From NCBI RefSeq assembly GCF_964204865.1, contig NC_135259.1, positions 15,262,974 to 15,326,973 on the forward strand: 64,000 nucleotides of DNA, read 5' to 3'. Source of the DNA: Styela clava (taxonomy: Eukaryota > Chordata > Ascidiacea > Stolidobranchia > Styelidae). Positions 1-64,000 of this stretch are shown here, piece by piece (within the stretch, counting starts at the first letter, position 1; the number at the start of each line of letters is the position of its first letter). A model generated the notes under the pieces. That model made no database searches. It was not told the DNA's origin and saw nothing but the letters and a program-made list of their open reading frames with translations. The translations under genes were made by a program, and so were the position numbers.

Positions 1-1129
1 AAGCAATTATCAGTCATGTTAGGCTCAATATTGGGTACTCCCGAAGTATGTGAACCGAGATGGCGGACACCGGAAAATATATGCTTGAATGCGGTTGAAT
101 GTTTGCGAACGGTAGGTTTTAATCATATCGGTAACGGCATGATATATACGGTTTACATATTTCACTGTCAGGTGAACAATCATTTATAGTGGCTAAACGA
201 CAAGGGTTATGTGGTCAGGTTTCAACTTCAACTCCCCAGTCATCGGTCAATAAATCATTTCAGGTTTATTCAATACTTGTAAAACATCAGGATTTTGCTG
301 AATTGGAATTGTGAATTCAGAAGCTGTAGAGAATGACAAGCAGAGAGTGCAAGTTTGTAACCAGAACATATTGAAGATCAATAAACAGGCGGAATGCCAA
401 TATTTGCGGTTTCCATATTTTCTTGTGTTCGGGTTTTCAATACAACAACACGAACGTGTTTCAATGGCCTGTCATGGGTGTTTTAACCTTGGAAAGGTAA
501 TCTGAGTTGGGGAACACTGAATTGTGTTTGAAACTCATCCTAAGTTTTGCCCATGAGTCTGAATTGACCCATGAATCCTATTTAATGTGAGACGAACTTT
601 GAAATAAGCAATGTACATGTGTAATTCATAATAAGGATCTTTATTTGAAGCTGCTAGTTCCAACGACTGCCCGTAGGCGCCCGTGATTAAACTATAGCAC
701 AGTGCGATATGTTTACAAATATCGAAATGACGCAATGTTTCACATGACTTTGTATGATCTCAGCTGTTTTTATTGCGAAGTCACGCTGTGTTCTGTGAAG
801 GGATTTAGCACCGGTGTTTTCTACTTTTGTTTTTCGCAGCTTTTCTTGCACTGTAATAAGTAATGAATAGGATTTAATGAATTAGGTTAATTCGTGGAGG
901 TATATAAATTTGTAATTTAGATGTAGCAGATATAGTTTGTATTCAAGCTTATGGTAAAGCTTAAGGGAAGCCGTCTGACTATACCAGTATACACTACAAG
1001 AGTTGAAGAGCTGTAACATTCCCCTCTACACGTACACCAATCTCTGAATCTGCCAATACTGCGATAGTCAGCGTCTACTAACCAGCTATCAGAGTATTCT
1101 GGTGAATGAACGTCCTGCAAATAGTGAAA
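1..1129. other. Upstream region of the cystinosin gene
   Basis: This stretch has no convincing coding exon; the open frames in it are short and have no recognisable family. Bases 33-80 match the terminal part of the MITE family described at 14294-14532. The remainder should hold the promoter and 5' UTR of the cystinosin gene that starts at 1130, but I see no clear TATA box or initiator. Confidence 0.4.
33..80 (+). mobile_element. MITE end fragment (GTACTCCC family)
   Basis: It begins GGGTACTCCCGAAGTATG and continues into a segment ending GGCGGACACCGG. Both parts occur in the same order at the left end of the larger copy at 14294-14532. Only the end is present, so this is a relic. Confidence 0.5.
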
Positions 1130-4100
1130 ATGGCCCATAAATTCGATTGGAGTTTAAAGCCATTGGTTTTTGCTTTGTTGGCATGCACAGTGAGATCGGA
1201 ACTTGTGGATTCTGAAACAGGTGATACAGCAGTACAGTGATACCAAAATATTTACATAGGCTAGGTCTAAGTTGAAGTTTTAATCTTGATAATGATTATA
1301 ATTTTGTGATTGTAAGTAACAAATCTCACAGTTCAGCTGAGTTAGTAGGTAAGTTTTCTAATCAACTTTCTGAATTTAGTACATTCAGACATTCTGATTT
1401 TACCACTTCTGCACTTGTAGTAATACCTGATGCATGACAGTTCAGAATAATTTCATTGTAGTCTAAGTATGCTGCTGCGATTTCAGTACATGGCAATTCT
1501 GCAATGTCATGTTTCTTTGTTGGGTTGATGATGTCAGTTTGCTGAATTGTACTGAAGTCAGAAAATTGATTAGACCAATCGTATGTTTCATTTAGCTACT
1601 GATATATTTGTATTAAGATAAATTTGTAGAAATTTTGTAAAATTATTTGTTATAATGTAGGCTATTCATTGGATATCTGATATTTTTTATTGGATTCATG
1701 TGTATTTAACAAGATCGATTTTGAAATTTTTTCTAATTGTTAATTTGTATTTTATTTTCTAATTTCAGCTGTTATCACTTGGGATACATCGCTCAACTTG
1801 GAAAAAAATGAAACGAAGAACCTACGATTTCATTCATCATCTCCACCTCATTGTGAAGTGATTTTGCATCTTGAGACAGTTCATGTTCATTCACAAAGCA
1901 AAAATGATTCCTCGCCTGTTAAATTCAATTCAACTGTAAGTTGTGTTTAAATTATAAATGAGTTGTTTATGCAATTGTTGTGAATATGCATAGAACACTT
2001 TATTAAAGATGTTTGTCTTTCTGTGATATAGTTCAACCTAATTGATATTGTACTACTAATACTATTTTTGGCTTTTTGTATTACTTGATTAACCCGCTGT
2101 TTTGTTGACTTTTCACTTACCGATCTTGATGAGTATGTTGATAAGTATTTGTCTGTTAGATACTTTTGTATGTTACGCGGTTTGTATGTTACAAATTTTG
2201 CATGTGCATTCATCATATCTCGGACCGGAAGCCTATTAATTTTTGATGAATTATGTCGTATAATGAGCGAGCTATTTATTAATTAGTGATTGGGGCGCGC
2301 GGTGTCGCTATCGAGTCACAGCGAAGGATACACGGCACTAGATCGATAAGTCGGTAGTCTCTGATCGATATCGCGTTTCATGTTTTTCTTTCTATAATTT
2401 TTCAATGCGGAAGGGTTTTACCAATTGTTTTATATTCTACCAAGTTGTTGTTTAGGGTGTCAGCTCTCTCGCATTTAAATGTAAATGTCTTTCAGAAGGC
2501 CATTTTTTTTATAATTTTCCTCTAAACCAGATCATACTACTTTTGAGCAAATTTTTTGCTGGTCGATACGATAGTGTGACAGTGAAACACTACAGTACTA
2601 CACGTTCATTTATTTGTTCATGGACTCTTTCCTTGTTTGTAATCCCCATATTAATCATCTAACCTTGCTGTTCTGAAACGCCTTTTGTTCAACAAGCAAT
2701 ATTCCTTGCTTTATTTTTTTAGCATTATTGCTTTGTTGAGTTCGCTTTTCAGCAATCCATTGTACAAATATTTTTTTATTTTTCAGATAATTTTTAAAGA
2801 AAATATAACAAAAGTTGATGTTCCAGTTTATGGATTATTTGTAGGTCAAGCATTCCTAGCGGTAAATGAGACAAGTCAATCTTGTAATATCAGGTAGCAT
2901 GACTTTACTTGAATACTAGTGAAAATACTAGCGAAAAATTTATCCCGAATCTTGAATTTCAAAAATATATCTGCTACACAGCATTGCAGCATTTTAGGTA
3001 TTCAATGAAACACATTAAATTTTTTCTGTTTACAGTTTGGATAAAAATCAACCAAGAATAGAAGTTCATGTTGTTCATCTTCATGCTCTTGTTATTGTGA
3101 TTGATGTTATCGGTTGGATTTATTTCTTTGCTTGGTCGATATCTTTCTATCCCCAAGCCATTTTGAATTTTCAAAGAAAAAGGTGAGAATATAATTAGAA
3201 AATTTTCATTTTGTATTTTGAAGTGACTAGGGACACTAGTCCAATATTCCAAATTTGACCAAAATTTTCCAAAATTAAAGTTTTGTAGGAGCTTTGTTCA
3301 AATCAAATAGGCATTTACTCAGAAGTTGGATTTACGTCTGAGAAAATTTTCGATCATAGAAATTTCGACCATTTCACAATGATTCTTCATGACTCATGGC
3401 GAAATCTTCATGATTGTTTTTGTGAGACATATTCTTTATTTCATTCGTTATTTTAGAGATGAAAGATCTTCTACTTTAACCTGTTTCGGTATATTGTATT
3501 ACGCTTTCTGTTTTTAAAAGAATAAGTGCTTTTAAGTGTCTTGTTAAAAAAGTATTGAAATGTTAGTCTTACAACACTCATTGTAGGTAACACTAACAGG
3601 CCTTTCATCTGGCTCAAGAAGAATTGTAGAAAAATAAACAAATACTCAAATTTCTTAGTAGTAATAGATTTTAATATTTTCGATTTATCTCAGATTGGGC
3701 TCCATTTGATTGATATGAAACTGGAATGAACTGTGTATAATATTATTTTTCATTTTCAGTGTCATTGGATTGAATTTTGACTTTGTTGCGTATAATGCAC
3801 TTGGATTTTTTGCCTATGGAATTTATAATGTTGGCCTTTATTGGATTCCAAAAATCAAGGTAAATTCTTCTCATTCATAATAATTTGAAATATGTTAAAC
3901 CACTATACTTCGCTTATAAATAAAGGATAAAAGTGTAGTGATACAACTCTTCGAACTTTGTTCTCACTGCTTGTGCATGAATACTAGTTGTTTGCTGAAA
4001 ATCACTATCAGGCTTGTCCAAAATGAATCAAATTTTCGAATACTTTTTCAGCCAATTTTCGAATAATTCCTCTCGCCGCCAGCAAATTGTTTTGTTTTCG

Positions 4101-6832
4101 GGGAAAATCTTCAAACTATTTTTTGTACTTGGTCACGTATTGTGATTTGTGATGACAACGAAATAGAATTGGCATTTTGATTGTTTGTTATCTTCTGTGC
4201 TATTGTTTGTTATCTTATTAAGCGCTGCGCTTACTGTTTCGATATACTTGGAAGATACTGCAGTGAGAATCAAAACGGTTTTGTATTGAGTGGTCCAAAG
4301 GTCATGCATCAAATATTTTATTCTATATTGTTTCATCATCTGATCAAAGTTGTAAAGTTATAGAAGAAATATCCATTGCCATTTCCTTATTTTTTAATTC
4401 TGTAGTTTTACTGAATAGACATTTTTTCTGACTTTGGTCAGTCAAAATGTTACAGAATAAAAATGTGATGCAACCTTTGCTTCGCTCAATATCACTATTT
4501 TGTTTGATTTTATGATACATTCATTTCTTTTCTGTTTTTACAGGAGCTGTATTTAGAAGAACATCCCGATGGTGTTAATCCAGTTCAAATTAATGATGTA
4601 GTATTTGCCCTACATGCTTTTCTGTTGACAATAATTACATTGTTTCAATGCTTGATATATGAGGTTAGTTATTTTACAAGTTCTGTTTAATATTTTACTA
4701 AAATGACATTATGATTAAGTTAAAAGTTACTGACTATCACTAGATTTTGTGTTATTTTTAATCTGTAAAATCGGAATTTGTAATAGTGGAATCTGATGAT
4801 TTATTTTGAAAGTATCAAGTCAGTTCAAATGGTTCTTCAATTATCACTGAGTTAGATATTTGTGATTACTCTAGTGTGCAAAGTACTAATGTTTGTTTAC
4901 CAAATGTTTTTAATATTTTGACAAACATGTTGACAATTATAATCATACATCGTTCATATGATAGTGAATTGTACCCTGAAGAATCCTAATACTTATTCTG
5001 AACCCTCACAAACTGATAAATATATACACTTTGATTATATTTTCGATGTTTTAGCTCCAATTTACAATTTTTCCCAAACTAGTATCCTGTCTAACTGATA
5101 TTTATCATTGTTTCCCTTTTTTCTCTCATCACGTTTCATAAACATTCATCAACTTTTTTGCAGCGCGGAAATCAAAAAGTCTCAAAATTAGCAATGATCT
5201 TGCTGTCAGTTGCAATCACAGGAATTTTCATTCTATTGTTCGTTGCTGTCGCCGGAAAGATATCTTGGCTACTTTATCTGAATATCTTCTCTTATGTCAA
5301 ATTAGCAATCACTCTCATCAAATATATTCCTCAGGTAAATAGAAAAGCGTTCGGTACTCCTGTACCAGGTTAGGGTTAGGCCATATTTTTATTCCGATTT
5401 TCCTCATTTTAGTTCTATTACGAATTCGGGAGTTTTCATTTTCCGAGATGAGATCACAACAAGATTGTTCCAGGACTAGAAAAAATTGCATCAGATAATT
5501 TTAAAATAAAATATGCAATTCATTCGATTATGCACCCTGTATCGTAATGGATTCAAATTTTTTGTGTATAATGAAAATCTTGTTACAAAAAAGACATTTT
5601 TTACTGAAAAATTCTGACTTTTCAATCAATGTTATTATTTAATATTTTTAGGCATACATGAACTATCGAAGAAAAAGTACAGAAGGATGGAGCATAGGAA
5701 ATGTTTTATTAGATTTCACAGGAGGTTCTTTCAGTATTTTGCAGATGATACTGCAGTCATACAATAATGGTAAGCAAATTGTTGGTACATGGTTCATAGT
5801 AACAGTGCATATCATTTACTGAGTAAACAATATAGTTTTAACCAAAGTTTTAAATGTCTACAAAGAAATTAGGACAGTACAGATAAAAGTCACTATATAT
5901 ATATATATATATATATATAGCTTGTATACAACTATATGGAAGCTATTCGGTCAACAAAGTATCTCAAAAGATAGTTTTTTTGTCAGGTTTTAATTTTTTG
6001 ATCAGTATGTACTTTGCTGTTTTCCTGCAATATGTTCATGGAAGGATATGGCAGTTGTCACTGCTTCCACTTTAAGCCATCACGGGATGCATGTAGTGTA
6101 AATGCTTTTCTGTTATAGGTATTCATACCTGTCAAATGTAGGCACAAAAAATACTTATATTTATACTTATACTGTTAATTTGGAATCAAGCATGTTCACA
6201 ACATAAATCACTCCTAAGCTATTGAAGTTTCTTAGGTATTTGATCGAAAACAATATGTTTATGTGATTTTTACGACGCACATATTTCCTTCCCTTCATCA
6301 GGGGTGTGCAACCTTTGAAAAAGAAGAGCCAGATAGAAAATAACCGGGTGAAATTGCGGGCGCACTTCAACATAGGCTATCTAGTAGTTGCAGGCACAAA
6401 AATTGTGGTTATTGATCTTGTGACATGCACTGTTACTTGTTGGCATAGATAATAAATTGGACTCTGGTTCACAATACAAAGGGATTGGATTTACTCGCTT
6501 GTACCAAATTTAATCAAAAACTCTTTTCGCGGGCCACACATCATTCAAAATTGGCATTTCTCAGAGGGCCGCACAATCCTTGAGGGTCGCATTTGGCCCG
6601 TGGGTTGCACACCACTGCCTTATTTTATCAATACCCACTGACCATTTTATGTCATTTTACTTTTATTTTCTTAGATGAGTGGGACCTTGTCTTTGGAGAC
6701 CCGACAAAATTTGGACTCGGATTCTTTTCAGTTTTGTTTGATATTCTATTCATGGTCCAACATTACATTCTCTACCGCCCATCAAGAAACAAAAATATTG
6801 ATCATGAGCCTCTCATCAACGGAGAAGAATAA
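1130..6832 (+). CDS. CTNS: Cystinosin, lysosomal H+/cystine symporter (9 coding exons)
   Basis: Exons are 1130-1220, 1769-1935, 2787-2893, 3036-3182, 3760-3859, 4544-4663, 5164-5334, 5652-5769 and 6675-6832. All are bounded by AG/GT and join in frame to 392 residues (human about 367). The protein exports cystine from lysosomes together with protons. Residues 1-22 look like a signal peptide, followed by a luminal domain with possible N-glycosylation sites (about 30-120) and a seven-helix PQ-loop core. PQ-loop motif 1 is SISFYPQ (PQ at 161-162) and motif 2 is KYIPQAY (PQ at 300-301). Family blocks [19 protein letters not shown] and [13 protein letters not shown] are easily recognised. The tail ends [10 protein letters not shown] and lacks the human GYDQL lysosomal signal, but it contains a possible acidic dileucine, DxxxLI. 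Intron 7 carries a MITE fragment and intron 8 a hAT-type element. A polyadenylation signal AATAAA lies at 7566-7571. Identity is firm; the first exon is the least certain. Confidence 0.95.
2110..2380 (+). repeat. Interspersed repeat, family R2, in cystinosin intron 2
   Basis: It shares several blocks with 9250-9640 and, inverted, with 23428-23560. Shared pieces include GTATGTTGATA, TTTTGCATGTGCATTCATC, ATCTCGGACCGGAAGCCTAT and AATTATGTCGTATAAT. It ends near the block GATCGATAAGTC that also closes the 9250 copy. No coding potential or clear terminal repeats are visible, so the class is unknown. Confidence 0.7.
5353..5430 (+). mobile_element. MITE fragment (GTACTCCC family) in cystinosin intron 7
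   Basis: It begins GGTACTCCTGTACCAGG, continues with GTTAGGGTTAGGCCATA, and ends in the TTCTATTACGAATTCGGGA block also present at 15816 and 17449. The right half of the family consensus is missing. It lies only about 18 bases past the exon 7 donor. Confidence 0.6.
5894..5919. repeat. (TA)n microsatellite
   Basis: Thirteen or so TA units run in cystinosin intron 8. Similar short AT runs occur near 34620, 40138 and 44495. Confidence 0.9.
6299..6617. mobile_element. Non-autonomous hAT-like element in cystinosin intron 8
   Basis: The left end CAGGGGTGTGCAACCT and right end GGGTTGCACACCACTG form imperfect terminal inverted repeats. The interior next to the right end has the GGGCCGCA / TGGCCCG motifs seen in the other hAT-like elements of the window. 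Flanks 6291-6298 and 6618-6625 do not match well, so the target duplication has decayed or the ends are slightly misplaced. There is no coding capacity. Confidence 0.65.
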
Positions 6833-7571
6833 ATTTGGGACCAACCTTTCAAAAATTGTACATTATTTTGCTATTCTGAACGCATTCTGAGAAATATTTT
6901 TAATAATTGATACTGAAAGTATATTCTAGACTGAGCCATGTTCAACAGATAACATGCCTGAATCATCGGTTATTTATAGTTGTTAACTTTATTATTACAG
7001 ATTAGTTGGATAAATTATTTACAGGGCCTAAAAGTTTGTCTGACTTCTCGATGCCTAAAAAGCAACAAATTATAAAAGAAAATATTTCAAATCATTCCTT
7101 AAAAAACAAGAATTCGTTGCAATGTGACTTTCTGAGTTATTCGAATATTTGAACCCATTTTGGGATTTGCCTGATTACTCATCAGAACATTGCTTGCTCA
7201 TTGATCTATGATCACTTTTATCTGGGCACTATACTTTTATTTTTTATTCTTAAAATTTCACTTGTATTGATTAAAATTTTAGTGTTGTTTTACTCAACAG
7301 AAGACTGTTTTCTGGTTTTAACTCTTTATTATCTTGGGACTATGTTTTATAATGATTTTTAAATTTTAGATGTGTTCCGAAATCCAAGGTTACTACTAAC
7401 CCAAGTTATTTTGATGTATTGTATGATTTTCGCTAGTTTTTATTCTTGTCATTGTATACCATATTTGTCAGTCATTTTAGTGTTTTCTTGATATTGCCTG
7501 TGTTTTACCCATGATCCGATTGTCGAAGCTTCATAGAGCAAATTGTTACCTCAGGATAAGTGTGCAATAAA

Positions 7572-9249
7572 TAAATTCATGCATTTGATGTCCTGTTAAT
7601 CTAACATAAGGTCACAGCAGCGCTGACAGGAACAATAAATTTTTAATGGTAGGGACTTGTTACAGTTTAAAGTTTCAAATAACTTATAACTGTTTAGTTA
7701 TGAGTTTTAATATGACAGCACTCGTTCCGGGTATGTGAGAAATACTGGAAGAAATGCATTCTCCTAAAAAGGACCGACCAATAGAAATAAAACACTGCAT
7801 GAAGGCTCGTTATCCCAGTCAGATACCCTGTTACTATTACTTGCTTGCCACATGTTATAAATCTTATTCATCTATGCTCCTAGTCCACTGTGTCATCAAT
7901 CACATAGGCTGTGCAGGGATATTTTGATTTTGCAGAAAGCTACTTGTACAAAAGGAATATGTGAAACTCCTCATATTTTAGCATCAAACTATTGTACATT
8001 AGACTTCAACGATGTTCCTGTCACGGACAATTCATATTCTTCATTTACTTATGAAATTCTAAGAATCTTCTTACAAATAATAGAGATAGTCTCACAAATT
8101 CATATGGCGCTGGTAATTTCACGCCTCAGAAGACAACTGAATTACAATTACTTAATATTATGACTTAATGCTAGTGGTGGGATTCAAAATTTTAAGAAAA
8201 AGTTTACAACAAGCTCCTGAAACAAAAACAGTTAAGCCGATATCACATTGAAAGAACCGGTTTGCTCTATCCTGCTTAATACTTATAATAGTTTCTGTGC
8301 AAGTCCTCTTTTCCGTGAAGCAAACCGACATTACTTTTGTACAAATTTATTTCCAAAATCAAGAAAATATGTGTATAAAACAGAAAGTGATGTGCTGGTT
8401 AGAAGAAAGGAAGTATAATACCAGAAAAAACTTTTCAAACAAAGACGGATAAGAACCAAATTTCTAGCAAACCAGCTAAAAACAATCATATTTCAGTTTT
8501 AGTATTTAAAAAAATTCTACGTTCGTTGGAGACTTGTCAATGACTGTAGCTTTGGCAATTATGATTTCAATAGTTCTCAACCACCCAAATAATAACATAT
8601 TTAGGGAGACATTTACAAATGCTAGCACAACACTTCAAAGTCTACAAAACCCCTCTGGCAATGCCTTACAGGTCTAATCATGTAAAAAATACCATACAAT
8701 TAAAAAGAAGGCAAGTAATATAAAGAGCACTAAAAACATATGGTGCAAATTGTAATAATAGTACTATATCAGTACTGTTGTCATTGGCAAGTACGGTGAA
8801 TATCAAACAAAGTAGAGGAGGCCATTTGAATGACAATTGGGACCACATAACCATACCTACTCCTGAATTTTATTCCAAACAAACAATGCATGAAATAATG
8901 TTCTCGTTAATCCGAAAATAGCAACAAGATTTTATACTAATCAGTAGAGTCAACAAATATTCATATGTTGGGATTTAACGTCAATCGCAGAGAAAAACAA
9001 CTACTGTACTCACTCATCTTTTCAGTTACAAAAACATAGCGAAGTATCCGCTATATCTTGGTGTCATAGAGAGACACTACATTTTCAATTACTTTTATCT
9101 ATCCAAGGACGTATATTCCAAGCAAAATGCTTCCATGATATTACACAAAAAAAGAATAGTAGAAAAAAGACTCTTCAGATTCTTCTCCATTTAGTATGGA
9201 AATTAATATACTTTCTCTTCAAAAGACATACATAGTAGCCAAGGACAAT
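7572..9249. other. Intergenic region without recognisable genes
   Basis: It lies between the cystinosin 3' end and a repeat at 9250. The longest open frame, about 79 codons at 7924-8163, has no recognisable domain, no splice-site support and AT-biased codons, so I do not call it a gene. No transposon ends were recognised. Confidence 0.4.
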
Positions 9250-9640
9250 TTATTACTTATCGATTTTAATCGGTAAGTATGTTGATAGGTATTTGTCTGT
9301 ATGTCCGTATGTTTGTTAGATGCACGCGATATCTCACGAAAGCGAGATTGAATCTGCTCCAGATTTTGCATGTGCATTCATCTTATCTCGGACCAGAAGC
9401 CTATTGATTTTGGGCGAATTATGTCGTATAATCAGCGAGTTATCAATCAATTATTGATATAGTGATCTAGATTTTTGTAAAGCGAGAGAATTTTGAGACC
9501 CGCCGAGTGTGTGTGTGCGATGCGCAGTGCGCAAGTTACAAGAGCGGATGAATCGAAACTGCAGTTTCTGTTTTGGGGGATCCCCTAACTATCAATCGAT
9601 AAGTCTTCGGTTTCCAACCGATATTCTCGTTTCAGTTGTT
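9250..9640 (+). repeat. Interspersed repeat, family R2, longest copy
   Basis: It shares blocks with 2110-2380 in the same orientation, including CGGTAAGTATGTTGATAGG, TTTTGCATGTGCATTCATC, TCGGACCAGAAGCCTATTGA and a closing ATCGATAAGTC. This copy retains an internal segment with GTGTGTGTGCGATGCGCAGT that the other copies lack. It sits between the cystinosin and PHF14 3' ends. Confidence 0.7.
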
Positions 9641-10111
9641 ATTAATGAACATGCCATCTCATAAGTTCGAAAACCATGGTCCCAACCTTTTGTGGACATG
9701 CTACCAAGCTTCGAAATTGTACTTATGATGTTTTACAAATATTGAAATGAAAAAAATTCCACAGAGAAATGTAATAATGTAAACTCGCTACAGTTAATTT
9801 TCTTTTGTTTTTCAACTGTAATATACGCAAATATGTACATATTGTAATGTAGTCACATGGGCTAGCTAGCCCGATTAGCATCAGTTTTCATCCATAGCAT
9901 ATTTGTGAAAGCACGACAGTTCACAACCGAATATTCCAACTAGTGTGCTGAATAATAATTCGAGTAACAAGCTCTCAAATGTTTCAAAGTAATTATGATG
10001 TATGTGTTCTTTGAGGTGAACATAAGTGGTATGCAGCAACCGAATATATCTATTTGTGGTAAAGAGCAATAAAAAAGTTGGAAAGTCATGTTATGTTGCA
10101 GACAAAGTTTT

Positions 10112-10117
10112 TTTATT
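10112..10117 (-). promoter_or_regulatory. Candidate polyadenylation signal of PHF14
   Basis: TTTATT on the + strand reads AATAAA on the - strand, about 24 bases past the PHF14 stop codon at 10141-10143. If it is used, the 3' UTR is very short. Other signals further downstream are not excluded. Confidence 0.5.
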
Positions 10118-10140
10118 TGAAAAACGTAGATTCTCCTTTG

Positions 10141-13100
10141 CTAATTTTTCGTTGGTGGAGATTTATCAGCATTACTAGTCACAGGCATGTTTGGACTATC
10201 CGTCTTGGGTGGTGAGTTAGCAATGAATGGCATGGAAGACTTAATGACAGATATTGTTTTAAATTTGGCAAAATCCAAACCCGATAAAGAATTCAGAACT
10301 TTAATTTTTGAGGTAGAAGCTGGTAAAATAACAACAGGAGGAGACATTTTTAAAGACTGTGGTGGTGTAGATTGAAGTAATTCTGGATTCAAAATTTTTG
10401 GTGTAGTGCTAGAATACGCCGATGTGAATTTTAAAGAAGAAAGTTTCAAGCTGTTTTCAACTGGTCGACAACGAGCTGCAGCTTCTCCCATGTTTGTTTG
10501 ATGACCAAATAATTTATTTCTGTTGCCATCTGGAGTTCGCTGTATAACGGAAGACCCTTTCTTCCGTAACTTCTGTTTTGCAATGGAACGAAATATCTTC
10601 TGCTGTGTAGACTGTGAAACGAAAGTAATAGTTATCAAAACAAAAAACAAAGAAGTCTTAAATAAAAAAATAGTTTGATGTGATTTTGATTTATGCATTC
10701 GACTAATTAAACTACTGTGGCATCGCAGGTTCCAGATATCAAATCCAAATTCCCCATGGGGTTCCCCAGTTACTAAATTAACTAGGAACTCAAGGTTTTG
10801 AGTGAGGTATCATGAAAAATATAATTTTCGTGGCCACAGCCCACAGGCAATATTACTTACTACTAATGATGTAATATGAGCACATTAATATACTTTTATA
10901 TAGACATAACGTCACATAACTGAATAAATGTATATCTTTACCCACAACTGTTTATTATCTAAACTGGAGTGAAATGACATCAAGACAAATTAGAATTCTT
11001 TAATTTAAAGATAGTTTTTTTTTTATGGTTATTGCAACTTATTTTAAATGACCAATCTTAGGAGCATATATATATAAGGTATACTCCAAATATATACTCA
11101 AGTTATCAAATCAAATATTTTGTTCTAATCAACATTTAATCAAGTAGTATCAAATAAATTACATTAGGTACAAAGAATAATGAAACTAACCACATTGAAG
11201 TCAGGTTCAAAGACTTGAGGTGGTTTACGTTTTCGGTTTATAACTCGACGACCAGACGATGCCACTGCTGTGCTTTCATCATCGATAGTTTGCTCTTTAT
11301 CAAATTCTTCTTCTTCTTTTTCTTCTCTCTCGTCTACACAATTCGAACATTCCCTGAAAAAAATAAAGAATTTTCAAGTCTTGTTTTTGGATAAATGAAT
11401 TCGGCACAATGTATCAATTTTAGGCTAGTTTGCTTACTGAAAACTCAAACAAGGTAACTATTTCCAAAAGAAAAAAACAGCTTTGAAGTATGCAAATAAT
11501 GTGTAAAAAGGATAGAATATTCGAAACTTTGGCAACTGGCATACACTTTCAAAAACAATACAGTTATAGTGGCAGATATGAGCTCTATTGATGTACTCCC
11601 ATGGTATGTTTTCCGATTTTCGTTGTTAGTACTATTACAGGTTCCGGGACTGTCTGTGTCAGCCAGGTGAATATCCCTCTTCCCATAGGCTCCCGTCCCA
11701 TTAGACAGACCACTTGATGTCAAAACAGGCGAAAAAAATTAGTTACCTCCATATTGGTACACATACTTCTGGAGCGCCCTATTGACAGTCTATATGGAAT
11801 AAAGTTATAAAAGAATTTACCAGGCCATCCATTTCTTTACTGGATTTGCCTTCAATGGTGGATCACAGCATTCCCAATGATAATGTTTCTTGCATGTTTC
11901 ACAACTAACAATATGTACTTCATCATCACATTTATTACATACATCACAATACCGAATTTTTTTCTCCATTTTAACTGGAATTGTTGATTTTTTGACCTGG
12001 TTCTTCTTTTCAGGTTGTGTGACCTTCTTCATCATGTTCAGCCTGGCTTCAGGTGGCGCAGCTACCGTAGTAAGCTTCTCAGTATTTAAAACTGGTGAAT
12101 TTTTCACCTCACCCGTCATTGCATTACTTGTAGCAGCATTGACTGTACGTGTTTTTACCGGAATTAATACTTTCCTAATTTCTTTCGAAGGAATGGAAAG
12201 TACTTTTTTCGCTTTTCCCAATCCCATTGGTCGATGAGGTGAAATGATACGCTTTTTTAAAATTATGATTTTTCGCATTTGCCTACTAGCAGTATAAGAT
12301 TTCATTGTTCTGGAAACATTAGAGACCAGTGCCTTATTAGATTTGTTCAATTGGTAGCCAGCTGTGACAGGTTTATGTGAGATACTAGATATAGTGTTCC
12401 CAGATTTGAATGATGTTTTAGTGTTCACTTTTGCTGATTGTAACTTATTCAGCGACTTCTGTAAATCTGTTTGAAGCTTGGATTGACCCGATACAATAAA
12501 TGGTAAAGATTCTGAAAAAATATTGATAAAATATTATGGAAAACATTGAAATTAAAAGAAGAAGGTGGGGAACTAGCCGTTCTGCATTAGCAAATAAGTG
12601 AAAAAGTTATACAAACAAATCAATGCAGAACACAGAGTTGAAATAGAAAACAGACATGGACGGACACGGACATAGAAGAATTCATACAATTACATATGCC
12701 ACTGCTTTACCCTGTAAATTAGGCAATTGAATAAGTGAACCATAATTAATCTGAAATTTCATAAAAAATATCTTATAATTATATGTTAGGAAAAACTTTG
12801 TCTAACCCAGGAGTGTGCAACATTTTTTGTCGGCGGGCCATATAACCAACTTCTGACATCTCGCCGGGCAATTCAAAAAATTCAATTTCTTTCGGGTGCA
12901 CAATAAATTAAAAAATTCTCACCACGAAAAGGCTATAGCTTAGTCTTACAGTAATAAAGGCAAAAGACATAAAATTATGGATTTTGACCCGTGTGTGCGC
13001 TTTTTTAAACATAAACTGTCAGGGGTTAGAATTTGATGCTTTGTGGGAAAATATCTGAGTGCTGACGAGGGCCACACTTATTGTCTTGGCGGGCCGGGTT

Positions 13101-16100
13101 ATGGCCCGCAGGCCGCCTGTTGCACACCCCTGGTCTAACCAGTGGTTTCCAACCTTTCATTATTTTGAATTAATCTTAAATTTGTCCCTCACTATGCACG
13201 AAAATGATTGACAAAACTCCCCCCTGGCGAGGTCGGGAGACACGGTTAAAACAATTTGAACATATAGCTACCAGAATAAAATTCGTATGTATGATTGTAT
13301 AAATAAAAAATATGGTAAGAGACGCAAGAGTCTTCAAATACTAACTTTTTGCATCTTCCATAAAAGATTTTGAGCCAGTTGTCTGGATCCAAAATGAATT
13401 TGATGGTGTACTGACAGTCGCAGTAGTTTCTGGAAAAGTGCAGCATTAATGAACAAACACAATGAAGCAGAATGAAAATACAGAAATAACAAATTATAAT
13501 TTTTTACACTGGAGCAAACATGGAAATCTTTGGCATAATTTAAAATTGAATATTAGAAATTTATACGGATATTATTGAAATGTCTACATACAGTAACTTC
13601 AGTCTATTATCAGTTGAACATTTATAGATTTCGGACAATGATGCGATCGAACACAACTCAAATCTAACTACACCTAGGTATAAGTCACTTATAAATTAAA
13701 CTAGATCATAAGCAACTTTTTATAGAATCGTAAAAAATCTAATTTTTGCTGGCACACCATACAGATTGTCAATAGCACACACAATGAAATGACAGTTCTT
13801 CAAATCAATATTCGGGAATTATCATTAGCCAAAATATCAACTGATATACCTCAAATCAAAATATTTATGGACTTTTGTTAATACCAGAAAAGAATGGAAT
13901 ATTTCAATATAAGCTGAAAGTTGAAATGTATGAAGTGGATTACGGTAAATGCTTTAATTAGGAAAATAAACCAACCTTTCTCCATTCCTATATTTTGTTT
14001 AAGCTCAGGTTTGTTCTTAAATTTTTTCAATGCTTCTTGCATTTTTCTTCTTCTTTTCCTTGCCAACTTTGTATGTCCAATCTTAAAAAAATTTTGATTC
14101 GATTTATTATTTATTAGGTTATATTTTGTTTTCTTGAAGAAGTTAGACTATAGTTCATCAGCTGGAGAGGAATTCAATTGGCGTAACTGAAGAATTTTTA
14201 CTTTTGTGTTCGAATGTAGTATTATTAATATTTCATACCTATTTATGGTAGTATTGAGAGGTTGTTAATAATAAAATGTGTGGCAAGAAAAATGGGTACT
14301 CCCGTAGTATGTGAACCAAGAAGACGGACACCGGAACATAGTATGTGTACCAGGTTAGGGTTAGGCCATAATTTCAAGTGTAAATACTACGGAAGTCACT
14401 TGCCTAGTCCCCAAACTCGTAATAGAACTAAAATGAGAAAAATTGGAATAAAATTATGGCCTGGTACCCTAACCTGGTACACATACTATATTCCGGTGTC
14501 TGCCATCTTGGTTCGAACACTACAGGAGCGCCGAAAAATGTACGAGCCAGCACCGCTGGTATTTAGTACAAGTCTTCAAAATATTCAAATAAAATTGCAT
14601 TCTGCGCTAAAATAGTGCAAGGTCAACTACTTTATAGAGTTAGATCAGACTCAAGCTACGAACTGAGGATATATCAAAGGTTACTGTATTATCAATCCCT
14701 AATTTACCACTTATCGCTTCCTTATATACAAGCAGGTCTCAAGGGGGACGTAGACTTCAAACTGAACCTAGGTATCATTCAATAAATAACATACCATGCT
14801 TGTTGTCTTTGTAACTGCTTTATTATCATCTGGAAATCCAACAGCAAGTTTATCGGGAACTCTACGTAATCTTCTTGTCACCCTACGTCCATCTTGACCA
14901 GTGAATGTACCATGATTATCAGTGTCATTATCAGATGAAGATGAACCACTTGTATCTATACATTCTGAGCATTGCCTGTATGAGAAGTTCACTGTTAGAA
15001 AGTGACATTATACAGAAAATATAAAAAGAGTTTTTTAAATCTAAAACAGATGATTATTAATAGCAATGTTGCCGAAGCTTCAGCTTCATTTTTAGACATA
15101 AAAACAGGAGCCTGATATACCTGAAGAACTGAAGGGCAAAAATTATGATAAAAGTGTTGCATAAAAAAAAATGGCATTCCAACAATTTAGTCAAGAATCT
15201 AGTTACCGGAGTAAACAATAAATGATACAAATATATAATTCAGAACACAAAACTTTAATTTTAATAAGTCAATGCTTTGTAACAAAAATGATAAAAGTAT
15301 TTTTATAGATTATGGATTTTTAAATTCATTTTCCATTTTTTCAATTACAATTTTCAGAATCAAATTATCCAAACTTTCTGGCCATTGTGATAAAATCTCC
15401 CTATCCTTACCTGAAAATCTAACATATTACCAAAGTACCAATTTCCAAACTTATTAAGCTTATTATGGGTATATTATGTAAATTAGCATAATACATGTTT
15501 CCTTACCATAAAGAAAACTTTGTTCGTTTAGGCATTTGAGTTAGTGGAGGATCAAGACATGCAAGATGTTGCCACTCTCTACAAACGTCACATTTCGCTA
15601 ATAAATGTTGATTTTCTTGTCCGTTACATATCCCACAACTTTTCAGTTCAATGATAGATTCTGTAGGGAAATAGTAAATAAATGGGAATTAAAAAAAATC
15701 AAGGCAATTTGAATGCGCAAGGTGAAAAATATTTTTTCAATAAAATTTTTTTTAATAATAGAGGTCGATGGCAATGCGCTTTAAAGTGAATATAAAAAAA
15801 AAAAATTATGAAAATGGGTACTCCCGTAGTGTGTGTACCAGGTTAGGGTTAGGCCATAATGTATTCTGATTTTCCTTATTCAAGTTCTATTACGAGTTCG
15901 GAGACTGTCTGTGTTAGCCAAGTGAATATACCCCCTGCCCATAGATTTCAGTCCCTTTACACAACTTGATGTAAAGTAGGCGAGCAAAATTATTTATCTC
16001 CATATTGGTACATATACTTCTGGAGCACCGAATTTTCTGACGGATACTTTATTTTCAACACAGACACCTTTCACCAAACATATAAAACTGTAGTATGATT

Positions 16101-19100
16101 GAACAGCTATTCGGATATTCATTTTTCATGGTTAGAGGAGATTTTAGAGATACTTATCGGTAAGGTTTCAAATGTCAATATGGAAGACAAAGTATGATGG
16201 AACCAATACAAGAACCAGTTTGGTTAAAAAAAACACTTACCGGCATCAGGAATATTATCTTTATTAGAAGCAGGAGATGTTGGTGAAGTTGGCAAATCTC
16301 TTCCGGTACCATCCCCTTCCCAGCTGAGTCTCTGAATAAGAAAACATTAATTTTTTTATACAATTTCACATTTTTTTTGTCACGATTAATTCACCATTAT
16401 AGGTTCAAATAAGGATATGAGATTACTCAAGTAAAAATTGCATTAACTGATAAGTGTACTCGTAAATCTCAGAAAACAGGACAAAATGTTTGGAAGTTCT
16501 ATGTCTCAAAATCCAATATTCCTAGAGCCATTATGTGTTCCTAAGTTGTCTCTATTTTTCTCTATCAGTCAACCTGATTTAGTATTATCATTTAACAATA
16601 TTGCTTCACTTCATTTTGGATATATATGTGAAAGATATCATAAGTTCTCACCTTAGAAGTCGGGGAAACTTGAAGATTCGACGAGTGAGTCATTTTTCGA
16701 GGAGTAATGGACTTCCTTCGTTTTGATCTGAATAACAATTGATTTTATAATTGAAGCGAACAAAAAGCAATATTTAATCATTTTAGACAATAAATGAATT
16801 ATGTCATGCAATCTAACAAAGTCGTCATATATTCAAACAAGGTGCAAATCTAACATTGGAATGCAAATGAAGATAAAAATGAATTCAACAATTTCATTCA
16901 AATTTATGTTGAACCAATTTGATGGAATTTACGACAGGGTATTTGTTAATTCTAAGTATATTTGCTTTTATTTCATTTGAGACAGTCTAGAAAATTATCA
17001 TAGGATATTCTATAATTTTGAATCATTTCTCAAGCAGCCAACATTTTATCCAAACGAAAATATTCATCCATCCCTAGATAAAGAACAAAATCAGTCAACA
17101 TTCAAGAGAGTATAAGTTATAGAATTGAGCAAAAAACTTACCCTAACACTGGAGCAATGTGGGAATATGGACTTCTAGCCCAATCAGCGATTGAAGATAA
17201 CATTTGTTTCAAGTTATCCAAGTCATTTTTCAAATCATTGCGATTTGATTTAAGTTCATTGATTGTTTTACGATGCTGAAATATAAACAATAAAGGTATA
17301 GATTTATCATCTATTACCGGGGCAATACAAGTCGGAATTTTGTAGTTGAACAAGTTTATTGATAAACACTCTTCAGGCAGCATTCTTTAATTTAAGAGCG
17401 AGGTCTTGAAAATCAAGCATAATTTTGCTAATTTAACACTCTTGGGTAGGGTACTCCCGTAGTCTGGATACCAGGTTAGAGTTAGGCCATAATTTTATTC
17501 TGATTTTCCTGATTTTAGTTCTATTACGAATTCGGGGACTGTCTGTGTTAGCCAAGTGAATATAGCCCTGCCCATAAGTTTCAGTCCCTTTACACAACTT
17601 GATATAAAGTAGGCAAACAAAATTAGTTACCTCCATATTGGTACATACACTTCTGAAGCGCACTTTTCAGTGCTGGTACCCATGATTGACCTCATGCACA
17701 TATATTTGCGCATTGGTCTATCAATTCACTCCACTACCCAACTATACATCGGCCAACATACCTCATTATATTTATGTCTTTCCCATTCTTGTTCTTCTGA
17801 TAATCCTCGATTAGTTGCGATCGCTGATGAAAGACAGCTTTTTTCCTCTTCTATTCTTAACTCACGATCAACGAAATAAGCAGAGAAGTCAGTTGTCAAG
17901 GAAGGAGCAACATAATGACGCTTTCTTATCTCTGTTGCCTTGGGAATGATAGTCGCAGGACACTATAAAGGTAGGTAGCAATGTTTTGTGTCGAAGTTAA
18001 AATTTTAAATTCCCTGGAGGCGGGACTCTGACTCTCAATGGTGATAAAATAAGTCAAAACTTCCGACTCAAGTCAAACTCAAAAAGCAGCAATTTTACCA
18101 AGCAATTTTGTCAGTATAGTAATACGCCTTATATGAGCCAAAGTTATTGTTATCAAAATTTGATTTACTCGGCGTTCAGAGTTTCTACATTCATCAATTG
18201 CCAATTTTATCAGACTCCATAGCCCTGGTTTAAGGTTGTATTAACCCCCAAAATGATAGGGTGAATGGGCAAACAATGCCAAAGGTCGAATTATGTGATA
18301 CTTCAATCTTAGGAACATCACGTAAACAGTTTTCTGCTATTTCTAGTTAGATGGGAGAATTGACAAATACTTTGTTATTGACCAATAACTCGGCAAATTT
18401 ACTTTAGTATTAATTCCAAACATCTTTTCTGCTTTGTTATTCAGCAATCGAGTGAAATGAGCATCAGATGACAATAATCTTGGTATTTGTTCTAACGGAG
18501 GTCTTGGCGGTATATATGTGTCACTTCGTTTTCTTTTGGCTTGTCTCAATTCAATTGTTTTTCCAGTGACTTTATTCTAAAAATTGGGATTGATTGAAAA
18601 ATTGATCACACAGGAAAATAGAATTATACAATCAATTTAGACAAACAAATTTATTTATCAGATGTTGCTTATGCACGATTCATCAATGGCTTAAATAAGA
18701 GGTTTATTCCGGCAAATATTACAAGCAGAATAATTTCATATATGCCATAATTAATATTATTTATATTTATTGCTATACTATCGCTAGTAAATATTGGCAT
18801 TCTACCTTTTCTATCGCACTTCTTTGAGCCAACTTATACTTTTGAAGTTCAGAAGTTTTCAAATGCAATATAAACCGTTTTTGTCGTTTTTTCATTTCTT
18901 CTTTATTTGAATGCAGAGGACAGTTGGCGTAATAAGTTTCCCCAAAATTAATGTTGTTGTTATTATCACCAGATCCTGAAAGTTTTGATAGCAATCCATG
19001 TCGTTGAGCGCATGTCACATGAAATGTCGACTTGCATAATCCAGCATCACATTTTATGCAAATTCCTGGGATTGAATAAATTAATATTTAATGAGGAATA

Positions 19101-22100
19101 AAATATAGAACATCATATTCTTATTAAAAGTAAAAAATAAATAACTTTTTTTTAAATTAATGCACCCTTCATTTTGCTCAATCAGCCAAATTATCCAAAT
19201 ATTGGTAATCCCATTATTCAAGGTGTCATCTGACAAAAAAAACCTAAAAAATTTGCTAGGCTTTCAACAACCTAGACATTCGTTTAAAAAAAATGTATGT
19301 CTTCTATTCCAAAAAAGTCCCTGTAAGAGATTCCACTGATGGGCCAGCCATTCCAAGCAACTGTTAAATTTCATCAATTTTCTAAAAGTGTGGTGAAAGT
19401 AATTGTTTTGCATTTTTTATACCAAAAGACACTTGAATCTTATTGGACTGCTTTCATTTCGACAAAAAAAGTTAAACTTTCACCCAGGTTTTCGACAATT
19501 TACACAAAGTGGCATGGAATGTAGAAATTTTGATATAATCGACATTGTGACGGGACTGATCACTGATGACTCGTAATACAAAGTGTTTGATTGTCTGGTA
19601 CAGTTATTTCATTTCAAATAGATGCACTGGACTTGAGTTAAAAAAAGCTTAGATGTTTGCAGTGCTGTAGGACATGTTTTCCCCCAATTCATAGATTTAT
19701 TACCAGAATTTTAGAGGATGATGGAGACCGCTGTTCCAGAGTGGAAAAATTTCCAGTAGTGTCGTGTCCCATACAATGCGCACATTATCACCATGCATCT
19801 ACACTGTTTCAGTGCTACACACTGTTAATGCATGGCGGAATTGCTGTCTCGTCGTTTCACGCTATACTTTACTATATATTTATATTTTATATCCACTAAG
19901 TAAGTCTTGTGTGTAACTTTTGTGCAATTTTGTTCAAACCCCATAATGCAACTGATCGGACAATGATACAACGTATATTTTGGTTTGACTACTAAAGATA
20001 TTTGTAGGCACAAAGGTTTTTGGGCGTGAGTATGAGATTTGAAGAGAGATTTTTAACCAGCGATGCCAGCGTAGCAAGTTTCAACACCAATATACTCAAG
20101 AAGGAAAACCAATCGTTACTGCTAAAGACATTCAATTTCCTGATATTAATTAAAACTTATGAAACATATCATTGTTGGCTTACCTGTCTTAGACACAAGT
20201 CTATCTTCACATAAAACACAATCTTTTGCTCCAAACATTTTATTATTACAGTCGTTCAAATTTATATAAATAGTGCTTTTGGCTACGGGAGATTTCCTTG
20301 AATTCGAAGGTGAATTGTATAGAAAGTCCGCAAGAATATTTCTGCAAACAACATGATATCCAGCATTAAAAAATATTGTTACATTGAGTTAATTAACTAA
20401 CACAATATGGATTCACTATTAGAGTTATTTTTTCTTTAGTATTTCATAGGAAAATCAGGCAGAGATGAGGAAGGCGAGTTGACATTGCCTTTATTCATTA
20501 GCGCCGATGTGTTTACAACTCGAAAAAGCATAAAGTACACATTAACGATCACAAAATTGAGGCAACAATTTTTTTCCGTGTATGTGTGTCGTGAGTTTTT
20601 TCCCTGATAATTCGGCACGTGTGAACAAGTTTGGGAACCGCTGCAATAGACAGTAAATGATAGAGAAGCAGAAAATAAAAAGACAAAATCGCACCTGGCA
20701 CAAACGAGATGACACCATCTTCCACATTTTGTTTCTTTCAAGCATCCCCAGGTGTTAGGACAGAACTGGCAAACCTGAGTGAATGAGAATCATATGGACG
20801 GTAATGAATGAATAGTAATATAACCATTATTAATCCTCATATAAACTTCTTTGACCTTTTGAATCCAGTTTTCTGTACCCATTTGTATAGTCATTTTCCC
20901 ATTTTTTACTCTTCAAGCTATAACTTCGTTCACAGCTTTTTAGTGGTGTATGCCAAGTGCTATTTTGTGAGGTGATAATAAGTAATCTTCAAACAATTTT
21001 TGCAGTTTAGTGAATTTGTGCAGTAAAGTTGGGTATTAATTTAATATATTTATCTCAAGTGTTAACGTTTTTTTAATTTCTCTAGCAAAATACTTACATT
21101 GTCATTTCCACTTTGTACACAAGAATCACATATCCAAACACCATCAAGACTTCCTCTGCTATTCGACTTGAATTGGATATTGTAACAACCTGGAAAGTGA
21201 GATAATTGAAGATATTATTATTTAATATTTAAAAATTATAAATTGGGCAGGAAGCATTATGAAAATCTCCAGTTAATAAGACTAATTACATAATACATTT
21301 TGGGCTATTCCAAGTGACACTACAGGACAATTCCAGAAATTTTGCATGTTGTTCGATGCAATATATTTTTACATTTTCAGCTACATGTTTTGTTTCATTG
21401 TCCAATCAGTTGCTTTATTGAATATGTAAATAATTGCACAAAAGTTACACCCAAGACTTACATAGTAGATAAAAAATATAGTAAAATATAGCGTGACACT
21501 ACAGGACGGCAAATCTACCATGCACTAACAGTACGTTGTGTTGTGCTGTGCTGTAAATTTATGCGATGGTACAGTAGGAGCCCATAATATTTTCTGGTGC
21601 AGTAGCTGAACTACCTCTCTATGTGTAGCTCAAGTTACTTAATGTAACACTGTAAATCCATGCCAATAATGTGCATATTGTATGTGACACTACAGGACAT
21701 TTTTCCACTTCGGAATAGCGGCCTCTATCATCTCTTAAAATTCTGATAATAAATCATTAAATGGGTGAAGAAATGTCCTAAAGCACTGCAAACATTTAAA
21801 CTTTATTAACTTAAATCCAGTGCGTCAATTCCAAATGAAATAACTGTACCACACAATCAAACACTTTGTGTCAGGAATCATCACAAAATATGTAAATTAT
21901 ACCAAAATTTCTACATTTCGGGCCATTTTTTATAAACCATCAAAAAAATAGGTGAAATTTTAAATTGTTCGATGAAATGAATGCAGTCCAATAAAATTCC
22001 AATGTCTTTTGATATCAAAAATGAAAAAAAATTACTTTCACTACACTTTTTCAAAAATTGATGGAATTCAACTTTTGCTTGGAATGGCCCTTTTTTGGAA

Positions 22101-25100
22101 ATGATCAGTATCTTGTGAAAAATCAAAATACCCAAAGAAACTCGTGTTAAGCCAAACGCTAGCTTTGGGGCAAAGCTTTGATATTGCTATTTAAAGATGT
22201 GGATTGTTGAATAAAGAGGTTTGCATCATAGATGATTATTCATTGCAAAAGTGGAAGGTTTGACAAATAGCCTATCACAGGTTTTGAAATTTCTAACTGT
22301 CAGGTCAGTATTTCAGGCATATGTCAATATGCCACACCATAATTATGATTTAAAAAGTAATCCAAGGTCTGTAAAGTTATTTTTACAATAATAATAATAC
22401 CTGTAATAATAATTGTAATAACTGACCTTCGTGAACTGAGATTCCACACATCTGACAAGTCAATGACTGACTTCTAAACATTGTATCTACTTCATCCAAG
22501 CAAACTGCACATATGGCATCAGGCCATGTTGCCATATTTTCCACCTACATATAAACAAATGATACAGTCTTGTTCATATAATATTTAGATCAGCATGTTC
22601 AAAATAGTTCATATATAAATGTTCCAAAATAAAGGGAGAATTGAAGAAAAAATTCTGAATAGTACGTCACTCCTACAGGTAAGAAAATGATGTTAATCAC
22701 AAAATTAGTTGAATTTGAGAATTGTAAGTAAGTATGATGCTGAGAACAACATAAATGATTTCTTAATGAATTCACCATGCACCAATGAAATTTGGATAAA
22801 TTTTTATTTTTTATCTCACTAATCTAGTGATCAGAAGACGTTTTATTTTTGATAACTAACAGGAAAGGCGTATTCATGGAGCTCGATTATAAACATTGGA
22901 AACACAATAATATCTGAATACCACAATCTATATTTTAGCTTTACTGTATCAGAACAGCAATAATGAAAAGAATAAGTGGATTAGTCAGCAGAATAAGATA
23001 TTGCTACTTACAGCAATTTCTGATTGTCTCCATTGTTTCTTAGCTTGAGTTAATATTTCTGCTGTAGAAGTTGGTAATCCATAATATTCTGAAAATATCT
23101 GTGAATGCAGTTCCCTCACTGTCTGCTGGGTTGATATTTTCTTAGGTTTGCAATGTTTCACAAACTTACCTATTGAAATAAAATATAATGAAGAACTGAA
23201 AAATAATTCAATTCAAATGCCTACTGAATATTGCATACCATCTTAGTTAGTCTCACATTCAGTGCACGATTGTGAAAATGGAGAGTAGTCCTAATTAATC
23301 TGTTTGAGTCTTTGAGATATATTAATTTATAACATTTTCACATTTTAATAGTGGAATCACAAACTAAAAGTACACACCCTGTACATGCGCTTTCACCTCA
23401 AAAATCTAGGTCACACATGTTTTCTTGCTTTGCAAAAATCTAGATCTCTTCATCACTACCTATTAATAACTCGCTAATTATATGACATAATTCAACTAAA
23501 ACCAATAGGCTACTGGTCCGAGATATGATGAATGCACATGCAAAAAAGGCTATGTAATTTAATATAAGGTCTGAAATAACAGTGATTGAGATAAGAAAAA
23601 CTCACTCTTCTGTAAACTAGAACAAGATGCCCCTTGACTTGTTTTCTTAGATGAAGATTTTTCTTGTTCATTGGAATGATCACTTTCATTTCCTTCTTCA
23701 TCTGTGGATGATGACTCCGTATTGCAATCTCCAGAGTCACCTGAAATAAAAGTATCAGAAATAGCGAAAAGATGAATCATTGTTTTCAACTTGTTATCCG
23801 TCATAGACATTGCCTGCATCTCTTTAAACCCATAATGATATTTTTAACACGCGATGGAATGAATATGATTCCTTCAAGTTCTTGACCGAGCCATCAAAAA
23901 TTTTTCAGATATCTACCATTAAAATTAAGGGCGCTCCAGAAGTGTGTGTGTACCAATATGGAGACTACTTTACATCAAGCTGTGTAAAGGGACTGAAAGC
24001 TATGGGCCTACATTCACTTGGCTTACACAGACAGTCCCGAACTCATAATAGAACACTCCGGGAGTACCAAATTAGGTAAGTAGGTATAAATTATAACTGA
24101 AAAGCATGGGTATATATCATGAATGTAAAAAATTTAAAAACCAAAAAATTTAACCATTCTTCTGATCGCATTGACATGAACTGCTTTATTAAGAGTAGCA
24201 CATTTAGTAACACATAATTTTAAACTATGGCTCTTTAATAAATTCTTAGTACCGATCGGTACTTCAGTACTTCGTTCAGAGATCCGACTCCGACATGGCC
24301 GCTATGGCCAAACCTATGGCGACTGACTTTTTAGCTGCCACAAACCAATGGCGAGATTGCGTTACCGCGGCAGCAAATTGAAAACTAATGGCGGGTAAAA
24401 TTTTGCTTCCGTTACCACGGCATGTTGGCTGTAATGGCAGAGCTGCCCCTGATGGTGACAAATATTATGTAAGTTGGCACATTCTTGTTATGGATACAGA
24501 TTTGATGGATTTGGGGTTGGGTTTCAGGTTTAAGTAGATATAATTCCGCTTGATAAATCAAAATCTGGTCCATGACTTTGTGAATATACCGGTAATAGCG
24601 TCATAAACCATGACAAGAGACGCCATCGGTTCGTTCAAGGCAGGATCTGCCATGAAGTGCTAAGAACTGCAACTCTCTTTCTGAGTGAGTGCATGTGACA
24701 AATATCACTCACTCTCATCATCGTCATCTTCATTCTCTTTTGAGATTGTGAAATCTTCATCTTCCTCTTCATCCTCATCATCATTTGTCATCAATCCAAC
24801 AAGATTCTCTTCATTTACTTTGATCTTACGCTTGTTGGGACCACGAGTCACTAAAAAAAGGCATTACAAAATATTATATAAAAACCATAATTTTATAAGT
24901 AATGTTTGGGGTCAAAGGTCGAACGTCCATTTTTGCTCTGATTTAACATATTTTTCATCTAATAATTTGGATGTACCGGTAACCAAAGTCGCACAAACAC
25001 TCTCAAAATTAGCAACAAACTGTAGAAATAATGTTTGGGGGTCAAAGGTTAAACGTCCATTTTTGCTATGATTCAACGTATTTTTTATCCAATACTGGTA

Positions 25101-25827
25101 ATTTTACACGGATGTATTGAGAGGTATCTTAGGTCGAAGTCAGTTTCACGCGGGCACAGTTGTTTTGCACGCCGTGAGCTATAATTGCACGCCAGAAATT
25201 CCTATTTGTACGCGGGAATTTCTGATTGCACGCCCGATTTCTCGTTCAAAAAGGCCATGAAATCCAGACTGGCCCGGAATGGCATCGGCGCCAACGACAA
25301 ACAGATAAAGAACCGACCCCCGTCAGCGATCTATCTCATAGAATTTGGCAAGCTCTATGCCGTGATTGTGACGTCGTAGTGACGCAATTTTCGGATGGTG
25401 TAGTCAGGTGAGGGTTAGGATTGGCATGTCAAAAAATTGTTATGCTACGCCTACTACTACTAGAAGTACGTTAGGTACGAAACTACACAAGACCCGGGAT
25501 CGTCAGGGCAAATAAACGAGAGAAATAGCTGTTAGATTTCGGATGCGCAGACAAGCAAGGTTCCAATGCAAGCAAAACCAGAAAACAACATGCAGACATG
25601 ACCACACCACAGCAACCCATTCTGAAATGGTGTTATGAACGACAACACACTACTGTTCCGTACCGTATCAGTCTGCCGATACCGGTAGCTGGATAGTGAC
25701 TGCAGTCTGCATGACCGAGTGAACTGTAACGTTGAAGCATACCGGTACCGTACCGGTACCGTAGGTTTCAAAATAACATAAAATATGACATAGACTACTT
25801 ACTCATCGCCTTGTACATGAAACTCAT
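10141..25827 (-). CDS. PHF14: PHD finger protein 14 (PHF14), 21 coding exons
   Basis: Exons, 5' to 3' (high-low coordinates): 25827-25803, 24850-24713, 23740-23606, 23169-23012, 22544-22427, 21189-21098, 20774-20695, 20341-20184, 19065-18806, 18576-18403, 17962-17762, 17275-17142, 16727-16652, 16331-16241, 15660-15507, 14975-14795, 14081-13976, 13429-13346, 12511-11821, 11353-11191, 10611-10141. They total 3690 nt in one frame, 1229 residues (human about 890-950). PHF14 is a nuclear chromatin reader. An acidic N-terminus (about 30-60) is followed by PHD1 (about 160-215, CAVCLDE, HEGCYN), an extended PHD (about 223-345, CQFCPN, GRWCHLVCA, HVTCAQRHGLL), a helical stretch (about 480-545), PHD2 (about 620-670, CLDPPL, WQCSEC) and PHD3 (about 975-1024, CDVCNKC, CDPPLKA, WECSNC). 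The 691-nt exon 19 adds a long basic linker. The start is the weakest point: the frame stays open upstream to an acceptor at 25867, so another 5' exon is possible. Confidence 0.92.
11592..11778 (+). mobile_element. MITE, GTACTCCC family, PHF14 intron copy
   Basis: The left end is degraded (GTACTCCCATGG) and the right end is TGGTACACATACTTCTGGAG followed by CGCC. The middle carries the shared GGGACTGTCTGTGTCAGCCA block. It ends about 40 bases from the donor side of the 691-nt exon. Confidence 0.7.
12808..13132. mobile_element. Non-autonomous hAT-like element with perfect 8-bp TSD
   Basis: The left end CAGGAGTGTGCAACATTTTT and right end GCCTGTTGCACACCCCTG are inverted repeats. They are flanked by GTCTAACC at 12800-12807 and 13133-13140, a perfect 8-bp target duplication typical of hAT transposons. 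Subterminal GGCGGGCCA and GGGCCGGG motifs match the other GC-rich ends in this window. A second hAT-like start, CAGTGGTTTCCAACC, begins at 13140, but I could not find its other end. Confidence 0.9.
14294..14532 (+). mobile_element. MITE, GTACTCCC family, foldback copy
   Basis: It starts GGGTACTCCCGTAGTATG and ends with ACTACAGGAGCGCC. Unlike its relatives it is nearly palindromic: the left arm (GACGGACACCGGAACATAG, ACCAGGTTAGGG) recurs inverted in the right arm (CCCTAACCTGGT, ACTATATTCCGGTGTCTGCC). It lies in a PHF14 intron. Confidence 0.75.
15816..16029 (+). mobile_element. MITE, GTACTCCC family, full-length copy
   Basis: The left end GGGTACTCCCGTAGTGTG and right end CTTCTGGAGCACC are imperfect terminal inverted repeats: GG, CTCC, GTAGT/GAAGT and TGTACCA are shared. 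The core holds GTTAGGGTTAGGCC, TACGAGTTCGG, CTGTCTGTGTTAGCC and TTACACAACTTGATGTAAAG. About 214 bases long, non-coding. Confidence 0.85.
17449..17662 (+). mobile_element. MITE, GTACTCCC family, full-length copy
   Basis: It is colinear with 15816-16029 over its whole length, with the same order of blocks. The left end is GGGTACTCCCGTAGTCTG and the right end CACTTCTGAAGCGC. It lies in the intron between PHF14 exons 11 and 12. Confidence 0.85.
19306..19975 (+). repeat. Inverted repeat arm A in PHF14 (partner at 21380-22098)
   Basis: It pairs in reverse orientation with 21380-22098. Examples are GGCCAGCCATTCCAAGCAA against TTGCTTGGAATGGCC, the block containing ATTGGACTGC against GCAGTCCAAT, and ACACAAAGTG against CACTTTGTGT. 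The two arms lie in introns on either side of exons 6-8. They are probably two copies of one mobile repeat in opposite orientation. Confidence 0.8.
20451..20650 (+). mobile_element. Fragment of the CAGCGTTTCCC hAT-like family
   Basis: AGGCAGAGATGAGGAAG, GAGTTGACATTGCCTTTATT and a terminal GTTTGGGAACCGCTG match the same order of blocks near the right ends of the elements at 27295-33053 and 48840-49583. The left end is missing. It ends about 45 bases from the donor side of PHF14 exon 7. Confidence 0.6.
21380..22098 (-). repeat. Inverted repeat arm B in PHF14 (partner at 19306-19975)
   Basis: It is the reverse-complement partner of 19306-19975. It also contains copies of GTGACACTACAGGAC near 21490 and 21680, and a third lies just outside at about 21311; none corresponds to a known binding site that I recognise. 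Both arms contain small gaps relative to each other. Confidence 0.8.
23428..23560 (-). repeat. Interspersed repeat, family R2, partial inverted copy
   Basis: Read on the - strand it contains TGCATGTGCATTCATCATAT, TCGGACCAGTAGCCTATTGG and AATTATGTCATATAAT, matching 2110-2380 and 9250-9640. It lies in PHF14 intron 3. Confidence 0.65.
23929..24068 (-). mobile_element. MITE, GTACTCCC family, shortened inverted copy
   Basis: It starts GGCGCTCCAGAAGTGTG and ends CTCCGGGAGTACC, the family ends in reverse orientation. The block with TTAGGGTTAGG is deleted, so this copy is about 140 bases instead of about 214. It lies in PHF14 intron 2. Confidence 0.8.
24294..24675 (+). repeat. Interspersed repeat R4, PHF14 intron 2 copy
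   Basis: It is colinear with 62393-62778. Shared blocks include GGCGACTGACTTTTTAGCTG, GCCACAAACCAAT, GAGCTGCCCCTGATGG, GTTATGGATACAG and GCCATGAAGTG. It is GC-richer than its surroundings and non-coding. Its class is not recognised. Confidence 0.7.
24901..25100 (+). repeat. Two direct repeats of about 75 bases
   Basis: 24901-24980 and 25030-25100 both begin AATGTTTGGGG and share GTCAAAGGT and AACGTCCATTTTTGCT. A short echo (GGTCAAAGGTCGGGGAAACG) occurs near 47140. They lie in PHF14 intron 1. Confidence 0.7.
25366..25500 (+). repeat. Interspersed repeat R3, PHF14 intron 1 copy
   Basis: It is colinear with 61568-61685: GTAGTGACGCAATTTTC, GTCAGGTGAGGGTTAGGATT, TTATGCTACGCC and TACGAAACTACAC recur in order. 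See the foldback element at 61430-61685. Confidence 0.7.
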
Positions 25828-25866
25828 GATTTGTGGGCATTTGAATCCAGCACCCAAGTTTGATTT

Positions 25867-25880
25867 CTAAAAAATTAGAA
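25867..25880 (-). promoter_or_regulatory. Strong splice acceptor upstream of PHF14 start (possible trans-splice site)
   Basis: Read on the - strand this is TTCTAATTTTTTAG, a branch-point-like TTCTAAT followed by a T tract and AG. It lies 39 bases before the proposed PHF14 ATG. It either joins an unrecognised upstream exon or, if the organism uses spliced-leader trans-splicing as ascidians do, receives the leader. The frame between this AG and the ATG is open (21 codons), so the upstream-exon alternative stays alive. Confidence 0.5.
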
Positions 25881-26959
25881 TAATGTACGGTAAGAAGATA
25901 AGCAAAAACGACTAACGACTAACGTCAGAACGTCAAGCGTTTGACTTTGCAGCTGTGTACTGTCTTGCTGTGATCTGCAGTCTGGCAGTGAGCGCCTATA
26001 TTCGTAAATAATATTTCTACACGGATAAAATAAATGGTAGATGACGGATTTTCAGTAGATTTCTTTTTCAGAATAAAAAAATTTATTGAGTTTGGAAAGA
26101 CTTAAAATTGATTATGCTACGTGATTTCAAATTTCTCTTATTTTCAACGCAACAGGGTAGGCAGAAAGGCGTGTGTGTCCCGAGCAACGACTGGTATAAA
26201 ACGGAGTAAACAAGTTTCTCGCATGTTTGAACAAAAAGTTATGAATTTTTTTTAGGAGATGTATACAAGAGGGTTCAAAGGGAAAGCGGTTGGATTGTTG
26301 GATTGTGTTTTAAACCTATTTTTACTAAATTTTTTTTTAGCTGGAAACATATAGTACATTTCAAAAAGAAAATAACAATTCACGATAAAATCTGTATTAA
26401 AAATTTATTAGCATTTGGACCCTATTTAGATGATGATTTACTTCGTCTAAGAGCAAAAGCGGGCTATCGATTTTTTATGCAAAATACGCGTCTGTGACAA
26501 AAATTTAGGTAAGCCTATTATTGTTTAAGCGCACAACAGATTTCTGTAGAAATTTACAAAACTAAAGAAGTTAGGTATTGCGTTTATGGTCGGGAAAAAT
26601 TGAAAGTGATTTTAGAGAAGTGCAAGGAAAGGCCATTAAAATCAGTAGTAGCTGATTCAATTTTATTCTTATCAAGCTCAATTATTTATTTTTTACTTTT
26701 GATTTATTAGTATAATATAAATAGAGTTCTATAAATTTAATTTGTCATCTACTACGGATACTCCACGTATGGATGTTTCTCGTGCATCGCTTTCCTTGTT
26801 TATTTCCGTCACAACAATGACATGTCATTGGTCACAATTACAAATCAGCAATACGTTAACAATTGCAATTTATGTCACCACTCAGACAGCTATTCAAGCG
26901 TGGTTATAAACATTGCCTCTGTTTTTAGTTTTGCGTGTTATTTGTCCAAACCATGAGCA
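25881..26959. other. Intergenic region between PHF14 and the inverted duplication
   Basis: No gene is recognised. A 65-codon frame at 26303-26497 has no known domain. A segment near 26370 (ACAATTCACGATAAAATCTG) recurs in direct orientation near 39590 in the spacer of the inverted duplication, so at least part of this region is repetitive. Confidence 0.4.
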
Positions 26960-28374
26960 TTATTTGCAATATGCAACAACAAATAAGTTCATCGCATATT
27001 TTATGTCACTCCGAACGAAGAATCGTGTAAAAATTGGAATCCGTGACAATGAATACAACTCAGTCTCTTCATATGCTGGCAAGAAACATTAGGTGTGGTT
27101 TGAATTCCTTTCTGAACTCGCTACTTAAAAATTGTCGTGAATTAATATGCGTAAAACGTGGCGATTAAAAAAAGTTGCCTTCAGGCAAATCACAACGATA
27201 CTATCGTTTATATAACAGAACGTTGCAAAAGTTCTATGGGCAAACTAATGTAAAACAGAGAATAGTCAGTTGAATGCTCCAGCACAGCGTTTCCCAAACT
27301 TTTTCGGCCACGGAACACCTCCACTTTTTATCTCGCCTCGCGAAACACCAAAAAATAAAAGGGTAAAATTGATAAAGAAAAAGTTGTCAAATGCGCGGCG
27401 AAAACTAACAGAATTGTGTTAAAATACTTAAAATGGGATTGAATATTTTACATGTTGCATTTATTATTAATGTTTTATTGTTTCTTAATTTAAATGGTGT
27501 GTATATGAATTAATAAATTCATTTTACCATTCTATGTCGTTTACTCTCCATTACGTAGTGTTTGCCTCTAACAGTATGTTCCCTAGCTTTTCTTTTTAGG
27601 GGGTGTTTCAAAATTTAGGGGGTGGTAAATAATTTGCTTTTAGAGATAAAACTAGGCTATTTGTATTCTTAAAAAAATGGTATGTATTTAAGAAACGATG
27701 TACTTGAGGACCCCCTAAGACGGCGAGCCAAAATCCACAGCAGAATGAAATTGTAGGGCCAGAAAAGGGAAGCGAGGAAAAGTGCGGGACGACACGGTTG
27801 GAGTTCAGGGCGCGCTTAAGCGCCCTGAGAAAATTTTGAGAAATAGTTACCAAAATAGGCTCTAAGCTTGATTTTAGATACACCTAGCATCGCAGTTTGT
27901 TATGTAATGAAATCAGTAATTATAATATCTAGCTGATAGAATTCCCGGGTAATAGATAACAAGCACGGCTTTCAACCGTAAATATATACTACTACGTTTC
28001 AACAAGTAATTTGCAACTGATAGTGACTAATGAAGTTACTTGCTCATCTGGCATTGTATGAATGCCTACTTATGGCTAGTTTTGTTACACATTTCTAATT
28101 TTTTTGAACATGTTTGTTTGACTTTTGTATGAATTAAATTTTGAAATACGCTCGTCAACTGATCATAATGTCGCACAATGTTGTATTCCTTCGGAACTGA
28201 AATATTTTGTTGGTAAGAAGATAAATCGCTGAAGTTTGATTCTTTTCAATAAAGAAATAAAAACGCTGTCATTCATCTAAAAAACGTCTGTTTTCAGTGC
28301 CTAGTTTTCGTTTTGTGACATCTTTAAGCTTTCTTAATATACGGCTGATATCTAAAATACTGCAGTGTGTAATC

Positions 28375-29195
28375 CAGGGGTCTCAAACTCGCGGCCCGCG
28401 GGCCAATTGCGGCCCGCAGGACGATAGTTTGCTGTCCCCGCCTGGGTATGAAAGTTTAATGTTAGTGCGGCCCGTAAGTCACTCAGCTCAGTTAGAATGA
28501 TTGATGCATTTAATATATGATCAGGACAAGTAGAGCAAAACAAAATATTTTATAATCTATCCCCCGAAAGGAATATGCGGTACGGTAATCTACTAGTACC
28601 GTACCTGTGGGCATGATATTCGATGGACCTTTAACCCCGAAGAAAACTTCTTATCTTACCATTGCAAATTCTTGGTGCTTATTTTAGAGGTGGCTTCGCG
28701 AGTTGAACCCTATAAACTGGGTTATAGGTTTCACGTCATCATTTTGATTCAAAACATTCAACTACCTGTTTTTTTCAACAGTAGGGTACCGGTAGAAAAG
28801 TTTAGCCTAGTCTATCACAGCTATTTCTAGACTAATTTTTGATTACGGCAATTAAGCTACGACGCCCAAGCAAACAGAATGGTCATTGAGTTCTTTGATT
28901 TATACTTGAATTTCTGAAACATAACCCAAAACTAACAAATAGCATGCAAAAACGAGGTAATGTTTACAAACAAACATGCCTGAAAATCTTTCTGAGTGAC
29001 AAGTGTCTGAGCGTTTGCGAAAAAGTCTATTGTTACGTCACTTTTTTGCATCTTGCTGATTAGCCCATGTTACGGAATAAACAAGAATGTTCGGGGAAAG
29101 GTCCATCGCGGAATGCTTTTTATTACCGGATGCGGCCCGGACTCACTAAGGCTCCGTCTCGGCGGCCCCCAGGTAAATTGAGTTTGAGACCCCTG
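28375..29195. mobile_element. Non-autonomous hAT-like element nested in 27295-33053
   Basis: The ends CAGGGGTCTCAAACTCGCGG and GAGTTTGAGACCCCTG are inverted repeats, flanked by GTGTAATC at 28367-28374 and 29196-29203, a perfect 8-bp TSD. Subterminal GGCCCGCGGGCC and GCGGCCC motifs are typical of the set. No coding capacity is seen. A right-end-like fragment (GGCCCGCAGACTGCGG, GAACCCCTCAGTG) follows near 29390. Confidence 0.92.
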
Positions 29196-29760
29196 GTGTA
29201 ATCCTAATACCCATACGTATACATAAGATACCGGAATAATTCAATTGTTACGAAATAAACGTGCTTAAACTGTGATAATGATGTAACAATAGACGATATC
29301 TAAAACACAAAAGGTACCACATGAAGGGTTAAACTATTTCACTCAAGTTCGGCGGGTCATTTTAAATCGTTACGCGGGCCGTAATTGGCCCGCAGACTGC
29401 GGTTTAGAACCCCTCAGTGTGGAATCGCACCTCAAAATTAGGGGAGGTGTTTGAAATTTTAGGGGGGGTGTTCACCCAGGCAGAGATGGAGGAAGAAGAG
29501 TTGACCCTTTGCCTTTATTCTTTAGGTCTACTCGTTTGCCTATAGCAAAACCAAAATGATTGCTGTAAACTTGATAATGAACTTAACAGTCAAAAAGCTA
29601 GGCCGACAGTTATCGAAAATGCCACTATCCCTCTTCAGTTAGTACGATTTAAGCCGGTGGTGACGCGATATTGAACGGTCAGTTGGGCGACAACTTCACG
29701 TTCCATGGATCAGGGCTTCCCAAACTTTTGAGCTCGCGATCCCTTTTAATATATATAATT

Positions 29761-32700
29761 CAGTGCCGGCGCGTCAATAGGGCCAACCGGAGCAATGCCC
29801 CGGTTGTTTTTTCGGTATAATAAAAAATATTCGAAAAATACCTCAATATCGGTTGCACAGACTGTCTACACTAGCCATATTTTCCCGACATGGTTCATAT
29901 TTCGCTCGCAAAGCCTTCGCCGAACGTCGACGGGGCGACGCCGATTTTGCCCCGGTTGCTCATTGTATATCGTATTCTCTCTTTTATCTTCCACTCGCCG
30001 CGTTTGTCTCGTTTGTTTTCTGTTTCTTTTACTAAATAATCGGGGCTGGCCCCGAAATTATGACGACACAATGCCGACGTTTCTTACAACAACGTGTTGA
30101 CATATTCACGCTTTTCTTCTCGTTCGTTGGTTGCTTGAAGAGTTGATAGTTTCCTCGCCTTCGTTTTTGTCGCTTGTTTCGCTATTTGAATCAGATAGAG
30201 ACCTTTAGTCCATTTGCTTTCGATTTTCCACATTCCTTTTGAGCTCCTCACTTCTTTCCGGCTTCGCATTTCTTAGCCTTAGACCTCATAATGAATAAGG
30301 TTGATGCACTACTTCGCAGTCCGTTTTCGCAGCTGCCGCTGGAACAAAAATTAAAGGTACAACGTCTTGGGCCTTATCAACCAAAAAATTGTTCACTGGA
30401 ACAATCCCATGACGAAGGAAAGCCTCGGCGTACATTCTGCGCAGCAACTTGGTATAAAAAACACGAATGGTTGTGTTACAGCGAGGACAAAAATGCACTT
30501 TTTCGTTTTTATTGCCTACTTTTTGCTACCGCCCGTGACTCACGTTGGTGTAAATTTGGTTTTAGAGATCTTAAACATCTTTCCGAGCGTGCCAGGGATC
30601 ATCAATCTTCTATGGAGCAACTGGACAATGCAGTAAAATACCGAACATTCGGAAATGTTAATATTGCAGCACAGTTGGATGAAGGACGCGCGGTTTCTAT
30701 TCGTCGGCACAACCAAAACGTCGAGAAAAACCGCCATGTTCTCGGTCGATTGATAGATGTTTTGAAGTTCATTGGTTGTCACGAGCTGTCCCTCCGTGGG
30801 CACGATGAACGGGCTGGCTCTTCTTAAGAGGGGTATTTTTGGATATGGTGGAATACACCGCATCCCTAGATACAGTATTGACTCTATTGAGAGATCATCT
30901 TGATGCCGCAACTGTTTCGAAAGGGACATCTAAGGATATCCAAAATGATTTGCTCGACTCAATGTATAAAATTTATTTACAACATTTGACTCTGGAAATT
31001 GAGAATTGCCAGTTCCTTTCGATTCAGTCTGACGAGACAACTGACATCACGTGCGTTTCCCAACTGGCTGTGATTTTTCGGTTTGTGAAAGATGGTAAAC
31101 CTACCGAGAGATTTCACAGCTTTGTACCAATCGTTGATCGCACGGCTTGCGGGATATCGGCTGTACTGAAAGAAGTGTTTCAGCCTTACAACGCGAAGTC
31201 AAAATTGATAGCTCAAACTTATGACGGCGCGGCAGTCATGAGTGGGTCGAAACATGGTGTTCAAGTTTATATAAAAGAAGATTTTCCTCATGCGCATTTT
31301 TTACATTGTTATGCACACCAATTTAACCTCGTTATTAAAAATATGTGTCTTGATACCCCTCTCGTCCGTATATTTTTTGCAAATGTTTCGGGGTTTTCTT
31401 CATTTTTTTTCCGTTTCGCCGAAGCGCTCTGACCTCCTTCGCCAGATATGTAGCCGCCGTCTCACTGCTTGTGCACCAACACGTTGGAACTTCCAATCAC
31501 GCGTGTTGCAGGGCGTGTCCGAAATTAGGTCCGAGCTCATTGAGTGTTTCAATGGCATTCAGAGCTCTCCGGTTTGGGACGAACGCTCTGTGAGGGAGGC
31601 GGCAGGTCTAAAGCGTCTGCTAGAAAATGGTGAGTTTTCATTTTTTCTCCACAATATTCTATCACGTGGATGTATTATACGGCACATTGCAGGCAAGGCT
31701 AATGGATGGAGCGTCTGTGCAGTCGTGTATTTCAGACTTCTGCGATGCTGTATCTCGTATCCGGGAAACAATAAAATACGACGACACATGGAGTGCTTCT
31801 TTACGCCGCGGGCAAACAACGCAGCGTTTGATTTTGTCTGCAAAGGAATGCTGTGACATTCTGGTGAATCAAATAGGCGATCGTCTGCGCACTGAACACC
31901 TTGCCGCGTTCTCTTTGATAAACCCCAAAAAATTTTCAAAATTTGCACGTCAATTTCCCATCCATTTGTTGGCTACTGTCTCCAAATTTTACCCCATGAT
32001 AAACGTGGGTAAATTGGAAAATGAATTGCGATGTATATACACCAATCAAACTTTTTTGAACATCACATCAACTTGCGCGCTGGGTTCCTTATAGATAACA
32101 CTCTAGTAACTACCTTTGCGGCGTCTGCAAAATTTCTGGACATCATTTTGACAACGCCTATTTCTTCCGCCGACGCAGAGCGAACATTCAGCACGCTGAA
32201 GCGTATTAAAACGTATCTCAGAAACACAATGAAGCAAGATAGATTAAATTCCTTGGCTGTTTTATCCATTCACAGAGACGTTATTTCTGGGATGCATGAC
32301 TTTAATCAGCGCGTTATTGAGCATTTTGCTTCCAAGAAACCGCGGCGTGTTGCATATATGTTCAAGCAGTAGAAGTCTAGCAGCATTTTATATATCTATG
32401 AGTGAGCGACGCATGTCCTTATCTTTGCATTAACTTTCTTTTCTTCATAGTAACGTTTTAAACCTTGTTTTAGGTTTTGTCTGCTTTCCCGAAGTTTCTG
32501 TTAATATGTCATTGTATTTATCTGGGTAAATATTGCCTTTCCTCTTGAAAGAGGTTTCAAAATAAACTATGTCTATATTTATTAATCCCTTGACTTGGAC
32601 CGGTTTTAAAGACACTTTCTTATCGTTAAAAATTGTCGCTTTTGCCGATTGGTTGTTACCGATGGAATGGCTTTTATACTCATAAAATGATGGGAGAACT

Positions 32701-32789
32701 TACAGCGCTCATCCTGTCCCCGTAGATGGGGGTGACTTGGTCCCGCAGTAGCTTGCCCCGGTTGTCAAAATGACCACGCGCCGCCACTG
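29761..32789 (+). mobile_element. hAT transposon with degenerate transposase gene
   Basis: The ends CAGTGCCGGCGCGTCAATAG and ACGCGCCGCCACTG are inverted repeats. Subterminal TGCCCCGGTTG occurs at both ends (about 29794 and 32753) in the same orientation. Flanks ATATAATT and ATATATAT match at six of eight positions in an AT run. It is 3029 bases long and carries the decayed transposase at 30291-32372. It is the innermost layer of the nest and the only one with substantial coding sequence. Confidence 0.85.
30291..32372 (+). pseudogene. hAT-family transposase, frame-broken (ZMYM1-like/DUF4371 type)
   Basis: The coding sequence runs through open segments in changing frames: 30291-30827, 30839-31432, about 31430-31630, about 31660-32094 and about 32090-32372. 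The first segment resembles the N-terminal TTF-type zinc-finger part. The second has the conserved hAT blocks SKGTSKDIQNDLLD and SIQSDETTDIT and the conserved AQTYDGAAVMSG and HCYAHQFNLVIK. The last segment holds the C-terminal dimerisation block (ISSADAERTFSTLKRIKTYL). The frame changes imply small indels, or possibly short introns at one or two junctions, so an active protein is unlikely as read. Family assignment is from motif recognition. Confidence 0.85.
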
Positions 32790-33061
32790 ATATATATATA
32801 TTAAAAAATTTTGCGGCCCTTGTCCTCGTTAATAATGGTAAACAGTTCGAAATATGCGATTTTGATGTTTTGTAAAATTGGTGTTCTCTTTGCGGCCCTT
32901 AAAATTCGTTTAGCGGCCCCTAGTTTGGGAAGCCCTGCCATAGATCTCCATGGCGACTATTTAAGACGTTTTTTTTTATTCCTTTTCCACGGAACACTTC
33001 GAAGATGCTCGCAGAACACTAGTGTTCCGCGGAACACAGTTTGGGAAACGCTGCTCTAGCA

Positions 33062-33887
33062 CAGTGGTTCTCAACCGCCGGTCCACGGCAACCTTGCTGC
33101 CGGTCCGCCAAATATATTCCAATATTAATATATTACAAGCAAATTGCAAAATACAAAGTATTGACGGCATGTCCAATAATTATGTGATTTTTAACTCTTA
33201 TTGAGTTGTAGTACCGGTATTCGTTCAACCGTAAATGAATAACATCAAAACCAAACTTGGTGAAAGGTCCCCTGCCCATTTCAGGCCTGTTTGTTAAATC
33301 TATGACCTCATAACGGCGGCTAGCGTCATAACGGAGAAGTTTGATAGCACGTAGTACAGTACCTGATTGAGAACTTCGCAGTTCGCACGTTTCGTAATTT
33401 GACAGTAGGCATATAATTTACTAGCGAGGTTTGATAGTAAAATGGATGCAAGCAAACAGTATTATACAGTCCTTTCAAAAGAAACTAAGCGATGAAAACC
33501 AAGTTAGTGGTGTTGACAGGACAGAGGAAGAGACTGCTACTTCCACTTTACAAGTTACAACATGCACCGAACCGACCTTGCAACAATTGCCATTGTCACA
33601 GTTCTGGATATCTCTTGAAACGAATATCCCGAGATTAGTGACAGAACCATTAAATTACTGCTGTTTTAAATATATAATATCAAAATAATATAAAAAAAAA
33701 AAACAGCAGCAAATTTTTCATTAAATTGGATTGGCTATATTTGCATCGCTTACTTTTGTTGTAAAAGCATTCTTTTCATTATGTTTTGTGTTCATGATAT
33801 TTTTGGTTAATTTTGAAGGTCCGCCGGTCAGCAAAATTTGTTTTGGAATTTTCACCGGTCCGCGAATTGAAAAAAGTTGAGCCACTG
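33062..33887 (+). mobile_element. hAT-like deletion derivative in tandem with 27295-33053
   Basis: The ends CAGTGGTTCTCAACCGCCGG and AAAAAGTTGAGCCACTG are inverted repeats. Flanks CTCTAGCA (33054-33061) and CTTTAGCA (33888-33895) differ at one position. The left TSD is also the right TSD of the preceding element, so two insertions used the same target. Inside, a frame at 33431-33688 ends with QLPLSQFWISLETNIPRLV, resembling the dimerisation region of ZBED/SCAND3-like hAT transposases, so this is probably an internally deleted autonomous element. Confidence 0.85.
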
Positions 33888-34774
33888 CTTTAGCAGATCT
33901 GTATTTGTATAATTCAAGGATATTGTGGCAACAATGAGAAATGTATTTATTTCAAATAGATTAATTTTCACATTGATCAATAAAAACTCAATTATTTAGT
34001 GAATAAAAACAATATCCCAAAAATATTGGTTGAAAATTTGGCATTGAATTGAAAAAAAAAATGAAAAAAAAATTGCTGTTCGTGGGGATTTTTTGTAGAC
34101 AATTGTATTGCGCATGTCTACGATGAGGTAATTTCATCCCAAAATTCCTAGAAATTAGTATCTTTGCAAGCAGGGCCACGCGCACTCACTCGAATTAGTT
34201 CCCCGTCATCTTACAATTTAAACAAATCCCCTGCCAAGCTGATCGTTTTCAGTGATACGCCGAAATAAAGTATACAATGCAGAGCCAAAGATGTAGTGAT
34301 AAGTGATTTCATGTCTTCAGGGCAACGACTAACATAACATGCTTCAGGGTGAATATAAAATCCAATCCAGTTTTATGTTGTAATAGTAAACCGTCTGTCC
34401 ATCACTTTACCGGATTCGTAAACTACATTATATGAAATTCAAATTTTTCTTCAATTGCATTTCTAGTTCCCAAATCTGAAAGATGAAACTATCAACTCGT
34501 TATACAAAGCATTTTATATCGCAAGTACCTTTACCGTGCAACAAGAATGCCGACAAAATTAAAACGCATTAATCAATAACCTCTGTTGAACACCAGAATA
34601 TATTTATCCATATTTATATATATCCATATATATATATATTATAATTTTTTTATCAACCAACTGCACGCCAATTTTAGACGAATATATATTGATTTGTTTA
34701 TCAAACACATAAAAAGTTTTTTTTAACATATATATTCATCAGATTTGATATGAGCTTTGTTTAACATATATAAA

Positions 34775-37700
34775 ATGAAGTTCGTATATCTACTTCTGAT
34801 ATCAGCATTTATTTCGTTAACCACATGTCAAAAACCAAGGATACTTCAAGGTAATGGTATATATACAGGGTGTCGTAAATTTATGGAAACTGGATCTGTA
34901 ATTGATGCACAAAGATCAGGAAGACCAAACTCTCTGAGGAAAACATTTAGAGGCGAATTAATTCCAAATTCTTCGTTAAAGAGGCGCTGAGTTTGCATTA
35001 CTGGTTTATATATATGCTTCTCGCCAAACAGCACTTTTGCACCTCATTTATTGGGTTAATATCCTGTCATTCTGTGAGTTGAGGAAAAATACAAACAATA
35101 CCTAAAATTTACTACTTATCCATACTATGTTTTCTGAAGAAATGAACGCCCTATGATGAGTACCCGAAAAGCAATTCAAAGTGTATACTTACTTTTGAGA
35201 CACCCTGTATATAAATTATTTTTATTCGCAATCATGACTTTGAAGACATTTTACTTAACATTTCGGTCATTCAAATTGCGATAGAGTTATACTTTGTTCC
35301 AATATTCCAGGATGCCGCAGAAAACCTGACATTCTAAACATCAAAATTAGGAAAAATAATGTTGTCGATCTCACACATGTGATGGATGAGCGAACATTTG
35401 TTTGGCCAACGGATGGAAAGGGTTACGAAATGTTTACACTTTTCAAAGGTATTCAACAGGAGTTGTCAAAATATAATTTTTTGCATTTTTCCATTTTCCT
35501 TAAAAAACTGCGCTTGCATGAGGCGTACATGCAATTCATCCACGAAGCATAAATATTTATTCAAAAGTATACCTTGCAACGAGGGATGCAAAATTCGACC
35601 AGCCAGCAGGCAATGAATCATTGGTTTTGTTCAAATATGGTCTTAACAATTTACCCAGGCAATTCCACAAGCCGAATCATATGGAAACTAAAACACAAAA
35701 CTGTTGCCCTCCTCAAACAACTGAAAAGCAATGAATTCCTGTGCCAGCATAAAATGGCTCCCAGAATGAAAACCGCACGTGGAAGCCACTTCCTCCTGAT
35801 ACCTATAAAGATCCCACCTTATCACGAAGACTAATTCATATCCTTCAATATTTTTATAAAGAGTAAATTATAGGTTATGTGAATTTTTTGTTTGCTCCAG
35901 CTCAAGTACAGTACAGACCCGTTGAGTACAATTATGCTACGGAAGCTAAATCTAATACGTCATTCATGAATTTTATGCTTGATATGTGGATAAAATGATT
36001 AAGGCTTGTATGGTATGTTTGCCAATATTTATACCATAGCAAAAATATGGCAAGTAATCCTAGTAAGTTACATAACTTTTATATTTTGATCTTTTCTGTA
36101 TTACCTTCGACATTTTTCAGGATTCATAACTGCAACAGTCCGATTTTTCCTGCAGAGTTATTCATTCTTCACTCCTGAGCATGCAGGAACACACATGGAT
36201 GCACCTTCCCATTTTTACGAAGATAAAAGCCACGTAAGTGAAGTTAACTTTATGGTTTCTTTTTTTTTGTCACTCACTTTGCTTTTACTTGCTAAGCCAG
36301 AATTAAACGATATTCCCTTTATCTCTTCCATAGCGTTGTGCCTGAAGGCGATGTCGAACCGTACCTTTAGAGTTAGAAATCATAATGAAAACTGGGTCAG
36401 TTGCCGCAGCCATAATTTTTTTTTTTCGACGAAGCTTACTATTTCAATTTGTGGTCAAAATAACCTATGAGCTGGTGGTTTGATCGTTTAAACCCGGGGT
36501 GTTATAAATTTGGAGCAAAATTAAATATCTGAAACACCCCTGTGTGCAACCAATTTGGAAGGACTTAGTCAAATTCAGGGTCGTCCAACCCGTGGCCCGC
36601 GGGTGACATGTGGCCCGCCGAAGGTTTCCGTATGGCCCGCGCGATATTATTCGAACTCTTATGTCTTTCACAAATCTGAGCCACTATTAAAACTTCTAAT
36701 AAAAAAGTTATTTCTCGCTCTTCAAACGCGCGAGAAGCAACACCCAGCTATCAAAAACTCTTCTGAGTCTATTTGCGGGCGTTATTGCTGAAGAGATATT
36801 TGATTTTATTGTTATTGCCTGCCATGTATTTCAATCCGTTTTCCTGCCTTTGTTCTGCGAAGCTAGAGGTGTAGTTTTTATGACACCAATATTTGCCCCT
36901 TCGACCATAAAGGTTGGACAAAGGTCTGGTCAAATTAAAATATTTGGTCCTGACTTTATCCGCGTAAATGTAGTGGTATTAGACAAAAGGGCATATATAT
37001 TGATGGGAATTTGAGAATGACAATACCTATCAGCCGCGGTGTGTACTTTTTGCATAGATGGACATGTTGTGACTTGTATCTTCTTTAACTCGGGTTCCGC
37101 GCAAACCTACTTTATTCGCAGAACACTTTTTAATTTTAGTAAGTTTTACCGCAGGGGTCAGATTTTTCTTTCTTTTGAGTGAACTGTGTCAATTAACCAA
37201 ACTCGGGATTTATATGACCCTAAAGAACGATTTGTGAAAGATAGATTTGTTTGTCGAAATAGATGCTTCGAAAAAATTGTGGTTCGCAGGCAAGTGCGTT
37301 TTGAATTGAATAATATGGAAACAATATTTTGTTTCAACAAGATTTATTTTAAAGAAAAAAAAACTTGATATTCAATTTTTGTATGATCGAATCATTTTTA
37401 CGGGTAAATTCTCTTGGAAACAAACATTGTTCTTTTCAATACTAATTAGCATTTTGTTTGAGTAAAAATTTTACTAACTTCATATCATAAAACAATTTTA
37501 CAGATAGACGAAGTTGGTTTTGAGTCAATGATTGGTCGTGGAGTTTTAATTAATTTGATGAAAAATAACACGAGATACGGGAAGGATGGCAGAATAACAA
37601 TCGATGATATATTAGCCTGGGAAAAAATTCACGGTAAACGCAAAATTGTTACAATAACCTCTTGTTGGAACAATAATTTTATGTGCCTTAGGTCAACGAG

Positions 37701-38713
37701 AAACATGATTAAGCAATTGAGATAAAATTGATTCAGAAAACGTAATAGGATATATACTTGATTTCCATACTCTACAATTTTTTTACTACGTTACTGACTT
37801 TCACGTAAAGTAGAGTGACTTTTATTTTATTATTTCATTTTTATAATATTATTTCATAAAAATCGCGACTCCAAATTCAAACAATTTTACTCCAATTCTT
37901 TTTGTTTAGATTTTGAAAATCGGCTCCAAAATGATCCAAATTTGAAAAATATAACTCCCCAACTAGGAGAGAATTTCTTCCCGGGAGGGAATTAATTCTT
38001 GTATATTCTTTGGTATTTCTAATATTCTGAGGTTTATTTTTGCTAAAATATTAATATATGAAAGCATAATAAACTACTTAAACTGTACAAAAGTGGAGGC
38101 GCGAATTGCACATAACATAATATAGGTTTCCGAAATAGGCGAGGGGATGAATTTTATCAAAAAGCTTGGGACCACAGTTTAAGCCCCACCAATAATAACT
38201 CTTATATTCCATATAATCTTTGTTATCAACAGGGAGAATGAGAAGCGGAAGTATTGTTCTCTTATATACCGGCTACTCAGACTATTACTACGACAGACTA
38301 GTTTACATGGGGACAAACTTAACTGGAGTTGAAGGGGAAGCTAACCTACATTTTCCTGGACTGCACGAGGATACAACTGAATGGCTTGTAAATAACAGAT
38401 GCATTGCGGCTATAGGAATTGACACGCCGAGTATAGATTATGGTCAATCAAAAAATTACCCGTAAGTAATATAATGCTTAAATAAAATGAGCACTTTGAT
38501 TTACACATTCACGAGGAAAACCCAATATCACTCCTTTTCTTTATTTACAGTTCTCATCGAATTTTGTGCAAAAGTGGCATCCCGATCTTCGAAAATGTTG
38601 CCAACCTGAAAAATTTGGCTGATGCTGGCAGAAGCTTCACGGTTATTGCCCTTCCGCTGAAATTAAAAGGGGGGAGCGGATCTCCTGTGCGAATTATAGC
38701 TGCTTTGAACTAA
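34775..38713 (+). CDS. Secreted cyclase-family hydrolase (kynurenine formamidase/isatin hydrolase-like), paralog 1
   Basis: Exons 34775-34850, 35311-35448, 36121-36233, 37504-37633, 38233-38461 and 38551-38713 join in frame to 282 residues. Residues 1-18 (MKFVYLLLISAFISLTTC) are a signal peptide, so secretion or lumenal location is inferred. The cyclase fold (Pfam cyclase, which includes bacterial KynB formamidase and isatin hydrolase) is shown by DLTH (45-48), the metal motif HAGTHMDAPSHF (92-103), the IGRGVLINL strand, GSIVLLYTGY (158-167), HFPGLHE (192-198) and GIDTPSID (214-221). The family hydrolyses amide or lactam bonds using Mn or Zn; the substrate here is unknown. It differs from vertebrate AFMID, which is an alpha/beta hydrolase. 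Start: first ATG after a TATA-like tract, matching the paralog. AATAAA lies at 38800-38805. Intron 3 holds a hAT-like element absent from the paralog. Confidence 0.92.
36576..36928. mobile_element. Non-autonomous hAT-like element in paralog 1 intron 3
   Basis: The left end CAGGGTCGTCCAACCCGTGG and right end GGTTGGACAAAGGTCTG are inverted repeats. GTCAAATT at 36568-36575 and 36929-36936 is a perfect 8-bp TSD. TGGCCCGC motifs are subterminal. It is absent from the corresponding intron of paralog 2, so it arrived after the duplication. Confidence 0.92.
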
Positions 38714-38740
38714 TTGGATCTCTCCTTTTGTTGAAGGACT

Positions 38741-40227
38741 TTATAACAATGTAATTGTCATGTATTCAAGTAATGTTGGCTTACCTATTGCCACAATGAA
38801 ATAAAATTTTATTGTAGCACTAAGACTTTTAGCGCTTTTGTGAAAATAAAATGCTGATTGGATCAATATTTAGCTCATTCTGTGCGGTATGTTTCTAAAA
38901 GTATTTGCTCACCAGGAGCTCATGAATTCAAGTACAGTTGGTCGTTTCGGTTGGATCGGAACTGTATTTTTTCACAAACTATGTATCATCCGAATCATAG
39001 TAATCGTGAAAGTAGCGTGAATCAGTGGCCGATCGAATTGAATTATTAAATTTTTTTTGCATGTCAAACTTTGACATGGGCAAACTATGGCCTGTGGGCC
39101 AAATCCGACCCGTTGGGTACTTCAATCTGGCCCGACTGATGCTAACGCAACCAAACTAAAACCAAATGTTGATGTTTTAGGTGAAAAATAACGCAAGGAA
39201 TATGTTGTCATTAAATTTAGTTTTGGCACGAGGCTTATTTTTGTTCCACTTTTGCTCATGTAACACTGTAAATATTGTTCATAGTATGTGACTTTTTACG
39301 TCAGACTTTTCTGGCCCGCCAGTCTAGGTGGGCCACATTTTGGCCACTTGTCCAAAAACCTTGCCCATCCACCATCACCACTTCCCACCAAATAAATTTT
39401 AGAGCAATCGGAATTTCTACGCGACATAAATGACTGTTCATTCGAGATCTTTTTATTGTTAGGAATCAGGCATTATTTCAAGTCAAGATATATAAGCGCT
39501 TTTAGCTGTCTTTGCATGAAATAACTCTATCTTTTGTAATTCCCTTTTCCTGACTTAACCGGAAACGTAGTACTTTCTAAAGGGAAAATAACAATTCACG
39601 ATAAAATCTGTATCGAATATTTATGAGCGTAAGTCATCGAAACGTTAATATTAAATGTCCATCATTACTTCCATGAGTTAAGATCTTTCCAAATATGGAC
39701 TTTGACATCCTCTTCTGGTAAAAAAAACATATAGTCTTACGTAGACCAGCGTTTTCAGGCCAAGGTGGAATTTTATGTAAACTATTCAAACTGTACACAA
39801 TTCAGAATGTGTAAATTGGGCATATTACTGCTGTTCTCCATTTAAGATTGAAGCAGTTTTCATGCGTATTTTTAATGAGGGAGAAATGAAAAGTGTAAAA
39901 ATATGCAGAGGATGAAATCAAATGAGTGGAAATCACTAACGTTCAGGCTATGTCATAATTTATCATTTCCACGTCACATTATGCCAAATTTGTGAAATTG
40001 GTTCATATCATAGCGATTAAATTCGAAGGATTGCAATTTAATTGAATAGATTTAATTGTAAAAAACAATTTAATTCATTTCGATCGCATGACTGATCGTT
40101 CACGCTATTGCTTACTGTAATTAGGTTAGTATATACATATATATATATGTTATAAGAAAAAAATACAGTTTTGATCCAACCCACACGGCATCAGCGTACT
40201 TGTTGTACTTGAAATAAATTCAATCAA
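38741..40227. other. Spacer of the inverted duplication
   Basis: This is the region between the 3' ends of the two convergent cyclase genes where arm-to-arm similarity fades. It holds the hAT-like relic at 39075-39369, a segment near 39590 similar to 26370, and a short TA run near 40138. I see no gene in it. Confidence 0.55.
39075..39369. mobile_element. Degraded hAT-like element in the spacer
   Basis: The left end CATGGGCAAACTATGGCC and right end AAAAACCTTGCCCATC are imperfect inverted repeats. Internal TGGCCCGAC and CTGGCCCGCCAG motifs fit the GC-rich subterminal pattern. No target duplication is visible and the terminal CAG has changed, so it is old. Confidence 0.55.
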
Positions 40228-40253
40228 ATCCTTCAACAAAAGGAGAGATCCAT

Positions 40254-43200
40254 TTAGTTCAAAGCAGCTATAATTCGCACAGGAGATCCGCTCCCCCCTC
40301 TCAATTTCAGCGGAAGGGCAATCACCTTGAAACCCCTGCCAGCATCAGCCAACTTTTTCAGGTTGGCGACATTTTCGAAGATCGGGATGTCACTCTTGCA
40401 CAAAATTCGATGAGAACTGTAAATCACGAAACGGAGTGATATCGGGTTTTTCTCATGAATGTTTAAATCAAAGTGCTCATTTTATTTGAGCATTATATAA
40501 CTTACGGGTAATTTTTTGATTGACCATAATCCATACTCGGCGTGTCAATTCCTATAGCCGAAATGCATCTGTTATTTACAAGCCATTCAGTTGTATTCTC
40601 GTGCAGTCCAGGAAAATGTAGGTTAGCTTCCCCTTCAGCTCCAGTTAAGTTTGTCCCCATGTAAACTGGTCTGTCGTAGTAATAGTTTGAGTAGCCGGTA
40701 TATAAGAGAACAATACTTCCGCTTCTCATTCTCCCTGTTAGTAACAAAGATTATATAGAAAACATTTGTTAATATTGTTGAGGTTATAGCAATTGTTCCA
40801 AGTTTTTTCTTGAAATTCCACCTTTTGCCCATTTCGAAACCCTTAATTCCCCCCCACTATGCAAAATGTACTTTGTAAATTCAATCTTTAGTGGACTAAC
40901 CATTGTTATGCGCAAATCGCGCCTACACTTTTGTACAGTTTATGTAGTTTATAATGCGTTCTTATATTAATAATATAGCAATAATCAAGAACTTCATAAT
41001 ATTAGAAATACTACAGCAAATACAAGGCTAAATTCCTTCCCGGGAAGGAAATCTTCCCCGATTGGGCTATCGACATACGGTTTGGCGTTTCGAATTTTTG
41101 CCGATATTCGACTCGAACTGGAGCTATATTTTCAAATTTTGAATATCTCGGAGCCGACAGTAAGTAGTAAATTAGTAACGTAGTAATGATATTGTTGAGT
41201 ATTGAATTCACGTATATATCCCGTGACGTTTTCTGAATAAAATTGATGTTTATTAATTTATCACGCCTGAGGCTAATAACAAGATTGTACCAGCACAGGT
41301 TATCGTAACAATTTTTTGTTTACCATGAATTATTTCCCATGCTAATATATCATCGATTGTTACTCTGCCATCCTTTTCATATCTCGTGTTATTTTTCGTC
41401 AAATCAATTAAAACTCCACGACCAATTATTGAATCAAAACCAACTTCGTCTGTCTGTGAAATTGTTTTAAAATATGAAGTTAACAAAAATTTTCACTCAA
41501 ATATATACTAGTTAGTATTAAAAAAAAATGTTTATTTCCATGTGAATTTACCCATAAAAGGAATGATTCGATCATTGAACTGCCTAACGTTAAGTTCAAA
41601 AAATTCAAAAATGGAATATTTCGAAAGTTTTTCTCCTTTAAAATAAACCTTGTTAAAACACAATATTGTTATTTATCGATTTTAATTACTACAATTTCTT
41701 CAAATCGTCTATTTCAAGACCCAAACCTATCTTTCACAAAACGTCCTGTAAGATCCTTCATTGGTACACAATTGTTACAGTTCACTCGAAAACGAGAAAA
41801 TCTTACGAAGTAAGTGTTTTGCGAACACAGTAGGTTTACGCGGAACCCGGGTTTTAAGAGCACTAAATTTCAACATGCTCACTTATGCAAAAACCACACA
41901 AAGCGACTGTAAGGTATTGCCTTTCTTCAAGTTCCCATCAATATGTCCTTTCTGTCTATTATCATTATATTCGCGGAAACATGTGTGGACCAAATGTTTT
42001 CATGTGATCAAGTCTTTCCCAAATTAGTCTCATAAAGGCGTTTTTCAGATATTTTAATTTTTCTCCAAAATTTGTAACACCCCGGGTGTAAACGAACAAA
42101 CTACCAGATTATAGGTTATTTTTCCACAAATTGAAATAATGAGATTTGTCGGCAGAAAAAAATTATGGCTGAGACGACTGACACAGTTTCGTTATGATTT
42201 CTAATTCTAAAGGTACGGTTCCACATCGCCTTCAGGCACAACGCTATGGAGAAGGTAAAAGAAAAATCGTTTAATTCTGGCTTAGCAAGTAAAAGCAAAG
42301 TGAGTGACGAGAACAATGAATATAAAGATAACTTCACTTACGTGGCTTTTATCTTCGTAAAAATGGGAAGGTGCATCCATGTGTGTGCCCGAATGCTCAG
42401 GAGTAAAGAATGAATAACTTTGTAGGAAAAATCGGACGGTTGCAGTAATGAATCCTGAAAAATGTTGAAGATAATACAGAAAAGAATAAATATAAAAATT
42501 ATGTAACTTACAGGGAATACTCGCCATATTTTTGCTATAGCAAAATACCGCATATATCAGTGGTTCTCAAACTTTTTTTGCTCGCGGCGCACTGAGCAAA
42601 TAAAAAAAAGTTTGCGGCACACTTGTAAAAAATAAGGTTAGCCATAAACATATTTATTCTGCAAATGTTGATCCGAGGTGTGTGCCTGTTTTGAAAAACA
42701 ATTAAAACGAGGTTCCATCGATCCCTTTTTGCTTTTAATTTTAATCAGAGCAAAAAATCCGTTTTCCCAGAGCCATGGAGATGCAAATGGCTATATTACT
42801 CCGATGAATTTTGCACAGTCAAAAATCGTACATACTTGCTTTCTTGTTAGCCCAACTAAGCGCGCAAGTCAACGTGGTGAAAGATTGACGTCTTGTTTGA
42901 ATATGCATTATAAAATAATAATACAAATATAGCGTGCCAATTAACCTTACTACAACGACAAGGCAAATGCAATGATGTTATCAGTCTAATATTGGATAAA
43001 ACGCACTCCCGTTGAATGCATGCCTATTGCCTATGTGTAATATGAAAAGCTTATTTTTTTAAAATTCCAAAAAGTTCTGCGGCACACCTTAGAATCTCTC
43101 ACGGCACACAAAAATTTACATTACCTATAATTTACTCTTTAAAAATATTAAAGGATATGAATTACGGTTCGACGTACGGTTATCATTCTAGGAGCCATTT

Positions 43201-43868
43201 TATGCTGACACAGAAATTCATCGCTTTTCAGTTGTCTGGAGAGGGCAACAGTTTTGTGTTTTGGCGTCCATATGATTCGGCTTGTGAAATTGCGTGGGTA
43301 GGCTATGTTGCAAATGATATGCCAGGACTATTTTGAACAAAACCAATGATTTATTGCCTGCTGACTGGTCAAAACGAATTCATCATTGGTTGCAAGGTTT
43401 GCTTTCGAACAATTATTTTTGTATTCTGCTGCTCCGTGAATGAATCGCATGTAAGGTTCATTATCTCATAAGAACAAGTCCCCATCGCGCAGTAAAATGA
43501 AAAAAGTACCAATGCAAAAAAATATATTTTGACTGCTGTATACCTTTGAAAACTGTAAACATTTCGTACCCCCTTGTTGCCGTTGGCCAAACAAATGTTC
43601 GCTCGTCCATCACATGTGTGAGATCGACAACATTATTTTTCGTAATTTTGATGTTTAGAATGTCAGGTTTTCTGCGGCATCCTGGAAAATTGAACAATGT
43701 ATAACGTATCAAAATTTGAATGACTAAATTGTAAAGAACTAAAAAGTGTTCAAAAACATGACTGTATATGAAAATAATTTATATACCGTTACCTTGAAGT
43801 ATCCTTGGTTTTTGACATATGGTTAACGAAATAGATGCTGATATCAGAAGTAGATAAACGAACTTCAT
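40254..43868 (-). CDS. Secreted cyclase-family hydrolase, paralog 2
   Basis: Exons, 5' to 3': 43868-43793, 43681-43544, 42454-42342, 41453-41324, 40734-40506 and 40416-40254. Each has exactly the length of its counterpart in paralog 1, giving 282 residues. By hand count about 27 residues differ (roughly 90% identity), with no stop or frameshift. Signal peptide, DLTH, the metal motif (HSGTHMDAPSHF, 92-103), HFPGLHE and GIDTPSMD are kept. Changes cluster at 60-70 (TATRGYEMFTVFK in place of TDGKGYEMFTLFK) and in exon 4, away from the metal ligands, so both copies probably encode active enzymes. The gene converges on paralog 1 across a 1.5-kb spacer. Introns 1-5 align with those of paralog 1. Intron 2 carries a separate insertion at 42559-43120. 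Substrate unknown. Confidence 0.92.
42559..43120. mobile_element. hAT-like insertion or relic in paralog 2 intron 2
   Basis: It starts CAGTGGTTCTCAAACTTTTT with subterminal GCGGCGCACTGAG. The other end near 43078-43110 has GCGGCACACC and ACGGCACAC but no clean terminal repeat. The matching intron of paralog 1 (about 35890-36050) lacks it. Limits are approximate. Confidence 0.6.
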
Positions 43869-46800
43869 TTTATAAATGTCAATCAAACCTAATATAAAGT
43901 CTGATGTATGTTAGAAAAATATTTTATGTGTTTGATAAAAAAATCAATAATCGTCTAAAATGAGCGTGCAACCGATTGATAAAATAATAAATAAATTTTC
44001 TGGCGTTTAACAGAACCCACCAACTGTACGGTTATTGATTAATGCTGTTGAATTTGGTCAGTTTGTCGTTTTAGATGACGGTATTACTAAGGTACATGGT
44101 GCGGTAAGCTGATAGTTTCATATTTCACGTTTGGGAACCAGAAAAACGATTAACAAAGAATTTAGGTTTCGTATTATATAGTCCAGGGATGGTCAACCCA
44201 TATTAGACCGCGATCGACTAAAATCTTCAAAATAGCTCGCGATCGACAGGTCGGTTATAAGGTGACACACAAAAACGAATGAGTACTGAATATTCAGATA
44301 AGTCAGTCAGTCAGTAGTTTATTTTTCACCTGAATGAAAATGCACTCACAGCGAACATAAACTTGAAAAAGAAGTTGAAAATGACATTTCATGGTGAAAG
44401 GTGACGCAAAAAACCAAAGTTGGTTATCGAGCAGCGACACCTGTGATTAGAGTCTAACTTTGATACAAGTTTAATAGAAACAAGACGAACAATATATATA
44501 TATATATTAATATATGAAATATTAACGTCCAAAATTCAAATTTGTTACAGAATAGAGACTCCGGGCACCGTCAAGTACGGGAGGGGTAACCATGGGCAGC
44601 GAACAGCATAACAACGACCAAAGTGAATATCACCATGGCACAGTGACAGGCTGGGTACAGTCATACTGGAAAAGCCATTCGGGAACGGCGTTCAGGTACC
44701 AGTTTTTAAGGGTGCACGTTCTGGTAGTGTACCTAACAAGACAGTTATTAGGTAATACATTTGGAACTATGAGTAACGTCTGAATTGTTAACAGTTTCTT
44801 AATATGGAACCAGTTTCTACTGCACTTCAATTCGGCACTGTGACATGGTTACCGGGACTGGAGTCATTAGAAAAATTATCAGATTCGGAATAGTACATTC
44901 CAATTCTAGAAAGACGAGAAACAAAGGAATAAACAGGTGAAACATCATTCTAGATTGTGGACTAAGAAGTCCTGAGAGTAACATTTAACCAAGCTTACGT
45001 TACACAATCAGATACTCGTGCAACAAATATAGACACCAGATGTGAAAAATAAAATAATAATTCAATCAATACAGAGGAAAATGAACTAACAATAACTAAC
45101 ATTGTTCAAGAGATATCACAATAATAAAATAAATTACAAAAACAGTATAATTAGACATAATACAGTAGGGTTTATAACATATGGTTGCAATGTACCGAAT
45201 ACCTATTGAAACAATTATCTGGCAATTAGGGGTTGGTTCAGTGACCAGGGATCTCGGTTCAAGTGGGCCTATAATAAAGAAACCAGATTATAAATGACCA
45301 GCCAGTGAATTATTTGATTGAGCTCCAGTGGTAGGCAAAAACTCATCCCTTGTAGAATTAGTGGGATGACTGCACACACGCATATAGGGATTTGTTCGAA
45401 AAGAATTGTTTTAAAACAATTGTTTTAAATCGAGTTTTTTTTGCCTGTTTTGTTCAAAATGGCTGTACTATTTGATTTTTTTTTTGTTAAATAGGTTGAA
45501 GTAAAATGGATGTTAAAACTTGCCAAGCGCTTCTTATATGCAATAAAGCTTTCAAAACGCCACAAATATCGATAGAGGCTCATGCACACCATCTCAAGTT
45601 GTAGTTCAGTGGTTGGCGCAGTAAGACGCAACCGATAGGCTATTACGTGAACGACCCTGCTGCGATGAAACTACCTTGCGAAAATTGAAATGCGATCGAA
45701 TAAATGAGTTTGTATAACCTTGAAAAACTCACTTCAACCCTAAAAAACAAAGTATGCTAAGCATAAATTAACCGAACAGTATTAACCGTAACAATGACTT
45801 CATTTTATGAGAAAAATGTCAATACATGACCTCGTTATCCATATTATGGCTTCATAACAGATTAGTTGTGGCGTCTTTGCATCAGAGGACTTACAATTAA
45901 CATAGGCTAGGTTAGGGTGTCTCATCGTTCATATCAGTAGATTATCGCCAATATAAGCATAATTCTTCATTATCGCAACCCACTCGTTTTGCCGAAGGGC
46001 TGCACTTGATCGAGTTGCTTTTGTAGTAGACCCGTGAGCTAATTATGATTTTTCTTACTCAAAACGTCTCTCTGATATCTCGGCTAAACATTCCGGGTAA
46101 AATCTTATGACTTTGGTGGAGATATAAAGTGGAGATAAATGTACGCAATCATAGTGGTAAAAGTCTAAATAAAAAATTTTACTTACATTTTTGAAATTAT
46201 AATTCTGGCTGCGTGTGCAGCTGCCAGAATGCAACGTTTTGGCGTAGTTTCGCGGCGATGCAAGGGGTATTTCAAAGAAAAATACAAAAAATACAGAAAA
46301 ATTTGATTTAAAACAAGCCCTTGTTATAAATAAAATAATATTTTCGAACCGTAAATGTTATATGACTATTCTATCTCCAGCTACAGCATCCTTGCAGTAT
46401 ATGATACGGATCCACTAGCTAACATAAAGACATGAAGGAAAGATCGGGAGTCAGTCTCGCGCAACCCAATTCAAAGTTATGTTATATGCCTGCTCGAACT
46501 TCAGTATCTATTTCACAATTTCCTCCAAGTCCGATTCTTTGTTCGCTTGGAATTAGAAAACATTGGACAATCTGATGCCAATGCTACCGCTGCGAATAAA
46601 TTTATCACACTACAGTTGGAGCGAGACAATTACTTCCGCTTACCGCCTTGATCGACGAACTTGTACGCAGAAGTTATTAAAGAGTCGTTCGTCGGTCAAG
46701 GCCATTGAACTGGAAATACATGGAACGATTTTCTCTCTCGTTTTGCGTTGTCTCAGCGCGGGACAATTTGATCGTCGCCATTTTGGCATTTATGCTTCCT

Positions 46801-46895
46801 AAGTTTCTTCGTGCTGCATCTGTTTTGGCCTGTTTCCATCTATTTTAGTACCCAGTGATATGGATGTATATAAGACACTGACTGGATATTCAAAT

Positions 46896-47397
46896 TAGGG
46901 GTAAGGTTGGGCCCAAAAATTCCAGTCCGACCCGGGCACGTGGGTATTAAACCCGAGCCCGACTAATTATCTTGATTCACCGGATTGCCGATTTCTTTAC
47001 CGGCACTTAAAGAAAAACAGATTGTTGTATGCAACGAATTATAATGATGGTTTGAAATAAATACCCCATTTTACGCAAAACCACTCTTAAAATAAGCCCC
47101 GAAAGTTTTGCAATGGTAAAGTATAGGAAGAATATTTTCGGAGGTCAAAGGTCGGGGAAACGTCCATTACAGCTTCTTCTCTGTTTTATTCAAATTATTT
47201 TACAAAAAGTATTCCTTACTTTAGTATTTACACATAGTTTCAGTATATATATATTTTTTATAAACATAGATTTGTTTAAAAAAAAAAATCAGCGATAGAG
47301 AAGCCCGACCCGAACGTAATGATTGACATTTCAGGCCTGACCCGACCCGAATTTCGGGTCGGGTTCGGGCTTCAGATCTTAGCTCTAATTCAAATAC
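46896..47397. mobile_element. Non-autonomous element with TAG ends and 8-bp TSD
   Basis: The left end TAGGGGTAAGGTTGGGCCC and right end GGGCTTCAGATCTTAGCTCTA are imperfect inverted repeats (TAGxGxTAAG). ATTCAAAT at 46888-46895 and 47398-47405 is a perfect TSD. Repeated CCCGACCCG and its complement make the ends strongly self-complementary. It differs from the CAG-ended elements but has the hAT target length. Confidence 0.8.
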
Positions 47398-47556
47398 AAT
47401 TATATTCAACTCGAGTTAGAAATTTAGAGCCTGATGTGGATTACACAATAGGTATAAAAGGAAACAATTGTTTTTGCCTGATATCTTAAAAAAACAATAA
47501 CCTTCACGGGGAAGATTTCACCCAAGTCTTCGGCTGGGGGCGAAGCGCACTTTAGT

Positions 47557-47758
47557 TGATACTCCCGTAGTGTGTGTATCATAATTTTGGTTTGGCAATA
47601 ATTTTATTCCTTAATTTAGTTCTACTACGAGTTCGGGGACTGTTTGTGTTATCCAAATGAATCCTTCCCATAGGTTTCATTCCCTTCACACAACTTGATG
47701 TAAAGTAGGCGAATAAAATAAGTTACCTCCATACTGGAACACACATTTCTGGAGCTCC
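47557..47758 (+). mobile_element. MITE, GTACTCCC family, inside the 4.27-kb element
   Basis: It is colinear with 15816-16029: TACTCCCGTAGTGTGTG at the left, CTACGAGTTCGGGGACTG and CACAACTTGATGTAAAGTAG in the middle, CATTTCTGGAGCTCC at the right. The GTTAGGG block is altered. Confidence 0.8.
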
Positions 47759-48839
47759 TCCTAGTTCTATTTATATGTATAGCTCGGGTACTACGGAGCC
47801 AGGACACGCAATGATATTGAGATAGCCACGCAAAATACAGGTAAATGAGGGAGCGATTCCGATAAGCCATATTCGTTAATGTTCTGTGGTCGTTGTTGTA
47901 CGTTTTTAACTGATAAGTTGGCAATATTATTAATCCACGACTTAAGGCAAATTGATAAAACAGCCAAAATTAGCACGGTATGGTGGGCTGGGATATATTA
48001 GCGTTTGATACATAATGTGAAACCAATCAAGATCAGGAGAATATGCAAGAAAAATCGACGCAAATAATTGATTTCTGTCAAATCCCATAAGAAATGCATT
48101 ACGCGCCTCGTAGAAGTCGGAAGTCCACATCACTAAAGCGAGAGAGGCTTCAAATTGTCCCGCGGAAATGAGAGAGATTCGCATTATATTATTTATATAT
48201 ATCTGTGGTCAAGGCACCCTTTGCATTTGTTACGCAATAATATATTCTATCCCACCGGTTTGCCCAGACTCAAATACTGTATGTGTGTATCGTATTTTGC
48301 GCTTGTACAGCACTATCTTCTTCCTGTATCAATATTCTTTACAAGCGCTGCATGAAACTGATTCAAGGCAACTTTTTGGTGTATATATTATATTAAATTC
48401 ACTCAATATCGGCGATCGACCGGTCGATCGAGATCGTCGTGTTGGCCATCCCTGATATAGTCCATGAACCCGACAAAATGATTGACATACGGCTTGTTAT
48501 TACAGCATAGAAATGGATTGGAAGTCATATTTACCCTGAGGGCATGAAATCAATTATCACTACATCTTTAGCTTTGCATTGTTGAGTTTATTACGGCGTA
48601 TAACTATTAGCTGAAAAAACACCTTAAAACGACTAGTACTCTAGACCCCAGGTGATCCATTTAATTTAATATGAAAATACCAAACGTTTTTTGTGATACT
48701 CTCGATCGAGATTTGCGAGTGGGCTTTCTTATACAACTTGTTAGGCAATATATACTTGGAACCCAGATTGAAAGTTCACGTATATCCCACCTATTGATAT
48801 CGTAATTATTTGATCCCAGTTGCTCCATATACTCTAATG

Positions 48840-49583
48840 CAGCGTTTCCCAAACTTTTTTGCCACGGAACACTTACACTTTTATCTCGCCTCGCGGAACA
48901 CCAAAAAATGAAAGGGTAAAATTGATAATGAAAAACGGTGTAATGTAGCGGTTCCCAATGGGTTCGCCGTGGCGAGTTGACAAATGCGTAAACAGAATTG
49001 TGTTAAACATACCTAAAATATGATTGAATATTTTACATATATATTGAATTTATTATAAATGTTTTATTTTTCTTAATTTATGGTGGTAATGGTGTGTATA
49101 TAAATTAATAATTTCATTTTACCTTTCTATGTCGTTTACTTCCCATTACGCAGTGTTTGCCTCTAATGTTACGTCTAAAGGAGATAGAATTACTTGCTGC
49201 GATTTCGCGAGCTGCAGAGCTGCAGTTTATTTATCTGCTGAATCGAGTTTAGCAAACATGAGTAATTTTTTTCAGCATTTCAAAGTAAAACCAGGCAGAG
49301 ATGAAAGAAGAAGAATTTACCTTTTGCCTTTATTTTTAGACCTACTTGTTTGTCTATAGCAAAACCAAAAGGATATTGCTGTAAACTTGATAATGAACTT
49401 AACAGTCAAAAAGCTAGGTCGACGATTAACGAAAATGCTACTACCCTACCTTTGTTAGTCCGCTTTAGGACGACGGTGACACGATATTAAACGGTCAGTT
49501 GGGCGACAACTTCACGATTCTTAGATCGCCATGGCGACTAATTTATTATTATTGTTGCGCGGAACACAGTTTGGGAAACGCTA
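48840..49583. mobile_element. hAT-like element, 744-bp relative of 27295-33053
   Basis: The ends CAGCGTTTCCCAAACTTTTT and CACAGTTTGGGAAACGCTA are inverted repeats. Flanks CTCTAATG and CACTACTG match at six of eight positions. Its interior matches the outer layer of the 27295 nest and so shows what that element looked like before the internal insertions. It lies at a different place in the right arm, so the two copies inserted independently. Confidence 0.8.
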
Positions 49584-50313
49584 CACTACTGGGTCCCGCG
49601 AAAGAAATATTAGTGATTTGACAACTAAATTACGACGATATTGCTTAATTAACCCAATATCTTATAAATTATGAACCGAACACCAACTTATTTTATCGAT
49701 TTTCTTTTCTTCTTATTTTTTTTTTAATCCGATACGAATCTTTCAACGAAACAATTTTTCGATATTGGTTTCATCATACCAAAAAAATTGGTTATTAATG
49801 ATCAATAATCGAACATCCTTGCATTATACACAACAGGCCATGCAGTTAGTCTCGCGTAACCCTAACTTTATAGTTAATCTGAAAGTGGGCTTCAATTTGG
49901 AACCGATCCAAAAATCTGACCGATTGACTAACTTGCTGCTAGAACATTCAAATTTCTATGCTCCGTTTTACAGTAGTCTACTCATAGCACTCTTGCAACC
50001 TTCCAATATATGAACGATAGTGTGAAACTGCAATATCGTTGTGGTCTGCCTGGGGGCAACTTTTTTTTCAACAAACACGTTTCATTCATATAAATTGATG
50101 ACAATATCCAAGTAGTGAGTTCAGAAGAGAATTCAAATCACACCTAATGTTTCTCGCCAGCATATCAAGAGACCGAGTTGTATTCTTTGTCATGGATTCC
50201 GTTATTTTTTTCATTAATAGTAAATCATTTTTAAAGTGATAATTTCTTACAAAAAAAAAAATTCAATTAGATACATTTTCATCGCTCTAGTTTCAATATC
50301 TTATTATCTAAAT

Positions 50314-51288
50314 CAGGGGTGTCAAACTTGCGGCCCGCGGGCCGCATGCGGCCCCAGAGCACTTCCAATGCGGCCCTCAAAATTTTTTAAAATTTTGTAA
50401 GTTATTTTTTATCTAAATGTAATACATTTTTCAAACCTTTAAAAGTGAAATTGATTATTCACATAGAAAACGACAATTTACTGAAAGAAGTTTTGGAAAA
50501 ATAAAACTTTTTTGTTTGCAATTTGACCCAATTATGGATACACCCCAAGCTAGCAAAAGAATACTTGAAAAAATAATCCCAGGATTAAATAGAACGCAAA
50601 GTACATAAAAAAGGAGGCATTTTTGAAGAAAAATGGGAGTTGCAATATTTCTACATTTCTCAAAATTCTAAAGCACATTCTTAAATTTGTCACATTTCCA
50701 TCAGTACAATGAAAGAAGAAAGAATACAATATAAGTAGACATTATTAGCATAAGCTCAGCAGTCAATATGGCTATTTCAATGATCAACTTTGATCAAATT
50801 TTTTTATGTGCTTGTATATTATCATAATTATAAGACTACCTAGTTACTAAAAATCAATATCAATCATAACTCAAACGGTCCTATGCCACGTAATGGTAGG
50901 AAATGTGGCGAGAAATGTCTGGTCCGAAAAGTCAGTCATTTGTTTGTTTACTGATCTATACGTGAAATGATAAACGTAACATTTTTGCATAACTGAAATT
51001 AATCAAACATTCTCAACGATCCAGTTAACCGATGAACATGTGACCTCGTTAATTAGAGTTGGTATTTTAAAATCATTTCAGCCTGATATTAGTAAGCTGG
51101 TGGCACAAAAGAAATGCCAAGCGCCAGGACATATGTAATAAAAAAAACATTGATTTTAGTAGTATTCTAGGTCTATATATTTTGATTAAGTCATTTTTAG
51201 TGTATGTATTATTCTTTCCTTATCAAAACTTTGCAAAATTCCCTAAATGCAATGCGGTCCTCGAAAACCAACGAGTTTGACACCCCTG
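50314..51288. mobile_element. Non-autonomous hAT-like element, 975 bp
   Basis: The ends CAGGGGTGTCAAACTTGCGG and CGAGTTTGACACCCCTG are inverted repeats, with GGCCCGCGGGCCGC subterminal. Flanks ATCTAAAT and ATTTAGAT match at six of eight positions and are also exact reverse complements, so the inverted repeat appears to run past the CAG ends. About 170 further bases on its outer side also have no match in the left arm. Confidence 0.8.
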
Positions 51289-51671
51289 ATTTAGATAACG
51301 AAATATAATTCATTTTGCTATCTCATACTGGCAGATTTACACTCCGATATAAATCTAAGCGATTATTCATACCAATACGTGATTCTTCGTTCTAAGTGGC
51401 GTATCCTCAAAGATAAAAAATGCGATAAACTTATTTGTCGTTGCATATAGCAAACATGGAAGCTATATATATGAACACCTAGCACAAAACGAAATATATT
51501 ATCATAAATTTACCGAAAATCATAGGCCCATATTTGCCATGAACAATTCTTAGCGAAGCGAGATTGACGATATGCTTTCGCGCAATCTCCACAAGGCATA
51601 AGGTGCCGCTAATTTTTATTCTGAAGATGACGTCACAACACACGGATCCCATACAATTCACCGGAATATTT

Positions 51672-51935
51672 GAAATAAATAAAAGTAATAGCCTTCTAGC
51701 GAAAAATTTAATCATCGAGCGCTGAAAATTTCAAAGCGATTGGTCCAGTAATCAAAGAGAAAAGCGATTTTTTTCTGGAACAAAGAACAAGAGAGCTATG
51801 CTCAAATATATGGACTCGTTTAAAATAAATGAAAGTAATAGCCTTCTAACGACAATTTTTAACTTTAACCACTGAAAATCTCAGAGGAATTAGTCCAGTA
51901 ATCAAAGAGAAAAGCGACTTTTTAAAAACGTGTCG
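51672..51935 (+). repeat. Tandem duplication, two units of about 155 bases
   Basis: AAGTAATAGCCTTCTAGCGA near 51685 and AAGTAATAGCCTTCTAACGA near 51832 start two colinear units. Both continue with a CACTGAAAATTTC-like block and GTCCAGTAATCAAAGAGAAA followed by AGCGA. Non-coding. Confidence 0.8.
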
Positions 51936-52504
51936 AAGGACAAGAACAACAACATAATATAAAAACGATCGTTATGTCCACTAACGTGTTCGATAATGCC
52001 TCTGATTTGTACTCCGCGCAACAAAACAAAAATCAATAGAATAAATTACACTATTAATTTCATTGCGCTTCAGCAGACAAATTTTAATTACGTAGAACTT
52101 AATTTTATGAAAACGCCAAATGAGTTCAACATATCGACCTGACATAAGATAAATTTATTATTATTGTTCGCATGATAATTAATTTATAACAGGGATCGTC
52201 AGGTTTTTTAACGCCAAGAGGCAAAAACAAAATTCAAATGCCCGTAGAAACATGTCCTTAACAATCTTGTTTTTGACGCTTGTAAATTAGTAGAATTTCA
52301 TTCAGATAATTTCATCAGAAATTCAATTCATTACCTCGTAGCCTCGTAGCTAGTGATTTGATTAGGTCTAAACGTAGCTCCTGTCACTTCAGTGGTTACC
52401 CGTAATCGATATCATTTATTTCTGCGCCTGCATGTGTGCTTTGAGAAAATTTCCGAAAAACATGTAGATATTGAAAAGACATCTGGATGTATGTTTGACA
52501 GATT

Positions 52505-52775
52505 AACCATATGGCGAACCACGGTCTCGCGCCCGGTTACCATTTCTTGACGGGTACGGGATTCGTTAGTTAGGCCCTATTTGTTTTTCGGAAGGATGGA
52601 CTTGATGGTGGAGGAAGCCGTAACCAACCAGCGGTTACGTAAACCACCACAACGGCGGCGAGGAGTCCAGCAATCCTCCCGAACATACGGTAACTATCCC
52701 CGCATGGGATTCGAACCTGCTAACCAACGCAGAGTATTCAGAGGTGCGGTGGCGAGCGTATTTCTATTTCCTAAC
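52505..52775 (-). mobile_element. tRNA-derived SINE, copy 1 (inverted)
   Basis: Read on the - strand it begins near 52775 with a tRNA-like head containing AGGTTCGAATCCCATG (an RNA polymerase III B-box), then an unrelated body with GAGGATTGCTGGACTC, AACCGCTGGTTGGTTACGG and a tail resembling 58432-58732. It is not a functional tRNA because there is no cloverleaf acceptor pairing. Confidence 0.7.
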
Positions 52776-54556
52776 ACTTAGCACGAACTTTTGGGTAGAA
52801 TACGGGCCCCGTAGGAATTTAGAAAAAAAAATGAAAATTTGTAGCATATTCCTAGATTTCTGTGGATACATACATCTGTGACTGTTAATTATTAATACGA
52901 TTAGTATAATATACCAATATCACTACTTTATTCATTACGCATAATGGAAACAGAACAATCGATGTACTGAAGATGTTTATTTTTGCTTTTGAATGGTTGG
53001 ATTCATGTTAACATATTTCGAACACATCTTTTTATACATCAACTCAATTCTACAAAATTAAATTTTCAAACCCTCCGGGAAAGAGCGCATCTTACTAATG
53101 AACATGCAAGTTTTATAGAAATGCCTGTTTTCTTCTTCGAGTTATCAACGGGCCTTCATCATCCAATTGAATGATGTCATGAACAGAACAAAGGATGCCA
53201 CACATTGGCATTTGTACAACGTCTGTTTAGAATACATTGTAAACGATACTGGACCAACAATGGTTTAAATGCCTTTGAAATAATATAATTCTATTATAGA
53301 ATACACACAAATAATAAGAGTGACTTGCTTCTTGTGTTTGTTATAATGAAGGGAGTAAAGTGATACCCATCAGATTACAATGCCTCTAGATGGCTGAGGA
53401 CCCGCATACGAATCCGTGTAACTAAGCTATAGTCGATATGATAATATTTTGATGCAAAATGTTTTGGAGATCAATGCAGGAGCCGGAGAGTGTGATACTA
53501 TTAGTGCAAGCAGTTATATGTACTATGCCGTCGTTTTTCAAAGAAAAGTGTGAAAAAGTTTTATACTGGTACACAGCGAGTTCAATCTCTTTTTGTCTCT
53601 CGCACACACCAGTCCTAATTTTATTCCCATAGTGTAATAATATTTACATTGGTATAGTCATTGAGTGTTAGACGTATAACTAGAAACTAAATTCAACTAT
53701 GTGTGATACTGTATTAAAACGAACACGATTACTTTAGTTTACTGATTTTAATATAGGCTACAATATCTTGAATAGTATTCAATGTTGCGCATCACTTTGC
53801 AGAGTGCATCATTGAGAAACCCCTGTTATGGGGGTCGTTAAGTTAGTTTCGTCGTTGTCATTATGGTAAAATATTTCATATATATATATCCTGGGGGAAA
53901 AGAATTTCAGCTCAATAATATGACAAACTTTTTTATTGCAACAAGCCATCAATAACATCGTCTCTCCTTCTTTCAAGAAACGCGAAATTTTTTTTTTTTT
54001 TTAATCAATCTTGAATTTTTACAGATTATTTGTTAAAGATAATTATTGCTTATGAAAAGCAGCAAGTCGCTGATTACTCTACGGAACACGTATAGCGTAA
54101 TATCATGACGAGTGAAGTTGAGGGCAAGGCTCTTGCCGCAACCGTTGGAAGTACTGTAGAAGTGTAGGTTTAATATTATTATAAGAAACTGAATATCAGA
54201 AATATTATTGTGCAATGGTAGAAAATAACATAAAGGTTAACGAAAGGATGTTGCACACAAAATTGAAAAAATTACAAATTATAAATGGCAAAGTCTTGTT
54301 ATGGAATTAAAAATAAACTTTATTGCATTCTGTCAAGAAACGCTTTGCATTGCCTTATATTCATCGCGGTGTTTCGTTAAATGCTCTATACTTTCCAACT
54401 AGGTCTCTTCATCAACATTTTACCGAGTTTAACGATTAAAATCAACAATCTAATGAATAAGATGATAGATCAAGCAATAGGTTAAGGATACACTACTCCA
54501 AAACATGAAAAATGACTCTGGCAGTCATACTTTCGCAGTGATACAATTTCACAGCC
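52776..54556. other. Non-coding stretch
   Basis: I recognise no gene or transposon end here. A 63-codon frame at 52983-53174 has no known domain. A poly-T run lies at about 53990-54003 and a short TA run at about 53878. Confidence 0.4.
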
Positions 54557-54781
54557 TTGTTTGGAGTGTTGGTGGTTAAATTGTTTGGCATACTTTTATT
54601 CAGAGAATACGCTGCATCGAAACCCGAAGAAAAGAAGTTTGTACGACCACCTCGTGAAGGTAGTACCCACCTACCCAAACTTCCATTTGTACACTTGCCA
54701 CAACCGAGAACAGCGAGCGGAAGAAGAATGTACTATAGCGATGTACCAGCGTTGAGGTACTACTATATTGTATTAGTTTGA
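54557..54781 (+). CDS. Small open frame of unknown function (candidate)
   Basis: A 74-codon frame begins with a hydrophobic segment (VLVVKLFGILLF) and continues with a basic, proline-rich part (KPEEKKFVRPPREG, HLPKLPFVHLPQP) ending in YYSDVPALRYYYIVLV. AATAAA follows within about 10 bases of the stop, and the body composition looks more protein-like than the surroundings. I do not recognise the family. It might instead be an exon, since an acceptor-like TTTATTCAG lies at about 54595-54603. Conservation has not been tested. Confidence 0.3.
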   Translation: MFGVLVVKLFGILLFREYAASKPEEKKFVRPPREGSTHLPKLPFVHLPQPRTASGRRMYYSDVPALRYYYIVLV

Positions 54782-55301
54782 AATAAATTATTTGAGTTTA
54801 ATTTTGGTTGTTGTATGATATTCAAAATTATGGAAAGTCGGAAAGAGTGTTGTTATATGCCGTTTAAGTTTGAATTCGATTTTTTTTTTATATCAACAAA
54901 CTAATTAGGCTATTCCAACAAGACTAATAAAAACAACAACAATTTAGCAAGAAGAACCATCAGTATACTTCGTGGCCAACGAATGAAGTAAAAATATATT
55001 TTAATGTCGTTTCACCATGCTCCGGAGTGTTATCACTTATACTTAAGTACATTCCGTATTTATTCGGATCCTCAAATCACCGGTGGTTGGCCACGTGTGG
55101 TATGATCTTTATTATGTGCTGGACGCCGACGCAGGTTGTTCCGCGAAGCCATTCGTAAATTGTTTTCATACTAGAACGCCAGCTATGCGCCACGACTAGA
55201 ACAGCTAGTTACCCTCTCACACTATGTAAAAGTCTTCCATAATTATTTTGCAATATTATTTATTCTCTTCTTGATCTACTGTTAACTTTTACAGAAAAGA
55301 A

Positions 55302-55529
55302 ATGGCGGAGAGAATTTATAGGTTAGACCAGAAACGAAAGAGCGCGGAGGAGTTCTCGCGCACGACTCAAGATTTCTGGCGAATGGAATTGGATGGACTA
55401 AAAAATATAGGCGAAGACAATCGTCGCAACATGATTGCCGCCATAAAAATTTATCTTGGACAAAATCGAGGATCACTCCGAGCTGTTTGTAAATTACTTC
55501 ACATAATTACAACCCAAAATGACAATTGA
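55302..55529 (+). CDS. Small open frame of unknown function (candidate)
   Basis: A 75-codon frame encodes a charged, probably helical protein (begins MAERIYRLDQKRKSAEEFSR; has DFWRMELDGLKNIGEDNRRN). A good splice acceptor, TTTTACAG, ends at 55294, only 7 bases before the ATG. That fits either a cis-spliced 5' UTR or a trans-spliced leader. The amino-acid composition is convincing but I recognise no domain, and no second exon was found. Joining it to the 54.6-kb frame at an obvious donor gives an early stop. Confidence 0.4.
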   Translation: MAERIYRLDQKRKSAEEFSRTTQDFWRMELDGLKNIGEDNRRNMIAAIKIYLGQNRGSLRAVCKLLHIITTQNDN

Positions 55530-57184
55530 GATAATATTTTTTGGGCTGTTAAACTGTCTCCGTTAATATTGAATCCAAAAAACGATTGCGATACATTTTC
55601 ATTTGTCAAAGCATTCATTCATCATCTAAAAATATATATAGATACTTTAGCGTGAGGTCTACCGCTGTATTATCCCTCCCTCGTGGACATCACACATTTC
55701 CATACATTTATTTTAGGGATAAACACTTTATTTGTTGCACCTGTGTATGCTACACATGGCAGTAGACATCGCGGTAAAGTAGCACTGAATACCTTGTTTT
55801 TCCCGGAGATGAGTTACAATAGCCTTGTAAGCCTGCAATCAGAATTAAAACCAAACGATTGAAAAATTTATAATCACAAAAACTCCTATCAGAAGAGCCA
55901 ACAAGAATGTTCACACCTTAAACATGTGAACGAACGCATGCAAAAAGAACTAGGGTTCTCTGATGTGAAACTATAACATTGTAACTATTATGCATCGACT
56001 TTTTAATTTATTAACATCCAGTATTATATTTTTCGACCCGAAACAGGTTTTAGGCAGTTTATTTGTCGTGTATCTTTCATACAAAACGCACGATCGTATA
56101 TTTTTTGTATAATATTTTGCGTAAATCGATAAAGGAAATATATGATCGATTCACCACAGATTGCGTGGTTTTGTTTATTGTTTTTCAGGCATTCTGCACT
56201 TTTGTGAATAAATGACTTTTTGTACAATCTGATGCCTGATCATAGAAAATTAAGTTAGATTCAATCTTACATCATTAAAAATTAACTGATCGCCATTTCA
56301 TTAGTCAGCAAGAGCCTCAACTTACCGGATAGGGCGGCAATTCTCAATACATACAAGTAAATTCCATATATACCCCTACTTGTTTTACACGAGGTTCCAA
56401 ACAAATTTCAAACAATTGTTGTTACGGACAGAAGTTTATTCTAAAAATATATATCAACAATGTACACGATTAAAGTAGACACTAAGTATATGAATTGAAC
56501 TAAAGGAAACAGTGTGTGTTTGTGATAGAGTAATACAATGTACATTTTAAAAGATTTATGAACAATGAGCTGTAACAAGCGGTAAAGATATTCCCCCACG
56601 AAATCACACCAAACGTTTTTTCATAGCATTTAACAGCACTGAAATGCGAGTTGCATCGGGTCACCCACAGAATTTTTTATTACACCTACACAAAAATTGA
56701 GTTCTTTTTTCAGTTACAGACAACACCTACGTAAATGTGCAATAAATAAGTGCAATAGAGGCAAACAACCTTTTTTTAAAATATACTTATTCGACATGCA
56801 AACATATTTGAAGAAGTAGTTCTAAATTTAGCTTGTGATTCCTTAACACTAAAAGCCCAATCATTACCTGTCTATAATCCCTTATCAATAGATGGACTAT
56901 GACTCAGCAGCACAATTCGCAAATGGTCTGTAAAAATATTCTATTTCATTTGTATAGAATGCATAATTCAGCAATCAAGTTTGTTGCGAGAAGTGCGTTA
57001 AATATCTAGTAGTAGTTGTTCTCAAAGAAAAGGCTTAGAACATGGTGTTTCAAATTATTCATAGAACAAAATCTAATATACTAATAGCAAAAATTAGCAA
57101 ACACAATTCGGCTTGAACCAAAAAATTGTAAGCCACCGGCTAGGCTGAACACTTCGTTCAACATTAGCAACTCTGACTAAGTGA
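55530..57184. other. Intergenic region, probably including the BBS5 3' UTR
   Basis: No coding exon or transposon end is recognised. The part adjoining 57184 should be the BBS5 3' UTR. Several TTTATT (AATAAA on the - strand) occur, for example near 56431 and 56674, and I cannot choose between them. Confidence 0.4.
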
Positions 57185-60100
57185 TTACAAAACTTTCCAT
57201 AAGCTTTCTATTGTGTATCCAGGTTTTAAAGGCTCAATAGCAAGACCAAGTTCTTCAGAGAATACAGGTGGTTCATGATTTTCTTCACCAGTTACACCAT
57301 CAGCATAATATGCTACACAAGCATCTGATTGGATAGTTGTATCTATTTCTGCATCTTCCATGACAGGCTGTTGTATTGTTGCATACATTTCTTCACTTTC
57401 ATCTCCCTGTGATTAGATAAAATATATTTAAACTATGGTTAGCACATAAAAATTTGGCACAGTGAATTTTTATGCGTTAACTGCCACAATCGTACAAACT
57501 GGGATGTCTTGGGAGGAGTTGACAACCATGTTCTCAATGTCCTGACCCTTCAATTCTTTACCTATCTTTCGCTGATTTTCTTGGCATACATTCTAAGAGT
57601 CAGTGCAGTAGTAATATCGGTTTCTGATTATCCTACATGCATGTTTAAATAAAACAGGTGGTGGATACTAGTTCTATTACGGTTTGCAGTTCATGCATCA
57701 AGAATGAGTATCTGCTTGCCGTATCCAAACTTGAGAGGCAGCAGATGATATCCACAGTCCTGCACACAGTTAATCCACCTTATAAAGGTATGATAAATTC
57801 AACAAACCCATTTATAAATATAGAAATTTCTGTTTTTGAATAGAAGTAGGTAATTGGTTTTCATATTTATTAGAATAAAGCCAATAAGGCGGCCAAATCA
57901 CATGGCAAACCTTTGTCTTTTGTCCGATGATATTTCAGGTTAGCATATGGGAATGGTCCAGATGCATGGACTATCATGGGGAAATGATGAACGATAAATG
58001 CAGCAATATGTATGGATGAATATACCTCTGTGAATGATTAAAGACACGAAATATTATAAAAGTTCAAACCAAAACCAACCTATTATGCAGAAATACAAAA
58101 CGACAATATCTATAACCTTACCAAAAGTAATTGCTGGGGCAGATTTTTGTCTTGTTGAAGTGAAAAAATTTATTTTACTCACAAGATCCTCTGATCTCTG
58201 AAAGCTGACTCCGAATATTGGACTTGCTGAATAAACTTTATGCAAACTCTGAATTTCTTTTGCAGATTGCTGTAATTTTTCAAGTGGATCGATACGAAAA
58301 CCGAGAACGTAGTTCCCACTTTGCCACGATGTCTCGATCACCATCGCATAACCAAACTTAGAGTCTCGTATCTTGATGTTGGACTGTAAGGAATAGTTCT
58401 CAAATTATGATCTGATAGGAAGATTAAGGATCCGGGTAGAGTAATACGCTTGCCATCCCACCACTGATTACCATGTATGGGTTCGTTGGTTCAAATGACT
58501 GGGTGGGATTAATTATGTGTGAGATAATTGCTCAACTATTTCCTGTCGTAGAGTTGTTCATGTAATCGTAAGTCCACCATCAAGTCCATGGATCTGAAAC
58601 AAATAACTGGCAACTACTTCAATACTACATGGACTGGTAACCGGACAACAGGCCTTGGTACGCCATATCATTGAGCTGTCTCATCTGTTTCCCTCTTCCT
58701 CAGGATAAATATTAAATTGCTGCAATGAACTTAATTAGTACACAAGCCAACTTTACAAAAGTTGCTTTTGGATTGGTAATCTTGAATGTGGTTACAGAAA
58801 AGGACATTGACCGAATGGAGGTTCAGGATACGGAAAATGTAACTTTGGTTCAAAAATCCCCAGGATCCAGATTCCCTGTTAAATGAAATCGAAAGTACTC
58901 ACAATTTGAAGATATGGAATGCTGACATTAAAACTTTCATTCATATTTGCAACCCAAACTACTCGAATATTTGTAATGAAAAAGGTTCCTAGATTTCCTT
59001 GGTCACTTGACAAATTCCATGCACCATTCACAGTATTGTATACTTGCTCCTGAAAATTTGAAAAATATATAAGATGAACAATTGTTGTGTTCCTTAAATA
59101 AACCTATATAACAGTCAGCCAGGTGGCTGGCAATCATACATACAAAGTGTTTGGAATACTCTTGCTATCACAACTCTGATCACCCTGCATTTGCTGGTTC
59201 CAATTCAGTGGAAGATAATTATGTGCGAGAAGATAACTGGACACACGCCACCGTAGGGTGGTTCACATAACCGCTGGTTAGTTAAAGCTTCCTCCACCAT
59301 CAAGTCATGCATCTGAAATAAAAATGGCCAACTAATCCCATACCTGACATGGACTAGTAAACGATTGAGAGGGTCGTGGTAAGGCATATGATTTAGTTGG
59401 CTTTCTTCTCATCCGAGATAAATATAAATATCCTACTGCAATGAGTTTGTTTGTATTCTAAACATCTACTTTCAAATAATCTCAGGAAAGTCACTCAGCA
59501 ACAGATACTATCACACGATTACTTACCTCGGGTAACATCCTTAATTGCTTATTTTCTATCAAAGCTCCTCGCAGCTTTAAATCTCTATATAATTTTGAAG
59601 TTTCATAAGCTCTGAAATTCACAAAAATGAGATCAATTTTATTAATATGATACACACCTATTTACTAATGTTGAATCGAAATGAAATAACTGTAATAGAT
59701 GCGTTTAATGCCAATAGCATTGTAGATTTGAAAGTAAAGACAACCAAGCTCCAGGAAATAGTAATCATCAACCACAGAATTCAGTTTGCATAAAAAAAAT
59801 TATTGTTATCAAACCATCCTTTCATTTGGAATAAACAATATCATTCTATTCTTCCTCATTAATCCAGAATAAAGAGTTTTGGCACAAACTTTATCAAAAA
59901 TGTTTAGATCACAAATTTATATTCACTAAACAAAGAAACTGATGCTCTGGGAAACATACATAAACGCTGTTCAGCGAACACATACAGTAAGGAAGATAAA
60001 GCGTTGCCAGCATATTTTAGCCAACTGAAAGGTTAATTGTTGCAATAATTCAAATCTGCTCGCGTACCACCTGAAAAGCTCTCGCGTACCACTAGTGGTA

Positions 60101-62231
60101 CACGTAACACAGGTTGAGAACCACTGCAATAAAGCAAACAATCCAAAAATCTTCTTACTTATATATAGATATTACTGTTGTTAACATCTTTGATGTGTTA
60201 TTAGAATCAGTCGTAAAAACAAATTCATATTTGGTTGAACTTTTAGCAGGAATGAACAATGCTTCTGTTGGGCCTCGAAGTTTCTGTAAATGAATTTGAT
60301 AAATGATTACAATACTAATTATAATGAATTATAACCAGTGGAAAAACATTACTTCTCATTTTACTTATCCTATGTGATTGAATTCATCAAGTAAAAAGGT
60401 TGAGGTTATTACTTCAAGTTATTTAAATATAACCATGCAACATATCAATATCCATCTCTCAGTCTTCACTGTTTATCACATACTTATAAATCAAATAAAT
60501 GAAACATTTCTATACCTAAATTACTTTGCAACATTTTCTAGTTCTGTCATCTTATGTATACAAATGAAAAATGATAAATTCTGTCTTGTTGATTAACAAG
60601 ATCAAATTATATGTGAAATACTATTTTAGCTCAGCATCCACTTAGAATACTTACTGATGAAGTTTTTCGGGAAGTCACATTTTGCATACAATTGTATCCG
60701 ATGGCTGAATAAGGAATAAAGATGGATTGACAACAAAATAAATCAATATAAAATAATTAAATTACTAATATATTCTGTATGAAATTTGGAAATATAAAAT
60801 AAGATATATTAGTTTTAGTTTAGTAAACCAAAATTAGTTACCAAAAAAATTTCAATTTCAATTAATTTGTACATTCCATGAGCACCGCACCATCAATGAA
60901 GTCGAGTCACCATACAAAAATTTCAAATATTATTAAATTGATTTATTAAAGACCAATTAGAATATCAACAAAATACAACTATAATATGTTTTACGAACAT
61001 TATTGTTACAACTGAGAATAATTAGTGAAAACATCTTAGGCTCATTTCACATTAAATGTGAAAATTTTGAAAAACATGTTTTAAATCAAACTGTTGTTTC
61101 TATATAAACTGCATTTCTTTCTTCAATATACTCACATAAATTAACTCGGGGTAAAGTAACAGAATGCCAGATTAATCTCAAATTAGTAACAAGAAGTTTT
61201 CCTCTCTCCCCACTGTTGCCTTTTGCATCTTCAACACTTGGGAATATTTCAATCAGAACTTCACCGGGTCTCATTTTCATTTGTCTGTGAGTATGGAGGC
61301 AATAATAAAAATTAAAAGGCGTAAATCACAACATTTTTTTCGTATATCCAATAACTGGCATTTCTTACAAAGTGCGAACATATAATAGGATTAGCGTCTT
61401 ATTTATCCCAGGAGTGAGAAAAAATGGGGTCTCGTGTTGTTTGGTACCTTACGTACTTCTAGTGGGTGTAGCATAATGGGATCGTTGCGACGTGAAAGGA
61501 AAATGGGAGAAATAGTGTGCGCGTCTTGGATGACAGTTTGTATAGTTTAAAGGCCTTATTACGCCACTGTGACGCAGTAGTGACATAATTTTCAGATGAC
61601 GCAGTCAGGTGGGGGTTAGGATTGACATTGTTATGCTACGCCCACCAGAAGTTCTTTAGATACGAAACTACACTACACCCGAAAAGGGATGAGATGGCTT
61701 AATTCTTTAGCAAGACACAAACTCTCGTTTTGTTATCAGTTCATGTCATATATGGAAGGATGTACTGGAGTAGTTGACCATTTATTTGTTTCGGATGCAA
61801 CAACTCACATATCTGCATGTACCTGTATACCGGTAGTCTATTATTCAGTTATTTTCACAAATAAAAATCAATTTTTTTCTGCAATTTGAGCAAGAGTTTT
61901 GATATGGCAAATTTCACATTCAGACATTTGCTAATATCTGAATATAAATGAATAAATCTTATATAAGTTACCTGTATACCGGTACTTCTGCTTTGATATA
62001 AGTTAGTTACCTCAGTATCTATAAGGTGGATTTAGATAGAGAGAGAAAGATTTATTTTTTCGTCAACCAAAACCAAATAACAGTCATCAGAATAATAAAA
62101 ATAATAACAAGTAGCCTAGGCTAATTAATTACAGAATTAGATATTAATTTATTGATGTTTAAAATAAAAAAAATAACTCACTGCATGCTAACATCAAATC
62201 TAATATCTCTGTCTTCCCACAGTCCTGTCAT
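57185..62231 (-). CDS. BBS5: BBS5, BBSome subunit (8 coding exons)
   Basis: Exons, 5' to 3': 62231-62182, 61284-61136, 60704-60655, 60283-60159, 59611-59527, 59049-58903, 58383-58183 and 57406-57185. They join in one frame to 342 residues (human 341), so the gene is complete. BBS5 is a subunit of the BBSome, which carries membrane proteins in and out of cilia; it has two PH-like (DM16) domains that bind phosphoinositides. Recognisable blocks: [10 protein letters not shown] (start), [19 protein letters not shown] and [12 protein letters not shown] (first PH-like domain), [46 protein letters not shown] (second), [30 protein letters not shown] and the C-terminal [12 protein letters not shown]. 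The donor after exon 7 was set by phase: GTGAGT at 58182 keeps the frame, while the later GTAAGG does not. Introns hold two SINE copies, a hAT end and a foldback repeat. Confidence 0.95.
58432..58732 (+). mobile_element. tRNA-derived SINE, copy 2 (BBS5 intron)
   Basis: A tRNA-like head (AGTAATACGCTTGCCATCCC, then TTGGTTCAAATGACTGGGTG as a B-box) leads into a body with CCACCATCAAGTCCATGGAT, TACATGGACTGGTAA and CATATCATTGAGCTG. It matches 59110-59446 in the same orientation and 52505-52775 inverted. Confidence 0.75.
59110..59446 (+). mobile_element. tRNA-derived SINE, copy 3 (BBS5 intron)
   Basis: The head GCCAGGTGGCTGGCAATCAT and B-box-like CTGGTTCCAATTCAG are followed by the same body as copy 2 (CACCATCAAGTCATGCATCT, GACATGGACTAGTAA, GCATATGATTTAGTTGG). 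It retains an internal CGCCACCGTAGGGTGGTTCA segment that copy 2 lacks and copy 1 keeps. Confidence 0.75.
60040..60126. mobile_element. hAT-like right-end fragment in a BBS5 intron
   Basis: It contains the direct repeat CTCGCGTACCAC and ends CACAGGTTGAGAACCACTG, the complement of the CAGTGGTTCTCAACC ends seen at 33062 and 42559. No left end was found. Confidence 0.5.
61430..61685. mobile_element. Foldback element R3 in BBS5 intron 1
   Basis: A left arm near 61440-61485 (GTACTTCTAGTGGGTGTAGC) is the imperfect complement of a right arm near 61630-61672 (GCTACGCCCACCAGAAGTTC). The right half, from 61568, is colinear with 25366-25500 in PHF14. It looks like a MITE; I could not fix a target duplication. 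Confidence 0.6.
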
Positions 62232-62392
62232 TTTGAATTTTAAATACAGCGGCAACTGTTAGCATAAATGAAGGTCGTTGCCTTATCATGCAAATGAATG
62301 CAATGATTACGTAGCGACAGAGCGAAACAAGTACAGTTTCAAGTATTTTGTGGCGTCTGGAGCTGCCGCAAAACCATTGCGGGATTTCCAAA

Positions 62393-62778
62393 CCACGGCC
62401 GCTAAGACCAAACACACGGCGACTGACTTTTCAGCTGCCACAAACCAATATCGAGCTGCCGTCGTTACGGCAGCAAATCGAATACCACCAATTTTGCTGC
62501 CGTAACCACAGCAGGGGTCGGCTGTAATAGCAGCATTGATACCTTGTTAAGTCAACAATGAAAGCAGGGCTGCCCCTGATCTGTTGATGGTGATAAATAT
62601 TGGGTGAGTTGGAACCAATGGTTGGAACGTTTTTCTAATGGATACAGTTAAATGAGGATAAACTAAAATATGGTATATGAATTTGTAAATATACCGGTTA
62701 TGGCGCCATAAAACCATGGCCGGAGACGGCGTGCTACGTTCGTGACAGGAGCTGCCATGAAGTGGTAAGAACTGCGCC
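62393..62778 (+). repeat. Interspersed repeat R4, copy upstream of BBS5
   Basis: It is colinear with 24294-24675, sharing GGCGACTGACTTTTCAGCTG, GCCACAAACCAAT, GGCTGCCCCTGAT and GAGCTGCCATGAAGTGGTAA. It begins about 160 bases upstream of the BBS5 start codon, so it may overlap the promoter. Confidence 0.7.
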
Positions 62779-63044
62779 TCGAGCGACGAGTCACAACACC
62801 GCGGAACTTTTGAACCGTTTACCTCTGTAAAGCTAGCAGCAAAAAATTGCAAAAAATACCAACGCGTAAAAAAAAATGCTCCCAATCATTTTAGAAAGAA
62901 AGTGTATATTTTGATTATTTTACAATAACAAATGAAGCAAAACAATCATTTAACTACACTGCTCATCTTGTTAATATATAGTAAACAAGCTAAAACGACT
63001 GTAACAGTACATTACAGAATTACATGCTTTGGGAGTTGTTTAAA

Positions 63045-63700
63045 ATGACTGAATTTCCGTCGAATAAGACGTTCATTTCACGAAAACCTCCAATAAAGGC
63101 AGCATCACCTCGACACATTCGACACAACACAATGGGGAAAAATCAAAAATCTTATAGATTCGATTTCATTATAGCAGAACAGTAGAAGCACGTTTCGACT
63201 TGGCCATATATAATACCAAACATACCGTATATTCTTCAATTTTATGAACAAGGTGGACGTAACAAATTAAAAAAAGTTTGTTTTCCAAACTAAATTTGCT
63301 GAATAATTGATCAAATATATTTTTATTTTTGTCATACATAAATATTGTGCGTCTAGTAGTATATATTAGAATAAATGACGGAAAGTATAAAATAACAAAA
63401 AACATTTTACGCACCTCGTGGATTTTTTCAAAATTTAAAAAAATTATCATTTAAAGTGGCGATTTCTCGGAAACCGCCAATAAAGGCAGCACCACGACAC
63501 ATTCGAAGAAAAGCAAATACTTCATAGATTCGATTTCACCATAGCAGAACAGTAGAAGCACGTTTTGACTTGGCCATAAATAACACCAAACATATTTTTC
63601 AATTTTATAAACAATGTAGATGTTAACATATTGAAAGAGTTTTGTATTTCAACTAAATTGACCTAATAATGCCACAATTTTCTCCTTACCTTGTCACACA
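63045..63700 (+). repeat. Tandem duplication, two units of about 400 bases
   Basis: Unit 1 (about 63045-63445) and unit 2 (about 63455-63700) share CCAATAAAGGCAGCA, CGACACATTCGA, TAGATTCGATTTCA, ATAGCAGAACAGTAGAAGCA and GACTTGGCCATA in order. Unit 2 is shorter. Non-coding. Confidence 0.8.
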
Positions 63701-63740
63701 TCGATGCTGTATGTTCATTAAAGATAATCGATGTTTTTCA

Positions 63741-63990
63741 TCTTTTCCGGTCCCGGGGGCAAAAATATGAATAAACCATTGAATAGAGGTTTAATATGAA
63801 AACTTATAGCAACAAAATAATTGTCCTCATTATCTGTGAATATTTACGGGTTTGAATATTGGCAATTTTGTAAAAATTGAAATTTTTGGTAAAATTATGG
63901 AATTTTTGGATTTTTTCCGGTCCCGGAGGCTAAAAAGTGAATTAACCATTGAATAGAGGACTAACATAAGAACATATTTCAACAAGAAAA
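63741..63990 (+). repeat. Tandem duplication at the window edge, units of about 175 bases
   Basis: TTTTCCGGTCCCGG occurs near 63746 and 63915. Each is followed by GGC, AAAAA, AACCATTGAATAGAGG and a CAACAA-AAAATTG block. The second unit runs towards the end of the window, so the array may continue. Confidence 0.75.
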
Positions 63991-64000
63991 TTGCAGTGAC

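Follow-up and report, generated by a model that had tools for sequence, protein, structure and literature searches.

The 64,000-nucleotide stretch of the Styela clava genome analysed here (the window; contig C13, positions 15262974-15326973) very probably carries an old inverted tandem duplication of a single Cyclase-family hydrolase gene, which was later hit by transposons and of which both copies were kept. Self-alignment of the window revealed ten inverted blocks arranged in mirrored order around a centre at about 39.5 kb and covering exons, introns and flanks. This agrees with the initial annotation, which had described an inverted duplication with reverse-complement block order outward from about 39.5 kb and homology of the arms in exons, introns and flanking DNA. 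Similarity is not restricted to the coding exons, since introns and flanks match as well. The arms, the spacer between them and the inverted blocks, numbered from the innermost to the outermost, are as follows.

26924..39070, plus strand: left arm, 4,259 of 12,147 bases within blocks that align with the right arm
39071..40047: central spacer, about 1 kb
40048..51494, minus strand: right arm, 4,219 of 11,447 bases in alignable blocks
38929-39070/40048-40202: inverted block 1 (innermost)
36920-38772/40197-42017: inverted block 2
36026-36574/42002-42547: inverted block 3
35832-35895/43104-43164: inverted block 4
35207-35784/43168-43786: inverted block 5
34422-34863/43780-44182: inverted block 6
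34251-34428/48455-48605: inverted block 7
33972-34070/49705-49806: inverted block 8
27029-27284/49937-50207: inverted block 9
26924-27029/51376-51494: inverted block 10 (outermost)
26924..27284, no strand assigned: left-arm outer block, with partners at 49937-50207 and (weakly) 51376-51494

The innermost and outermost blocks are weak, at about 67% identity (E-values of 8e-8 and 4e-9), and the self-comparison listed no inverted homology between the two halves of the spacer. Continuation of the arms past 26.9 and 51.5 kb was rejected. The sole mirrored match listed beyond 26.92 and 51.49 kb in the self-comparison is a 45-base inverted match (25451-25495/61427-61471), taken as a putative repeat because its left partner has another match, in direct orientation, at 61557-61681. 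A further repeat at 51660-52000 adjoins the right arm on the outside (4249 first-look genome candidates, 40 of them scored); as it is found genome-wide, a causal role for it was dropped.

By the script's bounds, 6,465 bases of the left arm and 5,991 bases of the right consist of insertions private to that arm, mostly hAT-like transposons.

27285..33053, no strand assigned: hAT-like insertion private to the left arm, terminal inverted repeat 16/16 and target duplication 7/8, host to a nested element
29711..32937, plus strand: nested hAT element, 16/16 terminal repeat and 7/8 target duplication, transposase frame in overlapping pieces
34866..35207, no strand assigned: short element private to the left arm, inserted in intron 1, ending CAGGGTGTC and flanked by TATATA, right-arm site empty
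36576..36928, no strand assigned: hAT-like insertion private to the left arm, in intron 3, flanked by GTCAAATT (8/8), terminal repeat weak (10/16)
44184..48454, no strand assigned: private right insertion, hAT-like, 8/8 target duplication ATATAGTC and 13/14 terminal repeat, left arm empty
48840..49583, no strand assigned: private right insertion, short element, 6/8 target duplication, terminal repeat nearly that of 27285-33053 (15/16)
50314..51288, no strand assigned: private right insertion, terminal repeat CAGGGGTGTCAAAC and 6/8 target duplication

The short terminal inverted repeats and 8-bp target duplications characteristic of hAT elements were found, in weaker form (6/8) for 48840-49583 and 50314-51288; the intron 1 element, with its TATA-type flanks, is not of the hAT kind. 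Five plus-strand frame pieces were listed for the nested element, and the three scanned against Pfam yielded DUF4371, the hAT dimerisation domain and no match; the dimerisation domain (PF05699) was found solely in this element. In both arms, the private transposons reported earlier correspond to transposon-like insertions marked by terminal repeats and target duplications, and they indicate that the arms evolved separately. Of the DNA that lies outside the aligned blocks, insertions make up about 82% in either arm. Once they are subtracted, the arms measure about 5.7 kb (left) and 5.5 kb (right), of which about 4.2 kb each aligns. The 24 kb originally given as the size of the duplication is therefore an overstatement: the unit is about 5.5 kb, and the span consists of two such units, about 12.5 kb of later insertions and the spacer of about 1 kb. 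A deficit of about 170 bases on one side had also been noted near 50.2-51.3 kb. Near 50.2-51.4 kb, 1,168 bases of the right arm have no counterpart on the left; about 975 of them form a transposon-like insertion, and the roughly 193 that remain come close to the figure noted.

Each arm encodes one Cyclase-family gene.

34775..38713, plus strand: left Cyclase-family gene, exons 34775-34850, 35311-35448, 36121-36233, 37504-37633, 38233-38461 and 38551-38713, 282 amino acids, PF04199 E-value 1.3e-37
40254..43868, minus strand: right Cyclase-family gene, exons 43868-43793, 43681-43544, 42454-42342, 41453-41324, 40734-40506 and 40416-40254, 282 amino acids, PF04199 E-value 3.1e-37

Both gene models are open and consist of six exons with GT-AG introns at matching places. 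The genes are convergent, lying tail to tail with their stop codons about 1.5 kb apart. With PF04199 scores of 129.6 (left) and 128.4 bits (right) against a Pfam cut-off of 23.1, the proposal of one intact cyclase-family gene per arm was confirmed, and the estimate of about 27 differences in 282 residues proved exact. The metal motif of the Cyclase family, given as HxG[T/A]HxDxPxH in the cited part of PMC6117287, is present at residues 92-102 of both proteins (HAGTHMDAPSH left, HSGTHMDAPSH right), a feature shared with the bacterial isatin hydrolase and kynurenine formamidase treated there. Among solved structures, the left protein matches 8f9x (cyclase family protein) and 5nmp (isatin hydrolase) best. 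Unlike isatin hydrolase, both arm proteins lack the GLQC/GLAS signature, the aligned stretch being IFEN; Glu243 occupies the aligned position, similar to the glutamate found at the signature position of kynurenine formamidase B (KynB) according to the same part of that source (PMC6117287). The arm proteins further differ from the bacterial enzymes as described there in beginning with a hydrophobic, signal-like stretch, which suggests putative secretion. Both are probably secreted hydrolases that bind a divalent metal and act on an amide or ester.

A search of the genome (376,610,584 bases in 379 contigs) with the Cyclase profile returned nine matches which, together with exon-level alignment, represent six genes: the two arm genes, a single gene each on contigs C14 and C1, and two genes on C16. 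These six are a minimum, so the family has at least four members besides the arm genes. Identity is 0.90 between the two arm genes and at most 0.60 between them and the four other members, which were compared as exon pieces from the protein search and not as full gene models; in a six-row tree the arm genes are sisters with a support of 0.971. Orienting the amino-acid changes by the C1 member left 15 of 24 ambiguous and placed 3 on the left and 6 on the right copy. The C16 genes form a head-to-head pair, 0.63 identical to each other, with about 16 kb between the first matched exon of one and that of the other. Five inverted matches were found between their DNA, all at exons, and two further ones share a single target and are repeat-like. 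Confinement of the inverted matches to exons implies that the C16 inverted pair is much older than the arm pair, and this second, older pair suggests that the family duplicated this way more than once. Both C16 copies (L009 2696-6101 and L011 2344-4571) are without the first histidine of the metal motif, reading LTGTH, and the plus-strand copy is also without the last motif histidine; judging from these residues, the two C16 proteins may not be normal metal enzymes.

Coding divergence between the arms amounts to dN 0.045 and dS 0.12 (NG86) or dN 0.048 and dS 0.10 (YN00), corresponding to a dN/dS of 0.38-0.49 as calculated with an experimental Biopython module. From the intact frames and dN below dS, both gene copies appear to be maintained. 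Noncoding DNA differs at 399 of 2104 aligned sites (about 19%; K80 0.22), a value that covers the alignable DNA of the six inner blocks (34644-38744), so that true divergence is higher; four-fold sites, at 8/104, fall below it (Fisher P 0.0026). Given this degree of noncoding difference, the structure is a relic and not the kind of near-identical palindrome that is prone to rearrangement, and it does not show the near identity through ongoing conversion of mammalian-Y-type palindromes. The initial annotation had remarked that large palindromes are prone to rearrangement and gene conversion; at conversion, the patchy divergence described below gives a hint.

The same numbers bear on whether the mirror could be an assembly artefact, that is, a second haplotype or the same DNA joined in reverse. 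Misassembly can produce mirror structures, but the noncoding difference, the 27 residue changes and the insertions private to each side, with their target duplications, far exceed what alleles ordinarily differ by or what a copied contig would show. A mirror assembly was rejected on these grounds, as the initial annotation had already argued, and we regard it as highly improbable. A different explanation would be that the arms share only the gene and that similarity of the flanks reflects dispersed repeats received by both sides. Some matches do have this character. Seven same-direction matches between the arms were listed with both settings of the self-comparison taken together, and three of them (27285-27571/48840-49166, 29476-29711/49291-49527 and 33020-33058/49550-49588) fall within two related hAT-like elements, one per arm, because 48840-49583 and 27285-33053 have nearly the same ends; the remaining four span 26 to 76 bases. 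For 29476-29711 there were 644 first-look genome candidates, and all 40 that were scored match, itself included. Two inverted matches are out of mirrored order, namely 28626-28773/47013-47153, whose sequence recurs on contig C16, and 33021-33059/48834-48873, a 40-column match located where hAT-like elements end. However, the two flank stretches that were searched genome-wide were found on the two arms only, in mirrored order, and the introns align as well. Specifically, 26924-27284 gave two matches, itself and, for the part 27036-27284, the other arm (the stretch before 27036 matched itself only), while 33950-34900 gave four, one being itself and the remaining three lying in the other arm. As the search skips very common words, this argues against ordinary dispersed repeats and is not a statement of strict uniqueness. 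A mirror composed of dispersed repeats was consequently rejected, and there is very little chance that the flanks owe their similarity to such elements.

Divergence between the arms is unevenly distributed: whichever of three bin sizes was used, noncoding DNA proved patchier than in any of 5000 permutations (P 2e-4). The longest noncoding stretch without a difference, 43 bases, is only marginally long (P 0.039). The most similar stretch is a candidate conversion tract next to the centre.

38228..38744, plus strand: most similar stretch, comprising exon 5, intron 5, exon 6 and the start of the 3' flank, 517 gap-free columns pairing with 40223-40739

Here, intron 5 and the 3' flank differ at 12/120 sites compared with 387/1984 elsewhere (P 0.008). 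The region 35720-36440 is also low, with 47/417 compared with 242/1067 in 36441-38232 (P 2.8e-7); both stretches were picked after the profile was known, which makes their P values optimistic. The patchy divergence together with the unusually similar 3' end suggests past gene conversion; patchiness could also result from functional constraint or uneven alignment. That functional constraint alone, with no gene conversion at all, explains the pattern including the similar 3' end is a serious contender, with a likelihood that we place only slightly below even. Conservation of the exons and the shortness of intron 5 favour constraint. Between the arms, exon 5 carries six coding changes and no synonymous one, so that constraint may account for the pattern and any conversion there must be old. 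Per-exon values were obtained with exon bounds rounded to codons. Constraint alone is harder to reconcile with the four-fold sites of exon 5, none of which differ between the arms (0/28), yet which differ at 10/18 from the C1 member and at 13/20 from the C14 member (a comparison using nine exon matches of these two members, without C14's match to exon 3 and without the C16 genes) and are thus not frozen in the family. The lower noncoding divergence of intron 5 and the 3' flank, in a stretch chosen post hoc, likewise speaks against it. A more doubtful reading, to which we give some credence, is that, between arms with a noncoding drift of about 20%, conversion homogenised the centre-adjacent 3' half of the gene until fairly lately while the outer parts escaped, which would place the duplicates midway out of concerted evolution.

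Very probably, a unit of about 5.5 kb containing one Cyclase-family gene was copied in inverted orientation, tail to tail, beside itself, between a PHD-finger and a BBS5-like gene. This would have been a one-off event, for example through polymerase template switching or strand exchange; as the breakpoints have decayed, the mechanism of birth can only be inferred. The arms would then have diverged independently and gained hAT-like elements, with both open frames presumably retained under purifying selection, and rare conversion between the arms may have partly homogenised the 3' end and the stretch around exon 3. The locus is a well-preserved but ordinary gene duplication that leaves current understanding unchanged. 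Its arm-private insertions, which mark independent histories, make it a clear example of an ageing inverted gene duplication, and its patchy divergence provides a way to examine for how long inverted copies go on converting each other as they diverge.

Similar arrangements have been published. The LWS opsins of the guppy include linked, inverted, tail-to-tail paralogues with a 3.3-kb AT-rich spacer, ascribed in that work to inverted tandem duplication, with polymerase strand switching discussed for the pair (PMC2527612). The arrangement is the same as that of the two genes described here, but gene and animal are different, and the Styela arms are inflated by transposon-like insertions. Dlx genes of Capitella teleta likewise form a closely linked, inverted, tail-to-tail pair with patchy high identity, which was read by the authors as gene conversion; GENECONV was applied there to an alignment with other annelids and gave mostly very short tracts (PMC3199776). 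Unlike the present pair, these are homeobox genes. In Folsomia candida, the passages cited describe inverted duplicated blocks within a scaffold (11/15 linked blocks), Dscam2 copies with a Ks of 0.2 and a correlation of collinear regions with transposons (PMC5490193). Inverted blocks and transposon association are shared with the Styela locus, whereas the Folsomia blocks are multi-gene, in contrast to the one-gene unit seen here, and occur in a parthenogenetic springtail.

Several other features were observed in the window. No Rfam family was found at gathering score, and ARAGORN, run with the bacterial code, detected no tRNA; a search with the COX1 profile gave no match. To the right of the duplication, a minus-strand frame at 58054-58404 belongs to a BBS5-like gene (Pfam BBL5, E-value 1.7e-25). 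Minus-strand frames at 11.8-20.8 kb with Pfam PHD and zf-HC5HC2H matches belong to a PHD-finger gene that may be PHF14-like. These Pfam matches and the presence of introns are in keeping with an animal genome. A separate, smaller inverted repeat is formed by 19347-19971 and 21390-22088, with an identity of about 78% over some 600 bases that align as two pieces.
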